A program made the translations under genes and the position numbers. Below, in pieces: positions 1-64,000 of a stretch of DNA of 64,000 bases. This DNA comes from Ziziphus jujuba (Eukaryota > Streptophyta > Magnoliopsida > Rosales > Rhamnaceae). A model generated the notes under the pieces. That model ran no database searches. It had not been told where the DNA came from and was given only the letters and a program-made list of their open reading frames with translations. The stretch lies in assembly GCF_031755915.1 (NCBI RefSeq), contig NC_083390.1, forward strand, positions 15,097,001 through 15,161,000. The letters run 5' to 3'. Position 1 is the first letter of the stretch, and the number at the start of each line of letters is the position of its first letter.

Positions 1-1192
1 TATGGTTTTGGGGATTCCTTTGTACATTTCGTAGCCCAAAATTTAAAGTTGGCTTGATTTCCTGGTTACAATGTTTGTATTATTCATAAATAATGCTGCA
101 TGATTTATTCCAAGATAGATGTCAGTTACAAAATCTTCTGTAGTTTTGGAATTTTTATTTCTGCCTTCATTATAATTCTTTTTTGGCACTGCAATTGAAT
201 ATTTTGTATGTCGATTTTTAAGTAATTTTTTTGGTAAGGTTTATGATTATTTTATTGGCTGTAACCAATAAAGAAATAATTTAATAAAATTAAAATAACA
301 CAAAGCAATTGTTTTATATGTCATAATATATAATTACAGGATTCTAAAATTATATAGAAGAAGATTTTAACAATATATGTTAATCTTAAAGAATTTGAAT
401 ATGGAACCATATAAAAAAAAAAGGTTTAAGTTAATTTTTTATAATTTTCAATGGAATTTTTCTTTATATAATTTAATGATTGAGAATGCTAAAATATCAA
501 ATTCCAACTGAAATAATACATCAGAATCTCTAATAATTTGGTCTAAGGTTGTTTTGACAGCTGAAAAGTTGGTCTTTCTTTCACTTGAAAAATAATCCTT
601 CAAGTCAGATTAGGATACAGACATTATTTTTCATTTCACATGAAGAAAAGGTTGCCATTAGACTTTAAAATCTATTGGCAAGGTAATTCTCCTTTTGTTG
701 ACCGAAAAGAAAAATAAAAATATAATAATAATTATCCTTCTTTTTTTCGGTGAACAATAATTATCATCCTTTTGAGAACAATCCAAGTGGAACTATTATA
801 TATTACCCTAAAATGCTTTTCCAATAGCACAGTGAGAGACATCTTCGATAAAGGAATAGCTCTTGGCCTCTTACCAAAAAGGTAAAAAGAGAAAAGTGTT
901 TTCTGCCTTCCTTTATTTTTTTTTGATTATCCATTTAAACAAAAACAAGAACAAAAGCATCCCTATTCACCAACAAGGACAAAAACATCCCTCTTAAAAC
1001 ACATTTTAAGGTCCCCCTTGGAGGAAATTGTCCAGTTTACAACATCTATTTTTTTAGGCGACAATCATTTCATTCAAATTCTTCCACTTAAAGAAAAAAA
1101 AATATAAAAAGAAGGAAAAGTCTATATTGCTGGTAATGGAAAAAAACTGGCGAGGTTGCTGGGATATTTAGCATGAACATAAATTTAATAAT

Positions 1193-1249
<57 letters not shown>

Positions 1250-3949
1250 CTTATAAAAAAACAAAAAATTAGTAACATGAACACATAATAAGTAACATGC
1301 CTCATTACCAAAAAAAAAAAAAAAAAAAAAAAAAGGCATGCCACAAAGTCATAGCAATACATAATGTATTCATGTTCCTGAAAATTATGTCTTTTTTAAT
1401 TTAATATTCAATGTCATATTAAAAACACCAGCAGCCTTGCTGGTTTACTAAATTCCTACGCTATATTATGACCCACAAAAGAAAATTATTTATGGGATTT
1501 AGGTCCTTACTTTTTTCCTTTTCACTAAGTGGTGAATTTTGACCAAAAATAGATGAAAAGAGAGAGTTGAAAGCTACTTTATGTGTTTTATGTCCACAAA
1601 TTTGTAAAGTATTCTTTTTAATAATTGTTAGTAATAACAAATTGATAAAGTGATACAATACTATTGTTTAGATTTTATGAATGTGAGGACCATTTTCGGA
1701 GCTCATATAGGGAACAAGTACCCACATGATGTGTCTTGTTTTTTCTAATGTTTGGTTATGTTAAAGTAGTGTTAATTCATCTTTCGTCTTATTGTCTTTT
1801 TGCAGAAATTTGATAATTTCTTATGGCCACCTTGTCCCATTTGGGCATTATTTATTTTTATTTTCTCTAATAAAAGGTAATTCTTCCTGTATGATCTGAC
1901 ACAAATTATCAATTAAATGGAAAATAAAAGATATAATAAAGTTAGCAATAAGAGGTCATATTCTCTTCACCTTGAGGTCATGTCCAATGAACCTTTATTT
2001 ATTTATTTTGGAGTTTACTTTTTACCATATTAACTTTTATCATTATTATGATACATCATCCAAATTTGTTATTAACTTAATAGATTGATTACAATTGAAG
2101 AAAACATGCCATGGAATCAACTAGTTATATGCCTATTTAGTAAGTTATTTTTACTGTAATTACACAACCTCAATTATATTGGCTTAAGTGAATAACTGAA
2201 TATCTATCTTTTAGGCAAGGAAATATATTATATTGCAAGAAGAAAAGAAGAAAAGAAATCTATTTGAAATTTTCAATTCAATAATTTAGAAATTATATTA
2301 CCATTGGTAATTGACTACCCATAAAGGTTTAACTTTTTCGTATTAGCTATTTAGTATTAAGAAATAAAGAAAATTAATTAAAACTAATTAACAATTGTAA
2401 CATTAGTAGCATGTTTTAGTAATGAACATGAATAGTTGTTTATGTGGCAACTATTAATAAGGTGCATTTAATTTTTTTTTTTTGGGTTTTTAATATTAAA
2501 ACCTAGTATAGAAAAATAAATCTTAATGGTAGTTAATTAAATTATTTTCAAATAGATTGTAATAGTGCTCATGATAAATAATATTTTTCAATTAGTGTTA
2601 AAAGCATCATCCAAGGAAATTTAATGGTTTTCCTTGGATAATAATTATGAGCTTAAATCCGCACACTTTTAAATAAAAAAAAATAAAAAAATTGCCAGAA
2701 AAGCTCTTCCACTAGTGATATTATTAATTCTAACATTTGAATTTGATTTTTTATTTTTAGTCCAACATGTCTTTGATTTTTTTTATTTTAGAAGTAGAGA
2801 TATTTAAATTAGAATTATTGTAAGAGAACATAGTAGATTTTTCATTGTCTTGCCACGAAAGCAATTTATTGTAAGTCCAAAAAAAAAAAAAAAAAAAAAG
2901 GAAAGAAATTAGTTGAAATAAGATTTCATAATTTATTAAATAAAATTACAAAATGCCCCATCAATTATCACCTATATTTCATTTTGCTCCCTAAATTTTC
3001 TTTTGAAACAATTTCCTACCCAACCTATTGCAAATAAGATACATATTTCATTTTGAGTTTTGCACTAATTATAAATTATTTATCCAAATGTTGAAAATTA
3101 CAACTAACACTTTTATATAACATAGATGATATTTTAGTTTAAAGTGTGTAAATAAAATAATAGAGAAATAAAATGATAACTTTTTAAAATCTAAAAGGAA
3201 GTTGATAATATTTTTTAAATTAGAAAGATTAAATAAAATTTAAGTCAAATATCAAATAAGGTAGATGAATTAACCCTTAAATCATATTGTTCTCTTTTCT
3301 AAAATTTTTTATTAGAATTTAATGAAATTGATCATATATTGTCGGAATTAACTCTTCATATAAATTATATATATATATATATACACACATATAAATTTCC
3401 TTTTTTAAAACAAAATTGGTAAAAACCAAAACCAAAATATTTTTTTTTGTGTTAATTTAGTTATTCGATTTTTGATTCAAAATAAATTATAATCTAGAAA
3501 TGTATCGTTCATATTAGTAGTTAATTTGTATATTAGATGATAAATTTTATCAAATTCTAATAAATAAAAAATTTCAAAGAGGGGCAATTTAATATTATAC
3601 ATATTATACAATAGTTTAAAAATGAAACTGCTTAATTTTTTTTTTTTTTTGAGCACATTGGAAACATGTGCTTTGTAATTTTTCCTAAAATCGATCTCAT
3701 CCATTCTAACATGATACTTCATGACAAATCTTATTATTTTCTACTTTTTTACTATACAACAATTTCCCCTCATTTTCTTTAACATGGTCATAAAATATAA
3801 AAAAAGAAGAAGAAGAAGTTAAATCTCTATTTCCTTTTCATAATACATCCTGATTACACGCATATACACAAAAAATCCCACTTATAAATATAATTATTTC
3901 AATTTTGATTGAGAAAAAGAAAAGAAAAAATTAGCAAAATAAGACAATA
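1..3949. other. AT-rich intergenic DNA, no gene seen
   Basis: No open frame here has protein-like composition. The first 300 bases look like a gene's 3' untranslated or downstream sequence, with a possible AATAAA poly(A) signal at 267-272, but no coding sequence is present to attach it to. The rest is AT-rich with homopolymer tracts (A-runs near 1310-1334 and 2880-2899) and short TA runs. I see no transposon coding remnants. Confidence 0.6.
1199..1249. repeat. Compound (CA)n(TA)n microsatellite
   Basis: About 13 CA units (1199-1225) run directly into about 12 TA units (1226-1249). A poly-A tract of about 25 bases follows at 1310-1334. Any open frame reading through here is a product of the repeat. 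Confidence 0.95.
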
Positions 3950-4128
3950 ATAGTGAGCGGCACATGCGAGTAAAGGCGCGTGAAGGAGAGAGTGAAGAGG
4001 AAGATCTTGGTTGGTTGAGCCTGCAAAGGAGAGGGCTTGTCGGTGTCTGAGGTGATATGGTGGTACATTGTCTATGTGTCTTAGTCAACTATCAACCATT
4101 TACCCCAAATACACACACACACATACAC

Positions 4129-4170
<42 letters not shown>

Positions 4171-4375
4171 GTCTTAGATACTCTCCTACCCAATCACCTT
4201 TCTCTATAACTCTCCCACTCCCTTTTCTTTTACTTTCTTTTCTTTTCTTTTCTTTCTCTGTCGTCATCCAAAAAGCATACCTTACCCTCCCAAACAAAAT
4301 TCAGTGCTCTCCTGCTCCTCCTTTTGCTTGTCTGTCTTTTTCATTCTCTCTTGGCCTTACACGTAACTAATTTAT
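3950..4375. promoter_or_regulatory. Promoter or 5' UTR-like patch with a CT repeat, no gene attached
   Basis: A short stretch of higher GC (about 3950-4085) interrupts the AT-rich background. It is followed by CA units, a pure CT microsatellite (4131-4169) and then about 200 bases of pyrimidine-rich sequence. Pyrimidine patches and CT repeats are common around plant transcription starts and in 5' untranslated regions. No coding exon can be joined to it on either strand, so it may belong to a non-coding RNA, be a relic, or be neither. Confidence 0.3.
4131..4169. repeat. (CT)n microsatellite
   Basis: About 19 uninterrupted CT units, preceded by a short CA run. The Ser/Leu-rich and Arg/Glu-rich frames across it are products of the repeat. 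Confidence 0.95.
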
Positions 4376-6669
4376 ATAACATTATATTTGTCACCTTTTA
4401 TTTGCACTTTGGTTTCTTGCCTTTCATCTCTTTGCATTTATTATTATTATTATTATCATTGTTCCCTTTAGTGACTGTTTCAAACGTTAGACCGAGCTAT
4501 TTTAAATTAATAATTCTATGATATGAAAAACTCTATCAAATAGTTTATTGGATAATGTGTCAAAAATAGTATGATATTATTTTATTTATTATTTTATATT
4601 TAGATTATATTTATTATTTGTTAATTAATAAAATAATAATTTAGTATCAAACTATATTATTCGATGAATCATTTGATGCTTGTAATACTATTAATTTTGA
4701 ATCATTACTATTAGGGTTCCTAAAATTTTTCACTAAACTTTGTTTAATAAATAATGATGCAGGAGATTAGTTTGATAAAACTAAATTTTAGATTCATAAG
4801 AAGTGAATTTAATGACATCTTGTCGCATTATTTGGTAAAAAAAAAGAATTTAGTAAACTTGGTTTTTTTTTTTTTTTTCAATTTGACCAAGTAAATATTT
4901 AAAGTAGTCTTTTATAATTAAGTACTTTTAATATTTGAAAATGAATTTCCTATTGATTTTCAAAAAAGAAAAAAGAAAAAAAAGAAGCTTGTCAATTATT
5001 CCGTATCAGATTTTGGATGTCCATTATATGCATTGATTCGTATTTTAGAATAATTGATATGATGCTCAAGTATTGTTGATTAGTTTTATATCTTAATATG
5101 TTTGAATTCTCTTCCCACTTGTATCCTTAAATGCAAATTAGAAAGTGTTAAAACTTTCATCACATTTCTTTATTTTTATAACCTTAATACCCTTATAACA
5201 AATTGTTGTGGTGAATATTAGGTTCAATGTTAACTTTTGACCTTGAGGGCATTTGCGAGAAGTAAAAAAGCTAAAGAATATACCAAATTATTACAAGTAA
5301 TATGTCTCATGGGTATTATTATTATTATTATTATATAGCTCAAGAAAAATAATGTTTTTGGATTTTGCTTTCATTTGATAGTGGAGTACAAGTAAACATT
5401 CAATTTACTAACTCATGTCCTTTTAAGTTTTAACAACCTTAAATTATTAATCTGATGATGGATCTAAGCCTACCCTTTTGGACCGAGTGTTTAATTCTTA
5501 ATAAATTTTGAATCTTTCTGTGTTCACAAGGACAGCCGGATAGCTTTCTCAGAATTTTTTATTTTTATTTTATTTTTTTAAGTATTCTCAATGAAAATAT
5601 GGATTCCAATTCATGTAGCATGGAAGCTGAAAAATATTTATTTATTATATGCCATAAATGTCTTTTTCAATAAATAGCAAACTCAAAAATCAACCTCTAA
5701 TGATTGTATTTAATACTGATATTTAAAAAAAAATATATTATATGATAAGGATTATTTTTAATTTTTTGCTGAGTAATATTGTTTAGCCAATATTGTGAAA
5801 ATAGATTAGTTAATCTCAGAATATCTACTTTATTTATTTGTTTATTTATTTATTTATTTTTACCATGTTAGCTTGACGTAGTTTTTGGACAGATAGACTA
5901 AAGAGTTTTTTTTTTTTTTTTTTCTAATGGTTATATATATTTATAATGTAGCAAAAGAATTTTAACAACACAAAGCTCTAAAAAATCTCTAAATTTGAAT
6001 TTTCTATCTCTAAAAATAAATAAATTTGAGGAGAACTTTATTACGATTAGAAGTGAGATTGTTTGATTAGATATGTGATTGAAGATCAATTTGGTTCTTG
6101 GTAGTTTCGAAGATTCAATTTAAAATTATACATTTCTAAAACATAACTAAAAAGTGAAAAACAATATATTATTATTATTATTATTATTTTTTAAACCAAA
6201 AAACAATGTTATTTTAACCAAACATTTTATTGTATTTGGGGTTTCGGCGACGGTTGGAAATGGGTGCCGTCGTATATGACACCTATTTTCTTGTGGTGCA
6301 TTTATGTATATTATTTATATTTATATTTATATAGGTTTTCCAGATATAATTTTAAGAAATTATGCTCAAGAAAATGCCTCTTTTAAAACAGTTGCATATA
6401 AATGTCATACAAAACTAATTTTCAAATAAGGTTTTGTTTAGCCACTATTATTATTATTATTATTTTTTTTAAACCACTATCTGCTTTGGCAAACATTCCA
6501 AATTTCTCACTTCAATATTAGGAAAAAAAAAAAAAAAAAAAAAAGAAGAAGTTTTTGTTTTATATTATATTTTATTTAAAACTCTAGTTCCACACACCTC
6601 TAGTGCAAGTCCCTTTTCCTCTAGCCTCTGGACTCAAAATCAAATGAAAAAAAAGAAAAAAAAGGGAAA
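4376..6669. other. AT-rich intergenic DNA upstream of the first PPR gene
   Basis: No gene is recognisable. ATT/TTA microsatellites occur near 4438-4457, 5311-5334 and 6169-6190, with poly-T and poly-A tracts. The last 100 bases before the PPR start (A/T-rich, then CT-rich around 6590-6625) are the likely promoter and leader of that gene. Confidence 0.55.
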
Positions 6670-8808
6670 ATGATTAAACTAGTTACTACGTTCAGCAAAC
6701 AAAGCCTTACGACAATAGAAGGCTTTCTTCAACGGAGGACTCTGACCCATGCAAACTATCAATTACCATTCTCAGAACCACCCGAGCTTTCTCGCACATC
6801 AGCTTCCATGCAATACTTGTTTTCAAACCCCTGCTTTTCTCTTCTTCGTTTCTGCAGAAACATCGATTCGCTCAAGAAAGTCCACGCCTTGCTTATTGTA
6901 GACGGATTGAGTAATGATATTCTCTGCGGCACTAAATTGGTTAGCTTGTATGGTTCTTTTGGGCACGTCCAGAATGCCCGGTTAGTGTTCGATCAAATGC
7001 GTGACCCAGATCTTTATTCCTGGAAGGTGATGCTTAGGTGGTACTTTTTGAATGATTTGTATTCGGAGGTTATAGTGTTCCATAACTATATGAGAAAATG
7101 CTCCAGTAAGCAAGATAATATTGTTTTCTCAATCGTGTTGAAGGCATGTAGCGAATTGCGGAACGTAGATAAAGGGAGGAAGGTTCATTGCCAGATTGAG
7201 AAGGTGGGGAATCCAGATAGTTTTGTGTTGACGGGCTTGGTAGATATGTATGCTAAATGTGGGTGGATTGAGAGTTCTCGTGTTGTTTTTGATGGAATTC
7301 TGGACCGAAATGTGGTTTCTTGTACTTCAATGATTGTGGGATATGTGGAGAATGACTGTGCGGAAGAAGGGCTGGTTTTGTTTAATCGGATGAGAGAGGG
7401 ATTCATTGAGGCTAATCCATTCATGTTAGGGAGCTTAGTTTCAGCATGTAGAATATTAGGGGCTTTGCATCAGGGGAAATGGATTCATGGTTGTGTTATT
7501 AAAACTGGTAATGAAAATAATTATTTCTTGGGGACAGGTCTTCTAGACATGTATGTCAAGTGCGGAGATGTTAGAGATGCTCGTTCTATGTTTAATGAAC
7601 TTTCGACAGTTGATCTTGTTTCATGGACGGCAATGACCGTTGGCTACTCTCAGATGGGTTATCCAGATGAGGCTTTGAAATTGTTTACCGATAAGAAATG
7701 GGCTGCTTTGTTGCCAAATTCAATTACCTTAGCGAGTGTGCTTTCATCATGTGCACAGCTGGGAAATTTGATTTTGGGGAGGTCTGTCCATGGTCTTGGA
7801 ATTAAACTTGGATTGGAAGAATCTATAATGCGAAATTCTCTTATGGACATGTATGCAAAGTGCTCTATGATTGGTGATGCTCGCTACATATTTGAAACCA
7901 TCTTGGACAAGGACATGGTTGCTTGGAATTCCATTATCTCTGGGTATACACAAAATGGGTGTGCCTATCAAGCCCTTCAATTATTTCATCAAATGAGATC
8001 AGAATCGTACGCACCTGACTCTATCACATTGGTTAGTGTCCTCTCAGCTTGTGCTTCCCTTGGTGCACTTCGAGTTGGTTTAGCTCTTCATGCTTATTCT
8101 ACAAAGGGTGGTCTGCTGACATCTAATATCTTTGTTGGTACCGCACTTCTAAACTTTTATGCCAAATGTGGGGATGCTAAATCTGCACGTATGGTTTTTG
8201 ATGGAATGGAGGAGAAAAACACCATCACCTGGAGTGCAATGATTGGTGGTTATGGGATGCAGGGGGACAGTAGTGGATCCCTTGCCCTATTCAGTGAAAT
8301 GTTGAAGCAAAATCTCGAGCCCAATGAAGTAATCTTCACAACTATTCTATCAGCATGTAGCCATGCAGGAATGAGTGGGCAAGGATGGGGTTATTTTAAT
8401 TCAATATGTCAGCAGTATAAATTTGTGCCTTCTGTGAAACATTATGCATGTATAGTTGATCTCTTGGCCCGTGTGGGTAGGCTTGAAGAAGCATTGGAAT
8501 TTATTGAGAAAATGCCAATTCAACCCGATATTAGTGTGTTTGGAGCTTTTCTCCATGGATGTGGACTCCATTCAAGATTTGATCTAGGAGAAGTTGTGAT
8601 AAAAAAATTACTACAGCTTGATCCTGATGAAGCTTGTTATTTCGTGCTCATTTCTAACCTGTATGCTTTGGATGGAAGATGGAACCAGGTTAGTCAGGTA
8701 AGAGAACTGATGAGGAAGAGAAAATTTAGCAAGTACCCTGGGTGCAGCCTGGTAGAGATGGATATCAGAAACGATATTTCACCCGTGAGGATGGAATGTT
8801 TTGGTTAG
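6670..8808 (+). CDS. Pentatricopeptide repeat protein, PLS class, E subclass (At2g03380-like)
   Basis: A 712-residue intronless PPR protein. PPR proteins of this class bind organelle RNA one base per repeat and mostly act in mitochondrial or plastid RNA editing. Degenerate repeats fill roughly residues 60-610; signature phrases such as GLVDMYAKCG, VSWTAMTVGYSQ, VAWNSIISGYTQNG and ILSACSHAG recur about every 100 residues, the P-L-S triplet spacing. An E-type tail runs from about residue 620 and ends near YPGCSLVEM (about 689); there is no DYW deaminase domain, so any editing would need a deaminase partner. The basic, hydroxylated N-terminus (MIKLVTTFSKQS) fits a mitochondrial presequence. The first Met gives the longest frame; another Met lies at residue 47. 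It converges with the minus-strand PPR gene 1.4 kb downstream. The match to At2g03380 is from memory and is supported by the neighbouring ClpF gene. Confidence 0.93.
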   Translation: MIKLVTTFSKQSLTTIEGFLQRRTLTHANYQLPFSEPPELSRTSASMQYLFSNPCFSLLRFCRNIDSLKKVHALLIVDGLSNDILCGTKLVSLYGSFGHVQNARLVFDQMRDPDLYSWKVMLRWYFLNDLYSEVIVFHNYMRKCSSKQDNIVFSIVLKACSELRNVDKGRKVHCQIEKVGNPDSFVLTGLVDMYAKCGWIESSRVVFDGILDRNVVSCTSMIVGYVENDCAEEGLVLFNRMREGFIEANPFMLGSLVSACRILGALHQGKWIHGCVIKTGNENNYFLGTGLLDMYVKCGDVRDARSMFNELSTVDLVSWTAMTVGYSQMGYPDEALKLFTDKKWAALLPNSITLASVLSSCAQLGNLILGRSVHGLGIKLGLEESIMRNSLMDMYAKCSMIGDARYIFETILDKDMVAWNSIISGYTQNGCAYQALQLFHQMRSESYAPDSITLVSVLSACASLGALRVGLALHAYSTKGGLLTSNIFVGTALLNFYAKCGDAKSARMVFDGMEEKNTITWSAMIGGYGMQGDSSGSLALFSEMLKQNLEPNEVIFTTILSACSHAGMSGQGWGYFNSICQQYKFVPSVKHYACIVDLLARVGRLEEALEFIEKMPIQPDISVFGAFLHGCGLHSRFDLGEVVIKKLLQLDPDEACYFVLISNLYALDGRWNQVSQVRELMRKRKFSKYPGCSLVEMDIRNDISPVRMECFG

Positions 8809-10250
8809 CTTTATAGTTTCTTCTGGTTCCTGATAAAAAAGTTTGTATGATAAGGAGTTCTTAAAAAGCTGCAGAACTTCTTGTTAGCATGAATATTATA
8901 TTTAGTGCTCGAAATCATTTAATAGGTTAATCTAATCTGCCATGGACTCATCTCGAACTGGTGCCATTTTTAATGTTGGATTTAGCATGATACACCAGCA
9001 GAATAAGAGCTCATTAAAAACACATAGAAGAGACATTGGAGTCATAAAATCAACTGAAATGGCCTAGTTGGAGAATGGTGTCTGAAATATGTGCTTACAG
9101 CTGTAATCTTCCTTTTTTGCGACCTCAATATGGTATGAACAGAGACACAGATTGCAGCAGATCTTATGCTTTCCCCATGGAATCAAAGAAGAATCATAGG
9201 ATGCTATAAGACTGTACAGTGTCCAATATGAATGAAAAACAATGCACTTGGACATCTTGTGAAGCTTGAAGCACTTAAGAATTTTGACCACATTGCCATT
9301 TTAATTCCAGACTGTATAGACATTTGGATAAATTACAAAGGTGAAGAAGGGTGTTAGTTGAGGTGGGGTAATTAGAAGTTGAGAAGGTTGTACAAATTAT
9401 GTAAAACATACTGGAAAGTGCCTGTTTCCTGTGTAATACTAGAAAGCTAACTATTTTTACCCTGAAAGATTTCTTTTGTATACTTGTGCAAAGAAAGAGG
9501 CTTCTATTTATGGTTTTCGTATGTTTTAAAGTGATATAAAGGTATCGGGTAGAGTTCTATTTATGGTTTTCGTATGTTTGCAAGTGATATAAAGGTACCG
9601 GGTAAAGTTAATCCAGGAAACTAGAATACTGGATAGAAGAATATTACTGTACAGAAGGCAGGAGGCGGTTAAGTTCAACGGCAGGTTGATCCAGGGTTCT
9701 TCTAAAGTAAAATGGGAAAAGTTTATTTATTACCATAAGAGTTGTCTTGAGGTGAATCTACTAAGTTCTCTAGCAATTGAATGATAGATGTAAAGAGCAA
9801 GAGGGTACATATTAGCTTGACAAGTGTTAGGCTGAAAGTCGAAATATTTATGCTTTAATAACTGTTTTATCATTCTTGTAACTCTGGATTTTTTCTTCCT
9901 TTTTTTTTTTTTTTGGTTATTATTATAATTATTTTTTATTTGCTTAACAACTCACCAGAAAAGTCGATTTGTAATGTTATTGTTATTGAATAAATTAGTG
10001 AGTGATGGTTTGATGCTACATAACCGGCCACTGTACATAAACAAAAAAGACCTGGAGAGGAATTGCAAAATTTATTGCTAAGAAAAATATAATTATGGCG
10101 CCATATGACATGAATTTGGATGAAAATTTTATGAAAAAGTGACGAACTTAAAAACAAGGAGTTTTTTTCCCTCCTTTTTTTATTTTTTATTTTTTATTTT
10201 TTTATAATTTTTTTTATAATGTGTATTCTTGTTTATGGAGTAAGAAAATT
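8809..10250. other. Region between the two convergent PPR genes
   Basis: This stretch must hold the 3' untranslated regions of both PPR genes. I found no further coding sequence. It includes a 53-bp tandem duplication (9502-9607) and poly-T tracts around 9900 and 10170-10215. Confidence 0.6.
9502..9607. repeat. 53-bp tandem duplication
   Basis: Two adjacent copies, 9502-9554 and 9555-9607, differ at only a few bases. Both run from TTCTATTTATGG to a GGGTARAG end. The function is unknown; it lies downstream of the first PPR gene. Confidence 0.9.
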
Positions 10251-12707
10251 TTATGTATCGGCAGCTTCAAACTGTCTCAAAACATTATTTCCATCAGATG
10301 ATAATACATAGTTGTTAGACAATGAACTATCATAATTCATATTACAATTTTGTCCCTGAGCCAGACTCTGAAAATTTTCCAAGAAACTGTAAATTTCCTT
10401 CATTTCTGCATGAGGACTATCTCCAGCTCCAAATCTGTAAGTTTGTTTATTAAGCTCTATTGTACTGTACCCAGGAAGCTTTTTCAGACCTATGCCCTTC
10501 ATCTTCGACCTCACCTTCCCAAATTCCTCCCAATTCCCTCCTTCTGCATATATATTAGACAGCAAAGCATAATATCCTGTATCATCAGTGCTAATTTCTG
10601 AAATATCTTTTTGAATGAGTTCAAACATGTCCATCCTTCGGTGGATTCGACACCCATTGAGCAGGGCACCCCATATACTAGGATCAACAGGAAATGGCAT
10701 TGATTTGATAATTCCATATGCTCCCTTAAGATCACCAGCTCGACTCAGAAGGTCCACTATACAAGCAAAATGTTCGGTGTTAGGCTCAACGCCAAAATCA
10801 TTCATCAAGCTAAAATATGATCTCCCTTCTTCCACAGAGCCTGCATGACTGCAAGCTGACAGGATATTCATGAACGTAATATCATTTGGTTCTAATCCTG
10901 ATTCTAACATTTGATTGAAGAGTGATTTGGCAGCATTGATCTTACCATGCATGCCATACCCAGCAATCATGGCACTCCATGACACAATGCTCTTTTCCGA
11001 CATGTTATTAAAGACACATTTAGCTGTTTGAAGGTCTCCGCACTTGGCATACATGTCAACTAGAGCTGTATCAATGTAAAAGTCTTTCTTCACACCGTAG
11101 GTAATAACCTTGTGGTGTGCCCATTTTCCCTTTTCTAAATAACCTATTTGAGAACAAGCTTGGATTAGGCTCAAGATGGTCACTTCATTCACCTCAAGAC
11201 GTTTCAAGTACATTTCATCAAAAAGATTGATTGCCTCAACTGAATATCCATTCTGAGAAAATCCACAAATCATAGAATTAATTGCTATAACACTTCTATG
11301 GTTAAGATTGTCAAATATCATGTAAGCTGAATCCACAAAACCACATTTACAGTACATGTCAATAAGCGAATTCCGGACAAACTCATCAAAATAGCCTCTT
11401 TTGATAACATGACAATGTATCTGGTGTCCAAAGTGTAATAGACTCAAATTTCCACAAGCTGAGAGAGAACTTGCAAGGCTAAATGAGTCTGGCATCAGTC
11501 CTTTAGCCTGCATCTGTGCAAAAACTCCTAATGCCTCTCTCAAAAACCCCTTCCTAGCATAAAATGTAATGAGCATGTTCCATGAAACAATATTTCTTTC
11601 TCCTGTTGTAAGAAGAATCTTCTCGCAGCTGCTAAGTTTCCCACATTCAGCGTATAATTCTAGCAATGCTGGTCCTAAAAGATCGAGGTCAGGGTCTACA
11701 GCTTTTTTAATAGCAAAGCAATAAACCGACTTCCCCCCTTTGAGCAAGCCTAACCAAGCACAAGAACTTATAATACTCATCAAGGTAACTGAATTTGGTT
11801 CTACTTTGGACTCTTGCATCTCAACAAAAACATCTAGTGCTTTCCTGAAGCAGCCTTTTTGATTATAGCAGGAAATCATTGCCGTCCATGAAGCAGTACG
11901 TCGAAGAGCAATGTCTTGAAAGATCCGCTCTGCACTTAGTAAGTCACCACATTTACCATACATTACAACTAGAGAAGTATCTAAAGAACCATCACTTTCC
12001 ATTTCTCTTCTTACAACATAACCGTGGACTGATTTAGCTAGTCCTAAGAACCCCAAATCACCACAAGCCTCGGCAACACTAAGCATTGCTACCGAATCTG
12101 GATTAACACCTTGAGAGACCATCCAACGGAACATCTCCAACCCTTTATTTGGCTCTCCATTCTCCACAGACAATTCTACAATGGAACCCCATGCAACCAC
12201 ATCTTTTATCGGCATTGCATCAAATACTTTCCGAGCAATATCTAAGTAGCCCATTTCCCCGTACATACAGAGCATTGAGGTTTGAACAACAGGATCATTA
12301 TCAAACCCACATTTGATTAACCTCCCATGGAGCTTCCTACAACTACCCAGATCACCAAAACCTGAACAAGCTCTCAGAACGGATGGAAATATAAACCTGT
12401 TAATATGAATTCCATGGTAGAGCATTTCATAGTAGAGTTGAAGGGCCTCTCCAAAAAACCTGTTCCAAACATAGCACTTAATAAGTACACCCCACATGAA
12501 AAAATCTGGGTTTGGGAAGGTTACAAAGACCCGTCTTGCGGATTGAAGGGAACCCAGTTGGGCATAGGACTCCATGAGTTTAGTTGAAGCAAGCGGGTCT
12601 TTATGGAGGCTAGAAACCAAGAGGTGAGCATGGAGCTGAGCTAGTTTTCGTAAAGTGGTGCAGGACCTGAATAAGGGCATATAAAGGGTCATTGATCCTC
12701 CGAACAA
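10251..12707 (-). CDS. Pentatricopeptide repeat protein, PLS class, E subclass (At1g69350-like)
   Basis: An 818-residue intronless PPR protein, predicted to be an organelle RNA-binding factor. PLS repeats run from about residue 20 to 670, with typical strings LIDMYCKCG, VSWSAMIAGYGMHG, LSACSHAGSVEEG and FACIVDLLSRAG. The E-type tail starts near DPSIWGALLNGCRIH (about residue 675) and includes LPGYSTIEL. No DYW domain follows; the last 45 residues are low in similarity to anything I know. From memory, the Arabidopsis At1g69350 protein begins MTQYMPLFRSCSSL, which aligns with MTLYMPLFRSCTTL at residue 6 here. The true start may therefore be the Met at 12692 rather than 12707. It is co-oriented with ClpF, whose stop lies 1.7 kb upstream. 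Two E-class PPR genes tail to tail in one small region probably reflect ancestral linkage rather than tandem duplication, since they are quite different in sequence. Confidence 0.94.
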   Translation of the reverse strand: MFGGSMTLYMPLFRSCTTLRKLAQLHAHLLVSSLHKDPLASTKLMESYAQLGSLQSARRVFVTFPNPDFFMWGVLIKCYVWNRFFGEALQLYYEMLYHGIHINRFIFPSVLRACSGFGDLGSCRKLHGRLIKCGFDNDPVVQTSMLCMYGEMGYLDIARKVFDAMPIKDVVAWGSIVELSVENGEPNKGLEMFRWMVSQGVNPDSVAMLSVAEACGDLGFLGLAKSVHGYVVRREMESDGSLDTSLVVMYGKCGDLLSAERIFQDIALRRTASWTAMISCYNQKGCFRKALDVFVEMQESKVEPNSVTLMSIISSCAWLGLLKGGKSVYCFAIKKAVDPDLDLLGPALLELYAECGKLSSCEKILLTTGERNIVSWNMLITFYARKGFLREALGVFAQMQAKGLMPDSFSLASSLSACGNLSLLHFGHQIHCHVIKRGYFDEFVRNSLIDMYCKCGFVDSAYMIFDNLNHRSVIAINSMICGFSQNGYSVEAINLFDEMYLKRLEVNEVTILSLIQACSQIGYLEKGKWAHHKVITYGVKKDFYIDTALVDMYAKCGDLQTAKCVFNNMSEKSIVSWSAMIAGYGMHGKINAAKSLFNQMLESGLEPNDITFMNILSACSHAGSVEEGRSYFSLMNDFGVEPNTEHFACIVDLLSRAGDLKGAYGIIKSMPFPVDPSIWGALLNGCRIHRRMDMFELIQKDISEISTDDTGYYALLSNIYAEGGNWEEFGKVRSKMKGIGLKKLPGYSTIELNKQTYRFGAGDSPHAEMKEIYSFLENFQSLAQGQNCNMNYDSSLSNNYVLSSDGNNVLRQFEAADT

Positions 12708-14376
12708 GTTACTGGAAACTGAAAGACAACGTTGTTTGTGTTGAATTAGGAGAGCTTTGAAGTTATGAACTTATGATTGGCAGAGGAGTTGTCTATGGAG
12801 GACTACACCAAAGCATGCATAAGCAAAAGCAAAGGTAAACAGTTTTAGGAGCAAAATTTATTTCGTAGAGAATTTCACCCATTTTATTTCATTTTTGCTA
12901 TTCTTCATAAATGTTGAAGCTCCACAGATGATTTTATAAACACCTTGTTTTCAATTGTATGCCCCTCAATTTTCGTTAAATCATCATTAAAAGCCAAGGG
13001 AAAAAAAAAAAAAAAATCATCCATTATCAGTCAGCTGATAATTTGACAATGGCGTTTATAGTGGGGAAAAAAAAAAAAAATAAATAAAATTTAAAAATTT
13101 AGAAAAATGGAAGGCATGGTCAACATTTTGAGAGGTTTGTTGGTTTCCGTTCGTAAAATGAATGAAGTTGAAAATTAATAGAAATAAAAATTTCAGAAAA
13201 AGAAATGATAATTTATTTTAATCCATCAACTGTGAATGTAAAGTACTTAAATAATATGATCTTTTTTATATATAAATCATGAATCCAACTGCAATTTTAT
13301 ATGTTATTGCTAAAAGGACAAAGGTATCTTATATCTTAAACTTATCACGTTTTTCCATTTGTAAATTTTACCCAATTTTATTTTTTATGCTAAAAGGGGA
13401 GAGAATATGCCCCAAAAAAAAAAAGAAAAAAAAAGAGGGAAATTCTGGACGTTTCTACCAAAAAATAAAAATGGAGATATGATAGTAAATATACAAAAAA
13501 ATATATGTATTTTCTTTATTTTATTTCCTTGGTAATTTTTATTCTAAAAGTGAACTTTGTAAAACTATCCATGAAAATATTGTTTCAATGCTCAACCCCA
13601 CCGCTTTGATTACTATATTAATTTTTTTTTATTTTTTTTTTAAAGTAACCATATTATAAACATTTTATTGCTCCTACCATGGCATTTTAAGGCCTTGATG
13701 ATCTTACAAGAATGAGTTAAACCTGCCCAATTCAAGTGCCCCCCCAACCCAAAGGGTTCAACAAAGACCAAAACGTTATGTCTTTTATCGTTTATCTCTA
13801 GTTTACAAGATGCCAGCTCTAGCTTCTATCATGTGATGTTTTCTATCACACAACATTTTCTTTTTCGGGTCAATGTTTCCATCACACTAACATATTTGTT
13901 CTTGGTGATAGAAATTTCACAAGATAAACTCCATTGCTAAAAACAAGTACCAGTTTTAAGGCTAACAAACAGATCACAAGTTCCATTGCCTTGATTTCTT
14001 CTCCATTGGAAAATGAGGCAAATTTGACCAACACCCCCAAATAAAGTAGAGATTTGAAACCAGAGGAAAAAGCTCTCTAATCGCTATAATGTATAAAGAA
14101 ATTCTGCCTGCAAGGAATGTACAAATGGAGATGGCTGAGCAAAATGAAATTCCTGCAGAAACAGAAACATCATGGATTGCATTATATAGCTGGAAAATGA
14201 GTGTGTATATCAGCTTCACAAACTTCTCAGACCAGAACTAGATGCTAGACACGGTTAGTAGCTACTATCCTTATTTTATTCGTCAGGTAAGAGAAAGAAA
14301 CTATTAACTCACACATGCTCCTACCTTCAATAAATTGGTAAAATGGAGTATATTGAAGGCATGTGGCTCTTAGGCA
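12708..14376. other. Intergenic: PPR promoter side and ClpF 3' side
   Basis: No gene seen. Poly-A tracts occur near 13000 and 13067-13080. The segment next to 14376 should contain the ClpF 3' untranslated region and the segment next to 12707 the PPR leader. The middle is AT-rich with no recognisable repeat. Confidence 0.55.
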
Positions 14377-15815
14377 TCACTCATCTTCAGGATCAATGGG
14401 TATTTCATGTCGGGGCCTGTTGTACTTCTCTCGCAGTTGCTTGACAGGGATGAAATCCCCAGCTGCATCCATCCCATAGAATAAAAAGGAAATGTAAGGA
14501 TGATCAAACCGATTCTGCAAAAAAGGAAGGGAAGCAAACATAAGTAAACAATATATCCCAAGAGATTTTTTATGCCATTCATGGAAGCTCTGATTAATCC
14601 AAAGAGAAAGGGAAGGTAATTCTATTAACCATGTTTGGTGGCTCAGGGGCCAACAGATTGTCTTCAGCAACTGCAAAGCAAACCATTCCATAGGCTAATT
14701 CGCGAATTAAATTAGCAAGGAAAACAATAAAAACTTCTGAAACAAACATATCCAACATAATAAGCTACAAATCCAGGCATTCATTAAACAATGGGTTTAG
14801 CAGCTCAGGTAAGTTCAGCTCTTATAAAGTAGCATCACTAATTATGTAAATGATCAGTTAACTAATATGTGAAGTTAATCTTTATGCATAATGTGCATGT
14901 ACAACTTCAAGGGCAAAAGGATCAAAATTTAACAAAAAATTCGGTCAAACAGTCATAGATCACCATAAGCCACCAGAAGATTGGGGTCTTCATGGACATC
15001 GACCAAGACCTAGAACAGAAAAAGAAAAGAGGAAATCAATTGGAATGTAAAGTACCGATGGTATGTCCTCTTTGATTGTTTTCATTTTCTTTTCCTTGGG
15101 AGAGTGAACAGATTAGATGACAAAAGTTATCCAAATAATAATCACATCAAGTAATAATAAACCTGATAAAATGGCTGAGTGGAACCCCGAGGCAACTTTT
15201 CAACCTGAGCAGTTTCCATCCATGAACTTGATTCACAGCACACTGGATCCATTCCACACACCACAGCTTGATAGCCTGAAAAACCATGAGCTCCTCATTT
15301 TTGGAAAGATAAACAGACAAAGAAGGGGGAAAAGATGTAAGGGAAAAAGATCCAATTCTACTTCACTTAAGATTTTGGCTGGATCCATTTTTAGGGGATC
15401 TGATCTAAATTTGCTTGTAAAGGTTCCTGTAATCATACAATTCAACAATACTGGCCCCCATCCAGACTAAAGAGATTTTTTACCCGCTATTTGAGATCAC
15501 ATCTTAAGTTCAAGTTAAATCAAATCAAGCTGAATAAAAGGTATGTTACTGGTATACCAAATATTTTATGCTTCACTTTCTGCCCCAGTCGAAATGAATA
15601 TTGTGCATTTTCATAAGCCAGAGCTTTAGCTGATGCAGCAAGGGACTCTGCCTCTAGTTCAGAAATTTCATCCCGTAGTTTGGCTGCCAATCCATAATTC
15701 TCACTGTCAATTGCATTCTGCATATCTGCACTGCAAAGAAGGAAAACAATGTAATCTTACATTATATACAAGTTGACACCATATGCATAACGATTCAGAA
15801 AGATTCACACACACA

Positions 15816-15850
<35 letters not shown>

Positions 15851-17014
15851 AAAGAAAGGCTCAGGGGGCAAGGTAGAAGGAAAGGAAAACATGTAGAACA
15901 ACTTTTTCACCATAGTGGTACTCACCGTAAACGAATGATGGTTATAGCCTTATCTTGAGCTTTGCTCTTTGAAGATGAACCCCTTTTTACTTCTTGCTGC
16001 TTAATGACCTCTTCTTCAACCTTCAAGGAAGAACACTCATTAAGTATGCTGTAAATTAAGTCAATACTCCATTCACCAGCGTATGGATATGATACATGAA
16101 TATAGAGAGAGAAGCAAAATAAACTCCAAAAAGTTAGATGTTACCAGTTCTTTTTAAAGGCAGAACAAACTGGCTTAATCTAGATCCCTTATGCATCATT
16201 AAAAAGTAAACTAAAATTTGTTGTCAATGTGGCTAATATGAAAGCTAGCATGCTAACCCACACTTCCACAAACTGTATTACTTTTCATGATTATATTAAC
16301 CAAGTTTGAGTCTAGTAATAAACTTGTGCTTACACTACAACCGACAGACCTTCCTTTGCAGTCTCTGATCTCAGTTTAAAAAAAAAAAAAAAGAAAAAAA
16401 AAAAATACAATACAAACTTGAAATATCAATCCATATTCAACCCATTATAATGGATTTAGATAACCAGGACAACAGATCTAACCTCAGTCAGTTTGTTTCT
16501 CAGTTGTTGTGCAATTTCATACTGTTCCATGTTTAGAGCATACTGTCAATACACGACCAGAACAACAAAAACCTCATCAGATATCAAACTGACAGATTAT
16601 GCTGCAGCATTTTATCAACTTTAATGTGTATAACAACGAGAAGCCAAAAAACAAGCCCACCAAATTCAAACCCAATCAAACCTGTACTCTGGTAGCAAGA
16701 TCCAGCTGAAAAAAGAAGATCAAAATATCCTCATTCGCAGTCTCACTTTTCTCTGAGCTTGCATCCAACTCCTGGTCACCCCCTTTAAAAAGCCATCCAG
16801 CTTCGACCCTCATATCTCGCTGCCTTAATATACTGGGATTACCCTTCAAGAACATGCTTTTCACGCATTGATGCCAAACACAATGTCTTTCATTGGCAGA
16901 GGTTATATAGGTTTTCTTCATCAGTTTGAAATGCTTCCTCCATGAAAGGGTTGGCCCACAAACCCCACTGTTTCTGGAGGCTGTTAGAGTGCTCAGAGAT
17001 AAGCCTTGCACCAT
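14377..17014 (-). CDS. CLPF: ClpF, chloroplast Clp protease adaptor (UVR + YccV/HspQ-like domain)
   Basis: ClpF works with ClpS1 in the chloroplast stroma to deliver substrates to the ClpC-ClpPR protease. Eight exons (16682-17014, 16483-16542, 15926-16020, 15558-15730, 15163-15275, 14964-15009, 14630-14670, 14377-14514), all with GT-AG junctions, sum to 999 bases: 332 residues plus stop, the size I recall for At2g03390. Residues 1 to about 60 are the likely transit peptide. A UVR-like helix pair at about 112-135 (YALNMEQYEIAQQLRNKLTE) precedes the main UVR motif at about 167-193 (IDSENYGLAAKLRDEI). The YccV/HspQ-like domain runs from 209 (FRLGQKVKHKIFG) through FYQVLVDV and ending near PHISF-type sequence HPYISFLFYGMD; the C-terminus is RPRHEIPIDPEDE. 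No frameshift or stop interrupts it. Intron 3 holds a CA microsatellite. Alternative splicing cannot be judged here. Confidence 0.93.
15806..15847. repeat. (CA)n microsatellite in a ClpF intron
   Basis: About 20 CA units with one CGCG interruption, inside the intron between exons 3 and 4 of ClpF. Likely polymorphic. Confidence 0.93.
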
Positions 17015-18339
17015 TGTTGGAGGTCAATGAATCTAATCCCTTTCCACAAATACCTTTTCACAAACACCTAGACAGCCTCTTCCTGCTCCACACTTTGCTT
17101 CGCAGTCTCAACATCTGCACATGGAAAACCAAGTATTGTTCTACTAACCTCAACGTTCTTAAACCAAATTTGAAAAATAAAAGCTTATCCAAGACTAAAT
17201 CACAGAAGCAATCCCACATGCGTTGAAGAGAGAGAGAGAGACCCTGCTATTGATTTCGCTGGTGGTCTGCTTAAATTTTCTCAGGAAACAAATAGAAATC
17301 TTTTTTTTCTCGAAAGGATACAAATTAATTATATGAAATAGGAGAATTTACCGGCTAGTTGCCGGAGAAAGCAGAGAATTGGAAACCGAGGAGCCAAGGT
17401 TCGTCTATTGTCCACTCAATTTATGTGAAACTAATTTCTAGTAATCGAATATGTTCATTGTGTGGAGTTAAAAGCCTGAAGCAGTTTTTATTTATTTATT
17501 TATGGCAGTGTTTTATACACTTTTTCTTCTGTCTGGTTCTGGCTAAAATTTTTTCTTTGGTGTGTAATGCGTTATCCTATATACAAAATACATACATGTA
17601 TAATCCAACTTTGCCCGGTTTATACTCTTGGATTGGTGTTTAACTACATGTAATTTTTTTAATGATATATTAGTCATTTGAAGTTTTTTTTATTTTTTTT
17701 TTATTTTGCCTTATTAAGTATTATGTGTAATTTAGCACGATCAATATAAGCTGTCTATCGTTATTCAATAAAATATATTTTTTTTTACATATATAGTAAT
17801 GATATGTTGGTAGTATATCTCTTTAATATAAGAATATATTTTATGGTTCTATATATTGTTATTTATTAATTTTTTGTCACATGAAAAAATAATCATTAAA
17901 AAAAATTCTCCCGATAGATTTGCCTAAATAGACTTTTAAGTGTTAGATATTGTAAAGTTTATTTAAAACCAATATTTTTCTTAAAAAGTCATTTTTTATA
18001 AAAAAATAATAAAATATATATAATTAGTTAATATTTATTAATAACCTTTTTTACATTATATTGATAAATAATTTTAAAATCGACTGAATATTTATATTAT
18101 CTAAATTTAAAAAAAAAAATAACTTTTATATTATATAAACAACAATCCATATTTATTATTAAAAATGTTCTACGGTTGAAATATATTGGCATATATAATA
18201 TTGAAAGAATAATATCAATTGATAATTTCAATTAAAATTATAATTAGACAAATAACAATCTTTAATAATTATCATGGAAATAATTGTCAACATAACGTAG
18301 GTATCTTCCCGATCAAAACCAACTTTGCTATAAAAAATA
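17015..18339. other. Upstream region of ClpF and AT-rich spacer
   Basis: The first 350 bases upstream of the ClpF start (with a GA run near 17228-17241) are the probable leader and promoter on the minus strand. Beyond about 17640 the sequence is AT-rich spacer with no gene or transposon coding remnant that I can recognise. Confidence 0.5.
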
Positions 18340-18495
18340 AGTGCACGTGCATAGAATTTGTATGGGGCTTAATCTTTGTAGTTTGTCATCCCCAGAAATT
18401 GGGTATTTTCATTTTTTCCTTTCATCTCTCTCTATCCGTGGGTTTCCAAGATTCACTCTCCAATCTTTTACCGCCAAATCCTCTATATAAGAACC
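18340..18495 (+). promoter_or_regulatory. Promoter-like segment: G-box and TATA box, no gene attached
   Basis: A perfect G-box CACGTG lies at 18344-18349. A CT-rich stretch follows at 18420-18440, then TATATAAG at 18484-18491, with leader-like sequence after it. This is the order of a plant core promoter on the plus strand. About 95 bases after the TATA box the sequence runs into a repeat element (18590-19868), and no coding exon follows. It may be a promoter cut off from its gene, or chance. Confidence 0.4.
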
Positions 18496-18589
18496 TCTCC
18501 TTCATAAACAAAAAAACATTCAAATGAAAACTAAAAAATGAAAAATATTAAAAAATTATTGCTTTTTAAATGTTATTCTCTTCTCCATA

Positions 18590-19868
18590 CCAAGGTTAAA
18601 AATTTCGGTATCGATGGAAATATCGAAGACTTAAAATTTGAAAATTTTTTTAAAAATATCAAAAATTATCGAATATTGATAAAAATTCACAAAATGATGA
18701 AAATTTATTTTAAAAAATAAAATTTTTATTTTTAGAATTAGTTTATTTAATTAATCAATTATCAAATTGATTATAAAATTATAAAAATATTGAATAGATA
18801 TTATATTTCTCTTAATTAATTTAATTTATAGTAAGTAGTAATGATTATAAATAAATTATTATTAAAAAAATATAAAAAAATATATGTTTGATTAAAATTG
18901 TTTATTAATTAAGATAAAACAATTTTTACAATTACATTATATTTCATAAATATTATCTCAATGCTCATAGAATTTTTAGATGGTTGAAAACTATCGGTCG
19001 CTTTTTCGTTCTCATTATGAGATATAAAATGTAAAAAGTAATTATTAAAATATTTATTTTCTTGACAATTTTTTATAAAATTATTAATATATCAAACATA
19101 AAGATCTTGTATTAAATATAGTTGTCCTTAATGTTTGGTGTAATATATTCTATCACCTTCTTATTTTTATTTTCTTAATGTTATTAATTTAAATACTATC
19201 AATACAAATTTTACTTAATATTGTATTTTTATATTATTATTTTCCATTCTTATATAATTAACTATTAACTTGTAATTATGGAATTCTAATGAATTCATCT
19301 TATACAAAATATATAGCAAGTATATATATATATATATATACTTTAAAATGTATAGGAAGTATATATATACTTTATCAATAGATAAAACCTATCAAGGTTA
19401 TTCAATTTAATACAGTCCGTTTTATTTATATCATTTATTTAAAAGATAAAAAAAGGTAAAAAGAAAAAAAATATCAATAATGTTAATTTGATAAAATAAT
19501 TTACTTAACATTGATAATATTTATGAATTTTTTTAGAAAAAAATTTTAAAAATTTTAAAATTTTTTTATAGATATTTCTAAAATTTCCATGAAATTTTTT
19601 GACATTTATATGGAAATTTTAGAAATTTCGATGGATATTATAAACTTTTAATCAAATTATTAAAGATTTGATGTGGATATTTTAATGGAAATTTCCATGG
19701 AAATTTTAACGTAATTTCAAAATTTTTAATGAATATTATAAAAATTATATCTATTTCCATTTGAAACCTAAATTTCTTCTTAGTCCCTTAAAAAAGGGAA
19801 ATTTCAAAGAAATTTAGATAGAAATTTCAGATATTTAAAAATCCCCAAATGTTCACAACCTACCTTGG
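18590..19868. mobile_element. Probable non-autonomous DNA element with short inverted ends
   Basis: The stretch is bounded by CCAAGGTT (18590-18597) and CCTTGG (19863-19868), the latter preceded by AACCTA. It is almost pure A/T inside, with many self-complementary words such as AAATTTCCATGGAAATTT near 19690. It has no coding capacity. I could not find a convincing target-site duplication, so the class is open; a non-autonomous terminal-inverted-repeat element is most likely. Confidence 0.4.
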
Positions 19869-20999
19869 CATTCTGCTCATGTGCACACATATTCATCTTT
19901 CCCTCTTTTTTTTTTTTTAAAAAAAATTAATCCCATGGTTTGAATGCTTAAACAAAAACCAAAAAATAAAATCCAAATTTATTTCTCCAAATCAAAATTA
20001 AATCAATATAAAAATAAAAACTTTCTTTCTTTACCAAATTTTCTTTAAAAAACATGATCTAGAATGTACTTTAGCATGTTCTTCAAATTTACACTCAAAA
20101 TAAGAAAGAAAAGAAAGAGAAAGAGAAAGAGAAAGAGAAAGATAAAGAACCTATGCTACTAGAAGAGGCTGCTACTTCAAAAGGAGGAGATTTTCATGCA
20201 AGAAAAATAAATAAATAAATAAAAATGGACAAATATCATAATTCTTTTTTTGTTTTTGGAAGGGGGGGGGGGGGTCATTAAGAGAGAGAGGAAGGAAGGA
20301 AGATATGTGAGGATTGATCTTAGATAAACTTCAAATACCATAAACCATAATTTTTAGAGAGATAGAGACAATGGTTCATGCCAAAGTTTAAAAGTCCAGG
20401 GTCCCAATTTCAGAAACCATAAAATTCCAATCTTGGAGGTATGGTAATTCTTGCATAGAAGTGAGCTTGGATCTTTGTTTGCAAATTATTTGATTCCAGA
20501 TTGATAAAGAACCCTAATTTTTGATAAATTTTCCTTTCCTTTTTTTCTTTTTTGGGGGAGAAGTTTTCACTTGGGAAGAAGATAACCGATTAAGAGAGAG
20601 AAAACAAGGAAGTGAAAGACTAAAATACCCATGTCTTTGATCTTAGAAAACCATGTGCATGACACATGTTCATTTTAAACGGCCAAATTTAACAAAGACT
20701 TACAAAAGGGGTATTGGTGCAATGTTTCATCGTTACATGGGGCATAGTGGCCAATTTTATAGGTTGAGGGATAGTATAACAAATTCCAAAGGTTGAGAAG
20801 CATCGTTCTAAATAAGCTGATTTATATGATATTAAATGTAAGTATGTTAAATCATATGTAATTTGCTACCTAGTTATACACACACATAAAGTGGTAAGAC
20901 GTAGAAGAATAGAAGTTGATAGATGTGTGTTGCCTACTTTATATTTGTTCAAAAGAATAAAATTATAATATATATGAAGAGGAATTGTCTAGATGATTC
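19869..20999. other. Low-complexity spacer with GA repeats and a G-run
   Basis: It contains GAAAGA-type repeats (20109-20142), AAAT units (about 20205-20224), a 13-G run (20262-20274) and GA-rich sequence. On the minus strand part of this (about 20300-20640) reads like a leader, CT-rich and containing an in-context ATG. No coding exon could be built. Confidence 0.45.
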
Positions 21000-21610
21000 A
21001 TATTGTGTGGGCAGTTTGGAATTATAGAAATAACTTAATCAATGGAAGGTTTGCTGTTTCAATAGAGATGACGGCAAAAAATGCTTTAACCTATTTTAAA
21101 GAGTACAAAAGGATCCCAAATATGGAAGACTATAATTAGCAAGCTCATCATGTCCATTGGTTAGCATTGGTGGGTAATATATGTTGAAAGTGAACATGAG
21201 GAGCCGTGAATGTTGGTCATGGGGTTGTAGGCTTTGGTATTGCTATATGAAATAGTAATGGTGCATTGATTGCAACTATGTCAAAGCATCTCACCCAACC
21301 CTTAACTTCTTCGGCTGCTAAAATTAAGCAATCATAAAGGGCTTGCAATTTCTAATAGAGCTTGCCTTGCTCAATTGTATGTTTTGCTTTCTTGAATGTG
21401 TGTTTGAAAGTGATTCATTTGTGGCTGTTAATGAGGTTAACAATGGTGAAGAAAGTTTTGCATTTGAAGTTCCCCTCTTAGAAGATATCAAGCTTCTGGC
21501 CAAGTCTTTTAGGAGGATTGATTTTGTTATTATTCCTAGAGCTTGTAATATAGTGGCTCATGCTTTAGATAAGAATGCTTGTTGTGCATTGAACCTCTTG
21601 TTTGGATAAG
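21000..21610 (+). pseudogene. LINE retrotransposon RNase H domain remnant
   Basis: Broken frames encode pieces of the RNase H-like domain at the C-terminus of plant LINE polyproteins (RVT_3 type): IVWAVWNYRNNLING, a GALIATMSKHL strand, LECVFESDSFVAVNEV with the conserved ESDS, and PRACNIVAHALDK with the conserved N..AH. Stops and frame changes separate the pieces, so it is dead. A poly(A)-like and TA-rich tail follows from about 21700. A second fragment of the same type lies at 24541-24695 and 41452-41640. Confidence 0.78.
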
Positions 21611-21726
21611 AATACATTATTATGCATTGAACCTCCTGTTTGGATAGAAGAGGAACCTTTTTGGTTGTTTACTCTAATCCAAAATGATGTTATTCTTTTT
21701 TAATGAAAAGTGAAAATTTGCTTTAA

Positions 21727-21731
<5 letters not shown>

Positions 21732-21766
<35 letters not shown>
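21732..21766. repeat. (AT)n microsatellite
   Basis: About 17 AT units immediately downstream of the LINE remnant, possibly grown from its tail. Confidence 0.9.
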
Positions 21767-21769
<3 letters not shown>

Positions 21770-22450
21770 TATATGTAAATATAAAGAAATGCTAATAGGT
21801 GAAGCTGCCCACTAAGTGGTATGGACACAATTTTGTAGAGTTATATGACATGTCATAGAAAACTAAACAAAAATCAATGTATGCAACATGTTGCTTGGTG
21901 TTGCAAAATTGTGTGTCGCCCACCAGTCAATGGGAGATTTTGCCCAGTTTAGCAAAATTATATATATAAATATATACATCTCCTATCTCGTATAAGAATA
22001 CCTTGATCAATTTTTATCAGCATCGTAAATATTAGCCTATGAGTTTTAAAGCTGATATTTAAATATGTATTTGAGATTTTATATAAATTTAATGAAATAT
22101 TAAAATTCTAGGAGTGTAACGTGGACTCTATTCAAACTCATATAGACCCCAAATTCATTTTTAAATTACAGCTCTTGAAGAGATTTAAAGGCTAATAAGT
22201 AAGATTTTGATAGAAAATCCATCAGAATATCTTAATGGAAAACTGGCTATATATATATATATATAACTTTTATAAATATTGTTCTTATTTTATGTTAAAA
22301 CCTATTAATGTACAATGTTTTAAGGGATGTCATGTGCCCAACTAAAATTTTCATTTTTACATTAAAATTGATGCAACGCTCTCAATATTTGTTAGCATAT
22401 TCCCACCTAAATGTTGGGAATATCACAAATACAAATATATATATATAAAA

Positions 22451-23551
22451 GAGTTCTACGGTCAGGACGTCCTGATTGAATTCCATCTGGATAAAAAATG
22501 TGATGCTTTTATGAAAAGCTTTGTGGGTTGTTCGATAAATGGATGGTCAGATTAGGAAGAGCCAATCCTAAATTCTACAAAGACTCAAGTAGAGAGAGGA
22601 AAACTCAAAGCACTAACAGTATGAATTAAAAAGTCTATTGCTGAAGACTCACTTCAGTGAATGTAAGCTTCACCTTTAGAGGCCTACCCCTTCCCCTCCA
22701 TCCTGTTGTTGTTGGCATCGTTGTTATTGTTGATGCTCCCAAACCTCTAGTAGGCCAAGCCATTTTTCTCAGTTGCCCTCTTGGTTTCCCACTTCTAAAT
22801 GATATCTCAAGCTTGGTAGACTTTAGTGGCACATTTGGATCCTTAGGCGATCGACCTCGGGGCCTCACCGGGTCTAAGGATGCTCCTGGTGGCAGAGGTT
22901 TCTAGGGCTTTGGTGGCCTACCATGACTCCTTCTTGGAGATGCATTGGGATCTGCCTTGGTGTGGTTATTCTTCTAGAACACCAGCTCTCCACTCTCTTT
23001 CATTTTGTTGAGGTGGTGAGAGACAAGTTGTAAATGCCCGGTTAGTAATTCCCCATAAATTGATTCAATGTATTTCAAAATTGTAGATTTGTTATCATCA
23101 TTACCCATATTACCCATTTTTCATTGATTGTGGTTGGAAGCCAGAGAGTTTTTTGAGGATCAAAAAGCTAAAAATATCAGTTCACAAGTTGGGCTGGCAC
23201 CATTGTTGGATTTGCCCATGTGGCAGTAGTTCGGTCCTTCATTTGCAATGTGTTAGTTTTTGCATAGTGAATTTTCACGAGTTGTGCTGAAAGAATCCCC
23301 ATAAAATATTTTTGTTTTGTCTTTTTTTATTTTTTATTTTTTATAACTTTTCATGATATGACAATTAAATTACAATCGGGCTTTTCTCTTTGTCATTCCT
23401 TCTATGCCTCCTAAGCTACACCAAAGTGAGACATAGTTCTCTATTTTGTTAAAAAAATTGCCATTCATTTGGTAGTGGAAGATGGGAAGCATGTGTGAGT
23501 ACTTTGGGTTTGGATGGAATTCGATCAGGACATCCTAATCGTAGAACCCTC
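22451..23551. mobile_element. Mutator-like element carrying a gene fragment (Pack-MULE type)
   Basis: The two ends form terminal inverted repeats of about 37 bases: 22451-22487 and 23513-23551 share GTTCTACG, a core close to AGGAYGTCCTGAT, and GAATTCCATC with about six mismatches. Both flanks are TA repeats, which hides any target duplication. There is no transposase inside. Instead the minus strand carries an intronless HMGA/H1-like gene fragment (22635-23117). This matches the layout of Pack-MULEs; the family assignment is inference from structure. Confidence 0.65.
22635..23117 (-). pseudogene. Captured fragment of a linker-histone H1/AT-hook (HMGA-like) gene
   Basis: A single 161-codon frame, broken only by two in-frame TAG stops, reads the second half of an H1/H5 winged-helix domain (ILKYIESIYGELLTGHLQL, then HHLNKMKESGELVF) followed by AT-hook motifs: HGRPPKP, VRPRGRSPKDPN and RGRGRPLKV. 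Plant HMGA and HON proteins have this order, a GH1 domain then several AT hooks that bind the minor groove of AT-rich DNA. The first half of the GH1 domain is missing and no intron interrupts the piece. It lies wholly within the inverted-repeat element, so it is most likely a captured or retroposed copy. The stops make it a pseudogene unless it is expressed only as RNA. Confidence 0.75.
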
Positions 23552-23552
23552 C

Positions 23553-23588
<36 letters not shown>

Positions 23589-24540
23589 CATGGTTTTGAT
23601 ATGATAAGAGACTTATGAAGAACTATGAAGGATAATTATTCACAACTGTCAAATCACAAAAATCATGCAGATTTAACGATTGTAGATTTTGTTTCTCATA
23701 ATCCATCTCCATAGTACGGATATACTCTTTGAAAAAAATAATATATATATATATATATATACATATACATAATACACATTTTATAATAAAATTTTTTTAT
23801 TTCCAATTGCAATTTTTGTGGTTTGGTTTAAATCAATTTTAGTCCTTTCGTTTTGAAACAATTCAGCTACAATCCCTACCGTTAAATAGATTCTATTAGA
23901 GTGAACTTATAAGGGGCAAAAAAAGTAAATTGAACACAAGAATATTTAAAATATATTGAAAAATCATATAACAAAAATAAATAAAACAATAATAGTTAAA
24001 AAATTAATGAAAAATTATTAATTTTAAAAATAAATAACTTAAAATATATAAAAAATAAATAAGTCAAATGATTTTAAAATAAATTTTAAATGAATAAAAT
24101 TTAATAAATTTAAAAAAATAATGATATTCTTATAAATAAATAAAATTAAATAATAAACCTTACATAATCGATACTTTAAATTAAAAATCAAATCCAAAAG
24201 TCCAAAAAAAAAAAAAATACTCAAATAAAATCTTTTAAATTTTTACATTATACATATAACATCATCTTATTTATAGTGTTTAGATCTATCAAAATGTTTT
24301 AATTTTAAAGGATAACCAAATAGAAACTAAATAAGCTAAAGCTAAGAGATTCCTTTTTTCCTTTCTTAGCCAAAAAAAAAAAAAAAAAAAAAAGAAGACT
24401 AACTGCTTTTTACATCCTTAAACGATTTTTCATTTTATTTTTTTTATTTATTTTCCGACCTCTGTTATAACTTTGTACTCAACAGCAAAATTATTTAATA
24501 AATTTATTTATTTATTTTTATTTATCCTTAACAGTAGAAT
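23552..24540. other. AT-rich spacer between transposon remnants
   Basis: TA microsatellites at about 23553-23579 and 23744-23761, then AT-rich sequence and a poly-A tract near 24371-24392. No coding remnant is recognised. Confidence 0.5.
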
Positions 24541-24695
24541 TATTGGCAATTTGGGAGGGCATTAATTTTGGTTTGGAATTAGGTTTATTACAAGGGTAAT
24601 TGGCTAGTGATTCTCAATTTCTTGTAAATTAAATTGCCAATGATCAGATTTATATTAGTCCAGATGTTCTCTTGGTTGAAGACGTTAGAAGATAG
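24541..24695 (+). pseudogene. LINE RNase H fragment, left part, split by the chromovirus
   Basis: The frame reads IWEGINFGLELGLLQG, then ASDSQFLVN and SPDVLLVEDVRR, the middle of a plant LINE RNase H domain, including the conserved (A/E)SDS. It stops at 24695, the left end of the chromovirus. The remaining C-terminal part of the same domain resumes at 41452. Both parts contain stop codons. Confidence 0.75.
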
Positions 24696-25895
24696 TGTCA
24701 CCGGGGTAAAATTTAATCCTAAATTTTTGCCTTTGTGTGGCCTAAGGTACCATACCTTAGTTAAACAAGCTGTCCAACACAATCTCACATATACATGAGT
24801 AGGTTCACATAGTCATAGAGTAATCACAAAGTAATAATAAGGCACACCATAGTCAAGAAGTCTCCCCCAACTTTTTTCTTTACTCACAATAATAAGGATA
24901 TATTGGTCAAGAAAATGTAAGGATCATTACAACACTTTCTATGGTATCTCCTACATTGTTCTAACATTTATAGCCTACAAAACTTGCAGTTAACAATTCT
25001 AAGGCATAGGTAATGTTCAACAATTAATTTAAGCCATTTGGCCATGTGGTTGACCTCATATAACCACCAAGAACATGTGTCTACAGCCACCAAATGCCCA
25101 AATGTAAGGACAAGCCCTTCAACATCTTTGAATGAATGCCACCAAGTTACTAAACATAAGGAATCATCGATAACCGTCCCCGAAGTCAGCTCAGAATAAT
25201 ACCAAGTGTTAGGCATGCAAGCTGCACAAAGTTGTATAGAAGCCTTATGGCCTTGCTTACACATGCTACCCACATGCAACTCATAATAGCTACGAACCGT
25301 AGCCAACTCAACCCACAAAAGGCGCCAATGCACAAAAGCGTGTCTAGCTTCATGCCTTTCCTACATACACTTGCTACTGCATGCTGCAAATGCCTACATT
25401 TGCTATTACATGCTATTGCACACTACTACTGATGCTGAGCACTACTGCACAACATGGCCAGTCTACATACAACTGTACAAACACAAGCCCACACACCTAC
25501 ACACATAGCTCACATATAAAAGCCAAAGGCTGCACATGTTTGCATAACTCACTCATTTATGTGCATGCTCGCACGCTTGCACGTATGCTTGCTTGCATGT
25601 TACATGTCCACGTCCACAAACCACACTTGCTATGCATATCAAGCCTATACCACTTGCGATATTCTCAAACACACAAACATGGTTGCTCACATTGCATGTA
25701 TAAGGTTTGCCTATATATTGGCACAATGTCATGCCACATGTGCCCATATATGTCTACACATGCTTGCATTGATGCAAAGGGTCAACAATAGTCATGCACA
25801 AACATTTGTTCCCACATTTACAATCATGCTAAACCAAGCCTATGCCATGCTCCAGATAATAGATATACTAGGAATCCACCGATACCATGGCCTAA
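24696..25895 (-). repeat. Chromovirus 3' LTR, distal part
   Basis: Aligns by eye with 39953 to about 41140 of the 5' LTR: shared landmarks include TGTCAC at the edge, the GGCACACCA and TGTCTCCTA/TATCTCCTA phrases, ATGGCCTTGCTTACACATGC and ATTGGCAC. It is rich in CATGCA and TGCACA words. The right limit is uncertain because a Harbinger element was inserted here. Confidence 0.8.
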
Positions 25896-27198
25896 ATGCA
25901 CCATTAGGGTACCTCACCTAAATCGTGTGCTTATTTTTGTAGCATTGTCCAGGCTAGGATAGGATTTAGTCTCAGACTAGTGTTTGGTGTTGCTAAGTTC
26001 AAATTTGATAGGGTGGGACAAATTTGTCTAAAATATAAATTAGTGAAGAATTTTTAAAACTAATTTGACCCACCATCATTGCTAAGTGATAGACAAACTC
26101 TTTCAGTTTCTAGACCTCTCTCTCTCTCTCTCAAAGTGATGCCAAAAACCTTTCTCAACTCTTATCAATGATCTTTGCTCTCACAGTAAATGTTTTAAGC
26201 TTGATCTTCCCACTTTTACCCATTTTACCTTTCTCTCAACTCTTCTTTCTCTCACTTTAGATTCTCTCTCTCGCTCAAATTCTCTCTCTCACACTCAAAC
26301 ACCTCTATCGTGGACTATTTTCTCTCTCAATGTTCAATCTTAGACTAGTTTCCAAGTTTGATCGGCTGTTTTTTCCTCTTCTTTGTATTTTTTTTTTTTA
26401 TTGTTTGAAATTAGGTTGTTTTGATATGTGGGGGTTTTGATATATGTGTTGGTTTTTTTTTTTTCATTTGGCAACTTGAACAAACCAAAAGTCAATACTA
26501 CTTTTTTTCCCCCCTAATTGCTTCATTTAATTGACTCTACAACAATGTTGATGTTAGGAAATTTGCCTTTTTTTGAGGAAATTTGACTGTACCATATTAA
26601 GCTTACTAGTATGTACTACATTTGCCTTGTTCTCCATAAGTCTTATATTTAAGGAAAAATAAGAATGCTTTTCATGTCTATTTATTCATTTTCTTCATAA
26701 GATACATTGGATGATGGGTTTGAACTTCACAATTTTCAATCACATTAATATATGAGGTAAGAGTTAAAAAGTGGAAGATATTTTTGGGATGTAATATGAG
26801 ATATAGTACACAAATATATTTATATTATTTAAGGAGTTTTAAAGCTTAGTTTGGATGGTTTTAAGTTTGTTTGTCCTGCCTGGTAATTTATATGTAGGAC
26901 TTGAGTCAATGACTTTCAATGTAGGCTCCATAATTTAGATATATGGTGAATTATTGATCCAAATTATTGAGTTTGGTAGGCACACCTTTTGTAATCTATG
27001 CTTCTATCATATTGCCTGCCTTCAAATCAATTTCAATTTCTTGATAATTAATATTTGAGTTTCCATGTAAAACTGAAGCAAACTTGGGATTTGTTACAGC
27101 TTCTTTTTAACACAAGAAAAGAGGGCAATAATGAATTATCTTATGCTAATTTATTTAAGGTATTTAATAAATTTAAGAATGAAAAAAATATTAAGGAA

Positions 27199-27497
27199 GT
27201 TCATGTGTAAAAGTTTTCCAATGAGACAATTTTTTTTGAAAAAATTATTTGCCAAAATTAATGTTTCATGTTTGTTATGAAGATGAAGAAATAGGGTAAT
27301 CTTGTTAGTTTTATTAAGGCATTAGCTATTTAAATTTCTAGTTTGCATAATAACTTCATATGTAAAGATTTTCCAATGAGACAACTTTTTTGGAAAAATT
27401 ATTTGCCAAAATTGATGTTTCATGTTTGTACGAAGATGAAGAAACATGCTATAATCTTGTTGGCTTTATTAAGGTATTAACTATTTAACTTTCTAGG
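27199..27497. repeat. Direct duplication of about 145 bp inside the Harbinger element
   Basis: Two copies about 157 bases apart (27199 to about 27342, and 27356 to about 27497) share the phrases TTTTCCAATGAGACAA, ATTATTTGCCAAAATT and GATGAAGAAA with scattered differences. They lie upstream of the transposase remnant. Confidence 0.85.
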
Positions 27498-27999
27498 TTA
27501 CTATAGTTAGTGATGTCCTTTTTGGCATGTTTACATGGCCATACAAGGATGCTTTCTATTCAAACTTGGAAATTTCTAATCCTTTTAAAGTAGTTATTAA
27601 GTCTAAATTTTGAAAGCGTGTATATATGGGTGCTGTAAATTATTATTACATGGTGCTAGATCTTCTTGTTGTTGGTCAATTATGTGATTTGCTTGCATAA
27701 ATTTATGGAAAGTTTCCTTTAACCACTCAAGTCATGTCTTCTTCTATACTTTACTATCTTTTTGTTCAACAATCATCATTTCTACCATACTTTTAATAAT
27801 ACTTTAAAAAATTCTTCACCTTTTGGTTAATGATTTATTGTTTTTTATTTTTTATTTTTTTTTATACTTCTTTTTAGTGTTTTAGATATAGATCAAAGAA
27901 AGATTATTGCATTCTTATTAATTGCCAATGATTTAGAATTCTAATTTTTTGTATGTATTCTATGATAGTTTTGGTTATGTACATGTACATATTATGGCA

Positions 28000-29080
28000 T
28001 TGTAGAAATGATGTTGGTGTTAGGAATCAAATACTTCTAAGGAGACAGATACGTACATCTTTTCTAAATAATTTGTTGAACAATAATGTGAATTGTATTA
28101 GTTAACTTATAATATATAAGAGAACATTTTCTATGTTATGTGAGTTATTATGTCTTGATGGACATTAAAATAAATGGAATAGTTAAATTGAAAGAGTAAG
28201 TGTGCATATTTTTGCACATAATTATTTATCATTTAAAAAACTGTACAGTTATATTTAGATTTTTAGATCGAGGGAGACGATTAATAGGTACTTCAATTCG
28301 ATGTTGAGTAAAGTTTTACGATTACATAGGGCGTTACTAAGGTATCAAGACCTTGTGCCCTATAATTTTATGGATAATAGATGGGAAATTTTTAACGTAT
28401 GTTTATGGATTAGTTTAAGTTTATAAGATTATGCTTAGATTGTTTTCAATATTCTCTCACTTTATATAGAATTGCTTGGGAGTATTAAGTGGAACTTATA
28501 TTAAGGAGAATGTACCTGAAATGGATAAATCAGGATATCGAATAAAGAATGGTGAGATTGCAACAAATGTTCTAGATACATGTAACCAGAATATGGAATT
28601 CATATTCATATTTCCTATTTGGGAAGGCTTGGCCTCAAAATCGAGAATATTACAAAATGCAATAAATAGACCTAATGGATTAAGAGTTCTACTAATAAGA
28701 TTAATTCTAAAACTGTAGTTTTTAGGACATGAATCTTGCATAAACTAATATAAATTATTTTTGAATTTTAGGTTGTTATTATTTAGTGGATGTTGGTTAT
28801 ATTAATGGTGAAAGATTTCTTGTACCATATAAAAGAACAAGATATCACCTTTATAATGGATAGATGGTTGTGCACCCCTAAATTATTAAGAATATTTCAA
28901 CATAAAGCATGCATTTATAAGAAATGTCATGGAAAGATGCTTTAGAGTTCTCTAAAAATATTAGGTAATTATAAGAAGTTCATCTTTCTATTTAATAAAA
29001 ACAAAAATTAAGATTATTACAGCATGTTGTCTCATAAATAATCTAATTAGAAGAGCAATGTTAATTGATTATGACAAATT
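28000..29080 (+). pseudogene. PIF/Harbinger DDE transposase (DDE_Tnp_4 type), catalytically dead
   Basis: Pieces in several frames match the plant Harbinger transposase in order: a helical N-terminal region ending VLRLHRALLRYQDLVP, GTYIKENVPEMDKSGYR with GEIATNVLDTCNQNMEFIF, PIWEGLASKSRILQ, NRPNGL, then YYLVDVGYINGERFL with PYKRTRYHL, NVMERCFRVL and ITACCLINNLIRRAM. In the family the first catalytic Asp lies in LDGTYI and the second in SDSRVL; here these read LSGTYI and SKSRIL, so both are lost, while the final Glu (MERCF) remains. Several stops and frame shifts add to this. The gene must be inactive. Confidence 0.85.
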
Positions 29081-29629
29081 TAGAGTTCAATAACAGTGAA
29101 TATAATGAACATGAAATAGATGATGACATTATTGGATCAATTCATCCTTCAATTAGTGGAATACATGGAGAGATGAGTTAATTAAACAAATATTTGATGA
29201 GTGGAGATGTCGTTATAGCCATTAGTTAATTTTTATAATGCACTTTTTTTCTTCCTTTTTATTATAGCTATTATTAAGTATGTGTTATTTTAAACCCTAT
29301 TATGTTTTAATAATACTTTTATGAAATTAAATTTACAGCTTGTATCATTAACATTATTGTGTTTTTTTTTTTTTTTTTTTTTTTTGCTGAATAACATTAT
29401 TATGTTTTTATGTTATATTTATTATGTAGAATAATTTTAAAATTTATGTTGTGATTATTGTTTTTATGTTGTGGATGATATAGTGACAATTCAATTGGTA
29501 TAATTAAATAGCAATGAAAATTGATAGTAGCAATAGTAATCACCAATAAGAAAGTTATCAGGTGTACGTAGAGTAGGGTTGAAGAAAAAGTTTTACTAAA
29601 TATTTTAGAAGATGTTCCAACTTGTGGAC

Positions 29630-30400
29630 AATGATGTAATATTGGTATATTCAAAACTGGAATAATAGGTATCATTTAGAGGCAATTGTCCAAGATGTGT
29701 CCTGAATTGAATTTGAAAGCTAATCCATATATCGAATCAAAGTTAAAAAAATGAAAGAAACAATATGATATACTTACAATAGTAGATTTGGATGGAATGA
29801 CTCGTTGAAATGTATAGCGATGCTTGAAAATTCTATGTGAAGGTTTTGAATTTGTATGGCATTTAGTTTACTTTATTAAATTAGATTAATAGTTATATAT
29901 AAAATATATGTTTTTTTAATTATTTTTTATTTTTTACTGTAGAGTTATAGAAATGCTGAAAGTTGGAGAGATAGACCTTTTTTAATATATAAGAGACTTG
30001 CACACCTATTTGGAAATGACCAAGCAATTGGTATTAGAGTATAATCTTTAATTGGTATGGTTGATGTTGTCCTTTTGGAGAGTCAACATGAATACATAAA
30101 GGTTGATGTTGCACCTTCTCCTATGTCGGTGTATCAAACTATACATAATAAACATGATATATAATCCTAAGTAAGAAGTAAGAGAAATTTAAATTAAAAG
30201 ATGATGACTTTGCAACAGGGTTTGATGATGTAGCATTTCAACTATACAATCAATTAGCTGAAAAGTTTGATAAATTTGATGCTAATTATCCAAAATAGTT
30301 AGTCGATGAGCTTAAAAGATTGGGATTTTTTGTTACTGACAATCTCAAAAGCAATCAAATTTGACTAATCAAATTAAAAGGTCTTTCAAGATCATAGAAA
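29630..30400 (+). pseudogene. Myb/SANT-like DNA-binding ORF of the Harbinger element
   Basis: Downstream of the transposase and on the same strand, broken frames read MCPELNLKANPYIESKLKK, KKQYDILTIV, then WNDSLKCIAMLENSM, SWRDRPFLIYKRLAHLFG and NDQAIG. These match the plant Myb/SANT-like domain (Myb_DNA-bind_3) carried by PIF/Harbinger elements, which binds the transposon ends and recruits the transposase. A C-terminal helix-like piece (GFDDVAFQLYNQLAEKFD) follows. Stops occur within the domain. It confirms the two-gene layout of the element. Confidence 0.75.
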
Positions 30401-31451
30401 ATTGAAGAGAGTCATGTTGTGGATTATCTATTTATGTTTTATGTTGTGGATGATATTAATGTTTATTTTAATTTTTGTGGATTGTATATTTGCTATTGAA
30501 TTTATATTTATGCTGCTAGACTTTTATATATGCGAAGCAAATATATATTTAATAATATATGTTTTTTATTTATACGGCTTTTTTAAATTGTGCTTTAAAA
30601 TCTTAATGGCAAAGAAAGGCACAGAATATTGAATGAACTATATTATTTAATTTATGTTTATATACGGGAATATTGAATGACAAAGAAATGAGTTTATGCT
30701 ATGTATAAAGGTAAATAACCAGAGATATCTAATTTGTGGCTTGAATATCAACAACAAGTACATGGATTTAAATATAATTTATATAAAGTATATCCTATAA
30801 TTGAAAAAGTTGAAATTATATATATTGTGTATATTGAACAGTGGATGGGGAAACTGGTTTAGTCAAAACCTATGTATGAACCTATATGAATTACCACTAC
30901 ACATATACGTGTTAAAAGGAACAACGAGTGGATTAATGGTTTCATATTAGGTTATCTAGTTAGAATATTATCGATGAGTGTATTTGCTTATTAGTTGTAT
31001 AAGTAGATTTTTCAAATAAAATCTAATATATATTATGAATTTGCTACTAGGTTATATACATTTATGAAGTGGAGATGGATACATAATCTTAATTAAATAT
31101 AATGTTTTATTTTTATTTTTATTTTGTTAATATTTATAGCTTACCATATTATAATTTAATTTTAATTGATTTGTTTAAAAAATATATTAACATAATTTTG
31201 GAGGGTGAATATTAATAACCAATTTATTTAAAATATAAATACATAATATTAATTTTATATTTTAAAAGTGTATATATATTAAATAATTATAGTAAAATAT
31301 TAGAGTCTGGTGTGTACCAAACACAAGATAACTAATCCAGAATTAAGTCCAAGACTACACTAAATACCTTACAATACTATGGTTGGCCTGGTTTGACCTG
31401 ACCTGTTCGGTTCGATCTTGGCTTAATAATTCTGTTCAATTCTACACACCA

Positions 31452-31784
31452 AACGCACTCAAAGAACTTATTTGGCCCTTTTTTTTTATTTCTAAGAGCA
31501 CCATATATCAAAATGCACAGAGTCATAATGGCCCTTGACATGGTATCAAAGGCTCGCCACCATATCAAGCTCACACTTAACTATACCCATCATCATATCA
31601 AGCTAAGCCACACACCTAATGCATATTTGCTTGAATTGCACTTGATGTCCAATCTCGAATCTCACCTACTATATCCCACTAGTATTGTATGCTACCAACC
31701 AAAGCACATATGCACATTTAAGGCCCAAGCATGGCAAATGGTATTTACCATGCTTTGCCTATCTCGATATTTAAGGGCCTAACA
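31452..31784 (-). repeat. Chromovirus 3' LTR, proximal part
   Basis: Aligns with about 41144-41451 of the 5' LTR (shared AAAGAACTTATTT/AAAAAGCTTATTT, CACCATATAT, TCATAATGGCCCT/TTATAATAGCCCT, GGCTYGCCACCAT). Its edge is CCTAACA at 31778-31784, so in element orientation the LTR starts TGTTAGG, next to the polypurine side of the internal region. Confidence 0.8.
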
Positions 31785-31859
31785 AAATTTTCCATCTGAA
31801 ATGGACGACATTCTCGTCAGGTGAAGCCTCAAATACTTAGTCATTTGATCCTCAAATTA

Positions 31860-33030
31860 CCATAAACTAGGATCTCTCTCCCATGTTGCATCAGCCTTGG
31901 ATTCCCCTTTTAGAAAATTAGTTTATCTCATCTTTTGTTATATCCCATGGTTCAATGATTAAGGATCTTCTCATTCTCCATGTCAAGTTGCTTCTTTACC
32001 ACAAGAATGACTCTCTTCGCTTAAACCTAATTTTGATTGTCCACTTCATCATAAAATGGCTTCAAAAAGTTTGCATGGAAAGTAGGATGAAACTTCATCC
32101 CATTAGGCAATAATAACTTTTATACCACATTCCTAGCCTTCTTCAACACCTTAAACAGCCCTTCATATTTATGCACCAATGATTGATGCACACTAGTCCT
32201 TCTATATCTTCGGTTCTAGCTTTAGCAACACCTTGTCTCCCCTTTAGACTTTAAAAGTCTCCTCTTCCAATCAGCATACTTCTTCATCCACCTAGCAGCC
32301 ATGGCCAAACTATCTTTTGCCCATTCTAAAAAGTTTTGCTTCTCATAGACAAATTTGTATACTATAGGGCAAGCCATGGCCAAACTATCTTTTGATCAAT
32401 TAGTTTATCTCATCTTTTAGAAAATTAGTTGCTATCTTAATGCCAACTTTATAGGGTTCATGCGTATAGATGATGATCTATGAATATTGTAGTAACAACA
32501 CCAAGTGAATTGACCCAATTTGTTTGGCTAGTAATCATGAAATGCCTTCACTAATCCTCCAACAATGTATTCATCATTTCCATTTACCCATCAGTTTGGG
32601 GATAATTTGCAGCCAAAATCTTCAACTTAGACCCCAACAATTTCAATAGTATCGTCCTAAATCTTCTTATAAATGAGCATCATGATAGCTAAACATGTCA
32701 TTCTGTGTACTAAAATATTTCACAAAATATTTATGAAATAACTACGTGACTACATTTGCAGGCATCCATGTGGTATAGCAATGAACAAGACATGCTTGGA
32801 GAATCTGTCCATTACCAGCAGAATTGATCATATGTCATCAGTCTCTGGTAATCCAACAATGAAGTATGGTGATTTGGATTGAACATGCTTCTTTGGGATA
32901 CGAAAAGTCTGTAGCAAACCCACCTCTTACTTTTTCTCTACCTCATCTTATTGGCATACATGATAAGTTTTTATATGCGGTTCAACATCTTGCTCCATCT
33001 TTATCCAGTAATAAAATTTAGCCAGCAAAA
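31860..33030 (-). pseudogene. Chromovirus integrase C-terminus and chromodomain-like tail
   Basis: Minus-strand frames read the integrase core end NYPQTDG followed by MEMMNTLLED, then LAMAARWMKKYADWKRR, VHKYEGLFKVLKKARNV, MKFHPTFHANFLKP and a degraded chromodomain-like segment (ILNH, GYNKR). In chromoviruses this tail binds histone marks and steers integration. Stops are frequent. A short local duplication repeats GCCATGGCCAAACTATC at about 32299 and 32370. The upstream part of integrase is cut by the hAT element at 33039. Confidence 0.75.
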
Positions 33031-33038
33031 TCATCATC

Positions 33039-36000
33039 CAATATTGTCAAATCGTGACTCGGAACGTGAATTGTTTTGTTAAAATTATAAAACGTGTATC
33101 GTAAGATACATTTAAAAATAATAAATTATAATAGTATCAATCTATCATTCATCAATGTAAATATAATTATGTAATTGTAAATTTAACATCTAATTTTTAA
33201 AATGTTAGCTACATCCATAAAATAAAATTTTAATGAATACTATTTTTTGAAAATAAAACAATAGAAAATTTTAATTAATTATAAATAATGTCAATCTTCA
33301 AATTCAAAAGGATCGATATCATCATCCCCCAATTCATCTCCACTCTCCATGTGATGGTCTTGTGCTTCCTCATCATTACTATTGTTTTGTCCAATATCAA
33401 TTATTTGTTTTCCCTTATCTTTACTTGTAAGATCTCTTGGACGTACAAATAAGTAAATATATATATTACTATGTTGTGACTATTTTACAAAAAACAATAT
33501 ACTTAAATTATTTATACATTACAATTATCTCTTTTTCTTTTTTTATTGTTTTCTTCTTCTTCAAATTCAAAATATTCATTGACATACATCCAAGTTATAT
33601 CATCAGGTAAGATTGAATCTTCTTTTTTGGTAATCCACTCATCATCAGATTCTAAATCTAATAGACAAATAGGATCATAGAACTCACCTTCTAATACTCT
33701 TTTTTTATGTCTTGCCTCTAATTGGAGATTGTACTTTATAAAAACAAGTGCACTTAATCTTTTTTGTTCTAAATGATTTCTTCCTTTTGAGTGCACCTAT
33801 TTAAAATAATAATAATAATATTTAAAGTTTAAACTACATCATATAAACATTTATTAATATTTAAATAAAAATATTATACATGATCAAATATACTTCAATT
33901 TCTTTCACATCCAGTGGCACTACAAGTCAAACGAAGAATTCTAATGGCAAGATTTTGAAGCTCCTTACAACTTCCACTAAATGACTCCCACCATAAAGCT
34001 GTAAAATTAAAAACAAATAAATTTAATATATAATTTAAATGTAACTAGATTCAATATTTTACCTGGTTGCTTTTTATCTCTCATTTGAATAGCCATATCC
34101 ATACTAAACATATTTTCTGCATTTCGGAATTGATCCAACTGTTTATCAATTTTAAGCCTTAAGTACGATTATGGACACATTCTTTGTATTGTCTTATAAA
34201 GTCCCATTTTTACTTCATAATCCGCATCAAATTTAGAAGAATATTGAAATCTACATTTCAATTTAAATGGTAATTAATTAAAGTAGAAGAATAATTAAAT
34301 ATAATAATTAATAAACCATAAAAAATAAAAATATTTTATTTAATAAATTAATAGATAGACTACTATATAAAAAAATAAATAAAAATAAAGTTGTACTTTA
34401 CCTTGGATTAAGAAAATAGGCTGCTGCATGAAAGGGTCTATGAAGTTGTAATGCCCATCTTTTATCAATAATATCCCAAATCAGCTTGTAATGCTTTTGA
34501 ACTTTATTGAAATTAGCTTCAATTTGTTCTTTTGTACGGTCCATTGCTTCATAGATATAACCCATGGCGGGTTTTAAGTCTCCATTAACAAGCTTTAATA
34601 CTTTTACTAATGGAATTACACATTTCAAACAATAATCAATTGATGTCCAAAACTTTTTATCATCAAGAATGATATCCATAACCATTGTACCATCTGACTT
34701 TTTAGAATAATTGCTTCTCTGCCATTCTTCAGAACCAAACATTGCTTTCAGTCAATTTTATTCTCCTCCAAACTTGTCAAAGTCAAATAAGAAGTAGCAA
34801 AACGAGTCATAGCAGCTCTAATTAATTCTCTTTCCTTAGTATATTTTCTCATAAGGTTTAAAACCCAAGAGTGCCTATAGATATACATTGTAATCTTTCT
34901 TGCCTTAAACACTGTATCACTATGTATGGGTAAACTTCCAATATCAGTTAGAATTAAATCTAGACAATGTGCTGCACAAGGAGACCAAAATAATTTTTTC
35001 CTTTTATCCATAAAAAATTCTCCAGCTTTTATATATGCTGCTGCACTATCTGTCACTAATTGAACTACACTATCTTCACCAATTTCATCTACTACAGAAT
35101 CAAGAAGCTCAAATAAATTTTGTGCATTTTTAAATATACCTGATGTATCAATACTTTTTAGAAACATAGTCCCTTTAGGACTATTCACTAAAAAAATTAG
35201 TAATAGATCTATTTTTTCCATTTGTCTAAGCATCTAACATGAGTGTGCATCCTTTTTTTTTTTTTTTTTTTTTCCATTCAGCTGTGTATTTTTCTAGTAG
35301 TTCCTTGTTAATTGTTTCTACTTCTTTTTTCAAATATTTAATCCTTATTTCATGATATGATGGGGGTTTCAAAATTGGACCAAATGAAGATACTGAATTC
35401 AACATAGCTGTAAAATAAGGACTTTTCACTAAATTAAAAGAGAGAGCATTTGCATAAAACAATCTACAAATATCTGAACAAACACTATCTCTATCTCATT
35501 TTTTCCACAAAGTATTTAAAGTGATTGTTGCTGGTTTTTCACCACCTTTCATAAAAGCATCCATCATCAATTTTTTTTTTATCATGTTCATCTTCCTCAT
35601 TGTCAAAAAAATCATCTCCATCATTTTTTTTCTTATTTCTATCTATTAATTGCTTGAAAAAATCACGAATATCATTAGGAACTTTCTTGCATCAGGCAAC
35701 ATCTTTTCATGTACCAGCTAAGTGATTTTTTATTCTAAAAATATCTCCCCAATAATAATTTCCACAATGTATACACTTCAATCTCAATCTATTACCTTTT
35801 CCTTTCTCTATATTTTCACAATGATCCCAAGTTGGATCATTATTTTTCCCTTTTCTTTTATCTAACATGTTTTCTTAACCAAAGAAAATAGGAAAAACAA
35901 AGAAGAAGAAAAAAGGTAAGTTTGTGTACCAGAAATATTGAAAGAGGCCAAATCTGATTGTGCCGCACTTTATTGACTAATACTTAGGTAAACTAGGTTT

Positions 36001-36758
36001 ACATGGATATATATATATTATTAATTACTATATATAAATATATTATACATCAACTTTTACTTTATTATTTATTTAAAATTTTAAAAAGTTGATTTGTACT
36101 GCCATATCATAACATCACATTTTAATAAATAATAAAAAAATAAAATTTTTTATTCACGTGCCTCCATCTTATCAAATAGTAATAATAAAATTTCTTTATT
36201 ATTTTATTTATTCAATCTATTGAGTTGCATGAATCATGATCCTACAATTAATTTATTTTTTATTTCACTGATAAATTCACCAAAAAAAAAAAAAAACACT
36301 TTAACCAGTAAAAACTTTTCTTTTATTTTTCCCTTTTCTTCATCTCTGTCATTCATCTTTGTCTTGTTTTGGTTTCCTTTCTGCATCGTTTACTTCTCTA
36401 TTTTTTGCCATTTATCTCTATTTTCTGTTCTGCCATTTATCTTCTGCCTTTGCATCATCTTCTTATTTTCTTTGTCTTCTTCGATTATCAGTATCTTCTT
36501 CTTCAATCCCCCCTTTTCAAATAGATTTGTTTCTAAGGTATTTTACATTTTGAGGAGTGAAATCAACTGAAAAAAGGGAAAAATGTGCAGAAAGTCTGAA
36601 ACGGTGAATCGACGATTTGTTCAAATTGTGCGATTCACTTTGGAAAACGTACGATTCATCTTCCATTTGATTCACATAAATGGTTTGTATCATTTTAAGT
36701 CAAATTCGATACAAATCGGATGATTCGTATCGTGAATTGGATGATTTAAATAACATTG
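33039..36758 (-). mobile_element. hAT transposon inserted in chromovirus pol
   Basis: A 3,720-bp insertion within the integrase region. Its ends are inverted and imperfect: CAATATTGTCAAATCGTGACTC at the left and, reverse-complemented, CAATGTTATTTAAATC at the right. They are flanked by 8-bp imperfect duplications TCATCATC (33031-33038) and CCACCATC (36759-36766); 8 bp is the hAT rule. The subterminal regions repeat GATTCG/CGATTCA words, typical hAT transposase-binding clusters. Inside lies a BED-finger, hAT-type transposase remnant. Chromovirus sequence resumes directly on both sides. Confidence 0.8.
33512..35875 (-). pseudogene. hAT transposase with BED zinc finger, decayed
   Basis: Reading leftwards: start MLDKRKGKNNDPTWDHC and BED finger LKCIHCGNYYWGD followed by RIKNHLAG (about 35730-35870), broken by stops; the DUF659-like core with LLIFLVNSPKGTMFLKSID, DSVVQLVTDSAAAYIKAG and the CxxH motif CAAHCLDLIL (34748-35233); a middle part with VLKLVNGDLKPAMGYIYEAM and AAAYFLNPR (34398-34742); and a C-terminal piece RNHLEQKRLSALVFIKYN (33512-33796) ending in acidic and lysine-rich sequence. 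The family cuts and pastes DNA with an RNase H-like fold. At least three frame breaks separate the pieces, so it is inactive, although the DSAAAY and CAAH motifs survive. Confidence 0.85.
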
Positions 36759-36766
36759 CCACCATC

Positions 36767-38600
36767 ATTGTTGGATGACTAGCCCAGACAGAGTCATAGG
36801 ATTCACGCAATAATTCCCTGTGAATCTTTCCACTAGTAAAGACATACATTTTATTGCCTCATGCATAAATGAGTTCCTCTACAAGCTAATATATCCACAC
36901 CAAGCCATCTTTGATCTCTTGTGCAAGCTTGGTGTTGGCAGCATCCTTTAGGCTTTGCTCCTTGATTCGTTCTAGAAAATCAAGCTCCACATGGATAATG
37001 GTAGCAGCATATGCATGCACCTCTTTTTTGCTAAAGGCATCCACCATCTAAATTTGCTTGCCTGGGCGATGAAACTAGTCATAATAGAACTCACCAAGGT
37101 ATTTCTACCACCATGCTTACTTGGGGGTTAGCTTCTTTTGGATCTTAAAGTAAATATTCATAACATTGTCAGTCACCACTATAAACTTCATTTGTAGCAT
37201 GTAATGCTTCTAAACATCAAAATAATGCACCATTGCAGTAATTTCTTTTTTATGGCCTGAATACCTCTACTCTACTTCCTCCAACTTCTTACTCTTAAAG
37301 GCAAATGGATGGTTGTCTTGCACTAACACACCACTGATTAATATGTCTTAAAATCATCCTACACCTTAAAAGGCACTTGAATCGGATAGGTTCAAAATAA
37401 GTTCAACAAAGATGGTTTGTTTTATCTTCTCAAAATTTTCTTTTATCACTTTCTTACATCCACTTGGCAACTTTTTTAAAGCAAATTAGTTAAGGGACTC
37501 ACTTTCTTAGAATAGCCTTAAAAAAACCTGCGATAATAGTTGGCTAAATATAAGAAATATTGAAACTTAGCACAGCAACCTTCATAGAAGGCATCCATCA
37601 AATTCATGATTTGTTGCACTTTCCTACTATTCATTTTAATATGCCCTTGGCCTATCCCATGGCTAAGAAACAACACGCTTGATCGCAAAATTCACATTCC
37701 TCCTTCTTAACACTCAATAGGTGTTCCCTCAACTTAGAAAACACCATCTCTAAGTGCTCCATATTTGCATCCTCGATCTCACTCTACACCATAATATCAT
37801 TTAGCTATACAACCACAAACTCATCCAAAAACTCACACATTATTAATGAGGTTACAAAAGGTAACAAGAGTATTTGGTAGATCGAAGAGCATTATAGGGT
37901 ATTCAAACGAGCCATACTTTGTAACATATGCTATTTTTTGCTCATCATCTTATGTAATTTGCCCTTGCCAATAGCTAAACCGAAAATTCAATTTCGTAAA
38001 GATAGTGACTTTGGACAAATAATTGAACAAGTCCACAATGTTGGGCATTTGTTACTCATCTTAATGGTGTTCTTGTTCAAAGCTCTATAATCCACACAAT
38101 TCACATTGTACTATCATGCTTTTTTTGAAGCAACTCTACAGCATTATAAAGGGCCTTGGACGGTTAAATACGCTCAGCATCAATCAACTTATCCAACTAT
38201 TTCTGCAAGTTATAAACTCTAAAAGTTTCATCTTATATGGTGCACGAGTAGAGTGTTTAGCACTAGGTTCCAACTAGATCTTTTAGTCAATTGCTCATCT
38301 AGGAGGAAGTGTCTTAGGTAACTAAGGAGGTATCACATTTGCAAATTTCTCCAACACGTTAGCAATAACCTCAGACACTTCCACATGTTGGTCTATTTTA
38401 ATCTTTATCAATGCAGCTACAAAGATCTCCACACCTTTATCCAAGCCACCCTTTGATTTGGAAGACATATATCATCTTATATAGTTTTTTGGAATGCTCT
38501 TTCTCAGCCAGAGTGCATTCCACATATGAGGAAAATAAACCATCAGAAATGAACAATCCTACTCCAATAAAGCATCAAATACACTCGAGCATTGATGAAG
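36767..38600 (-). pseudogene. Chromovirus reverse transcriptase, RNase H and integrase N-part
   Basis: Minus-strand frames contain recognisable Ty3/gypsy RT pieces: RALNKNTIKMSNKCPT, YGSFEYPIML, and FLDEFVVV followed by stop-LNDI, where the catalytic box should read YLDDI (stop codon at 37805-37807 replaces Tyr and Asn replaces the first Asp). RNase H-type sequence follows towards 37300 and integrase begins below about 37000. Multiple stops throughout. The element cannot have made its own polymerase for a long time. Confidence 0.75.
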
Positions 38601-38672
38601 AAATCAATGCCTAATATCACATCAAAATCATCAAAAGGCATCACCATAAAACTATAATCACTTTCCCATTCT

Positions 38673-38954
38673 CTAACTTATAGAGTCGCCACAACTATGT
38701 ATAGGTCGTGTAGCAGAGTCAAGGGCATTGATATGACTTAAATGTGAATTGATACTTAAACCTAAGTCTTTTGGCTTTTTTGGCGCAATAAAATTACGTA
38801 TGGCCCTTGTATCTAGTAGTGCTATCAAATCCCTGCTATTGATCCACGCTACAACATAAAAGAGTTCTTGTTGTAATTTGTCCTTCTCGACTGTCAGAAC
38901 ATTCAGCAACTGAAGAGGTACAACCCTATAAGGAGCAAAATCACCATCATTCAT
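38673..38954 (-). pseudogene. Chromovirus aspartic protease region
   Basis: The open stretch includes ALLDTRAIRNFIA, which corresponds to the retroviral-type protease signature ALLDTGATHNFI; the glycine of the DTG active site is replaced by arginine. It lies between gag and RT as expected for Ty3/gypsy. The preceding NILTVEKDKLQQELFY-like stretch is usual linker sequence in this clade. Confidence 0.75.
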
Positions 38955-38970
38955 GCCCCATCATCAGCAA

Positions 38971-39932
38971 TTACCACATTGATTTTCTCCTTCTAAAGAC
39001 AGCTACAAGTTTTATGGGGTCCATTACAAATGACGCATCTACTAATGTTTTTCGATTTCCCACTGGAGTAATCTGATTTAGACTTGGAAGACTCGCTTTT
39101 CCTTTGCTTCTTGCCACTCTTGGACTCTTCCTATCACCACTCTTTTTTTTGTCATCGGAATATGATAATGGAGCAGAGTACTTGAAGTCCAACAAGCCAT
39201 CTGCAGTGGTAATAGCAGTGTGTAATTTTGCACCCCCTTGCCTTCTTAATTTAGCTTGTGTCCACCATTGTAAACCAGATTTAAAATTAAAAAGCTTATC
39301 CTCTTTAAACTCCTTCACATACTCACGAATGCTACCAATATATTTTAGTTTTGTTCAATGCATTCCTGGCAACCCAAGCTTATTGCCAAGAGAAAACTTA
39401 TCTTTTAGTTCCTTCTTCAACCAATACCCTATCTCAATCTTTAGTCTATTAGCATCTTCATGATCTTGCAATCGGTTTACCTATCAAGGCTTCACATTAC
39501 TAGTTAAATACATATTTGTAATGGTTATGTTATCATGATTTGAGTAATGAGTAGCATTGAAATACTGCACCATGTTCCTTAAGAAATTCTCTAATTCTTT
39601 CAAATTCTTAGCTCTATTAAAAGGCTTCGAATTGGGAGAAAACTGCCTATAGAAGACTAGAAGACAGCCAACTCAAACTCCAACAATTGCATCTGAGCCT
39701 TTAGCACATCATTGAAAGACATTAAATCCTCCATGATAGTCACATGCCTATCATTTAACTCTGTGATGGATGAGGAAATATTATGTGCCACAATGTTTTG
39801 ATGTTCACCATGGCATTATCCAACAGATTAGAAAGGCTTATAGTTGGATCTTTTTAAGAAAAAAGCACCTAGCGACTCCTTGTTATGGGAAATTCTCTCA
39901 TGCGTGGCCTCCATCGTTGAGCCACCAACCAT
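38971..39932 (-). pseudogene. Chromovirus gag remnant
   Basis: Starts MVGGSTMEATHERISHN at 39932, just inside the primer-binding site, as in plant chromovirus gag. Later pieces include LQWWTQAKLRRQGG and a basic linker KKSGDRKSPRVARSKGK; the zinc knuckle is degraded. Stops occur between the pieces. Confidence 0.7.
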
Positions 39933-39939
39933 AACCAAA

Positions 39940-39952
39940 CTCTGATACTAAA
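39940..39952 (-). other. Retrotransposon primer-binding site (initiator Met-tRNA type)
   Basis: On the minus strand, directly after the 5' LTR end, the sequence TTTAGTATCAGAG resembles TGGTATCAGAGC, the usual complement of the plant initiator methionine tRNA 3' end used by Ty3/gypsy elements. One or two bases have drifted. Confidence 0.7.
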
Positions 39953-41451
39953 TGTCACAAAGATAAAAGTCAATATCAATTTTGGTCTCTGTATGGCATA
40001 AGATATCATACTTTAGTCAACCAAGCTCGCCTTACATAGTCTCACACCTACATAAGTAACGTGCATAGCAATCACACACACAATGTAATTGAAGGTAATT
40101 ACAAAGCAAAAACAAGGCACACCAAATTTATAGGGTCTATCCCAACCTTTTCTTTACTTGGAGAAATAATGATAAACACAGGCCATGAACATGTAAGGAT
40201 CACCACAACACTCTTTATGGTGTCTCCTATATTGTTTCAATATTTACAACCTACAAAACTTCTAGTTAAGAAGGTTAACTGCATGGATAATACTGAAAAA
40301 ATTAGCTGAAGCCATCTATCAATGTAGTTGACCTTGTATAACCGCTAAGAATATGTATAAATACAAATGCTATATATTAAGACAATTCTTCCAACATAAT
40401 TGGATGATGCCATTAAGGCATTAAACACAAGGAACCATCGATAATCACTCTTCAAAGTAAGCTCAAACTAATATTAGATGTCAAGAATGCAAGACACACA
40501 AGATTGCCTAGTAGTCATGTGGCCTTGCTTGCACATGCCATCAACATGCAACCTACAATAGCTAGGAACCACAATCAACCTAGTCCACCAAAATGCTAAT
40601 GCACAATATTGCTCGCTAAACTTCACCCTTTTGCACATTCACTTGCTACTAACGTCCACATTTGTTATTGAACGCTATTGCACATTGCTACTTATGCTAA
40701 GTGTTGATGCACACCACAGCTAACCTACACACAATTGCGCATACACGTACTCATGCATCTGCACACATGGCTCACATACAAATGCACAAGGTTGCACTTG
40801 TTTGCACAGCCCACTCTCCTATGTACATGGTCGCATGCCTACAGGCATGCTGATGCTTAAATCCAGAAGCCACACTTGCTATGCACACTAAGCCCACACC
40901 GTTTGCCTACATTGGCACACACATAGACATGGTTGCCCATGTTGCATGCATAAAGCCTATTTATACATTGGCACCAGGCTATGACACACTTGCCTATATA
41001 TGCTTGCATTGACAGAAAGGGTCAATAATAACCACTCACAAAACATATGTTCTCACACATGTAGTCATGTAAGATAAAGTTTGTGCCATGCATAGGCATC
41101 TAAGAGTTTGTCCATGTCAAACCCAACATGACCACTGCGATACCCCCTTTCAAAAAGCTTATTTAGTCCTTTAATTTCCAATAACACCATATATATGAAT
41201 GCATGAGGAGTTATAATAGCCCTCGGTATCCAAAGGCTTGCCACCATGTTAAACTCACACCCAATAATGTCTATCATCATGTCAAGTTAACCCACACACC
41301 CAATGCATGTTTATTTGACGTTACACCCGATATCCAACCTTTAGTGTCCATCAACGTTGTGGGCCGCCTAAGGCATACATGCACACCAAGGCTTAATTAG
41401 GATATATGGTAGCCACCATACGTAGCCCATCTTGAAGCTCAAGGCCTAATA
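39953..41451 (-). repeat. Chromovirus 5' LTR
   Basis: A 1,499-bp LTR that is the uninterrupted reference copy for the split 3' LTR. In element orientation it ends GTGACA next to the primer-binding site; its outer end reads TATTAGG, where the other LTR has TGTTAGG. It has many CATGCA, TGCACA and CACATG words. Frames inside it are not genes. Confidence 0.8.
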
Positions 41452-41640
41452 GATGGTTAATTTTAAATGATAGTATTTCTTATTTTTTCATTTGTAAGGA
41501 TGCTAGTTGTGTAACTCATGTTCTTACATAAAATGCGTTGTCTTTAAATGAGTCTCAATTTTGATGAGGAAGTTCATGAAGTATTACTTCCTACTTTACA
41601 AAAGGATATTTCTTATTTATTCGTTCTTAATAAAATTTTA
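41452..41640 (+). pseudogene. LINE RNase H fragment, right part
   Basis: Begins at the chromovirus target duplication (GATGG, 41452-41456) and continues the RNase H frame left at 24695, with CKDASCVTHVLT (conserved N/C..TH.L pattern) and NALSLNE. A frame shift follows, then EVHEVLLPTLQKDISYLF and a Lys-Ile-Leu-rich 3' end, typical of LINE tails; AAAT repeats follow at about 41655. Removing the chromovirus and one duplication joins the two parts without a frame change. Confidence 0.75.
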
Positions 41641-42126
41641 TTGATTTTCAAATAAATAAATAAATAAATAGTTCTATACTTTTTCTGATATGGCATTTTA
41701 TTTTTTTTTAACCCAAAAATGTTATTTTTTTTATTGTCCAAGGCCATCTAAATCTCTTCATTTTTTTTCTACTTCGTGCTTTAGTATTTTTCTCTTAGCA
41801 ACAACAAATTGAATAAGAATTTGTTCACAAAAAAAAAAAAAGAAAGAATAGGAATATTAGTTATAAATATTCACAAGTTCATAGCATCAGTTGAAAAATA
41901 TACCAATGAACAAATCGATTGATACAAAAATCCCATAAAATAGCTGTAAATAAAAATAAAATTAAAAATACAAAAATCCACAAGCCTTTCATAACATTTA
42001 AAATTTCAAAGGGCATAAACCACAGTTGAAAAATAATAATAATGTAAAAAATAATATTCTAAACTAGATCAAATCTTGATCACTGAGTCTACGGTTATCC
42101 TTTAACTCTCTCTTTCTTTATCTCTG
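41641..42126. other. AT-rich spacer between the LINE fragment and the palindrome
   Basis: AAAT units, poly-T and poly-A tracts. No feature recognised. Confidence 0.5.
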
Positions 42127-43226
42127 ATGTGATTCTGTTCGAGCTCGCTCCACCGATAACCCGCTGGGGTGCTGACTCGACACGGATGAAGACTAGGCCA
42201 ATCACAAGAGCTCAAATTAAGAAATTTAAGGGCAACCTGGGAGTATTTATACAGAGGGTAATCAATCTTAACAGAGCTTGTCCATACTTGAAGATACAAA
42301 GCCTATTCGAAGCATCCAAGTGGTGGAAGCCGATACGGACCCGGGTGACGGTTTTGGTACATTTTTGGAGTCCGGGAAGCATGAAATGGTTCCAATGCTT
42401 TATGGGTTCAATACATATGCCTAAGAGGTCATGGAATCAAGTTAAAGCAGCCTCAAATGCAATCAAAAAGGGCTTGTACGGACAGCATCAACAATTTGGC
42501 CGAATTTGCTGCATTGCTTGCTGGCTTTACTGTATTTTACTGTATTAGCCTTTTCTTATTTTTCCAAGCATGGGCAACGTGTGGGACTTCATATTCAGCT
42601 TATTTGGCATCCTAAAAAGAATCTAGAAGCTGATTTGAAGCTCAAAGAGGTCAAAGATTGATCAAAGTCAACTTGATCAAAAGGCTAGCATTTTTAGTTT
42701 CCTAATTTGTTTTAAGAAACTACCATTACTTTTTGTCTTTTATTTATTTATTTTCTGGACAAATAACTTTAGGAAGGTTTTTATTTTATTCTTTCCATTG
42801 TAAATTAACTAATTCCTAATTTAATATAAAGGAGTTAATTAATCAAACTTAGATTAGGAAAGGAAGTATAGTTTTGGCCAACTAGGTTTCTTTATGTGTG
42901 GTGGCTGGTTTTCTTTATGTTCTAGGGTTTTATTTCGTGGCTTTGTAGCCTATTTAAAGGCTTAGTTATCAATAAGAAAAAAACTTTGATTTGACTAAAA
43001 GAAAATACTTGTGAGATTAATTATCTCTTTGTTCTTTGAGAACACCTAAAACACCATTAGAGAATTGGTTGTTTTAGCTTGACTTATCAATAGGTTTTCC
43101 ATCCCCTATTGTGGCGTCTACATTATACCAAGGTGTCTAACCACAGGTTGGTTAGGGGTTGAGGTCCATTCCATTAGAACTTGAACTTAATTAAAGATCC
43201 GGGCTAATATAATACGGGTTTAGGAG
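42127..43226 (+). mobile_element. Left arm: LTR-retrotransposon 3' fragment
   Basis: Reads outward-to-centre: a 139-codon open frame at 42129-42548 (TRWGADSTRMKTRPITRAQ, then KFKGNLGVFIQRVINL), a spacer, and LTR-like DNA with CTATTTAAAG and a CAATAAG segment. The open frame is the last part of a Ty3/gypsy-type polyprotein or sequence just after it, not a separate gene. The clade is unclear. Confidence 0.7.
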
Positions 43227-43250
43227 ATGATACGAACCTAGGATGACCTG

Positions 43251-44350
43251 CTCCTAAACCCGTATTATATTAGCCCGGATCTTTAATTAAGTTCAAGTTC
43301 TAATGGAATGGACCTCAACCCCTAACCAACCTGTGGTTAGACACCTTGGTATAATGTAAACGCCACAATAGGGGATGGAAAACCTATTGATAAGTCAAGC
43401 TAAAACAACCAATTCTCTAATGGTGTTTTAGGTGTTCTCAAAGAACAAAGAGATAATTAATCTCACAAGTATTTTCTTTTAGTCAAATCAAAGTTTTTTT
43501 CTTATTGATAACTAAGCCTTTAAATAGGCTACAAAGCCACGAAATAAAACCCTAGAACATAAAGAAAACCAGCCACCACACATAAAGAAACCTAGTTGGC
43601 CGAAACTATACTTCCTTTCCTAATCTAAGTTTGATTAATTAACTCCTTTATATTAAATTAGGAATTAGTTAATTTACAATGGAAAGAATAAAATAAAAAC
43701 CTTCCTAAAGTTATTTGTCCAGAAAATAAATAAATAAAAGACAAAAAGTAATGGTAGTTTCCTAAAACAAATTAGGAAACTAAAAATGCTAGCCTTTTGA
43801 TCAAGTTGACTTTGATCAATCTTTGACCTCTTTGAGCTTCAAATCAGCTTCTAGATTCTTTTTAGGATGCCAAATAAGCTGAATATGAAGTCCCACACGT
43901 TGCCCATGCTTGGAAAAATAAGAAAAGGCTAATACAGTAAAATACAGTAAAGCCAGCAAGCAATGCAGCAAATTCGGCCAAATTGTTGATGCTGTCCGTA
44001 CAAGCCCTTTTTGATTGCATTTGAGGCTGCTTTAACTTGATTCCATGACCTCTTAGGCATATGTATTGAACCCATAAAGCATTGGAACCATTTCATGCTT
44101 CCCGGACTCCAAAAATGTACCAAAACCGTCACCCGGGTCCGTATCGGCTTCCACCACTTGGATGCTTCGAATAGGTTTTGTATCTTCAAGTATGGACAAG
44201 CTCTGTTAAGATTGATTACCCTCTGTATAAATACTCCCAGGTTGCCCTTAAATTTCTTAATTTGAGCTCTTGTGATTGGCCTAGTCTTCATCCGTGTCGA
44301 GTCAGCACCCCAGCGGGTTATCGGTGGAGCGAGCTCGGGCGGAATCACAT
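43251..44350 (-). mobile_element. Right arm: inverted copy of the same LTR-retrotransposon fragment
   Basis: Mirror copy of the left arm on the minus strand; its open frame (43929-44348) differs from the left copy at only a few residues (MIPPEL against MILFEL; KIQNLFEA against KIQSLFEA). No full second element is present on either side. Confidence 0.7.
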
Positions 44351-45333
44351 TAATCTCTCTCTGTTTTCCATTGGTATGGATTCACTTGTAATTTCTCTAT
44401 CTTAAAGTCAATGGAAAAGAAGGAATGAAAAGGGGAAGATCAGATCTGCAACTGTTAGGAGTGAAAATTTGCAATAGAAGGAGATAATCTAAAGGTCAGA
44501 TCAAATATTCAACAGAAGGGAAAAATCTAAAGATTAGGATTTAATGGCGAAATAGTGTTTGAGGTTTGAGTAGTCCACTTATCAAATCGACCATTTGGTA
44601 GGAGGTAAACATTAATATGGAGGCAAAAACATTTCAAATGGTGAAAGCAAAAGGCTATTTGGTAGGAAGTAAAAATTATTCATTAGAGTTGCAAAAATTA
44701 TAAGTATATTAATTACCGATAGATATGAAGAAAAGGATCATTGTTTTTGAAAATATATTTATACAATATTCATTCAAGAAAATTGTTACGAATTATTTTA
44801 ATTAGTCTCTTTTGTTTATTTATCTTTTTTTTGCTTTTGCTTTTGTTAATTTTATTTTTATAAAATTCATATTTAAAATTTATATTTTGTTGACTTTACT
44901 GTTTGGGTTTTTATTGATTTAATTATATAAAATTAATATTTAAAAGAGTGAAAAGTGAATATTTTGCTAAATTCTATATATAAATTAAACTCAAAATTAT
45001 TGCAGTTGGAATTAAGTCTTAACATTTGGGAAATTAACAAATAGTTAAATAACGTTAATTAAAATTTTTCAAATCAATTATTTTTTATATTAAAAAATTG
45101 AAAGTTGAAAAAAAAAATAATAATAATTTAATCTTCTTAAAGGTATAAAGGTTATTTACATTGCCGCCAGAGAAAATAAGTAACAAGCTCCAAATGGCAG
45201 ATGAACGAGGACTAAAGTTGAATTGTTTCAAAACATGGAGACTAAAATTGATTTACACTAAAATTCAAATACAGCAATTAAAATTAACCTTTAAGAAAAC
45301 ACTATTAAATCTTCTTTTTGGATTATAAATATC

Positions 45334-45366
<33 letters not shown>

Positions 45367-47439
45367 GAGATTGGAATGCAAATCGTCAACTGCTGAAAGA
45401 TTAATAATATTGTAGATAATAATTTATTTATCAATTTTGTAAAATAATATTATTTTTAATAGTGCTATGAATATTAAAATATTCATTAAATTTATTTACA
45501 AAATGACATATGTTAAAATATTATTAGTTGGTATGTTTTTATAATCTAAGTATATACAAAAAATGAATTGTTAAATAGATAAATGAATTAAAAAAAAACT
45601 AATTAAATGCCATATTATCTGGCATATCATTTAGTAAATAGATTTAATAAACATTTTAATAAGTGTCATATTATTGTATTGTTTTACATATTTGTTGTGT
45701 ATTTGTTTATATATTTAGAATATACTGGTTTATTAATCATGAATATATTGTCAAATCAATTAGTATTTTAAATTAGTACCTTTTTTATTATCAAAAAATA
45801 ACTGGTACCTTTTTTTTTTTGGTAAATCTTTTTTACAGTACTTAAAAGTATTTTCAATTATAAGTACAAAATAAATCTAGCAAGATATATATTAAATACC
45901 AATGTATTAATATTTAATTGGCTTAGAGTATTTTTAAGAGGTTTTTCAAAGTCTAAATTTCTCTATTTGAATGTGTGATACTTATTTTTAATAACTTCAA
46001 CACCAATAGATTTTCCAAGTTGAAAGGTTGAAATAAGAAGTACGATTTGACTTTTTAAATGTAAAAAGTCAAATCCATTATCCACATAAAGTTTTTAATA
46101 TATTATTTATTGTTTTACAATTTTAAATACACAATTATAATTATATTTAATTTCAAAAAAAATTAAGAGGAAATTCATTATTTTTTTAGAATTGAAAAAT
46201 AAAGAGTAATATTGGTGTTGGATAAAAATCCCACTTTTCATTTTAGAAGATTTACAAAGTTGCTCTTTATTTAGAATATTATGTTCTTAAAGCATCAAGG
46301 GACTCTCTAGTTGTATAATACTCTTTATTTTAAAGAATTAATCTTTAAAAAATGCTTCTAATTTTTTTCTTTTTATATTTTGATTGTTTAATATAAAAAT
46401 TAATTTAATTTAACTTTTTAAATGCCATCCTCATATTTTTTAATGGATCATTTTTTAATTGGTGTTACACAAGTTTCAACAAATTTTTTTTATAGAAAAA
46501 TATATCTATTACTTTATTTCATGGAATGCAATGCTTTAAGCATCAAAATAGAGAGTATTACAGAAAATCTTTTTGGAAGTCTCCATAAAATTTCATTCGG
46601 TCTTTAATTACATTTATCTTTTCAGAATTTCACTTATTCATCAACTAATATTAATATGTTTGATCAGCTATTATGTTTAACAGGTATGATTTTTTGAATT
46701 GGTTTTTTCTTTTTCTCTTTTTTTTTTTCCTCCCTTGTCCCTTTAAATTTACATAAAACAGAAAAAAGCTCTCAAGACTTTATTTTTGCTGAATAAAATA
46801 AAACTCTTGGATTTTTTTTACACTTATTCTAAAACTCTAAACACAAAATAAAAGCATATCAAAAATTTAAATTTCCAATAACAATAAACATAATCTAATG
46901 TTTTCACTTATTTTCCTTAAATTATTAAATAAAAATGTAAATATTATGAAATACATCAAGTTCAATATTATCAAATATATATATATATACATAATAATAA
47001 TAATAATAATTAAAGAGAGTAAACAAAATGCCCAAATAACGACCTAAAAACCTAACTATTAATATTGCCATTGTACAAAAAATTATGTATTTCTTTGTAC
47101 TAGGGTATAATAAAACACCGCATTAGAATTTGGAAACACCTCGACCAACCAAAAATAGAGGGAAAACAAAATTTCACGAGGCAGCATAACAAAGCTCAAA
47201 ACCACCTTGATTTTCCTTTTTATTGAGATCACATCTAATAATACAATCATATGCACTTTTAGACACAAATAAATTATCGCTTGAGAAATAAAACTAAGAA
47301 CTAACAGAGTACATATCAAATTCTACATGAAAACATACGGAACCTACAATGTTATATAACTACAAGAAAGAAATGAAACAATCACAATTCATGGAGGATC
47401 TGCTTTACCAGCACAGATGATATGGTATTTCTGCTGCTG
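44351..47439. other. AT-rich intergenic DNA 3' of the macro-domain gene
   Basis: No gene or transposon coding remnant recognised. Microsatellites: ATT units at about 45339-45364, TA at about 46975-46990 and AAT at 46993-47009. The right end (about 47050-47439) should hold the 3' untranslated region of the minus-strand gene that starts its last exon at 47515. Confidence 0.55.
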
Positions 47440-50400
47440 CTAGGGTCGATGATATACATATTTTGTTCTGGGGTCCACAATCAGACCCTTCCCTCCATTC
47501 ACCTCCAAATCGTGCCTGTATTCATCATGGATCAATTACCACATTAGAACCAAGAATCTGGTTACATACAAACACAGAATTATCACAGAACGTATATCAA
47601 ATTTCTCCAGCTCAACACTTTTTCACAAGTGATTTGCTTAAACATCAATTAGCCAAGAACAGGAACAAATTCAAGAAGGAAAAGGATAAACAAACTCAAC
47701 TGAAACACGAAGTCGGGAATGGTCAACTGCTCACGAGGAACATATCTGAAAAGCTGCAGTAGTCGATCTACATATACAACCTTTTTCCATGCCTAAAATT
47801 TAAAAGTCCAAAATAGTCAAAACAGTAGATCTTTTAAAAAAAAGTTGCAAAGTAGTCAAACAGTAGATAGTTTATGAGCGACAAATACACTATAAAAAAG
47901 TTTCATCATACCACATTGTCCACGAACAATTGCAGAGCAAATATAGCAGCCTTCAGTCCAAAAGTTGGGTGAAGGACGTAAATTGCCTACATAAAAGGAC
48001 ATAAATATTAGAAGCAAGATCATGGGTATGTTATTGATGATCAACAAGATGGAAACATCTTCAGTGCATACATGAAGATTTCGTTGATGTTTCCGACCAA
48101 GTATTTGCTGTAATCTTCTCATCCATCCAAGGTCAGGCTGACTGCTCCAGAAACAGGTATTGTGGAATAAAGTGAGTAAAACAGGATTACTTTCAAAAGC
48201 ATTTTACACACAATAGGACCTACCCAGATATAGTCATTCACTGGTTTTTAATAGGGAATATGAACTAGAAATTGAAACGCCAATTATTTTCATTTTATCA
48301 ATTATTTCTATAATTCTAATGAACAAGTTTCAAATTCTTATCTCATACTCCAAATAGTATTTGTTTGCTTTGCATGTGTCCTTGGCTCTAGAGAGATCAC
48401 ATTAATCCACGAATTTGGCTATATACCTCAATGGGGAGAAAAGTGTTCGACATCCTGCTTGTCAAGGGACTCGAAAAGAATAATGCGTTGTGGCAAGCTT
48501 GACTGGTAGTTTTATTTATTTTTTTTTTTAATAAAAAAAAAAACAAACTACTGAGCTCTGTGCCAAAAATCATCTAGTCACATTTTAGCAGCTAGGAATA
48601 TTTTAAAAAAGATATCCCCTAATTCCTGAGAATTCCTAGTCAACATGAACAACCCATGGCAAACAAGTTGGCAATATGCAGTGATGCTAAGGCTTAAAGT
48701 TATCCATTTCTGAAAGGCAATCACATATACTTACAGCTGCAAAGATGCTGCAGAATGGAAGTATACAATAGTATAAGGCTTCTGTATCAAAGGCTCAAAT
48801 TCCTGAAATCAATAATCAGGACAGTGATTACATATTCAATAGCAATAAATAGATAAAAGTACAAAAATTAGTAATCAAGATGAAATGAGCATATGAAAGA
48901 GGAGAAGATTTTCCAGCATCTAACAGAAAGGATTGTTAACCAACGATTGTATCAGCAAGTTCATCTCTGCAAACACTAATCTCCAGACCAAACAGCAACA
49001 TTTAAAAATTTGATTACCTTAACAACATACAGCACAAATCGCTCCAGATCAAGACATCTTAGCAGAAAATGTGCCCCCACAACAACCATAACAGGGCGGC
49101 CCTCACTATCAACTCCACCACGGTACCTGAAATTGGGAGAAAAATAGATATATATCTGATTTAATGTTGATTGCAACAGAAGGTAATTAGTCCAAACACA
49201 TGCACTATTTTATATTGCAAAAAGGACAAACACATTCCACAGTCATTTGTTTTTGACAATGGGAAGGATCTTAAGGAAACAAGTCTGCAGATATTTCTGC
49301 CAAATAATGCCTTATTACAAATCATAAATCTTGTAGTGGAGGTTGATCACATAACTATTTATGAGTTCCACTATGTTCACGAATATTAGCATCATATCAT
49401 TTTTAAGTGACAAACTTACCTTCTTTCTTACTAAGTTGGAATTATGGGTTTTACAAACTATATATTTCAAATCCCAAGGGGAATTTACAGCAAGGAGAGT
49501 GCACTATATTTATCGGTTGTACTTGTACAGGTCTCTGAAAATTACAGCCTCAAGACCCATATTGCCACTAATATAACTATTTGTAACTCTAACTTGGACA
49601 ATTCATATTATGGAATGGCAGAAAACTGACTGTTTGCAAAACAACAGAAACCTAAAGTTGGCATGTCAGAAGAAAAGATGGATGAGAACTTACACAATTT
49701 TCATCTCAGCAATTTCAGAAAGATTAAGAGAGTTTGCCTTAGCAAGGTATCTTGAATGAAGTGAGTACTCTTCAGCAGCAGATAATGGAGGTCCACCAAG
49801 ATCACCAAACCCAAGCAATTTTGCACAATTCCATCCACCTTGTGCTTGAGCTGTTTTCTCCCATTGCTCCTTGCGTCTCTGGTCTGGATCTTTTATTAAG
49901 GACATGAAGGCAGGATCTAGGTATGAATCCAAGTACGATGAATTCCTAAAAAATGCAATTATTTGTATGGTCGGTTGTTAAATTACAAAAATAAACATAG
50001 ACAATTTAGCCCCATCAACAAGATCAAAGCACATGAGTGCACAGCAACCGTGGATGTAACAAAATGAGGAGTTGCTAAGATTGTTTTATTATAAAAGCAA
50101 CAGCTTTGAACTAAAGAACTGCTAAATTCTAATAGAGAGGTGATCTAAGCAAAATTGATTAATAATAAGTTATAAATATGGATTGAACTACAAAGCTGGA
50201 AAAGGTTTATCCCATATATGGTTGTGGTATATGACAATATGATGCTAAAACCACAACAAACACAATATACCAAGGAGTACAACATGATTTGTGATTACAA
50301 TCAATAATGTTAGAATTTCTTTTGAAAGTTCAAAATCACATTGAATTGGCTACAGAAATGTAGTATACAAAACCATAGTTACAATGCAAACATTAAGGAA

Positions 50401-53400
50401 TATTTCTAATTGTAGAAGTGTTCAAAACATTCTGAAAAATGCTTCTGCAAAAATCTAAATTGCTGATAGACAGTAGCATAATCCCTATTAAAATATCAGA
50501 AACACATCGATAAAAGAATGTTGCAAACCAAAACAATTAGAGTCATTATGATATACATAAACATATCTTTGTATTGAACATACAATTCCAATCTTGTTAC
50601 TAGTGACTAAAAGTCTTAGAAAAGAAATTACTATTATGAGTATTAAAAAATGTAAATGTTTTATTATAAAAGCAACAACTTTGAAATATAAACTTCTAAA
50701 TTCTAACTGAAAGGTAATCTAAGCAAAATTGATCAATAATAAGCTCTAAATATGGATTGAAATACAAAGCTGGAAAAGTTTTATCCCATATATGGTTATG
50801 GTATATGACAATATGAAGCTAAAACCACAATAAACACAATATACCGAGGACAACATGATTTGTCATTACAATCAACAATGTCAGAATTTCTTTTGAAAGT
50901 TCAAAATGAGGTTGAATTGGCTACAGAAATGTAGTATGCAAAACCATAGTTACAATGCAAACATTAAGGAATATTTCTAATTGTTGAAGTGTTCAAAACA
51001 TTCTAAAAAATGCTTCTGCAAAAATCTGAATACTTAATAGCCAGTAGCATAATCTCTATTAAAATATCAGAAACACATCAATAAAAGAATGTTGCAAACC
51101 ACATCAATTAGTGTCATTATGATATACATAAATATATCTTCGTATTGAACATACAATTCCAATCTTGTTACTAGTGACAAAAAGTCTTAGAAAAGAAATT
51201 ACTATTATGAGTATTAAAAAATGTAAATGTCTTAAAATCACACTGACCTTCGTGCCAAGCCAACATCACTGACAGGGAGATCACTTGGAGCTTGAGGAGG
51301 CCTAGGAATGGTCTTTTTTGGCAAAGGCTTTATTCTGATTTTACGTTCATCTATAATCGTCTCACCATTTTCATCTCCTACATCTGCAGGTAATTTTGAT
51401 ATGGCAACCTCCTCCTCATGTTTATCTCGAGGAAAATAAAGTGGAAGCAATCTACGTAGAAAAATGTGAAAAGAAACAGTTAAGCTTCTACTTTTTTGAC
51501 AGAAACTGTAATAACTAATAATCTCATTAAGCACATATGTTTCAATTCGTAGCTGCATGTTCAAATAAAAAAATTGCCAAATTCAGAAACCTTTTATATA
51601 TCTCCGTATCAGTTGATGTAGTAGTACAAAAGACTACAGCTGTGATTTTATCTTTCTGCTTCTCAAGAAACCGTCGTACAGTCCCTGAGCAAAAAGAAGA
51701 CATTAGATGGACAAGAGAACTAAGAAGCAATTAAAATTACAAAATCTTCATCAAAATTATTATTCCCAAACAAGTACAATCTTCCCTCTGTACTTATCTG
51801 TACTTACATCATTAAGTGCTTTAACACTCATACAAAAAGGTAGCTATATATGTTTGTCATTTGATAATAATCATTTTTTTGGGCCCCAAAATATGACTCC
51901 ATTGCATTTGGTACAGCAGTTAAAGTTAGAAAGTCATCATAGAGGAGTTAATATTTCCTGAATGAAATTGTACGGAACTATTTTCCATAAGAATATGTGG
52001 TGGCATTTCAATATTATGAATTCCCAATCATGCCAAAACTACTCTAGCAACTCATGGAACAACTGTTAAAATGTAGAAAGTAACTCACTTATAGCAACAT
52101 GGGCAGCTGGTTCACGAGGATAGTTTTTATTCTCTGTATATATGCAACCCATTGCGATGCTGCATTCATACATGTCAGGGAAAGTAAGTTCCAAACTTCT
52201 ACAAGCTTATAGAAGGAAAGCAAGTGTTGAGACTACAGGAAAGAAACTAATGTAGCATTAGCTGCAAAGACACCTTCGAAGCCGATTTTCTATGAGAAGT
52301 TCAAGGCAAGATCGATAGCAATGACTAAGAGCATTCTCTGCAGCAGTATGGTACTTTACTGCATATTTGGGACCTACAGTATGGATAACCCTCCTGGAAA
52401 AGATACATGGGAAAATGGAAATTACATAGTAAAGAATATAGAATGCAGCTGAAAATACTCAAAAACAAATTACTACAACACAACATAAAAAACTACTAAT
52501 AAAAGATCAAAGACCAAGGATGCCCAAATATATCTGTGAGATTTATACTTGGTGCTATAACTAGACTGATGGAAAGCACGTTATGAAGCATAAGTACAAA
52601 CTGATAGATGCAAACCCCAAATATTTTCACTAGGACATGCTCCTATGTAGAATGAAAGAAGTTAGCATTTACTACAATAAATATACTAATAATAGACAAT
52701 TGCAAGGAATAATGGTATTGTCACTGTGGGTGCAATGCAAAAATGAGGATCAGAGATCAGACATTATACTGCTCAGATTTCTGGTTCTTTTCAACATGAA
52801 AGTAAAAAGTGCACCAGTAAACCCACCTCGCAGGAAGGTCGTATGCATTAGTAACTTTTGCCATTCCTGTTCGACATCCGCCCTGTCAAAAAAGATATAT
52901 GAAAATTGTCATCTCCTAATGTATACATGATTTATGTCAATGAATATACCATGTTAGACTTATTAACATCATCAAAGCATTGCCATAACATTAGGTTCCA
53001 ATCAAGTATTGACAAAGAAGAAAAAACATCAAGTATAGATAGTGCTACCAGTGTTGCACATTCTTCTGCAAGACCAGGTCCAGCTGCAGCATGCAAACCA
53101 GGACTGCTGTGTGCTTCATCCAAGCTCTATTAACAATCCAATTAAAATCACATCAGAAATACAAAAATTATTAGCCTAAGACATGTAATATTGAGTAGTG
53201 AGGCAATCATGCATTCTTAAAGGTGTTCTTGTACTGAAGGGTGAAGTACCTACTTTCCTTAAGATGCATTCAGTTAGAAAATCAAGTAAGTTATTCACGA
53301 AATTTATTAATCATTTATCAGGTGAAAACGTGGAGTGCCACAGTAAGACCTCCATGCCAGCACAAAAAAATGAACAAAGATGCACCATAGTTCAGGGGAA

Positions 53401-54376
53401 TTGTCTGTCGGTACTCCTTTATGATTTATCAATAAGTCAACCAGCTGTCTAATCAGTCCTTGTATAAGGAGCTTCACAAGAATCCTCAGACCTAGTTATT
53501 CAGAACCAAGACTAAAGATCTAAGTTAAGGCTAAATATCTGAGTTTCTCAACTCAATTACCAAAAGAACCATTATAATCAGCAAATTTGGTTCAACAAGC
53601 ACTAAAAAGGAAGAATTTCTCAACATCAGGTGCAGGCAAAATTCCAGTACGTGTTCAAGTTCAACATGGAATTACTTCAGTTATGAAAATCATTCACACA
53701 CATTAAAGCTTGCAAAACTTTACTGATAATGGCTAGCACACTATATTCACATTTCTAAAAAGTTCATAACTAAAAGAAAAAAAGTTTTCACAATTGTTGT
53801 TTAGCATGTCTGAATATGCCCGATTAAGTCCTGACAAGTCCAGTTTTTAACAATCTTTTAACCATTTCCTTGTGTCAGAATGAATACCAAGAGTAAAAAA
53901 ATCAAAATCAAAATGTCAAAGTCATGCAATTGTAACAATTGATACCTTTCCACTTCCTATGAACAGAACGAACCAATCGTTTAAAAGAGAAGTTTTCTGC
54001 ATATTTATACACACATCTATCATTATAAAATGCTCACCTCATTTGTAGAATTTACAACAGCATCCACTTCAAGATTCCATGGGTTGCCCCTCCAAAGATA
54101 TATCTTTAAGTTAATTTCGTGATCAACTGGAAACCTCGAAACATTACCATTGCTACTGCTGTCTTCCCCAGGTGGAGAAGTCAAAGGATCCGGGAAGTAG
54201 GAATTAGAATATGATGGATCTTCATTCTCATATTCCAAAGAAGCCCTGTACTCAGCATCGCTCCACCTTGGAACCTGATCCAAACTGACAACATAATCCC
54301 CATTATCAGTTGGTGGTCCACCTGGGGTCGAGGTGGGAGCTGTAGCCACAGTCCTATACATTTTCGTGGTATTCAA
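47440..54376 (-). CDS. Macro-domain plus CRAL-TRIO (GDAP2-type) protein, At1g69340-like
   Basis: Fourteen exons with GT-AG ends (54038-54376, 53049-53126, 52827-52882, 52274-52393, 52089-52159, 51591-51684, 51248-51451, 49694-49945, 49018-49126, 48735-48802, 48072-48141, 47912-47986, 47701-47792, 47440-47515) give 1,704 bases: 567 residues and stop. Residues about 95-253 are a macro domain (VDAVVNSTNE, LHAAAGPGLAEEC, ARRVIHTVGPKY, FCTTTSTDTEIYKR), a fold that binds ADP-ribose-type ligands. A charged, Pro-rich linker follows (about 253-395). Residues about 400-545 form a CRAL-TRIO/Sec14-like lipid-binding domain (VVVGAHFLLRCLDLERF, YTIVYFHSAAS, RNLHAIYVLHPTFGLKAAI, WKKVVYVDRL). This pairing is that of animal GDAP2 and its plant homologues; the plant role is not established to my knowledge. 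The end is RTKYVYHRP. A second possible start (MYRTV) lies five codons in. Exon 11 may use 48144 instead of 48141 (NAGNAG acceptor). Confidence 0.92.
50082..51227. repeat. 575-bp tandem duplication inside an intron
   Basis: The large intron between exons 7 and 8 of the macro gene (49946-51247) contains two adjacent copies, 50082-50656 and 50657-51227, both beginning TGTTTTATTATAAAAGCAAC and sharing nearly all landmarks (CCCATATATGGTT, ACAACATGATTTGT, CAGAAACACATC, ATGATATACATAAA). Differences are scattered. It nearly doubles the intron and has no coding content. Confidence 0.92.
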
Positions 54377-55140
54377 TCACAAGCTCGCTCCTCTAATAAA
54401 AAACACTGCCATAAACCAATTCCTTCCAAACTAAAGCTTCAATGCCCTTACAATTCCGAAACTTTCATACCCAGACCAATCACAGAAACCCCTGAAAACA
54501 ACCAAAGAGACCCAATTTGGTAAATCAAAATGTCAGAATAATTTTGTCAGCGCAAACAAGATCCTACACACACCCCAGTTTACATCATTTGAATTAAAAA
54601 AATAAGATTTTTTTTACATAGTTTAACATCAATTACTCTATCAAGCACCATAAAATTGCAAATTCAAATTCATATTTCCAAAATAAAAAACGCAGGGTGT
54701 AAAACCCAGAAAAATTAATAATTCCGATCCACTTCCCTTTGGCAGCAGAAGAAAAAAATAAATAAATAAATAAAAATTTGAATTTCACATAAGGACTTAA
54801 GAAAATTTAAAAAATATCTGACAATTAAAACAGCCTAATGGAGTCAATTTCGCTAATAATGTTGAATTGCTGCTTCATTTTCAAAATTCCCATAGATAAT
54901 TTCGTTCAGCTTCTCGGCAATCAAACAGATTGCCTGGAAGTTTACCAGAAATCGAAAACCAAAACTTGAAGCCAACAATTGAAAACTCAAAGAAACCCTA
55001 GAATTTGATGGGGAAGAGAAGGAAATTACCTGTGATTTAAGTCCGGTTATCATCGTTATTTTTTTATTTTTTATTTTTCGAATTTCGTCGCCGAGAAAAA
55101 TACCAGATATGTTTTTATTTTAACGAGTCGGTGAGCTTGA
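54377..55140 (-). promoter_or_regulatory. Leader with a 5' UTR intron, and promoter side of the macro gene
   Basis: On the minus strand a donor (CACAG then GTAATTT, at 55030/55029) and an acceptor (TTTTCAG, at 54492) bracket a probable 5' untranslated intron 54492-55029. That would make a first non-coding exon ending at 55030 and a second leader exon 54377-54491. This is inference from splice-site context. Sequence beyond about 55140 turns AT-rich. Confidence 0.5.
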
Positions 55141-56433
55141 AAGCACAATTTGCCAGAAATAACTTACGTGAACAAATTATATTAATTATTTATTTTATTT
55201 TATTTGTTATTATTATTTAATATTTTCCCTTTTTTTATTTGTCTTTTAGTGTTGATTGATTCCTTAAATTTCAGAATCAACCCTCCTTATTTCTCTAAAT
55301 TCCGTTTAAGACCCTTAAAATTGATTTATTTCTCAACCAACCTTGTGATAATAATTTTATCAGACCCCACATTTGTTAATTTTGTTTCTCCAAATGGCTT
55401 TTTGGTAATTTAATTATAATAACACAGCCTTTTGGAGCCAATCCGTTTCTATTCAATGATTTTTTATTTTCTTGATAAATTTTGATGTAGAAATTTCACA
55501 TTTATATCTAAACTCCAACAGTAGCAAACTCCACCATGTGCCCGGTTCCTTTCGAAAGTGATTTTAAAATTTTTAAAATTATTTTTAAATAAAATAAAAG
55601 TATTTTCTATATTCGTTTGGCAAAGGATATGAAATCTTGCTTTTCAAAGATTACCTATTTAATGATTCTCTAAACAAATTACCATCATTTTGCCTTTAGT
55701 TTTTGTTATTTGTAATCAATCAGTGATAAAAATCCAAATTTATGTTAAAATTATTTTTGCCAAATAGTATGAGAAGTGTTTTCATCCTTTCTGTAGCATT
55801 AGGAAATAAGGAATCACATCTAAATGGGGTCGCTGTGGCCAAAAATACTTTCAGTTTCCTATTTATGCAATAACGACATGGATGGATTTGTGTTCCCAAT
55901 TAAGCAAGGGAAAAAAAATGCTTCTTTGCATTATCAGCTTGCTTTTACATTATCATTTTTTTGTTTTTTTGATCAATGTGTAGTTTCTGTACCGTCCAAC
56001 AGTTTGCTTATTGAATCTCACTACAATTTCTCTAGTGAAAATCGTTACAGAGAGCCAGCTTATCAGTAAGAATTAACAGCAAATGTGACAAAATCTCACA
56101 CTTCATATGGGTTTTGCTTTCTTAAACTGCTGATTCAGAATATGAAATTTGTATGCAAAAAAACTATTCCAGAAGATCATGATCATGAACACTAAAATGT
56201 AAAAGAGTTTTATATATATATCCTGTTGGTTAGCTTCCCAATTTCCGTCAAAGTCGTCAAGTTTCTGCATTTCAACGTGAAACTCTTATTGATTACAAGC
56301 AACGGTTTTGACAAACTAGCTATATGCTCGTCTAAATCGTGTTTATACACACAAAATGTGTCTTTGTTTCACAAATTTGATCTTGATATACACATGGTGC
56401 TGCTGATCTAAGAAAGCACCATCCAAGGATTCT
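55141..56433. other. Intergenic, 3' side of the lumen-protein gene
   Basis: AT-rich with no recognised gene. The part next to 56433 should contain the 3' untranslated region of the downstream minus-strand gene. Confidence 0.5.
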
Positions 56434-58325
56434 TCAATCACTTATACCAGCTTTCTTCTTCAACATTGAAATAAATTTGTCTCTATCATCCGGTGACATT
56501 GCCTCTGCTGAGCAATCTCCAACTCCCCATTCTGCACCACGTACGCAATACTTGTCTTCAATTTGTTGACGATTCCTAAAATTTCCATCATATAGCATTA
56601 CAGATTAAGATATCATACAAAGTAAACCTCGAAACATCTACCCAACTACAATTTATTTTCAAAAATCGAACACTACCAGACCTTCCCAAGTATAATATTC
56701 TGTAGAGACGAATATATAGTAGGCAGTATTCTGACGCTGAAAACCAAAATTATTTTGATCTATGAAAGCTTGTACATGAATTTTTATGGCATTTTCATGT
56801 GCAGCAGAAGGCACAAGCTCATATATATAGACTTAGTATTTTTTTCTTTCTAACCCATTAAAGTTGTTTTGTACTTTGTTCTAATGCAAACAATTAGCAT
56901 GCAAAACCGATAACTCACTTTTCTTTGTTCAACTTGGAACGCTCAAGTAGCTCTTTAACTATTGGAGATGATTTAAATCTTGCATCATTTTCAGCATATT
57001 TTTTCTGGTTTTCTTCTGCAAATGAAACAAACTATAAACACAAATTTTCTTTTTACCACAACAGGAATAAACTGACTTTCCACAGCTCGTTTTGCTCTTC
57101 CTAGTAATTTTCAAAAATAAAACATCAATGAGGAATGAAGATCAAACCATTGAGACGACTAAGAAAGTCAACTTGAGGTAACTGAGGGCCAGGAACTGAT
57201 TCAATCCCAGAGAATCCAGACAGAAATCCAGCGTTAGCTGTAAAAACCAAAAAGATGGCATCATCAACAAATCTTTATTTATAATTGTATTATGATACTA
57301 CATAATGCCTCCAAATTTTTTCCAATATAAGCAAATGAAAGACTAGCATATAATGAGTCAAGCAAGCCCATCATATAGCATTCACTAAATAACTGAAGCA
57401 GAGAATTCCAGCAAACTTGGCTCAATTAATGAACCAAACCATGGTAAATAGTATTTGGCTTACATATATATCCAATTATAGTATTTTTTAAGATACAAAA
57501 TGTGAAAGGAAAAAAAAAGAGAAGAAAATTCATTGCATAAGGAATTCACAGAACTATATAGCACATGTGACTAAAAGTGAAAGGAAAATGAGGGACCGAA
57601 TGTTATCTAAAATCTAAGAAACATGAAAATAGCGACTACCATAGAATTTTCTTAACTCATCCTCAGTGTTTCAAGAAAGTTGGTCTGATTGTAAGCATAA
57701 GTTTCTAATAAACAAAATAGAAAAAATAATCCGTTATTTAGTTCTTTATTTTATTTCACTAATATTAATTTTATTTTAATTTATTTTTGGTAGAGGAGAT
57801 CAGGACCCAAAAGGGCTCTCTGTTTTTTCTTACTCGGTTAGAATTTGAAAGCTTGGAATATGATAAAAAAAGAAAGACAACCTAATAAGCCAAACATGGA
57901 TTACACAGCAAGCACAAATGCCCTTCTTCATAAGTTGTAAAACTAAGAGCTTCACTCTGAGTCTCAGTTTCTTTATGCTTTAGATTTCTGGTTTTACTCT
58001 ATAACATATAAACATATATACAAATAGAACTGTGCTGGATTTTAAAGAGAAAATATAAGAAAACACAGCATGAATCAGAGCAATTTTGAATTTTTTTGGG
58101 GGTACCTGGATTTGACCATAGAAGAATGGCTATGGAAGCAGCCAAAGGAACGGACTTGGTAATAACTCCATGAGATGAAGAAGTAGAAGAAAGTGTTAGC
58201 GCTTTTGGGGTCTTAGAGTGGAAAATCTTAGATGGGTTATAGGGTTTTCCAGAGAGTGCGAAGTTGGTGATGGACGAAAACTGCGAAAGAGTGAGGGAGA
58301 GAGACGAGACAGACGAGGAACCCAT
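56434..58325 (-). CDS. Small plastid protein with thylakoid-lumen signal (At2g03420-like)
   Basis: Four exons (58106-58325, 57148-57237, 56919-57015, 56434-56575) with GT-AG junctions give 549 bases: 182 residues and stop. The N-terminus (MGSSSVSSLSLTLSQF) is Ser-rich and hydroxylated, a chloroplast transit peptide. It is followed at about 58-75 by SVPLAASIAILLWSNPANA, a hydrophobic segment ending in an Ala-X-Ala site, the pattern of a lumen-transfer signal; the split Ala codon is created by the exon 1/2 junction. The mature part is small, about 107 residues: SGFSGIESVPGPQLPQVDF, a charged helix (NQKKYAENDARFKSSPIVKE) and a conserved-looking end YCVRGAEWGVGDCS and DDRDKFISMLKKKAGIS. I know no defined function. 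The link to At2g03420 is from memory and from its position beside ClpF relatives. The first intron (57238-58105) is the longest. Confidence 0.8.
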
Positions 58326-60480
58326 GGTTGGTTCCCACTACTCTCTCGTTCTCTGCCTAATCTTCTTAAAACGTAGATAAACGGTTCAATAAATAAAATA
58401 CATGGAGATAAAAAAAATAAATTAATTAATAGAATTACCACTTTATCCATGTCAAAGGAAATAAAGATGCTTTCCGATTATTTTTTTGGAAATAAATCAC
58501 TTAATATACAAATTATTTAAAATTTTTTGGTATTTCATATCATTTGAATTCGTATTCTCATAGCCACAAATAAGAATATTCAACAATTGAAGATGTCTTT
58601 TTCATCAACGATCATTTGAATTTATTTATTTATTTTTATCTAAAGCGTCTTGAATAGTATGACATTATTAAAATATAACATTACTTAATGTTGATGATCG
58701 GTTTGAAATTGATATATTTTAATAAAAATCAACCTATCAAATTACTAATAGATTTAATTATTTTTAATTTATTCTAAATTTATTTCAACATCATATTCAA
58801 TTTGATCTAATGTAATAATGGTTGATTTGTATTGAATTTGATGGTCGGTTTAAAATTGGATTAAGAATTCAATTTGTAAACTTTAGATTTTAAAATTTTA
58901 GATATTAGTTAGTTGAAATTTTAAATTTTTATCCTTTTTATTTATGTAAAATAGCCAAATTTTTTATTAAAATTTCTAAACATTTTGAAAAACAAAAGTA
59001 CTTATTTTCATAATAAGATAAATAAAATAAAATAAAATAAAATTAGTTAAAATAATATATCAATTAACTAATTTCTTTAGCTAAATAATGTAAATCAATA
59101 TAAATATTAAATAAAACAAAAGCAACAATAATTCATTAATTCTTTTTAAATATATAGTTTTAATTAGTTTGGTTTGGATTGCTTTTATCTTTCTTTTTTG
59201 TCTCTTGAAATAGATTCAAACCAAATCGATTATCGGTTTTAAATTTTTAAAACTAATTCAAGTCAATTAAAAATAATCAATCCAAACAAATTTATTAGGT
59301 TGAATTGGTATGCGTGGTTATAAGAGGGAACGTCACCCATTTAGTGTCTCCAACGGAAATGTTAAATTTTATATTTTTTTGGTACTAAGGTCCACAACAA
59401 TAGAGCATGTGGGTCTAATAATCTTTTGTTATCAATATATTTGGATTAAAGGGAGAAAAGGTAAAAAATTTGATAAGTTTAAAAAACTGTATTCAATTTA
59501 ATTTTAATGGATATAAAAGAAGTTATAAATTTTAAAATAATCCATATATTATTATGAAATTCTCTAAATTTCATATAAAATTTATAAAAATTCATTGAAA
59601 TATTTGCACTTGAATTTAAATTTCATATTGACATTTTTTTAGACAGTTGCCCTTTTAAAATCCTACGTAGTCCATTTAAAGACATTATGTTTTAAAATCT
59701 TGTTTATAACTTTTTGAAAATTATAGGATTTTAAAAGACTTCTATTAGATCTTAATTGAAAATACAAGGATTTTAAAAGATTTTTATAAAATTTATTAAA
59801 ATCTCAATTAAATATCTTTTAACTTGTATATATTCTTTTAAAATATGAATAAAATACCCTTAAATTTTCAAATTATTTTAAAATTTTTTTATATTCTAAA
59901 TTAAATAAACTCTTCTTTATTGAGGAAAGCAAAATAAAGGACAAAAAGAAGAAGTATTTATTAATAATAGTTGTTTGGATAATGAGTAAACAGAAAGAAA
60001 GGAAAATGATAATGAAAGCTAATAAATATTTTATTATAATAATAATAAGAGTAATTTTGAAAAATTAAAAAATTCACTGAAACTTTTTTCTTTTTCATCT
60101 GTTTTTGTTAATTTGGGAAGAAAACAAAATTGGTTAAAATAAAAGGATTGATTCGATATTTTTCCTTCATTTTTATTACCTCATATTCCATCAATCCAAA
60201 TATAGTGTAAGTTAATAAATATTGTTATTCTTGTTGGTAAATAATGAACCCCATCACCATTTAATAAAATTTATATTTTAGCATTATATTTTTTTAGCAC
60301 TTACCATTGAAGTGCAAATGTTAAAATTTGATACTAGTATTGATATTTAACATTGAAGAGCTCATGCCATTATCAAATTTTATAATTGGTAATAGCAAAA
60401 TGAAATTTATTATTGGAGATGTTCTTATATTTCAATTTTCATTTTATTTTTATGCAAGGACTGTTTAGATTTTTTTTTCA
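58326..60480. other. Promoter side of the lumen-protein gene and AT-rich spacer
   Basis: The first 60 bases (CT-rich on the minus strand) are a likely leader. The remainder is AT-rich with TTTA and AAAAT units and no recognisable gene. Confidence 0.5.
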
Positions 60481-60497
60481 CTTCTTTTTTTTTTGGG

Positions 60498-60500
60498 TTT

Positions 60501-60531
<31 letters not shown>

Positions 60532-60560
60532 CACAATGGGGGAAGGAGGGGGAGGGGGTT
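60498..60560. repeat. T-run followed by a 21-base G-run and G-rich tract
   Basis: Poly-T (about 60500-60510) runs into 21 consecutive G (60511-60531), followed by a further G-rich stretch to about 60560 with several runs of three or more G. Long G-runs can form quadruplexes and are also prone to sequencing error. It lies at the left edge of the gag-protease fragment. Confidence 0.85.
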
Positions 60561-62800
60561 AGGATATATGTATCAACAATATAGTGATGGAGTACTAACT
60601 ACATTTGAAGAACCTAGGCATCATTCAAGTCTCCAAACATACGAAGGCTACTTGAAAGACTTCATTGTGGGTCAAAATTCTAATTTGAACATGGAAGATT
60701 GATAAGAACGAGCTCATCATGCCTTAGTCGTATCTAACATGAATAAGAAGTAATTTGGGAGGAATAAAAGGAAGGAAAGAGATTTGCATTCGATAGTGCG
60801 GTGCTTAGACGTCATTTCATGTAACTCTCAACTAATGGATGAAGGATGAGCTCATCCAAGCTTTGCAGTCGAGGTGGCAATTGATTGAGGAAGACAAATC
60901 ACATCTAAACATTTGTCATTATCACTAATACATAGGTCACCTAACTCCAGTATGTCAAGCAATGTGGAGGATATTCCATGCAAAATCAATAACGAACCTT
61001 TGAGTTACTAACAAAGAAGTAATTGGCTAAGGTAGACCCATTATCATGCCATAAGGGCAAAGCAGTAGCTGAGGTCGCAATCCATGTCTTCACTGGACAT
61101 CAAATTGCAAATAGTAGAAAGACTTGCCATATGATAATGGAACATGGAACATAAATCTAAAGCTGCTCAATGTTATGTGAGAAGAAATGAAAAGTTGTGA
61201 TGAGGCATAATGGAGAAGATATTTTAAACCCTCAAGTTTCAACATGATAATGTTGAGTCCACAAAGATAGGGAGATGAGTTTGAAGGCAACCTGCTTGAT
61301 GGCTTAAAGAGGAATGCAAAAGCAAATATGAATGTAGGTACTAGAGTGGATCTGGATATACTTGTTGAGAAGAACCCAGATGAAGCTGCTAAGAGGCATC
61401 AAGAGGATGCTACTACATCAAAACTAGATGAATACAGAAAAAGACAACAAAGCGAGCTTTTAACCAAATGTTATCCTAACTCTAGATCATCCATGATCTT
61501 TAGAGGAAGGTGTATTACATTATTTTTCATTCGATGAGCAAAGATATCGAGAATGCAATTTTGATCATTCATGTAAGGGAGCATAAATCAGATACTGAGA
61601 TTGAAAAAGCGACTTAAGATGATGTGTCAATGGTTACGGCAAAAGCACTTTAGCATAATCTTAGATTCAAACCCATATTCGACTAAGTAGGATACAAACC
61701 ATAAGCTAGGCCAGCAGCAATGGAAGCTCTAATGAGGATTTTATCACATCATCCACCACAATGCGTCAATAGCAAAGCCTAAAGAAAGAGGACCTTCGTA
61801 GTTACACATGCAATTACATTCACTGACAATGACATAGAGACACTTTATTTAGACCATAGGAGGCCCTTATACCTTGAAGTAATGATTATTGAGATCTATG
61901 TCTAGGGAGCGTTGGTAGACATCGGATCCTCTATAAACATTAGCCCACTTCGTGTTTTGGAGATCGCGAATTTTTTAAAAGCCAAAATAGTTTAAAATGA
62001 GATAATCATAACTAGATTCGAGAATGATACAAAGAAAACCATTGGTTATCTCCAATTGGAGCTTAATATTAGACCACTTCATCTTTCACTTGGTTCCATG
62101 TGCTGAACGTTAAGGTAAACTACCACATTTCGCTAGGAAGGCCATGGCTCAACGAATGCAAAATTGTAGTCTCCATATACCATTAATGTGTGAAGGGATG
62201 CTTCAGGATGAAACCAATTCAGATTGTTGCCAACATAACTCCATTTGACCATTTTGAAACCCATTATGTGGACATTGGATTTAATGAGGAGTACACTATA
62301 ACTCTGGATGGCAATTTCAATCCTACAGGGACTCCTTTACCATCATGGAAGGAGATCAAGCACCTAAGTGATGATGATTTAAGAACAACAATAAATGAAA
62401 AAAGTGAAGAAAAAGAAGACACACATGTTGAAACCCCACAACCAAAATGCATCAAAGTTTTCTTGCCCAATGGAAGGATGATATATTGCTTATGAAGGCA
62501 TGTGAGACTTAACCATGCCTTATGGAAAGATCCCCAAAAGGAAAATAAGTCTTTTTGCATAGATTTCAATCAACTTACTGACATGCCAAGACATAAGGAA
62601 GATTAGAAACAAGAAAGTGGTTGATGACCAAGATAGTGAGGAGCCTTTGTTTTTAGATTCCTTGTTCATAGTAGATCCTATATATCCTAAAGTTGACTGC
62701 TTCTTTACAAAATTTTGAAAATTTCCCAATCTGGTCATTCCAAGCTCCTTTTGAAACATTAATGGGTTTTTTTGTCACGGAGAACCATGAGACAATTTCA
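60560..62800 (+). pseudogene. Ty3/gypsy-like gag-protease remnant
   Basis: Broken plus-strand frames. The clearest part is a retropepsin-like segment: DHRRPLYLEVMI, then ALVDIGSSINISP (61909-61947, in place of the usual DTGSS), then HISLGRPWLNECKIV, VKGCFRMKPIQI and a 101-codon open end (62190-62495). This order (PLYLEG, DTGSS, LLGRPW, STYHQCVKG) is usual in plant Ty3/gypsy polyproteins of the Tat/Athila-like group. Upstream pieces (about 61330-61540, NPDEAAKRHQED) are not identified. No LTRs were found in this window; the element is truncated or runs off the right edge. Confidence 0.7.
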
Positions 62801-64000
62801 CTCTCACTTTCTTTCATAAGTTAAGGATTGGAAGAAATGACTTCTTAAAGGTTCCCATAACATTCTTTATTCCATCTGACATCGTGTGTATTTGGAATGA
62901 ATAGGTTGAAAAGGAATTGAAAAACAGGAATAGGTTCCCGTAACAGTCTATGTTTTATTGGACTTTTTGTCCAATTTGTCTAATTATATCCAAATATAGT
63001 TCAATTTTTACTCAGTATTTAACTAATTGACCAAAAAATGAAAATTTTTTTCGCACGATATCCAAAATTTACAAACTTTATTTCAATGAAAAACATGTAG
63101 GATGAGCAATAAAAATCTAAGCTCATCTTGGTCCAAAAATGTCGTCGGTGACAAAAACACACTTGGAAAATTTTTGTCAAATTTAATGTTAATGGATCTA
63201 TTAGATCATGAAAAATTTTGACAAACAAATGGTATCAATATATTCAGAGGGTCCAAAATAGGAAGGAAGGGTATATGGGTTAAGCTAAAATGGCCAAAAA
63301 ATGGCCAACTTCTTGGAACCCTAACCAATCATTGTTGTTGGCTTCAAACAGCCGATCTCAGCTTATTTGGTGGTGGATTGGCTGAAAAATTAGGACTTTG
63401 GTTGAAATCTAGTGGACTTTAGGTTGGTTAGGCGCATGTTGCTTGTCGACGGCGGGAAAACATTGAATCGACACTAACCCAGTTGGTTGTCGTGATGGGT
63501 CAAGTTGATCTAGTTTTGAAGGATTTTGGAACTTTTTGGTATTTTTCAATTTGTTTATAAAGGCATGGTTCTTGAGATATATATATAGACTTTAGATCTA
63601 CTAAAAGACAAAAACATAGACTGATTTGGATACATATGAAATACTAAATTTAAAAATTTCTTAGAACCATAAATTTCTAACAATAACTTGAAATTAAGTG
63701 TGCTATTAGTCTACTAACTTGTATCAATAAACTCTACGCTATGATGTATCAGTCAACAAAAATTTTTGATCGCACAAAAAGTCAAATTTGGAACCAATAA
63801 ATAGATCACTTGATCAATCTTTGTCAAAAATTTAAATCTAAATGTTTATCTGGAATGGGTTATTACACCATAATCATCATAAAGGATCATAAGTTTTGTG
63901 TTTTCATCTATTGTTTTTGTACAACCTAGAAAAACATAAAAGTACAGCTTAAAAAGTTAATTTAAACACACCAAATTATCAAAAATAGGTAATAGTACTA
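62801..64000. other. Unassigned sequence at the right edge
   Basis: More GC-balanced than the spacers to the left (about 63240-63540), with repeated GGCCAA and GTTGG words. No protein frame is recognised. It may be the 3' part of the retroelement at 60.5-62.8 kb, but nothing visible proves this. Confidence 0.4.

Follow-up and report, generated by a model that had tools for sequence, protein, structure and literature searches.

The palindrome is an inverted dimer of long terminal repeats (LTRs) of a plant Ty3-type retrotransposon that probably entered the chromosome as one pre-joined unit, whatever the joining route, a judgement that takes in a template switch as well as end joining. It lies in the window, the whole 64-kb stretch of DNA analysed here (C12:15097001-15161000). 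Between the two copies of a single target-site duplication, ATCTC, the unit consists of a plus-strand LTR without its last 23 nt, one base and a complete minus-strand LTR (Table 1), and its true limits are 42125-44352. Because the one ATCTC duplication spans both outer U3 ends, the palindrome appears to have entered once, via these two ends.

The first-pass annotation had described a near-perfect palindrome with arms of about 1,100 bp and no indel. Alignment of 42127-43226 with the reverse complement of 43251-44350 bore this out: 1093 of 1100 positions match without a gap, and the substitutions number seven rather than 'about six'. Just beyond the palindrome, symmetry drops to 9-19 matches per 50 bases in eight 50-base bins. 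When the arms are delimited by the LTR ends of other copies (42125-43226 and 43251-44352), there are eight differences in 1102 positions, all of them transitions. The 24-nt spacer (43227-43250) has the length first given, but its reading as a loop had to be redrawn, as it consists of the U5 end of the right LTR and one junction base. A BLAST search of the 64-kb window with an arm revealed no further copy and only short low-complexity matches, and an Rfam search gave no match.

Table 1. Features of the palindrome and the nearest recognised gene (positions within the window)
Feature	Position	Strand	Basis or remark
Left copy of 5-bp target-site duplication ATCTC	42120..42124	.	Adjoins LTR start from other copies; equals 44353-44357
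Left LTR, TGATGTG...TTTAGGAG, without last 23 nt of U5	42125..43226	+	Alignment with 37 genomic LTR copies
Part of LTR coding for polyprotein C-terminal tail	42127..42548	+	End of L004 ORF; mirror copy 43929-44350 (-)
TATA-like box TATTTAAA in left LTR	42951..42958	+	Pattern only; mirror copy 43519-43526 (-)
Single junction base A (T on minus strand)	43227	.	As expected for first base beyond U5
'Loop': last 23 nt of right LTR's U5 plus junction base	43227..43250	.	
Right LTR, complete, TAATGTG...GTTCGTATCA, start TA for TG	43228..44352	-	Genomic LTR copies
Right copy of target-site duplication ATCTC	44353..44357	.	
Host gene with Macro match and two weak CRAL-TRIO matches	47440..54376	-	Limits by eye

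Identity of the arms and the target duplication

The 394-Mb assembly (14 contigs) was searched with one arm. The search returned 44 rows, two of which were the arms themselves; 37 of the other 42 were fetched, the five omitted being partial or short matches. Copy counts are lower bounds, because only 40 of 4057 first-look candidates were scored. All 37 fetched copies (1121-1138 bp) aligned to within four bases of both LTR ends, and nearly all read TGATGTG...GTATCA, giving an LTR of about 1.13 kb. Some copies are preceded by a polypurine tract (typically TTTTCAAGAGGAGGGGAA), and some run into TT followed by TGGTATCAGAGC, which we take to be a methionine-tRNA-type primer site. Fourteen of the 37 were marked by the script as having neither tract nor primer site. 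In two of the 14 (L022, L024) a variant primer site can be made out by eye. The remaining 12 are solo LTRs, 10 of them with a perfect 5-bp duplication; two of these solo copies, L033 and L037, have flanks in common. Since the genomic copies have defined LTR ends together with a polypurine tract, a primer site or a solo duplication, the arms are identified as LTRs. Derivation of the palindrome from an LTR retrotransposon, as first proposed, was thus confirmed, and the search for a parent element yielded relatives, the nearest sampled copy being 97.6% identical.

One copy, L004, has a 426-aa ORF that includes an SH3_Tf2-1 domain (E = 9.4e-14), crosses the polypurine tract and continues into the LTR, and its tail is the one encoded, in the same reading, in both arms. 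The polyprotein tail previously placed on the outer side of the arms is therefore real; it is not separate from the LTR, however, but forms its first part. This Ty3-type integrase end was found in L004 only, and beyond it we assume the Ty3 placement of the family. Pfam searches gave no match for a second ORF of L004 or for the ORFs of both arms, no close relative of the arm ORF was confirmed in IMG/VR and GTDB, and the protein-database matches P0003 and P0005 are unnamed short ORFs within LTRs of the palindrome's type; a further protein search gave no match.

The unit has the TG...CA ends, the 5-bp duplication and the relatives with primer site and polypurine tract of an LTR retrotransposon insertion, except that the right LTR begins TA and the left LTR is shortened. 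It is not a complete element, as its LTRs are inverted and the internal region is absent. Like a solo LTR, it is LTR sequence without an internal region between the copies of one 5-bp duplication; unlike a solo LTR, it contains two LTRs in opposite orientation, with U3 at both outer ends. Long inverted repeats and a target duplication would also fit a DNA transposon or a fold-back element with terminal inverted repeats, but these arms are LTRs, and other members of their family form direct pairs that have a primer site and a polypurine tract; we give this explanation next to no weight.

The chance of two window pentamers agreeing is 0.0022, or 0.0085 in CT-rich contexts, with the register fixed by other copies. 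This test supersedes an earlier flank test made without known LTR ends (6-bp match, chance 0.010 to 0.038). An LTR start at 42331 behind a purine-rich tract had also been considered (9 of 11 terminal bases, reached in 130 of 1000 shuffles; with the tract, 19 of 3000) and was ruled out by the genomic copies. The flanks (left, 41671-42119; right, 44358-44795) had no other match in the genome in a search that skips very common words.

Differences between the arms and age of the unit

The eight arm differences were polarised against other copies, and all are derived C-to-T or G-to-A changes, five in the left arm and three in the right. For comparison, such changes made up 54 of 100 polarised changes in five ordinary LTR pairs (Fisher p = 0.02 against 8 of 8, one small test) and 98 of 312 single-copy changes in the other 37 copies. 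The ordinary pairs were matched by position and orientation; three have identical 5-bp flanks, and the flanks of the other two agree at four or three of five bases. The C-to-T excess between the arms fits heavy methylation and may be a hint of it. It is no proof of small RNAs, and the sequence contexts do not single out CHH sites: no siRNA-type CHH bias stood out, 4 of 7 classified sites not being distinct from 20 of 54.

Arm divergence is 0.73%, slightly below that of the five ordinary pairs (0.88-2.82%). At the rice rate of 1.3e-8 per site per year, this corresponds to about 0.28 My, against 0.34-1.08 My for the five pairs. A tree of 39 LTRs placed the arms as sisters (100/99), as it did both LTRs in each of the five ordinary elements. 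Six changes are private to both arms (five substitutions and one inserted base), and because only one of them is C-to-T, they seem to reflect differences in the source, not conversion. The high identity had been ascribed either to recent origin or to ongoing arm-to-arm conversion. Recent origin holds; conversion left no sign in the comparison of arms with other copies and is not needed, since the divergence is near that of ordinary LTR pairs and the private changes are unlike the differences between the arms.

Other U5-U5 joints and the origin of the unit

Four exact-pattern scans of the genome were made from the family's U5 sequence, with no mismatches allowed. Two complete U5 ends were found at five places, with six for a wider gap and eight for a shorter core, and the trimmed form of the palindrome was found at its own locus only; reversed-pattern controls gave none in each of the four scans. 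In total there are 12 distinct U5-U5 joints including the palindrome, with no 4-LTR dimer among them. Long LTR stretches lie on both sides at five of the 12 (the palindrome, L060, L061, L062 and L063), and three of these five have one shared duplication: the palindrome, L060, and L062 together with L064. Nine of the 11 other joints (L050-L054, L061, L063, L065 and L066) were set aside as nested, fragmentary or ambiguous; L063 is old (79-82%), and no shared duplication was found there. L052 (C11) and L066 (C6) represent one arrangement, and L051 (C6) and L053 (C11) another, with common flanks. Both consist of an LTR with inverted U5 pieces at two loci each, as if duplicated or mobile as composites.

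The L060 unit (C2:21826880-21829138) is an LTR pair with one duplication, TAAAC; its arms are 94.6% identical, and it is older. The C4 unit (L062 with L064, C4:6135624-6143074) reads GATCC, LTR(+), TT, LTR(-), polypurine tract, internal region, LTR(-), GATCC, and comprises a full element, one further LTR placed in inverted orientation at the 3' end of that element, and one duplication. The element's own two LTRs are 99.5% identical and have in common a 10-nt deletion and one base change, which are absent from the extra inverted LTR and from two outgroup LTRs. Lacking the deletion and the base change, the extra LTR was probably copied from a different template; it also has two differences of its own, which may have arisen later. 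The C4 unit looks like an intermediate with its internal region still to be lost and bears on cDNA biology, as it suggests that cDNAs from two templates were joined before integration.

We propose that the U5 ends of two cDNA molecules were joined, the first after loss of 23 nt and the second with a base still present beyond its terminal CA, and that integrase would then have inserted the joined molecule via its two U3 ends, generating a single 5-bp duplication. If the joined cDNAs were full length, their internal regions would have been lost later by LTR-LTR recombination. The 5' LTRs of the palindrome's family read CA followed by TTTGGTATC, and the junction base fits cDNA or a 5' LTR. Bases are kept beyond CA at the joints of all three units (A in the palindrome, AA/TTTG in L060 and TT in the C4 unit), whereas in the nested insertions L050, L052 and L061 CA is directly joined to the insertion's own duplication (by eye). 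Since unit joints keep these bases and nested joints do not, joining may well have preceded trimming of the U5 end by integrase. Several points count against entry as one unit: no 4-LTR dimer is among the 12 joints, the joint-base argument concerns 1-4 bases in three loci, and the 23-nt loss from the left LTR needs a separate trimming step. Joining of cDNA ends with slight losses and some terminal bases retained is also a feature of 2-LTR circle junctions of retroviral cDNA; there, U5 meets U3 in a single circle, whereas the palindrome is an integrated U5-U5 joint, apparently of two molecules.

The same pre-joined unit could be reached by a template switch, in which the plus strand jumps to the 3' end of plus-strand strong-stop DNA and copies back to the U3 start, making the inverted part LTR-long from the outset. 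Plus-strand strong-stop DNA begins at the polypurine tract, and this start would account for the precise U3 ends as well as the 3-LTR unit with no need for recombination. In L051 and L052 there are again U5 pieces whose starts fall in the ~11-nt tract that contains the palindrome's break (by eye). For Ty3, PMC5371799 describes plus-strand synthesis primed at the polypurine tract. The products of such a switch are hairpins, however, which must still become linear duplexes, and there is no microhomology at the palindrome joint. End joining is our preferred route, since the extent of trimming differs and two templates seem to have contributed to the C4 unit, and we regard the switch as a doubtful, though serious, candidate. 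A U5-terminal DNA hairpin as the cause of the fold-back was also considered and found weak.

It is also conceivable that the palindrome arose in two steps: a second element inserted in reverse between the target duplication and the first element's U5, both were reduced to solo LTRs, and about 28 nt were deleted at the centre. Adjacent and nested reverse insertions are present in the genome (L050, 4 nt from another U5 end, duplication CAAGT; L052, near a primer site, ATTTG; L061, inside U5, CTAGG), and since these also put LTRs tail to tail, a two-step origin with central deletion keeps some probability. It would, however, require the second element to hit precisely the 5-bp target of the first, each element to become a solo LTR, and the centre to be deleted. 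The arms group as sisters and have six private changes in common, whereas identity is no more than 72-84% for the self-inverted matches in L050, L052, L061 and L063. Had ATCTC stood directly before TGATACG, the preceding base would be C; it is A. A nested insertion would show its own duplication for each LTR, with CA directly joined; the palindrome has one duplication per pair and the joint base A, although a later central deletion could hide a nested insertion. Taken together, we consider the two-step origin unlikely. Elsewhere, the solo LTR L032 (C1:102604-103714) is apparently reverse-inserted within another LTR of the same family.

Palindromes are prone to assembly errors, and a fold-back or chimera could produce such a structure. 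Here, however, the sequences on either side of the insert are unlike each other and unique, eight derived differences distinguish the arms, the duplication lies at LTR-defined ends, and similar units exist at two other places (L060; L062 with L064). The shared duplication, unique flanks and similar units weaken the artefact explanation without removing it, and we judge it very improbable; assembly collapse of a longer palindrome is possible.

LTR retrotransposons, solo LTRs, nested LTRs and silencing inverted repeats are kinds already known. In literature titles and abstract openings, an integrated tail-to-tail LTR pair with one duplication was not described among the matches listed, and within those matches an integrated U5-U5 LTR pair with one duplication, recurring in one genome and including a 3-LTR form, is apparently new.

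Predicted hairpins, silencing and neighbouring sequences

If transcribed throughout, the whole unit has a predicted fold with a minimum free energy of -2030.7 kcal/mol and 1100 axis pairs, compared with about -520 for five mononucleotide shuffles. By this prediction the palindrome is, as first suggested, a possible hairpin source, an inverted duplication able to form a long RNA hairpin in the manner of Mu killer. The TATA-like box reported to face the loop is present (Table 1), with a second match at 42825. From an assumed start about 30 nt after the box at 42951, a transcript would form a stem of 245-246 bp and then run antisense through the other LTR; the match at 42825 would give roughly 370 bp (by arithmetic, not folding). 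The view that transcription from either arm would make a long double-stranded RNA is thus overstated, as a start inside either LTR would give a partial R-U5 stem (~245 bp from the box at 42951). A full 1.1-kb stem would need read-through from an outside promoter, for example that of the gene to the right. At the C4 unit, read-through past the 3' LTR would make a 1.1-kb LTR hairpin.

That gene (Macro, E = 6.9e-8; CRAL_TRIO_2, E = 0.055 and 0.064, below the cut-off) is the nearest recognised one and is presumably GDAP2-like. It points at the palindrome, with its stop codon about 3.1 kb to the right. Two tandem copies of ~580 bp (92%) lie inside the gene region at 50082-51234. PMC3440606 describes a hairpin RNA proposed to arise at Mu killer (Muk) by read-through from a flanking gene, an arrangement that the gene beside the palindrome resembles. 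The same paper disputes that model, reporting short antisense transcripts rather than read-through hairpins in silencing plants while allowing minor longer transcripts. Mu killer of maize, like the palindrome, is a natural inverted duplication of part of a transposon; unlike it, Mu killer stems from MuDR, a DNA transposon, and genetic work demonstrated its silencing effect, whereas the palindrome's arms are LTR promoters and a silencing role for it is hypothetical.

Transcripts crossing the axis would fold back, and the resulting siRNAs could guide methylation of the family's LTR promoters; we hold this tentatively, and production of hairpin-derived siRNAs at the palindrome is a conjecture of the same standing. 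For EVD of Arabidopsis, PMC11624286 proposes that LTR siRNAs arise from inverted LTRs arranged tail to tail, head to head or nested, and names LTR hairpins as a candidate silencing trigger needing further work. A search of discordant reads in that study revealed no inverted LTRs close together; one nested insertion in antisense orientation is given, with LTRs 2562 and 1942 bp apart. The EVD hairpins are a proposal, whereas the palindrome's LTRs are directly joined, as one unit in the assembly. At RPS of petunia, a short inverted repeat attracts methylation and the RdDM pathway is not needed. The LTR-hairpin idea bears on the question of how an active LTR retrotransposon is first detected by a plant and silenced at the level of transcription, and it is testable with small-RNA and methylation data because the genome holds three sequence-tagged LTR fold-back units. 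A broader scheme, which we put forward as speculation, is that recurrent U5 joining of cDNAs and two-U3-end integration would yield ready-made LTR hairpin loci, with three to four LTRs and then as bare palindromes, seeding siRNA silencing of the family's own promoters. If so, hairpin loci would be a self-limiting by-product of retrotransposition. In yeast, MRX/Sae2 does not attack inverted Alu repeats whose spacers exceed 8 bp, and breakage at such repeats is reduced; the palindrome may therefore owe part of its persistence to the 24-nt asymmetry.

Other features of the window include two long PPR ORFs with an E motif on opposite strands (6625-8808, +; 10251-12770, -) and a DUF659 piece (34751-35233, -; E = 1.5e-36), which we take to be a decayed hAT transposase. 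Degenerate pieces at 36889-39354 (-) resemble Ty3 gag and reverse transcriptase by eye; Pfam searches of five pieces from 35710-39354 gave only BEN, at E = 0.14. A direct repeat of ~1.15 kb with 69% identity occupies 24696-25850 and 39953-41091.
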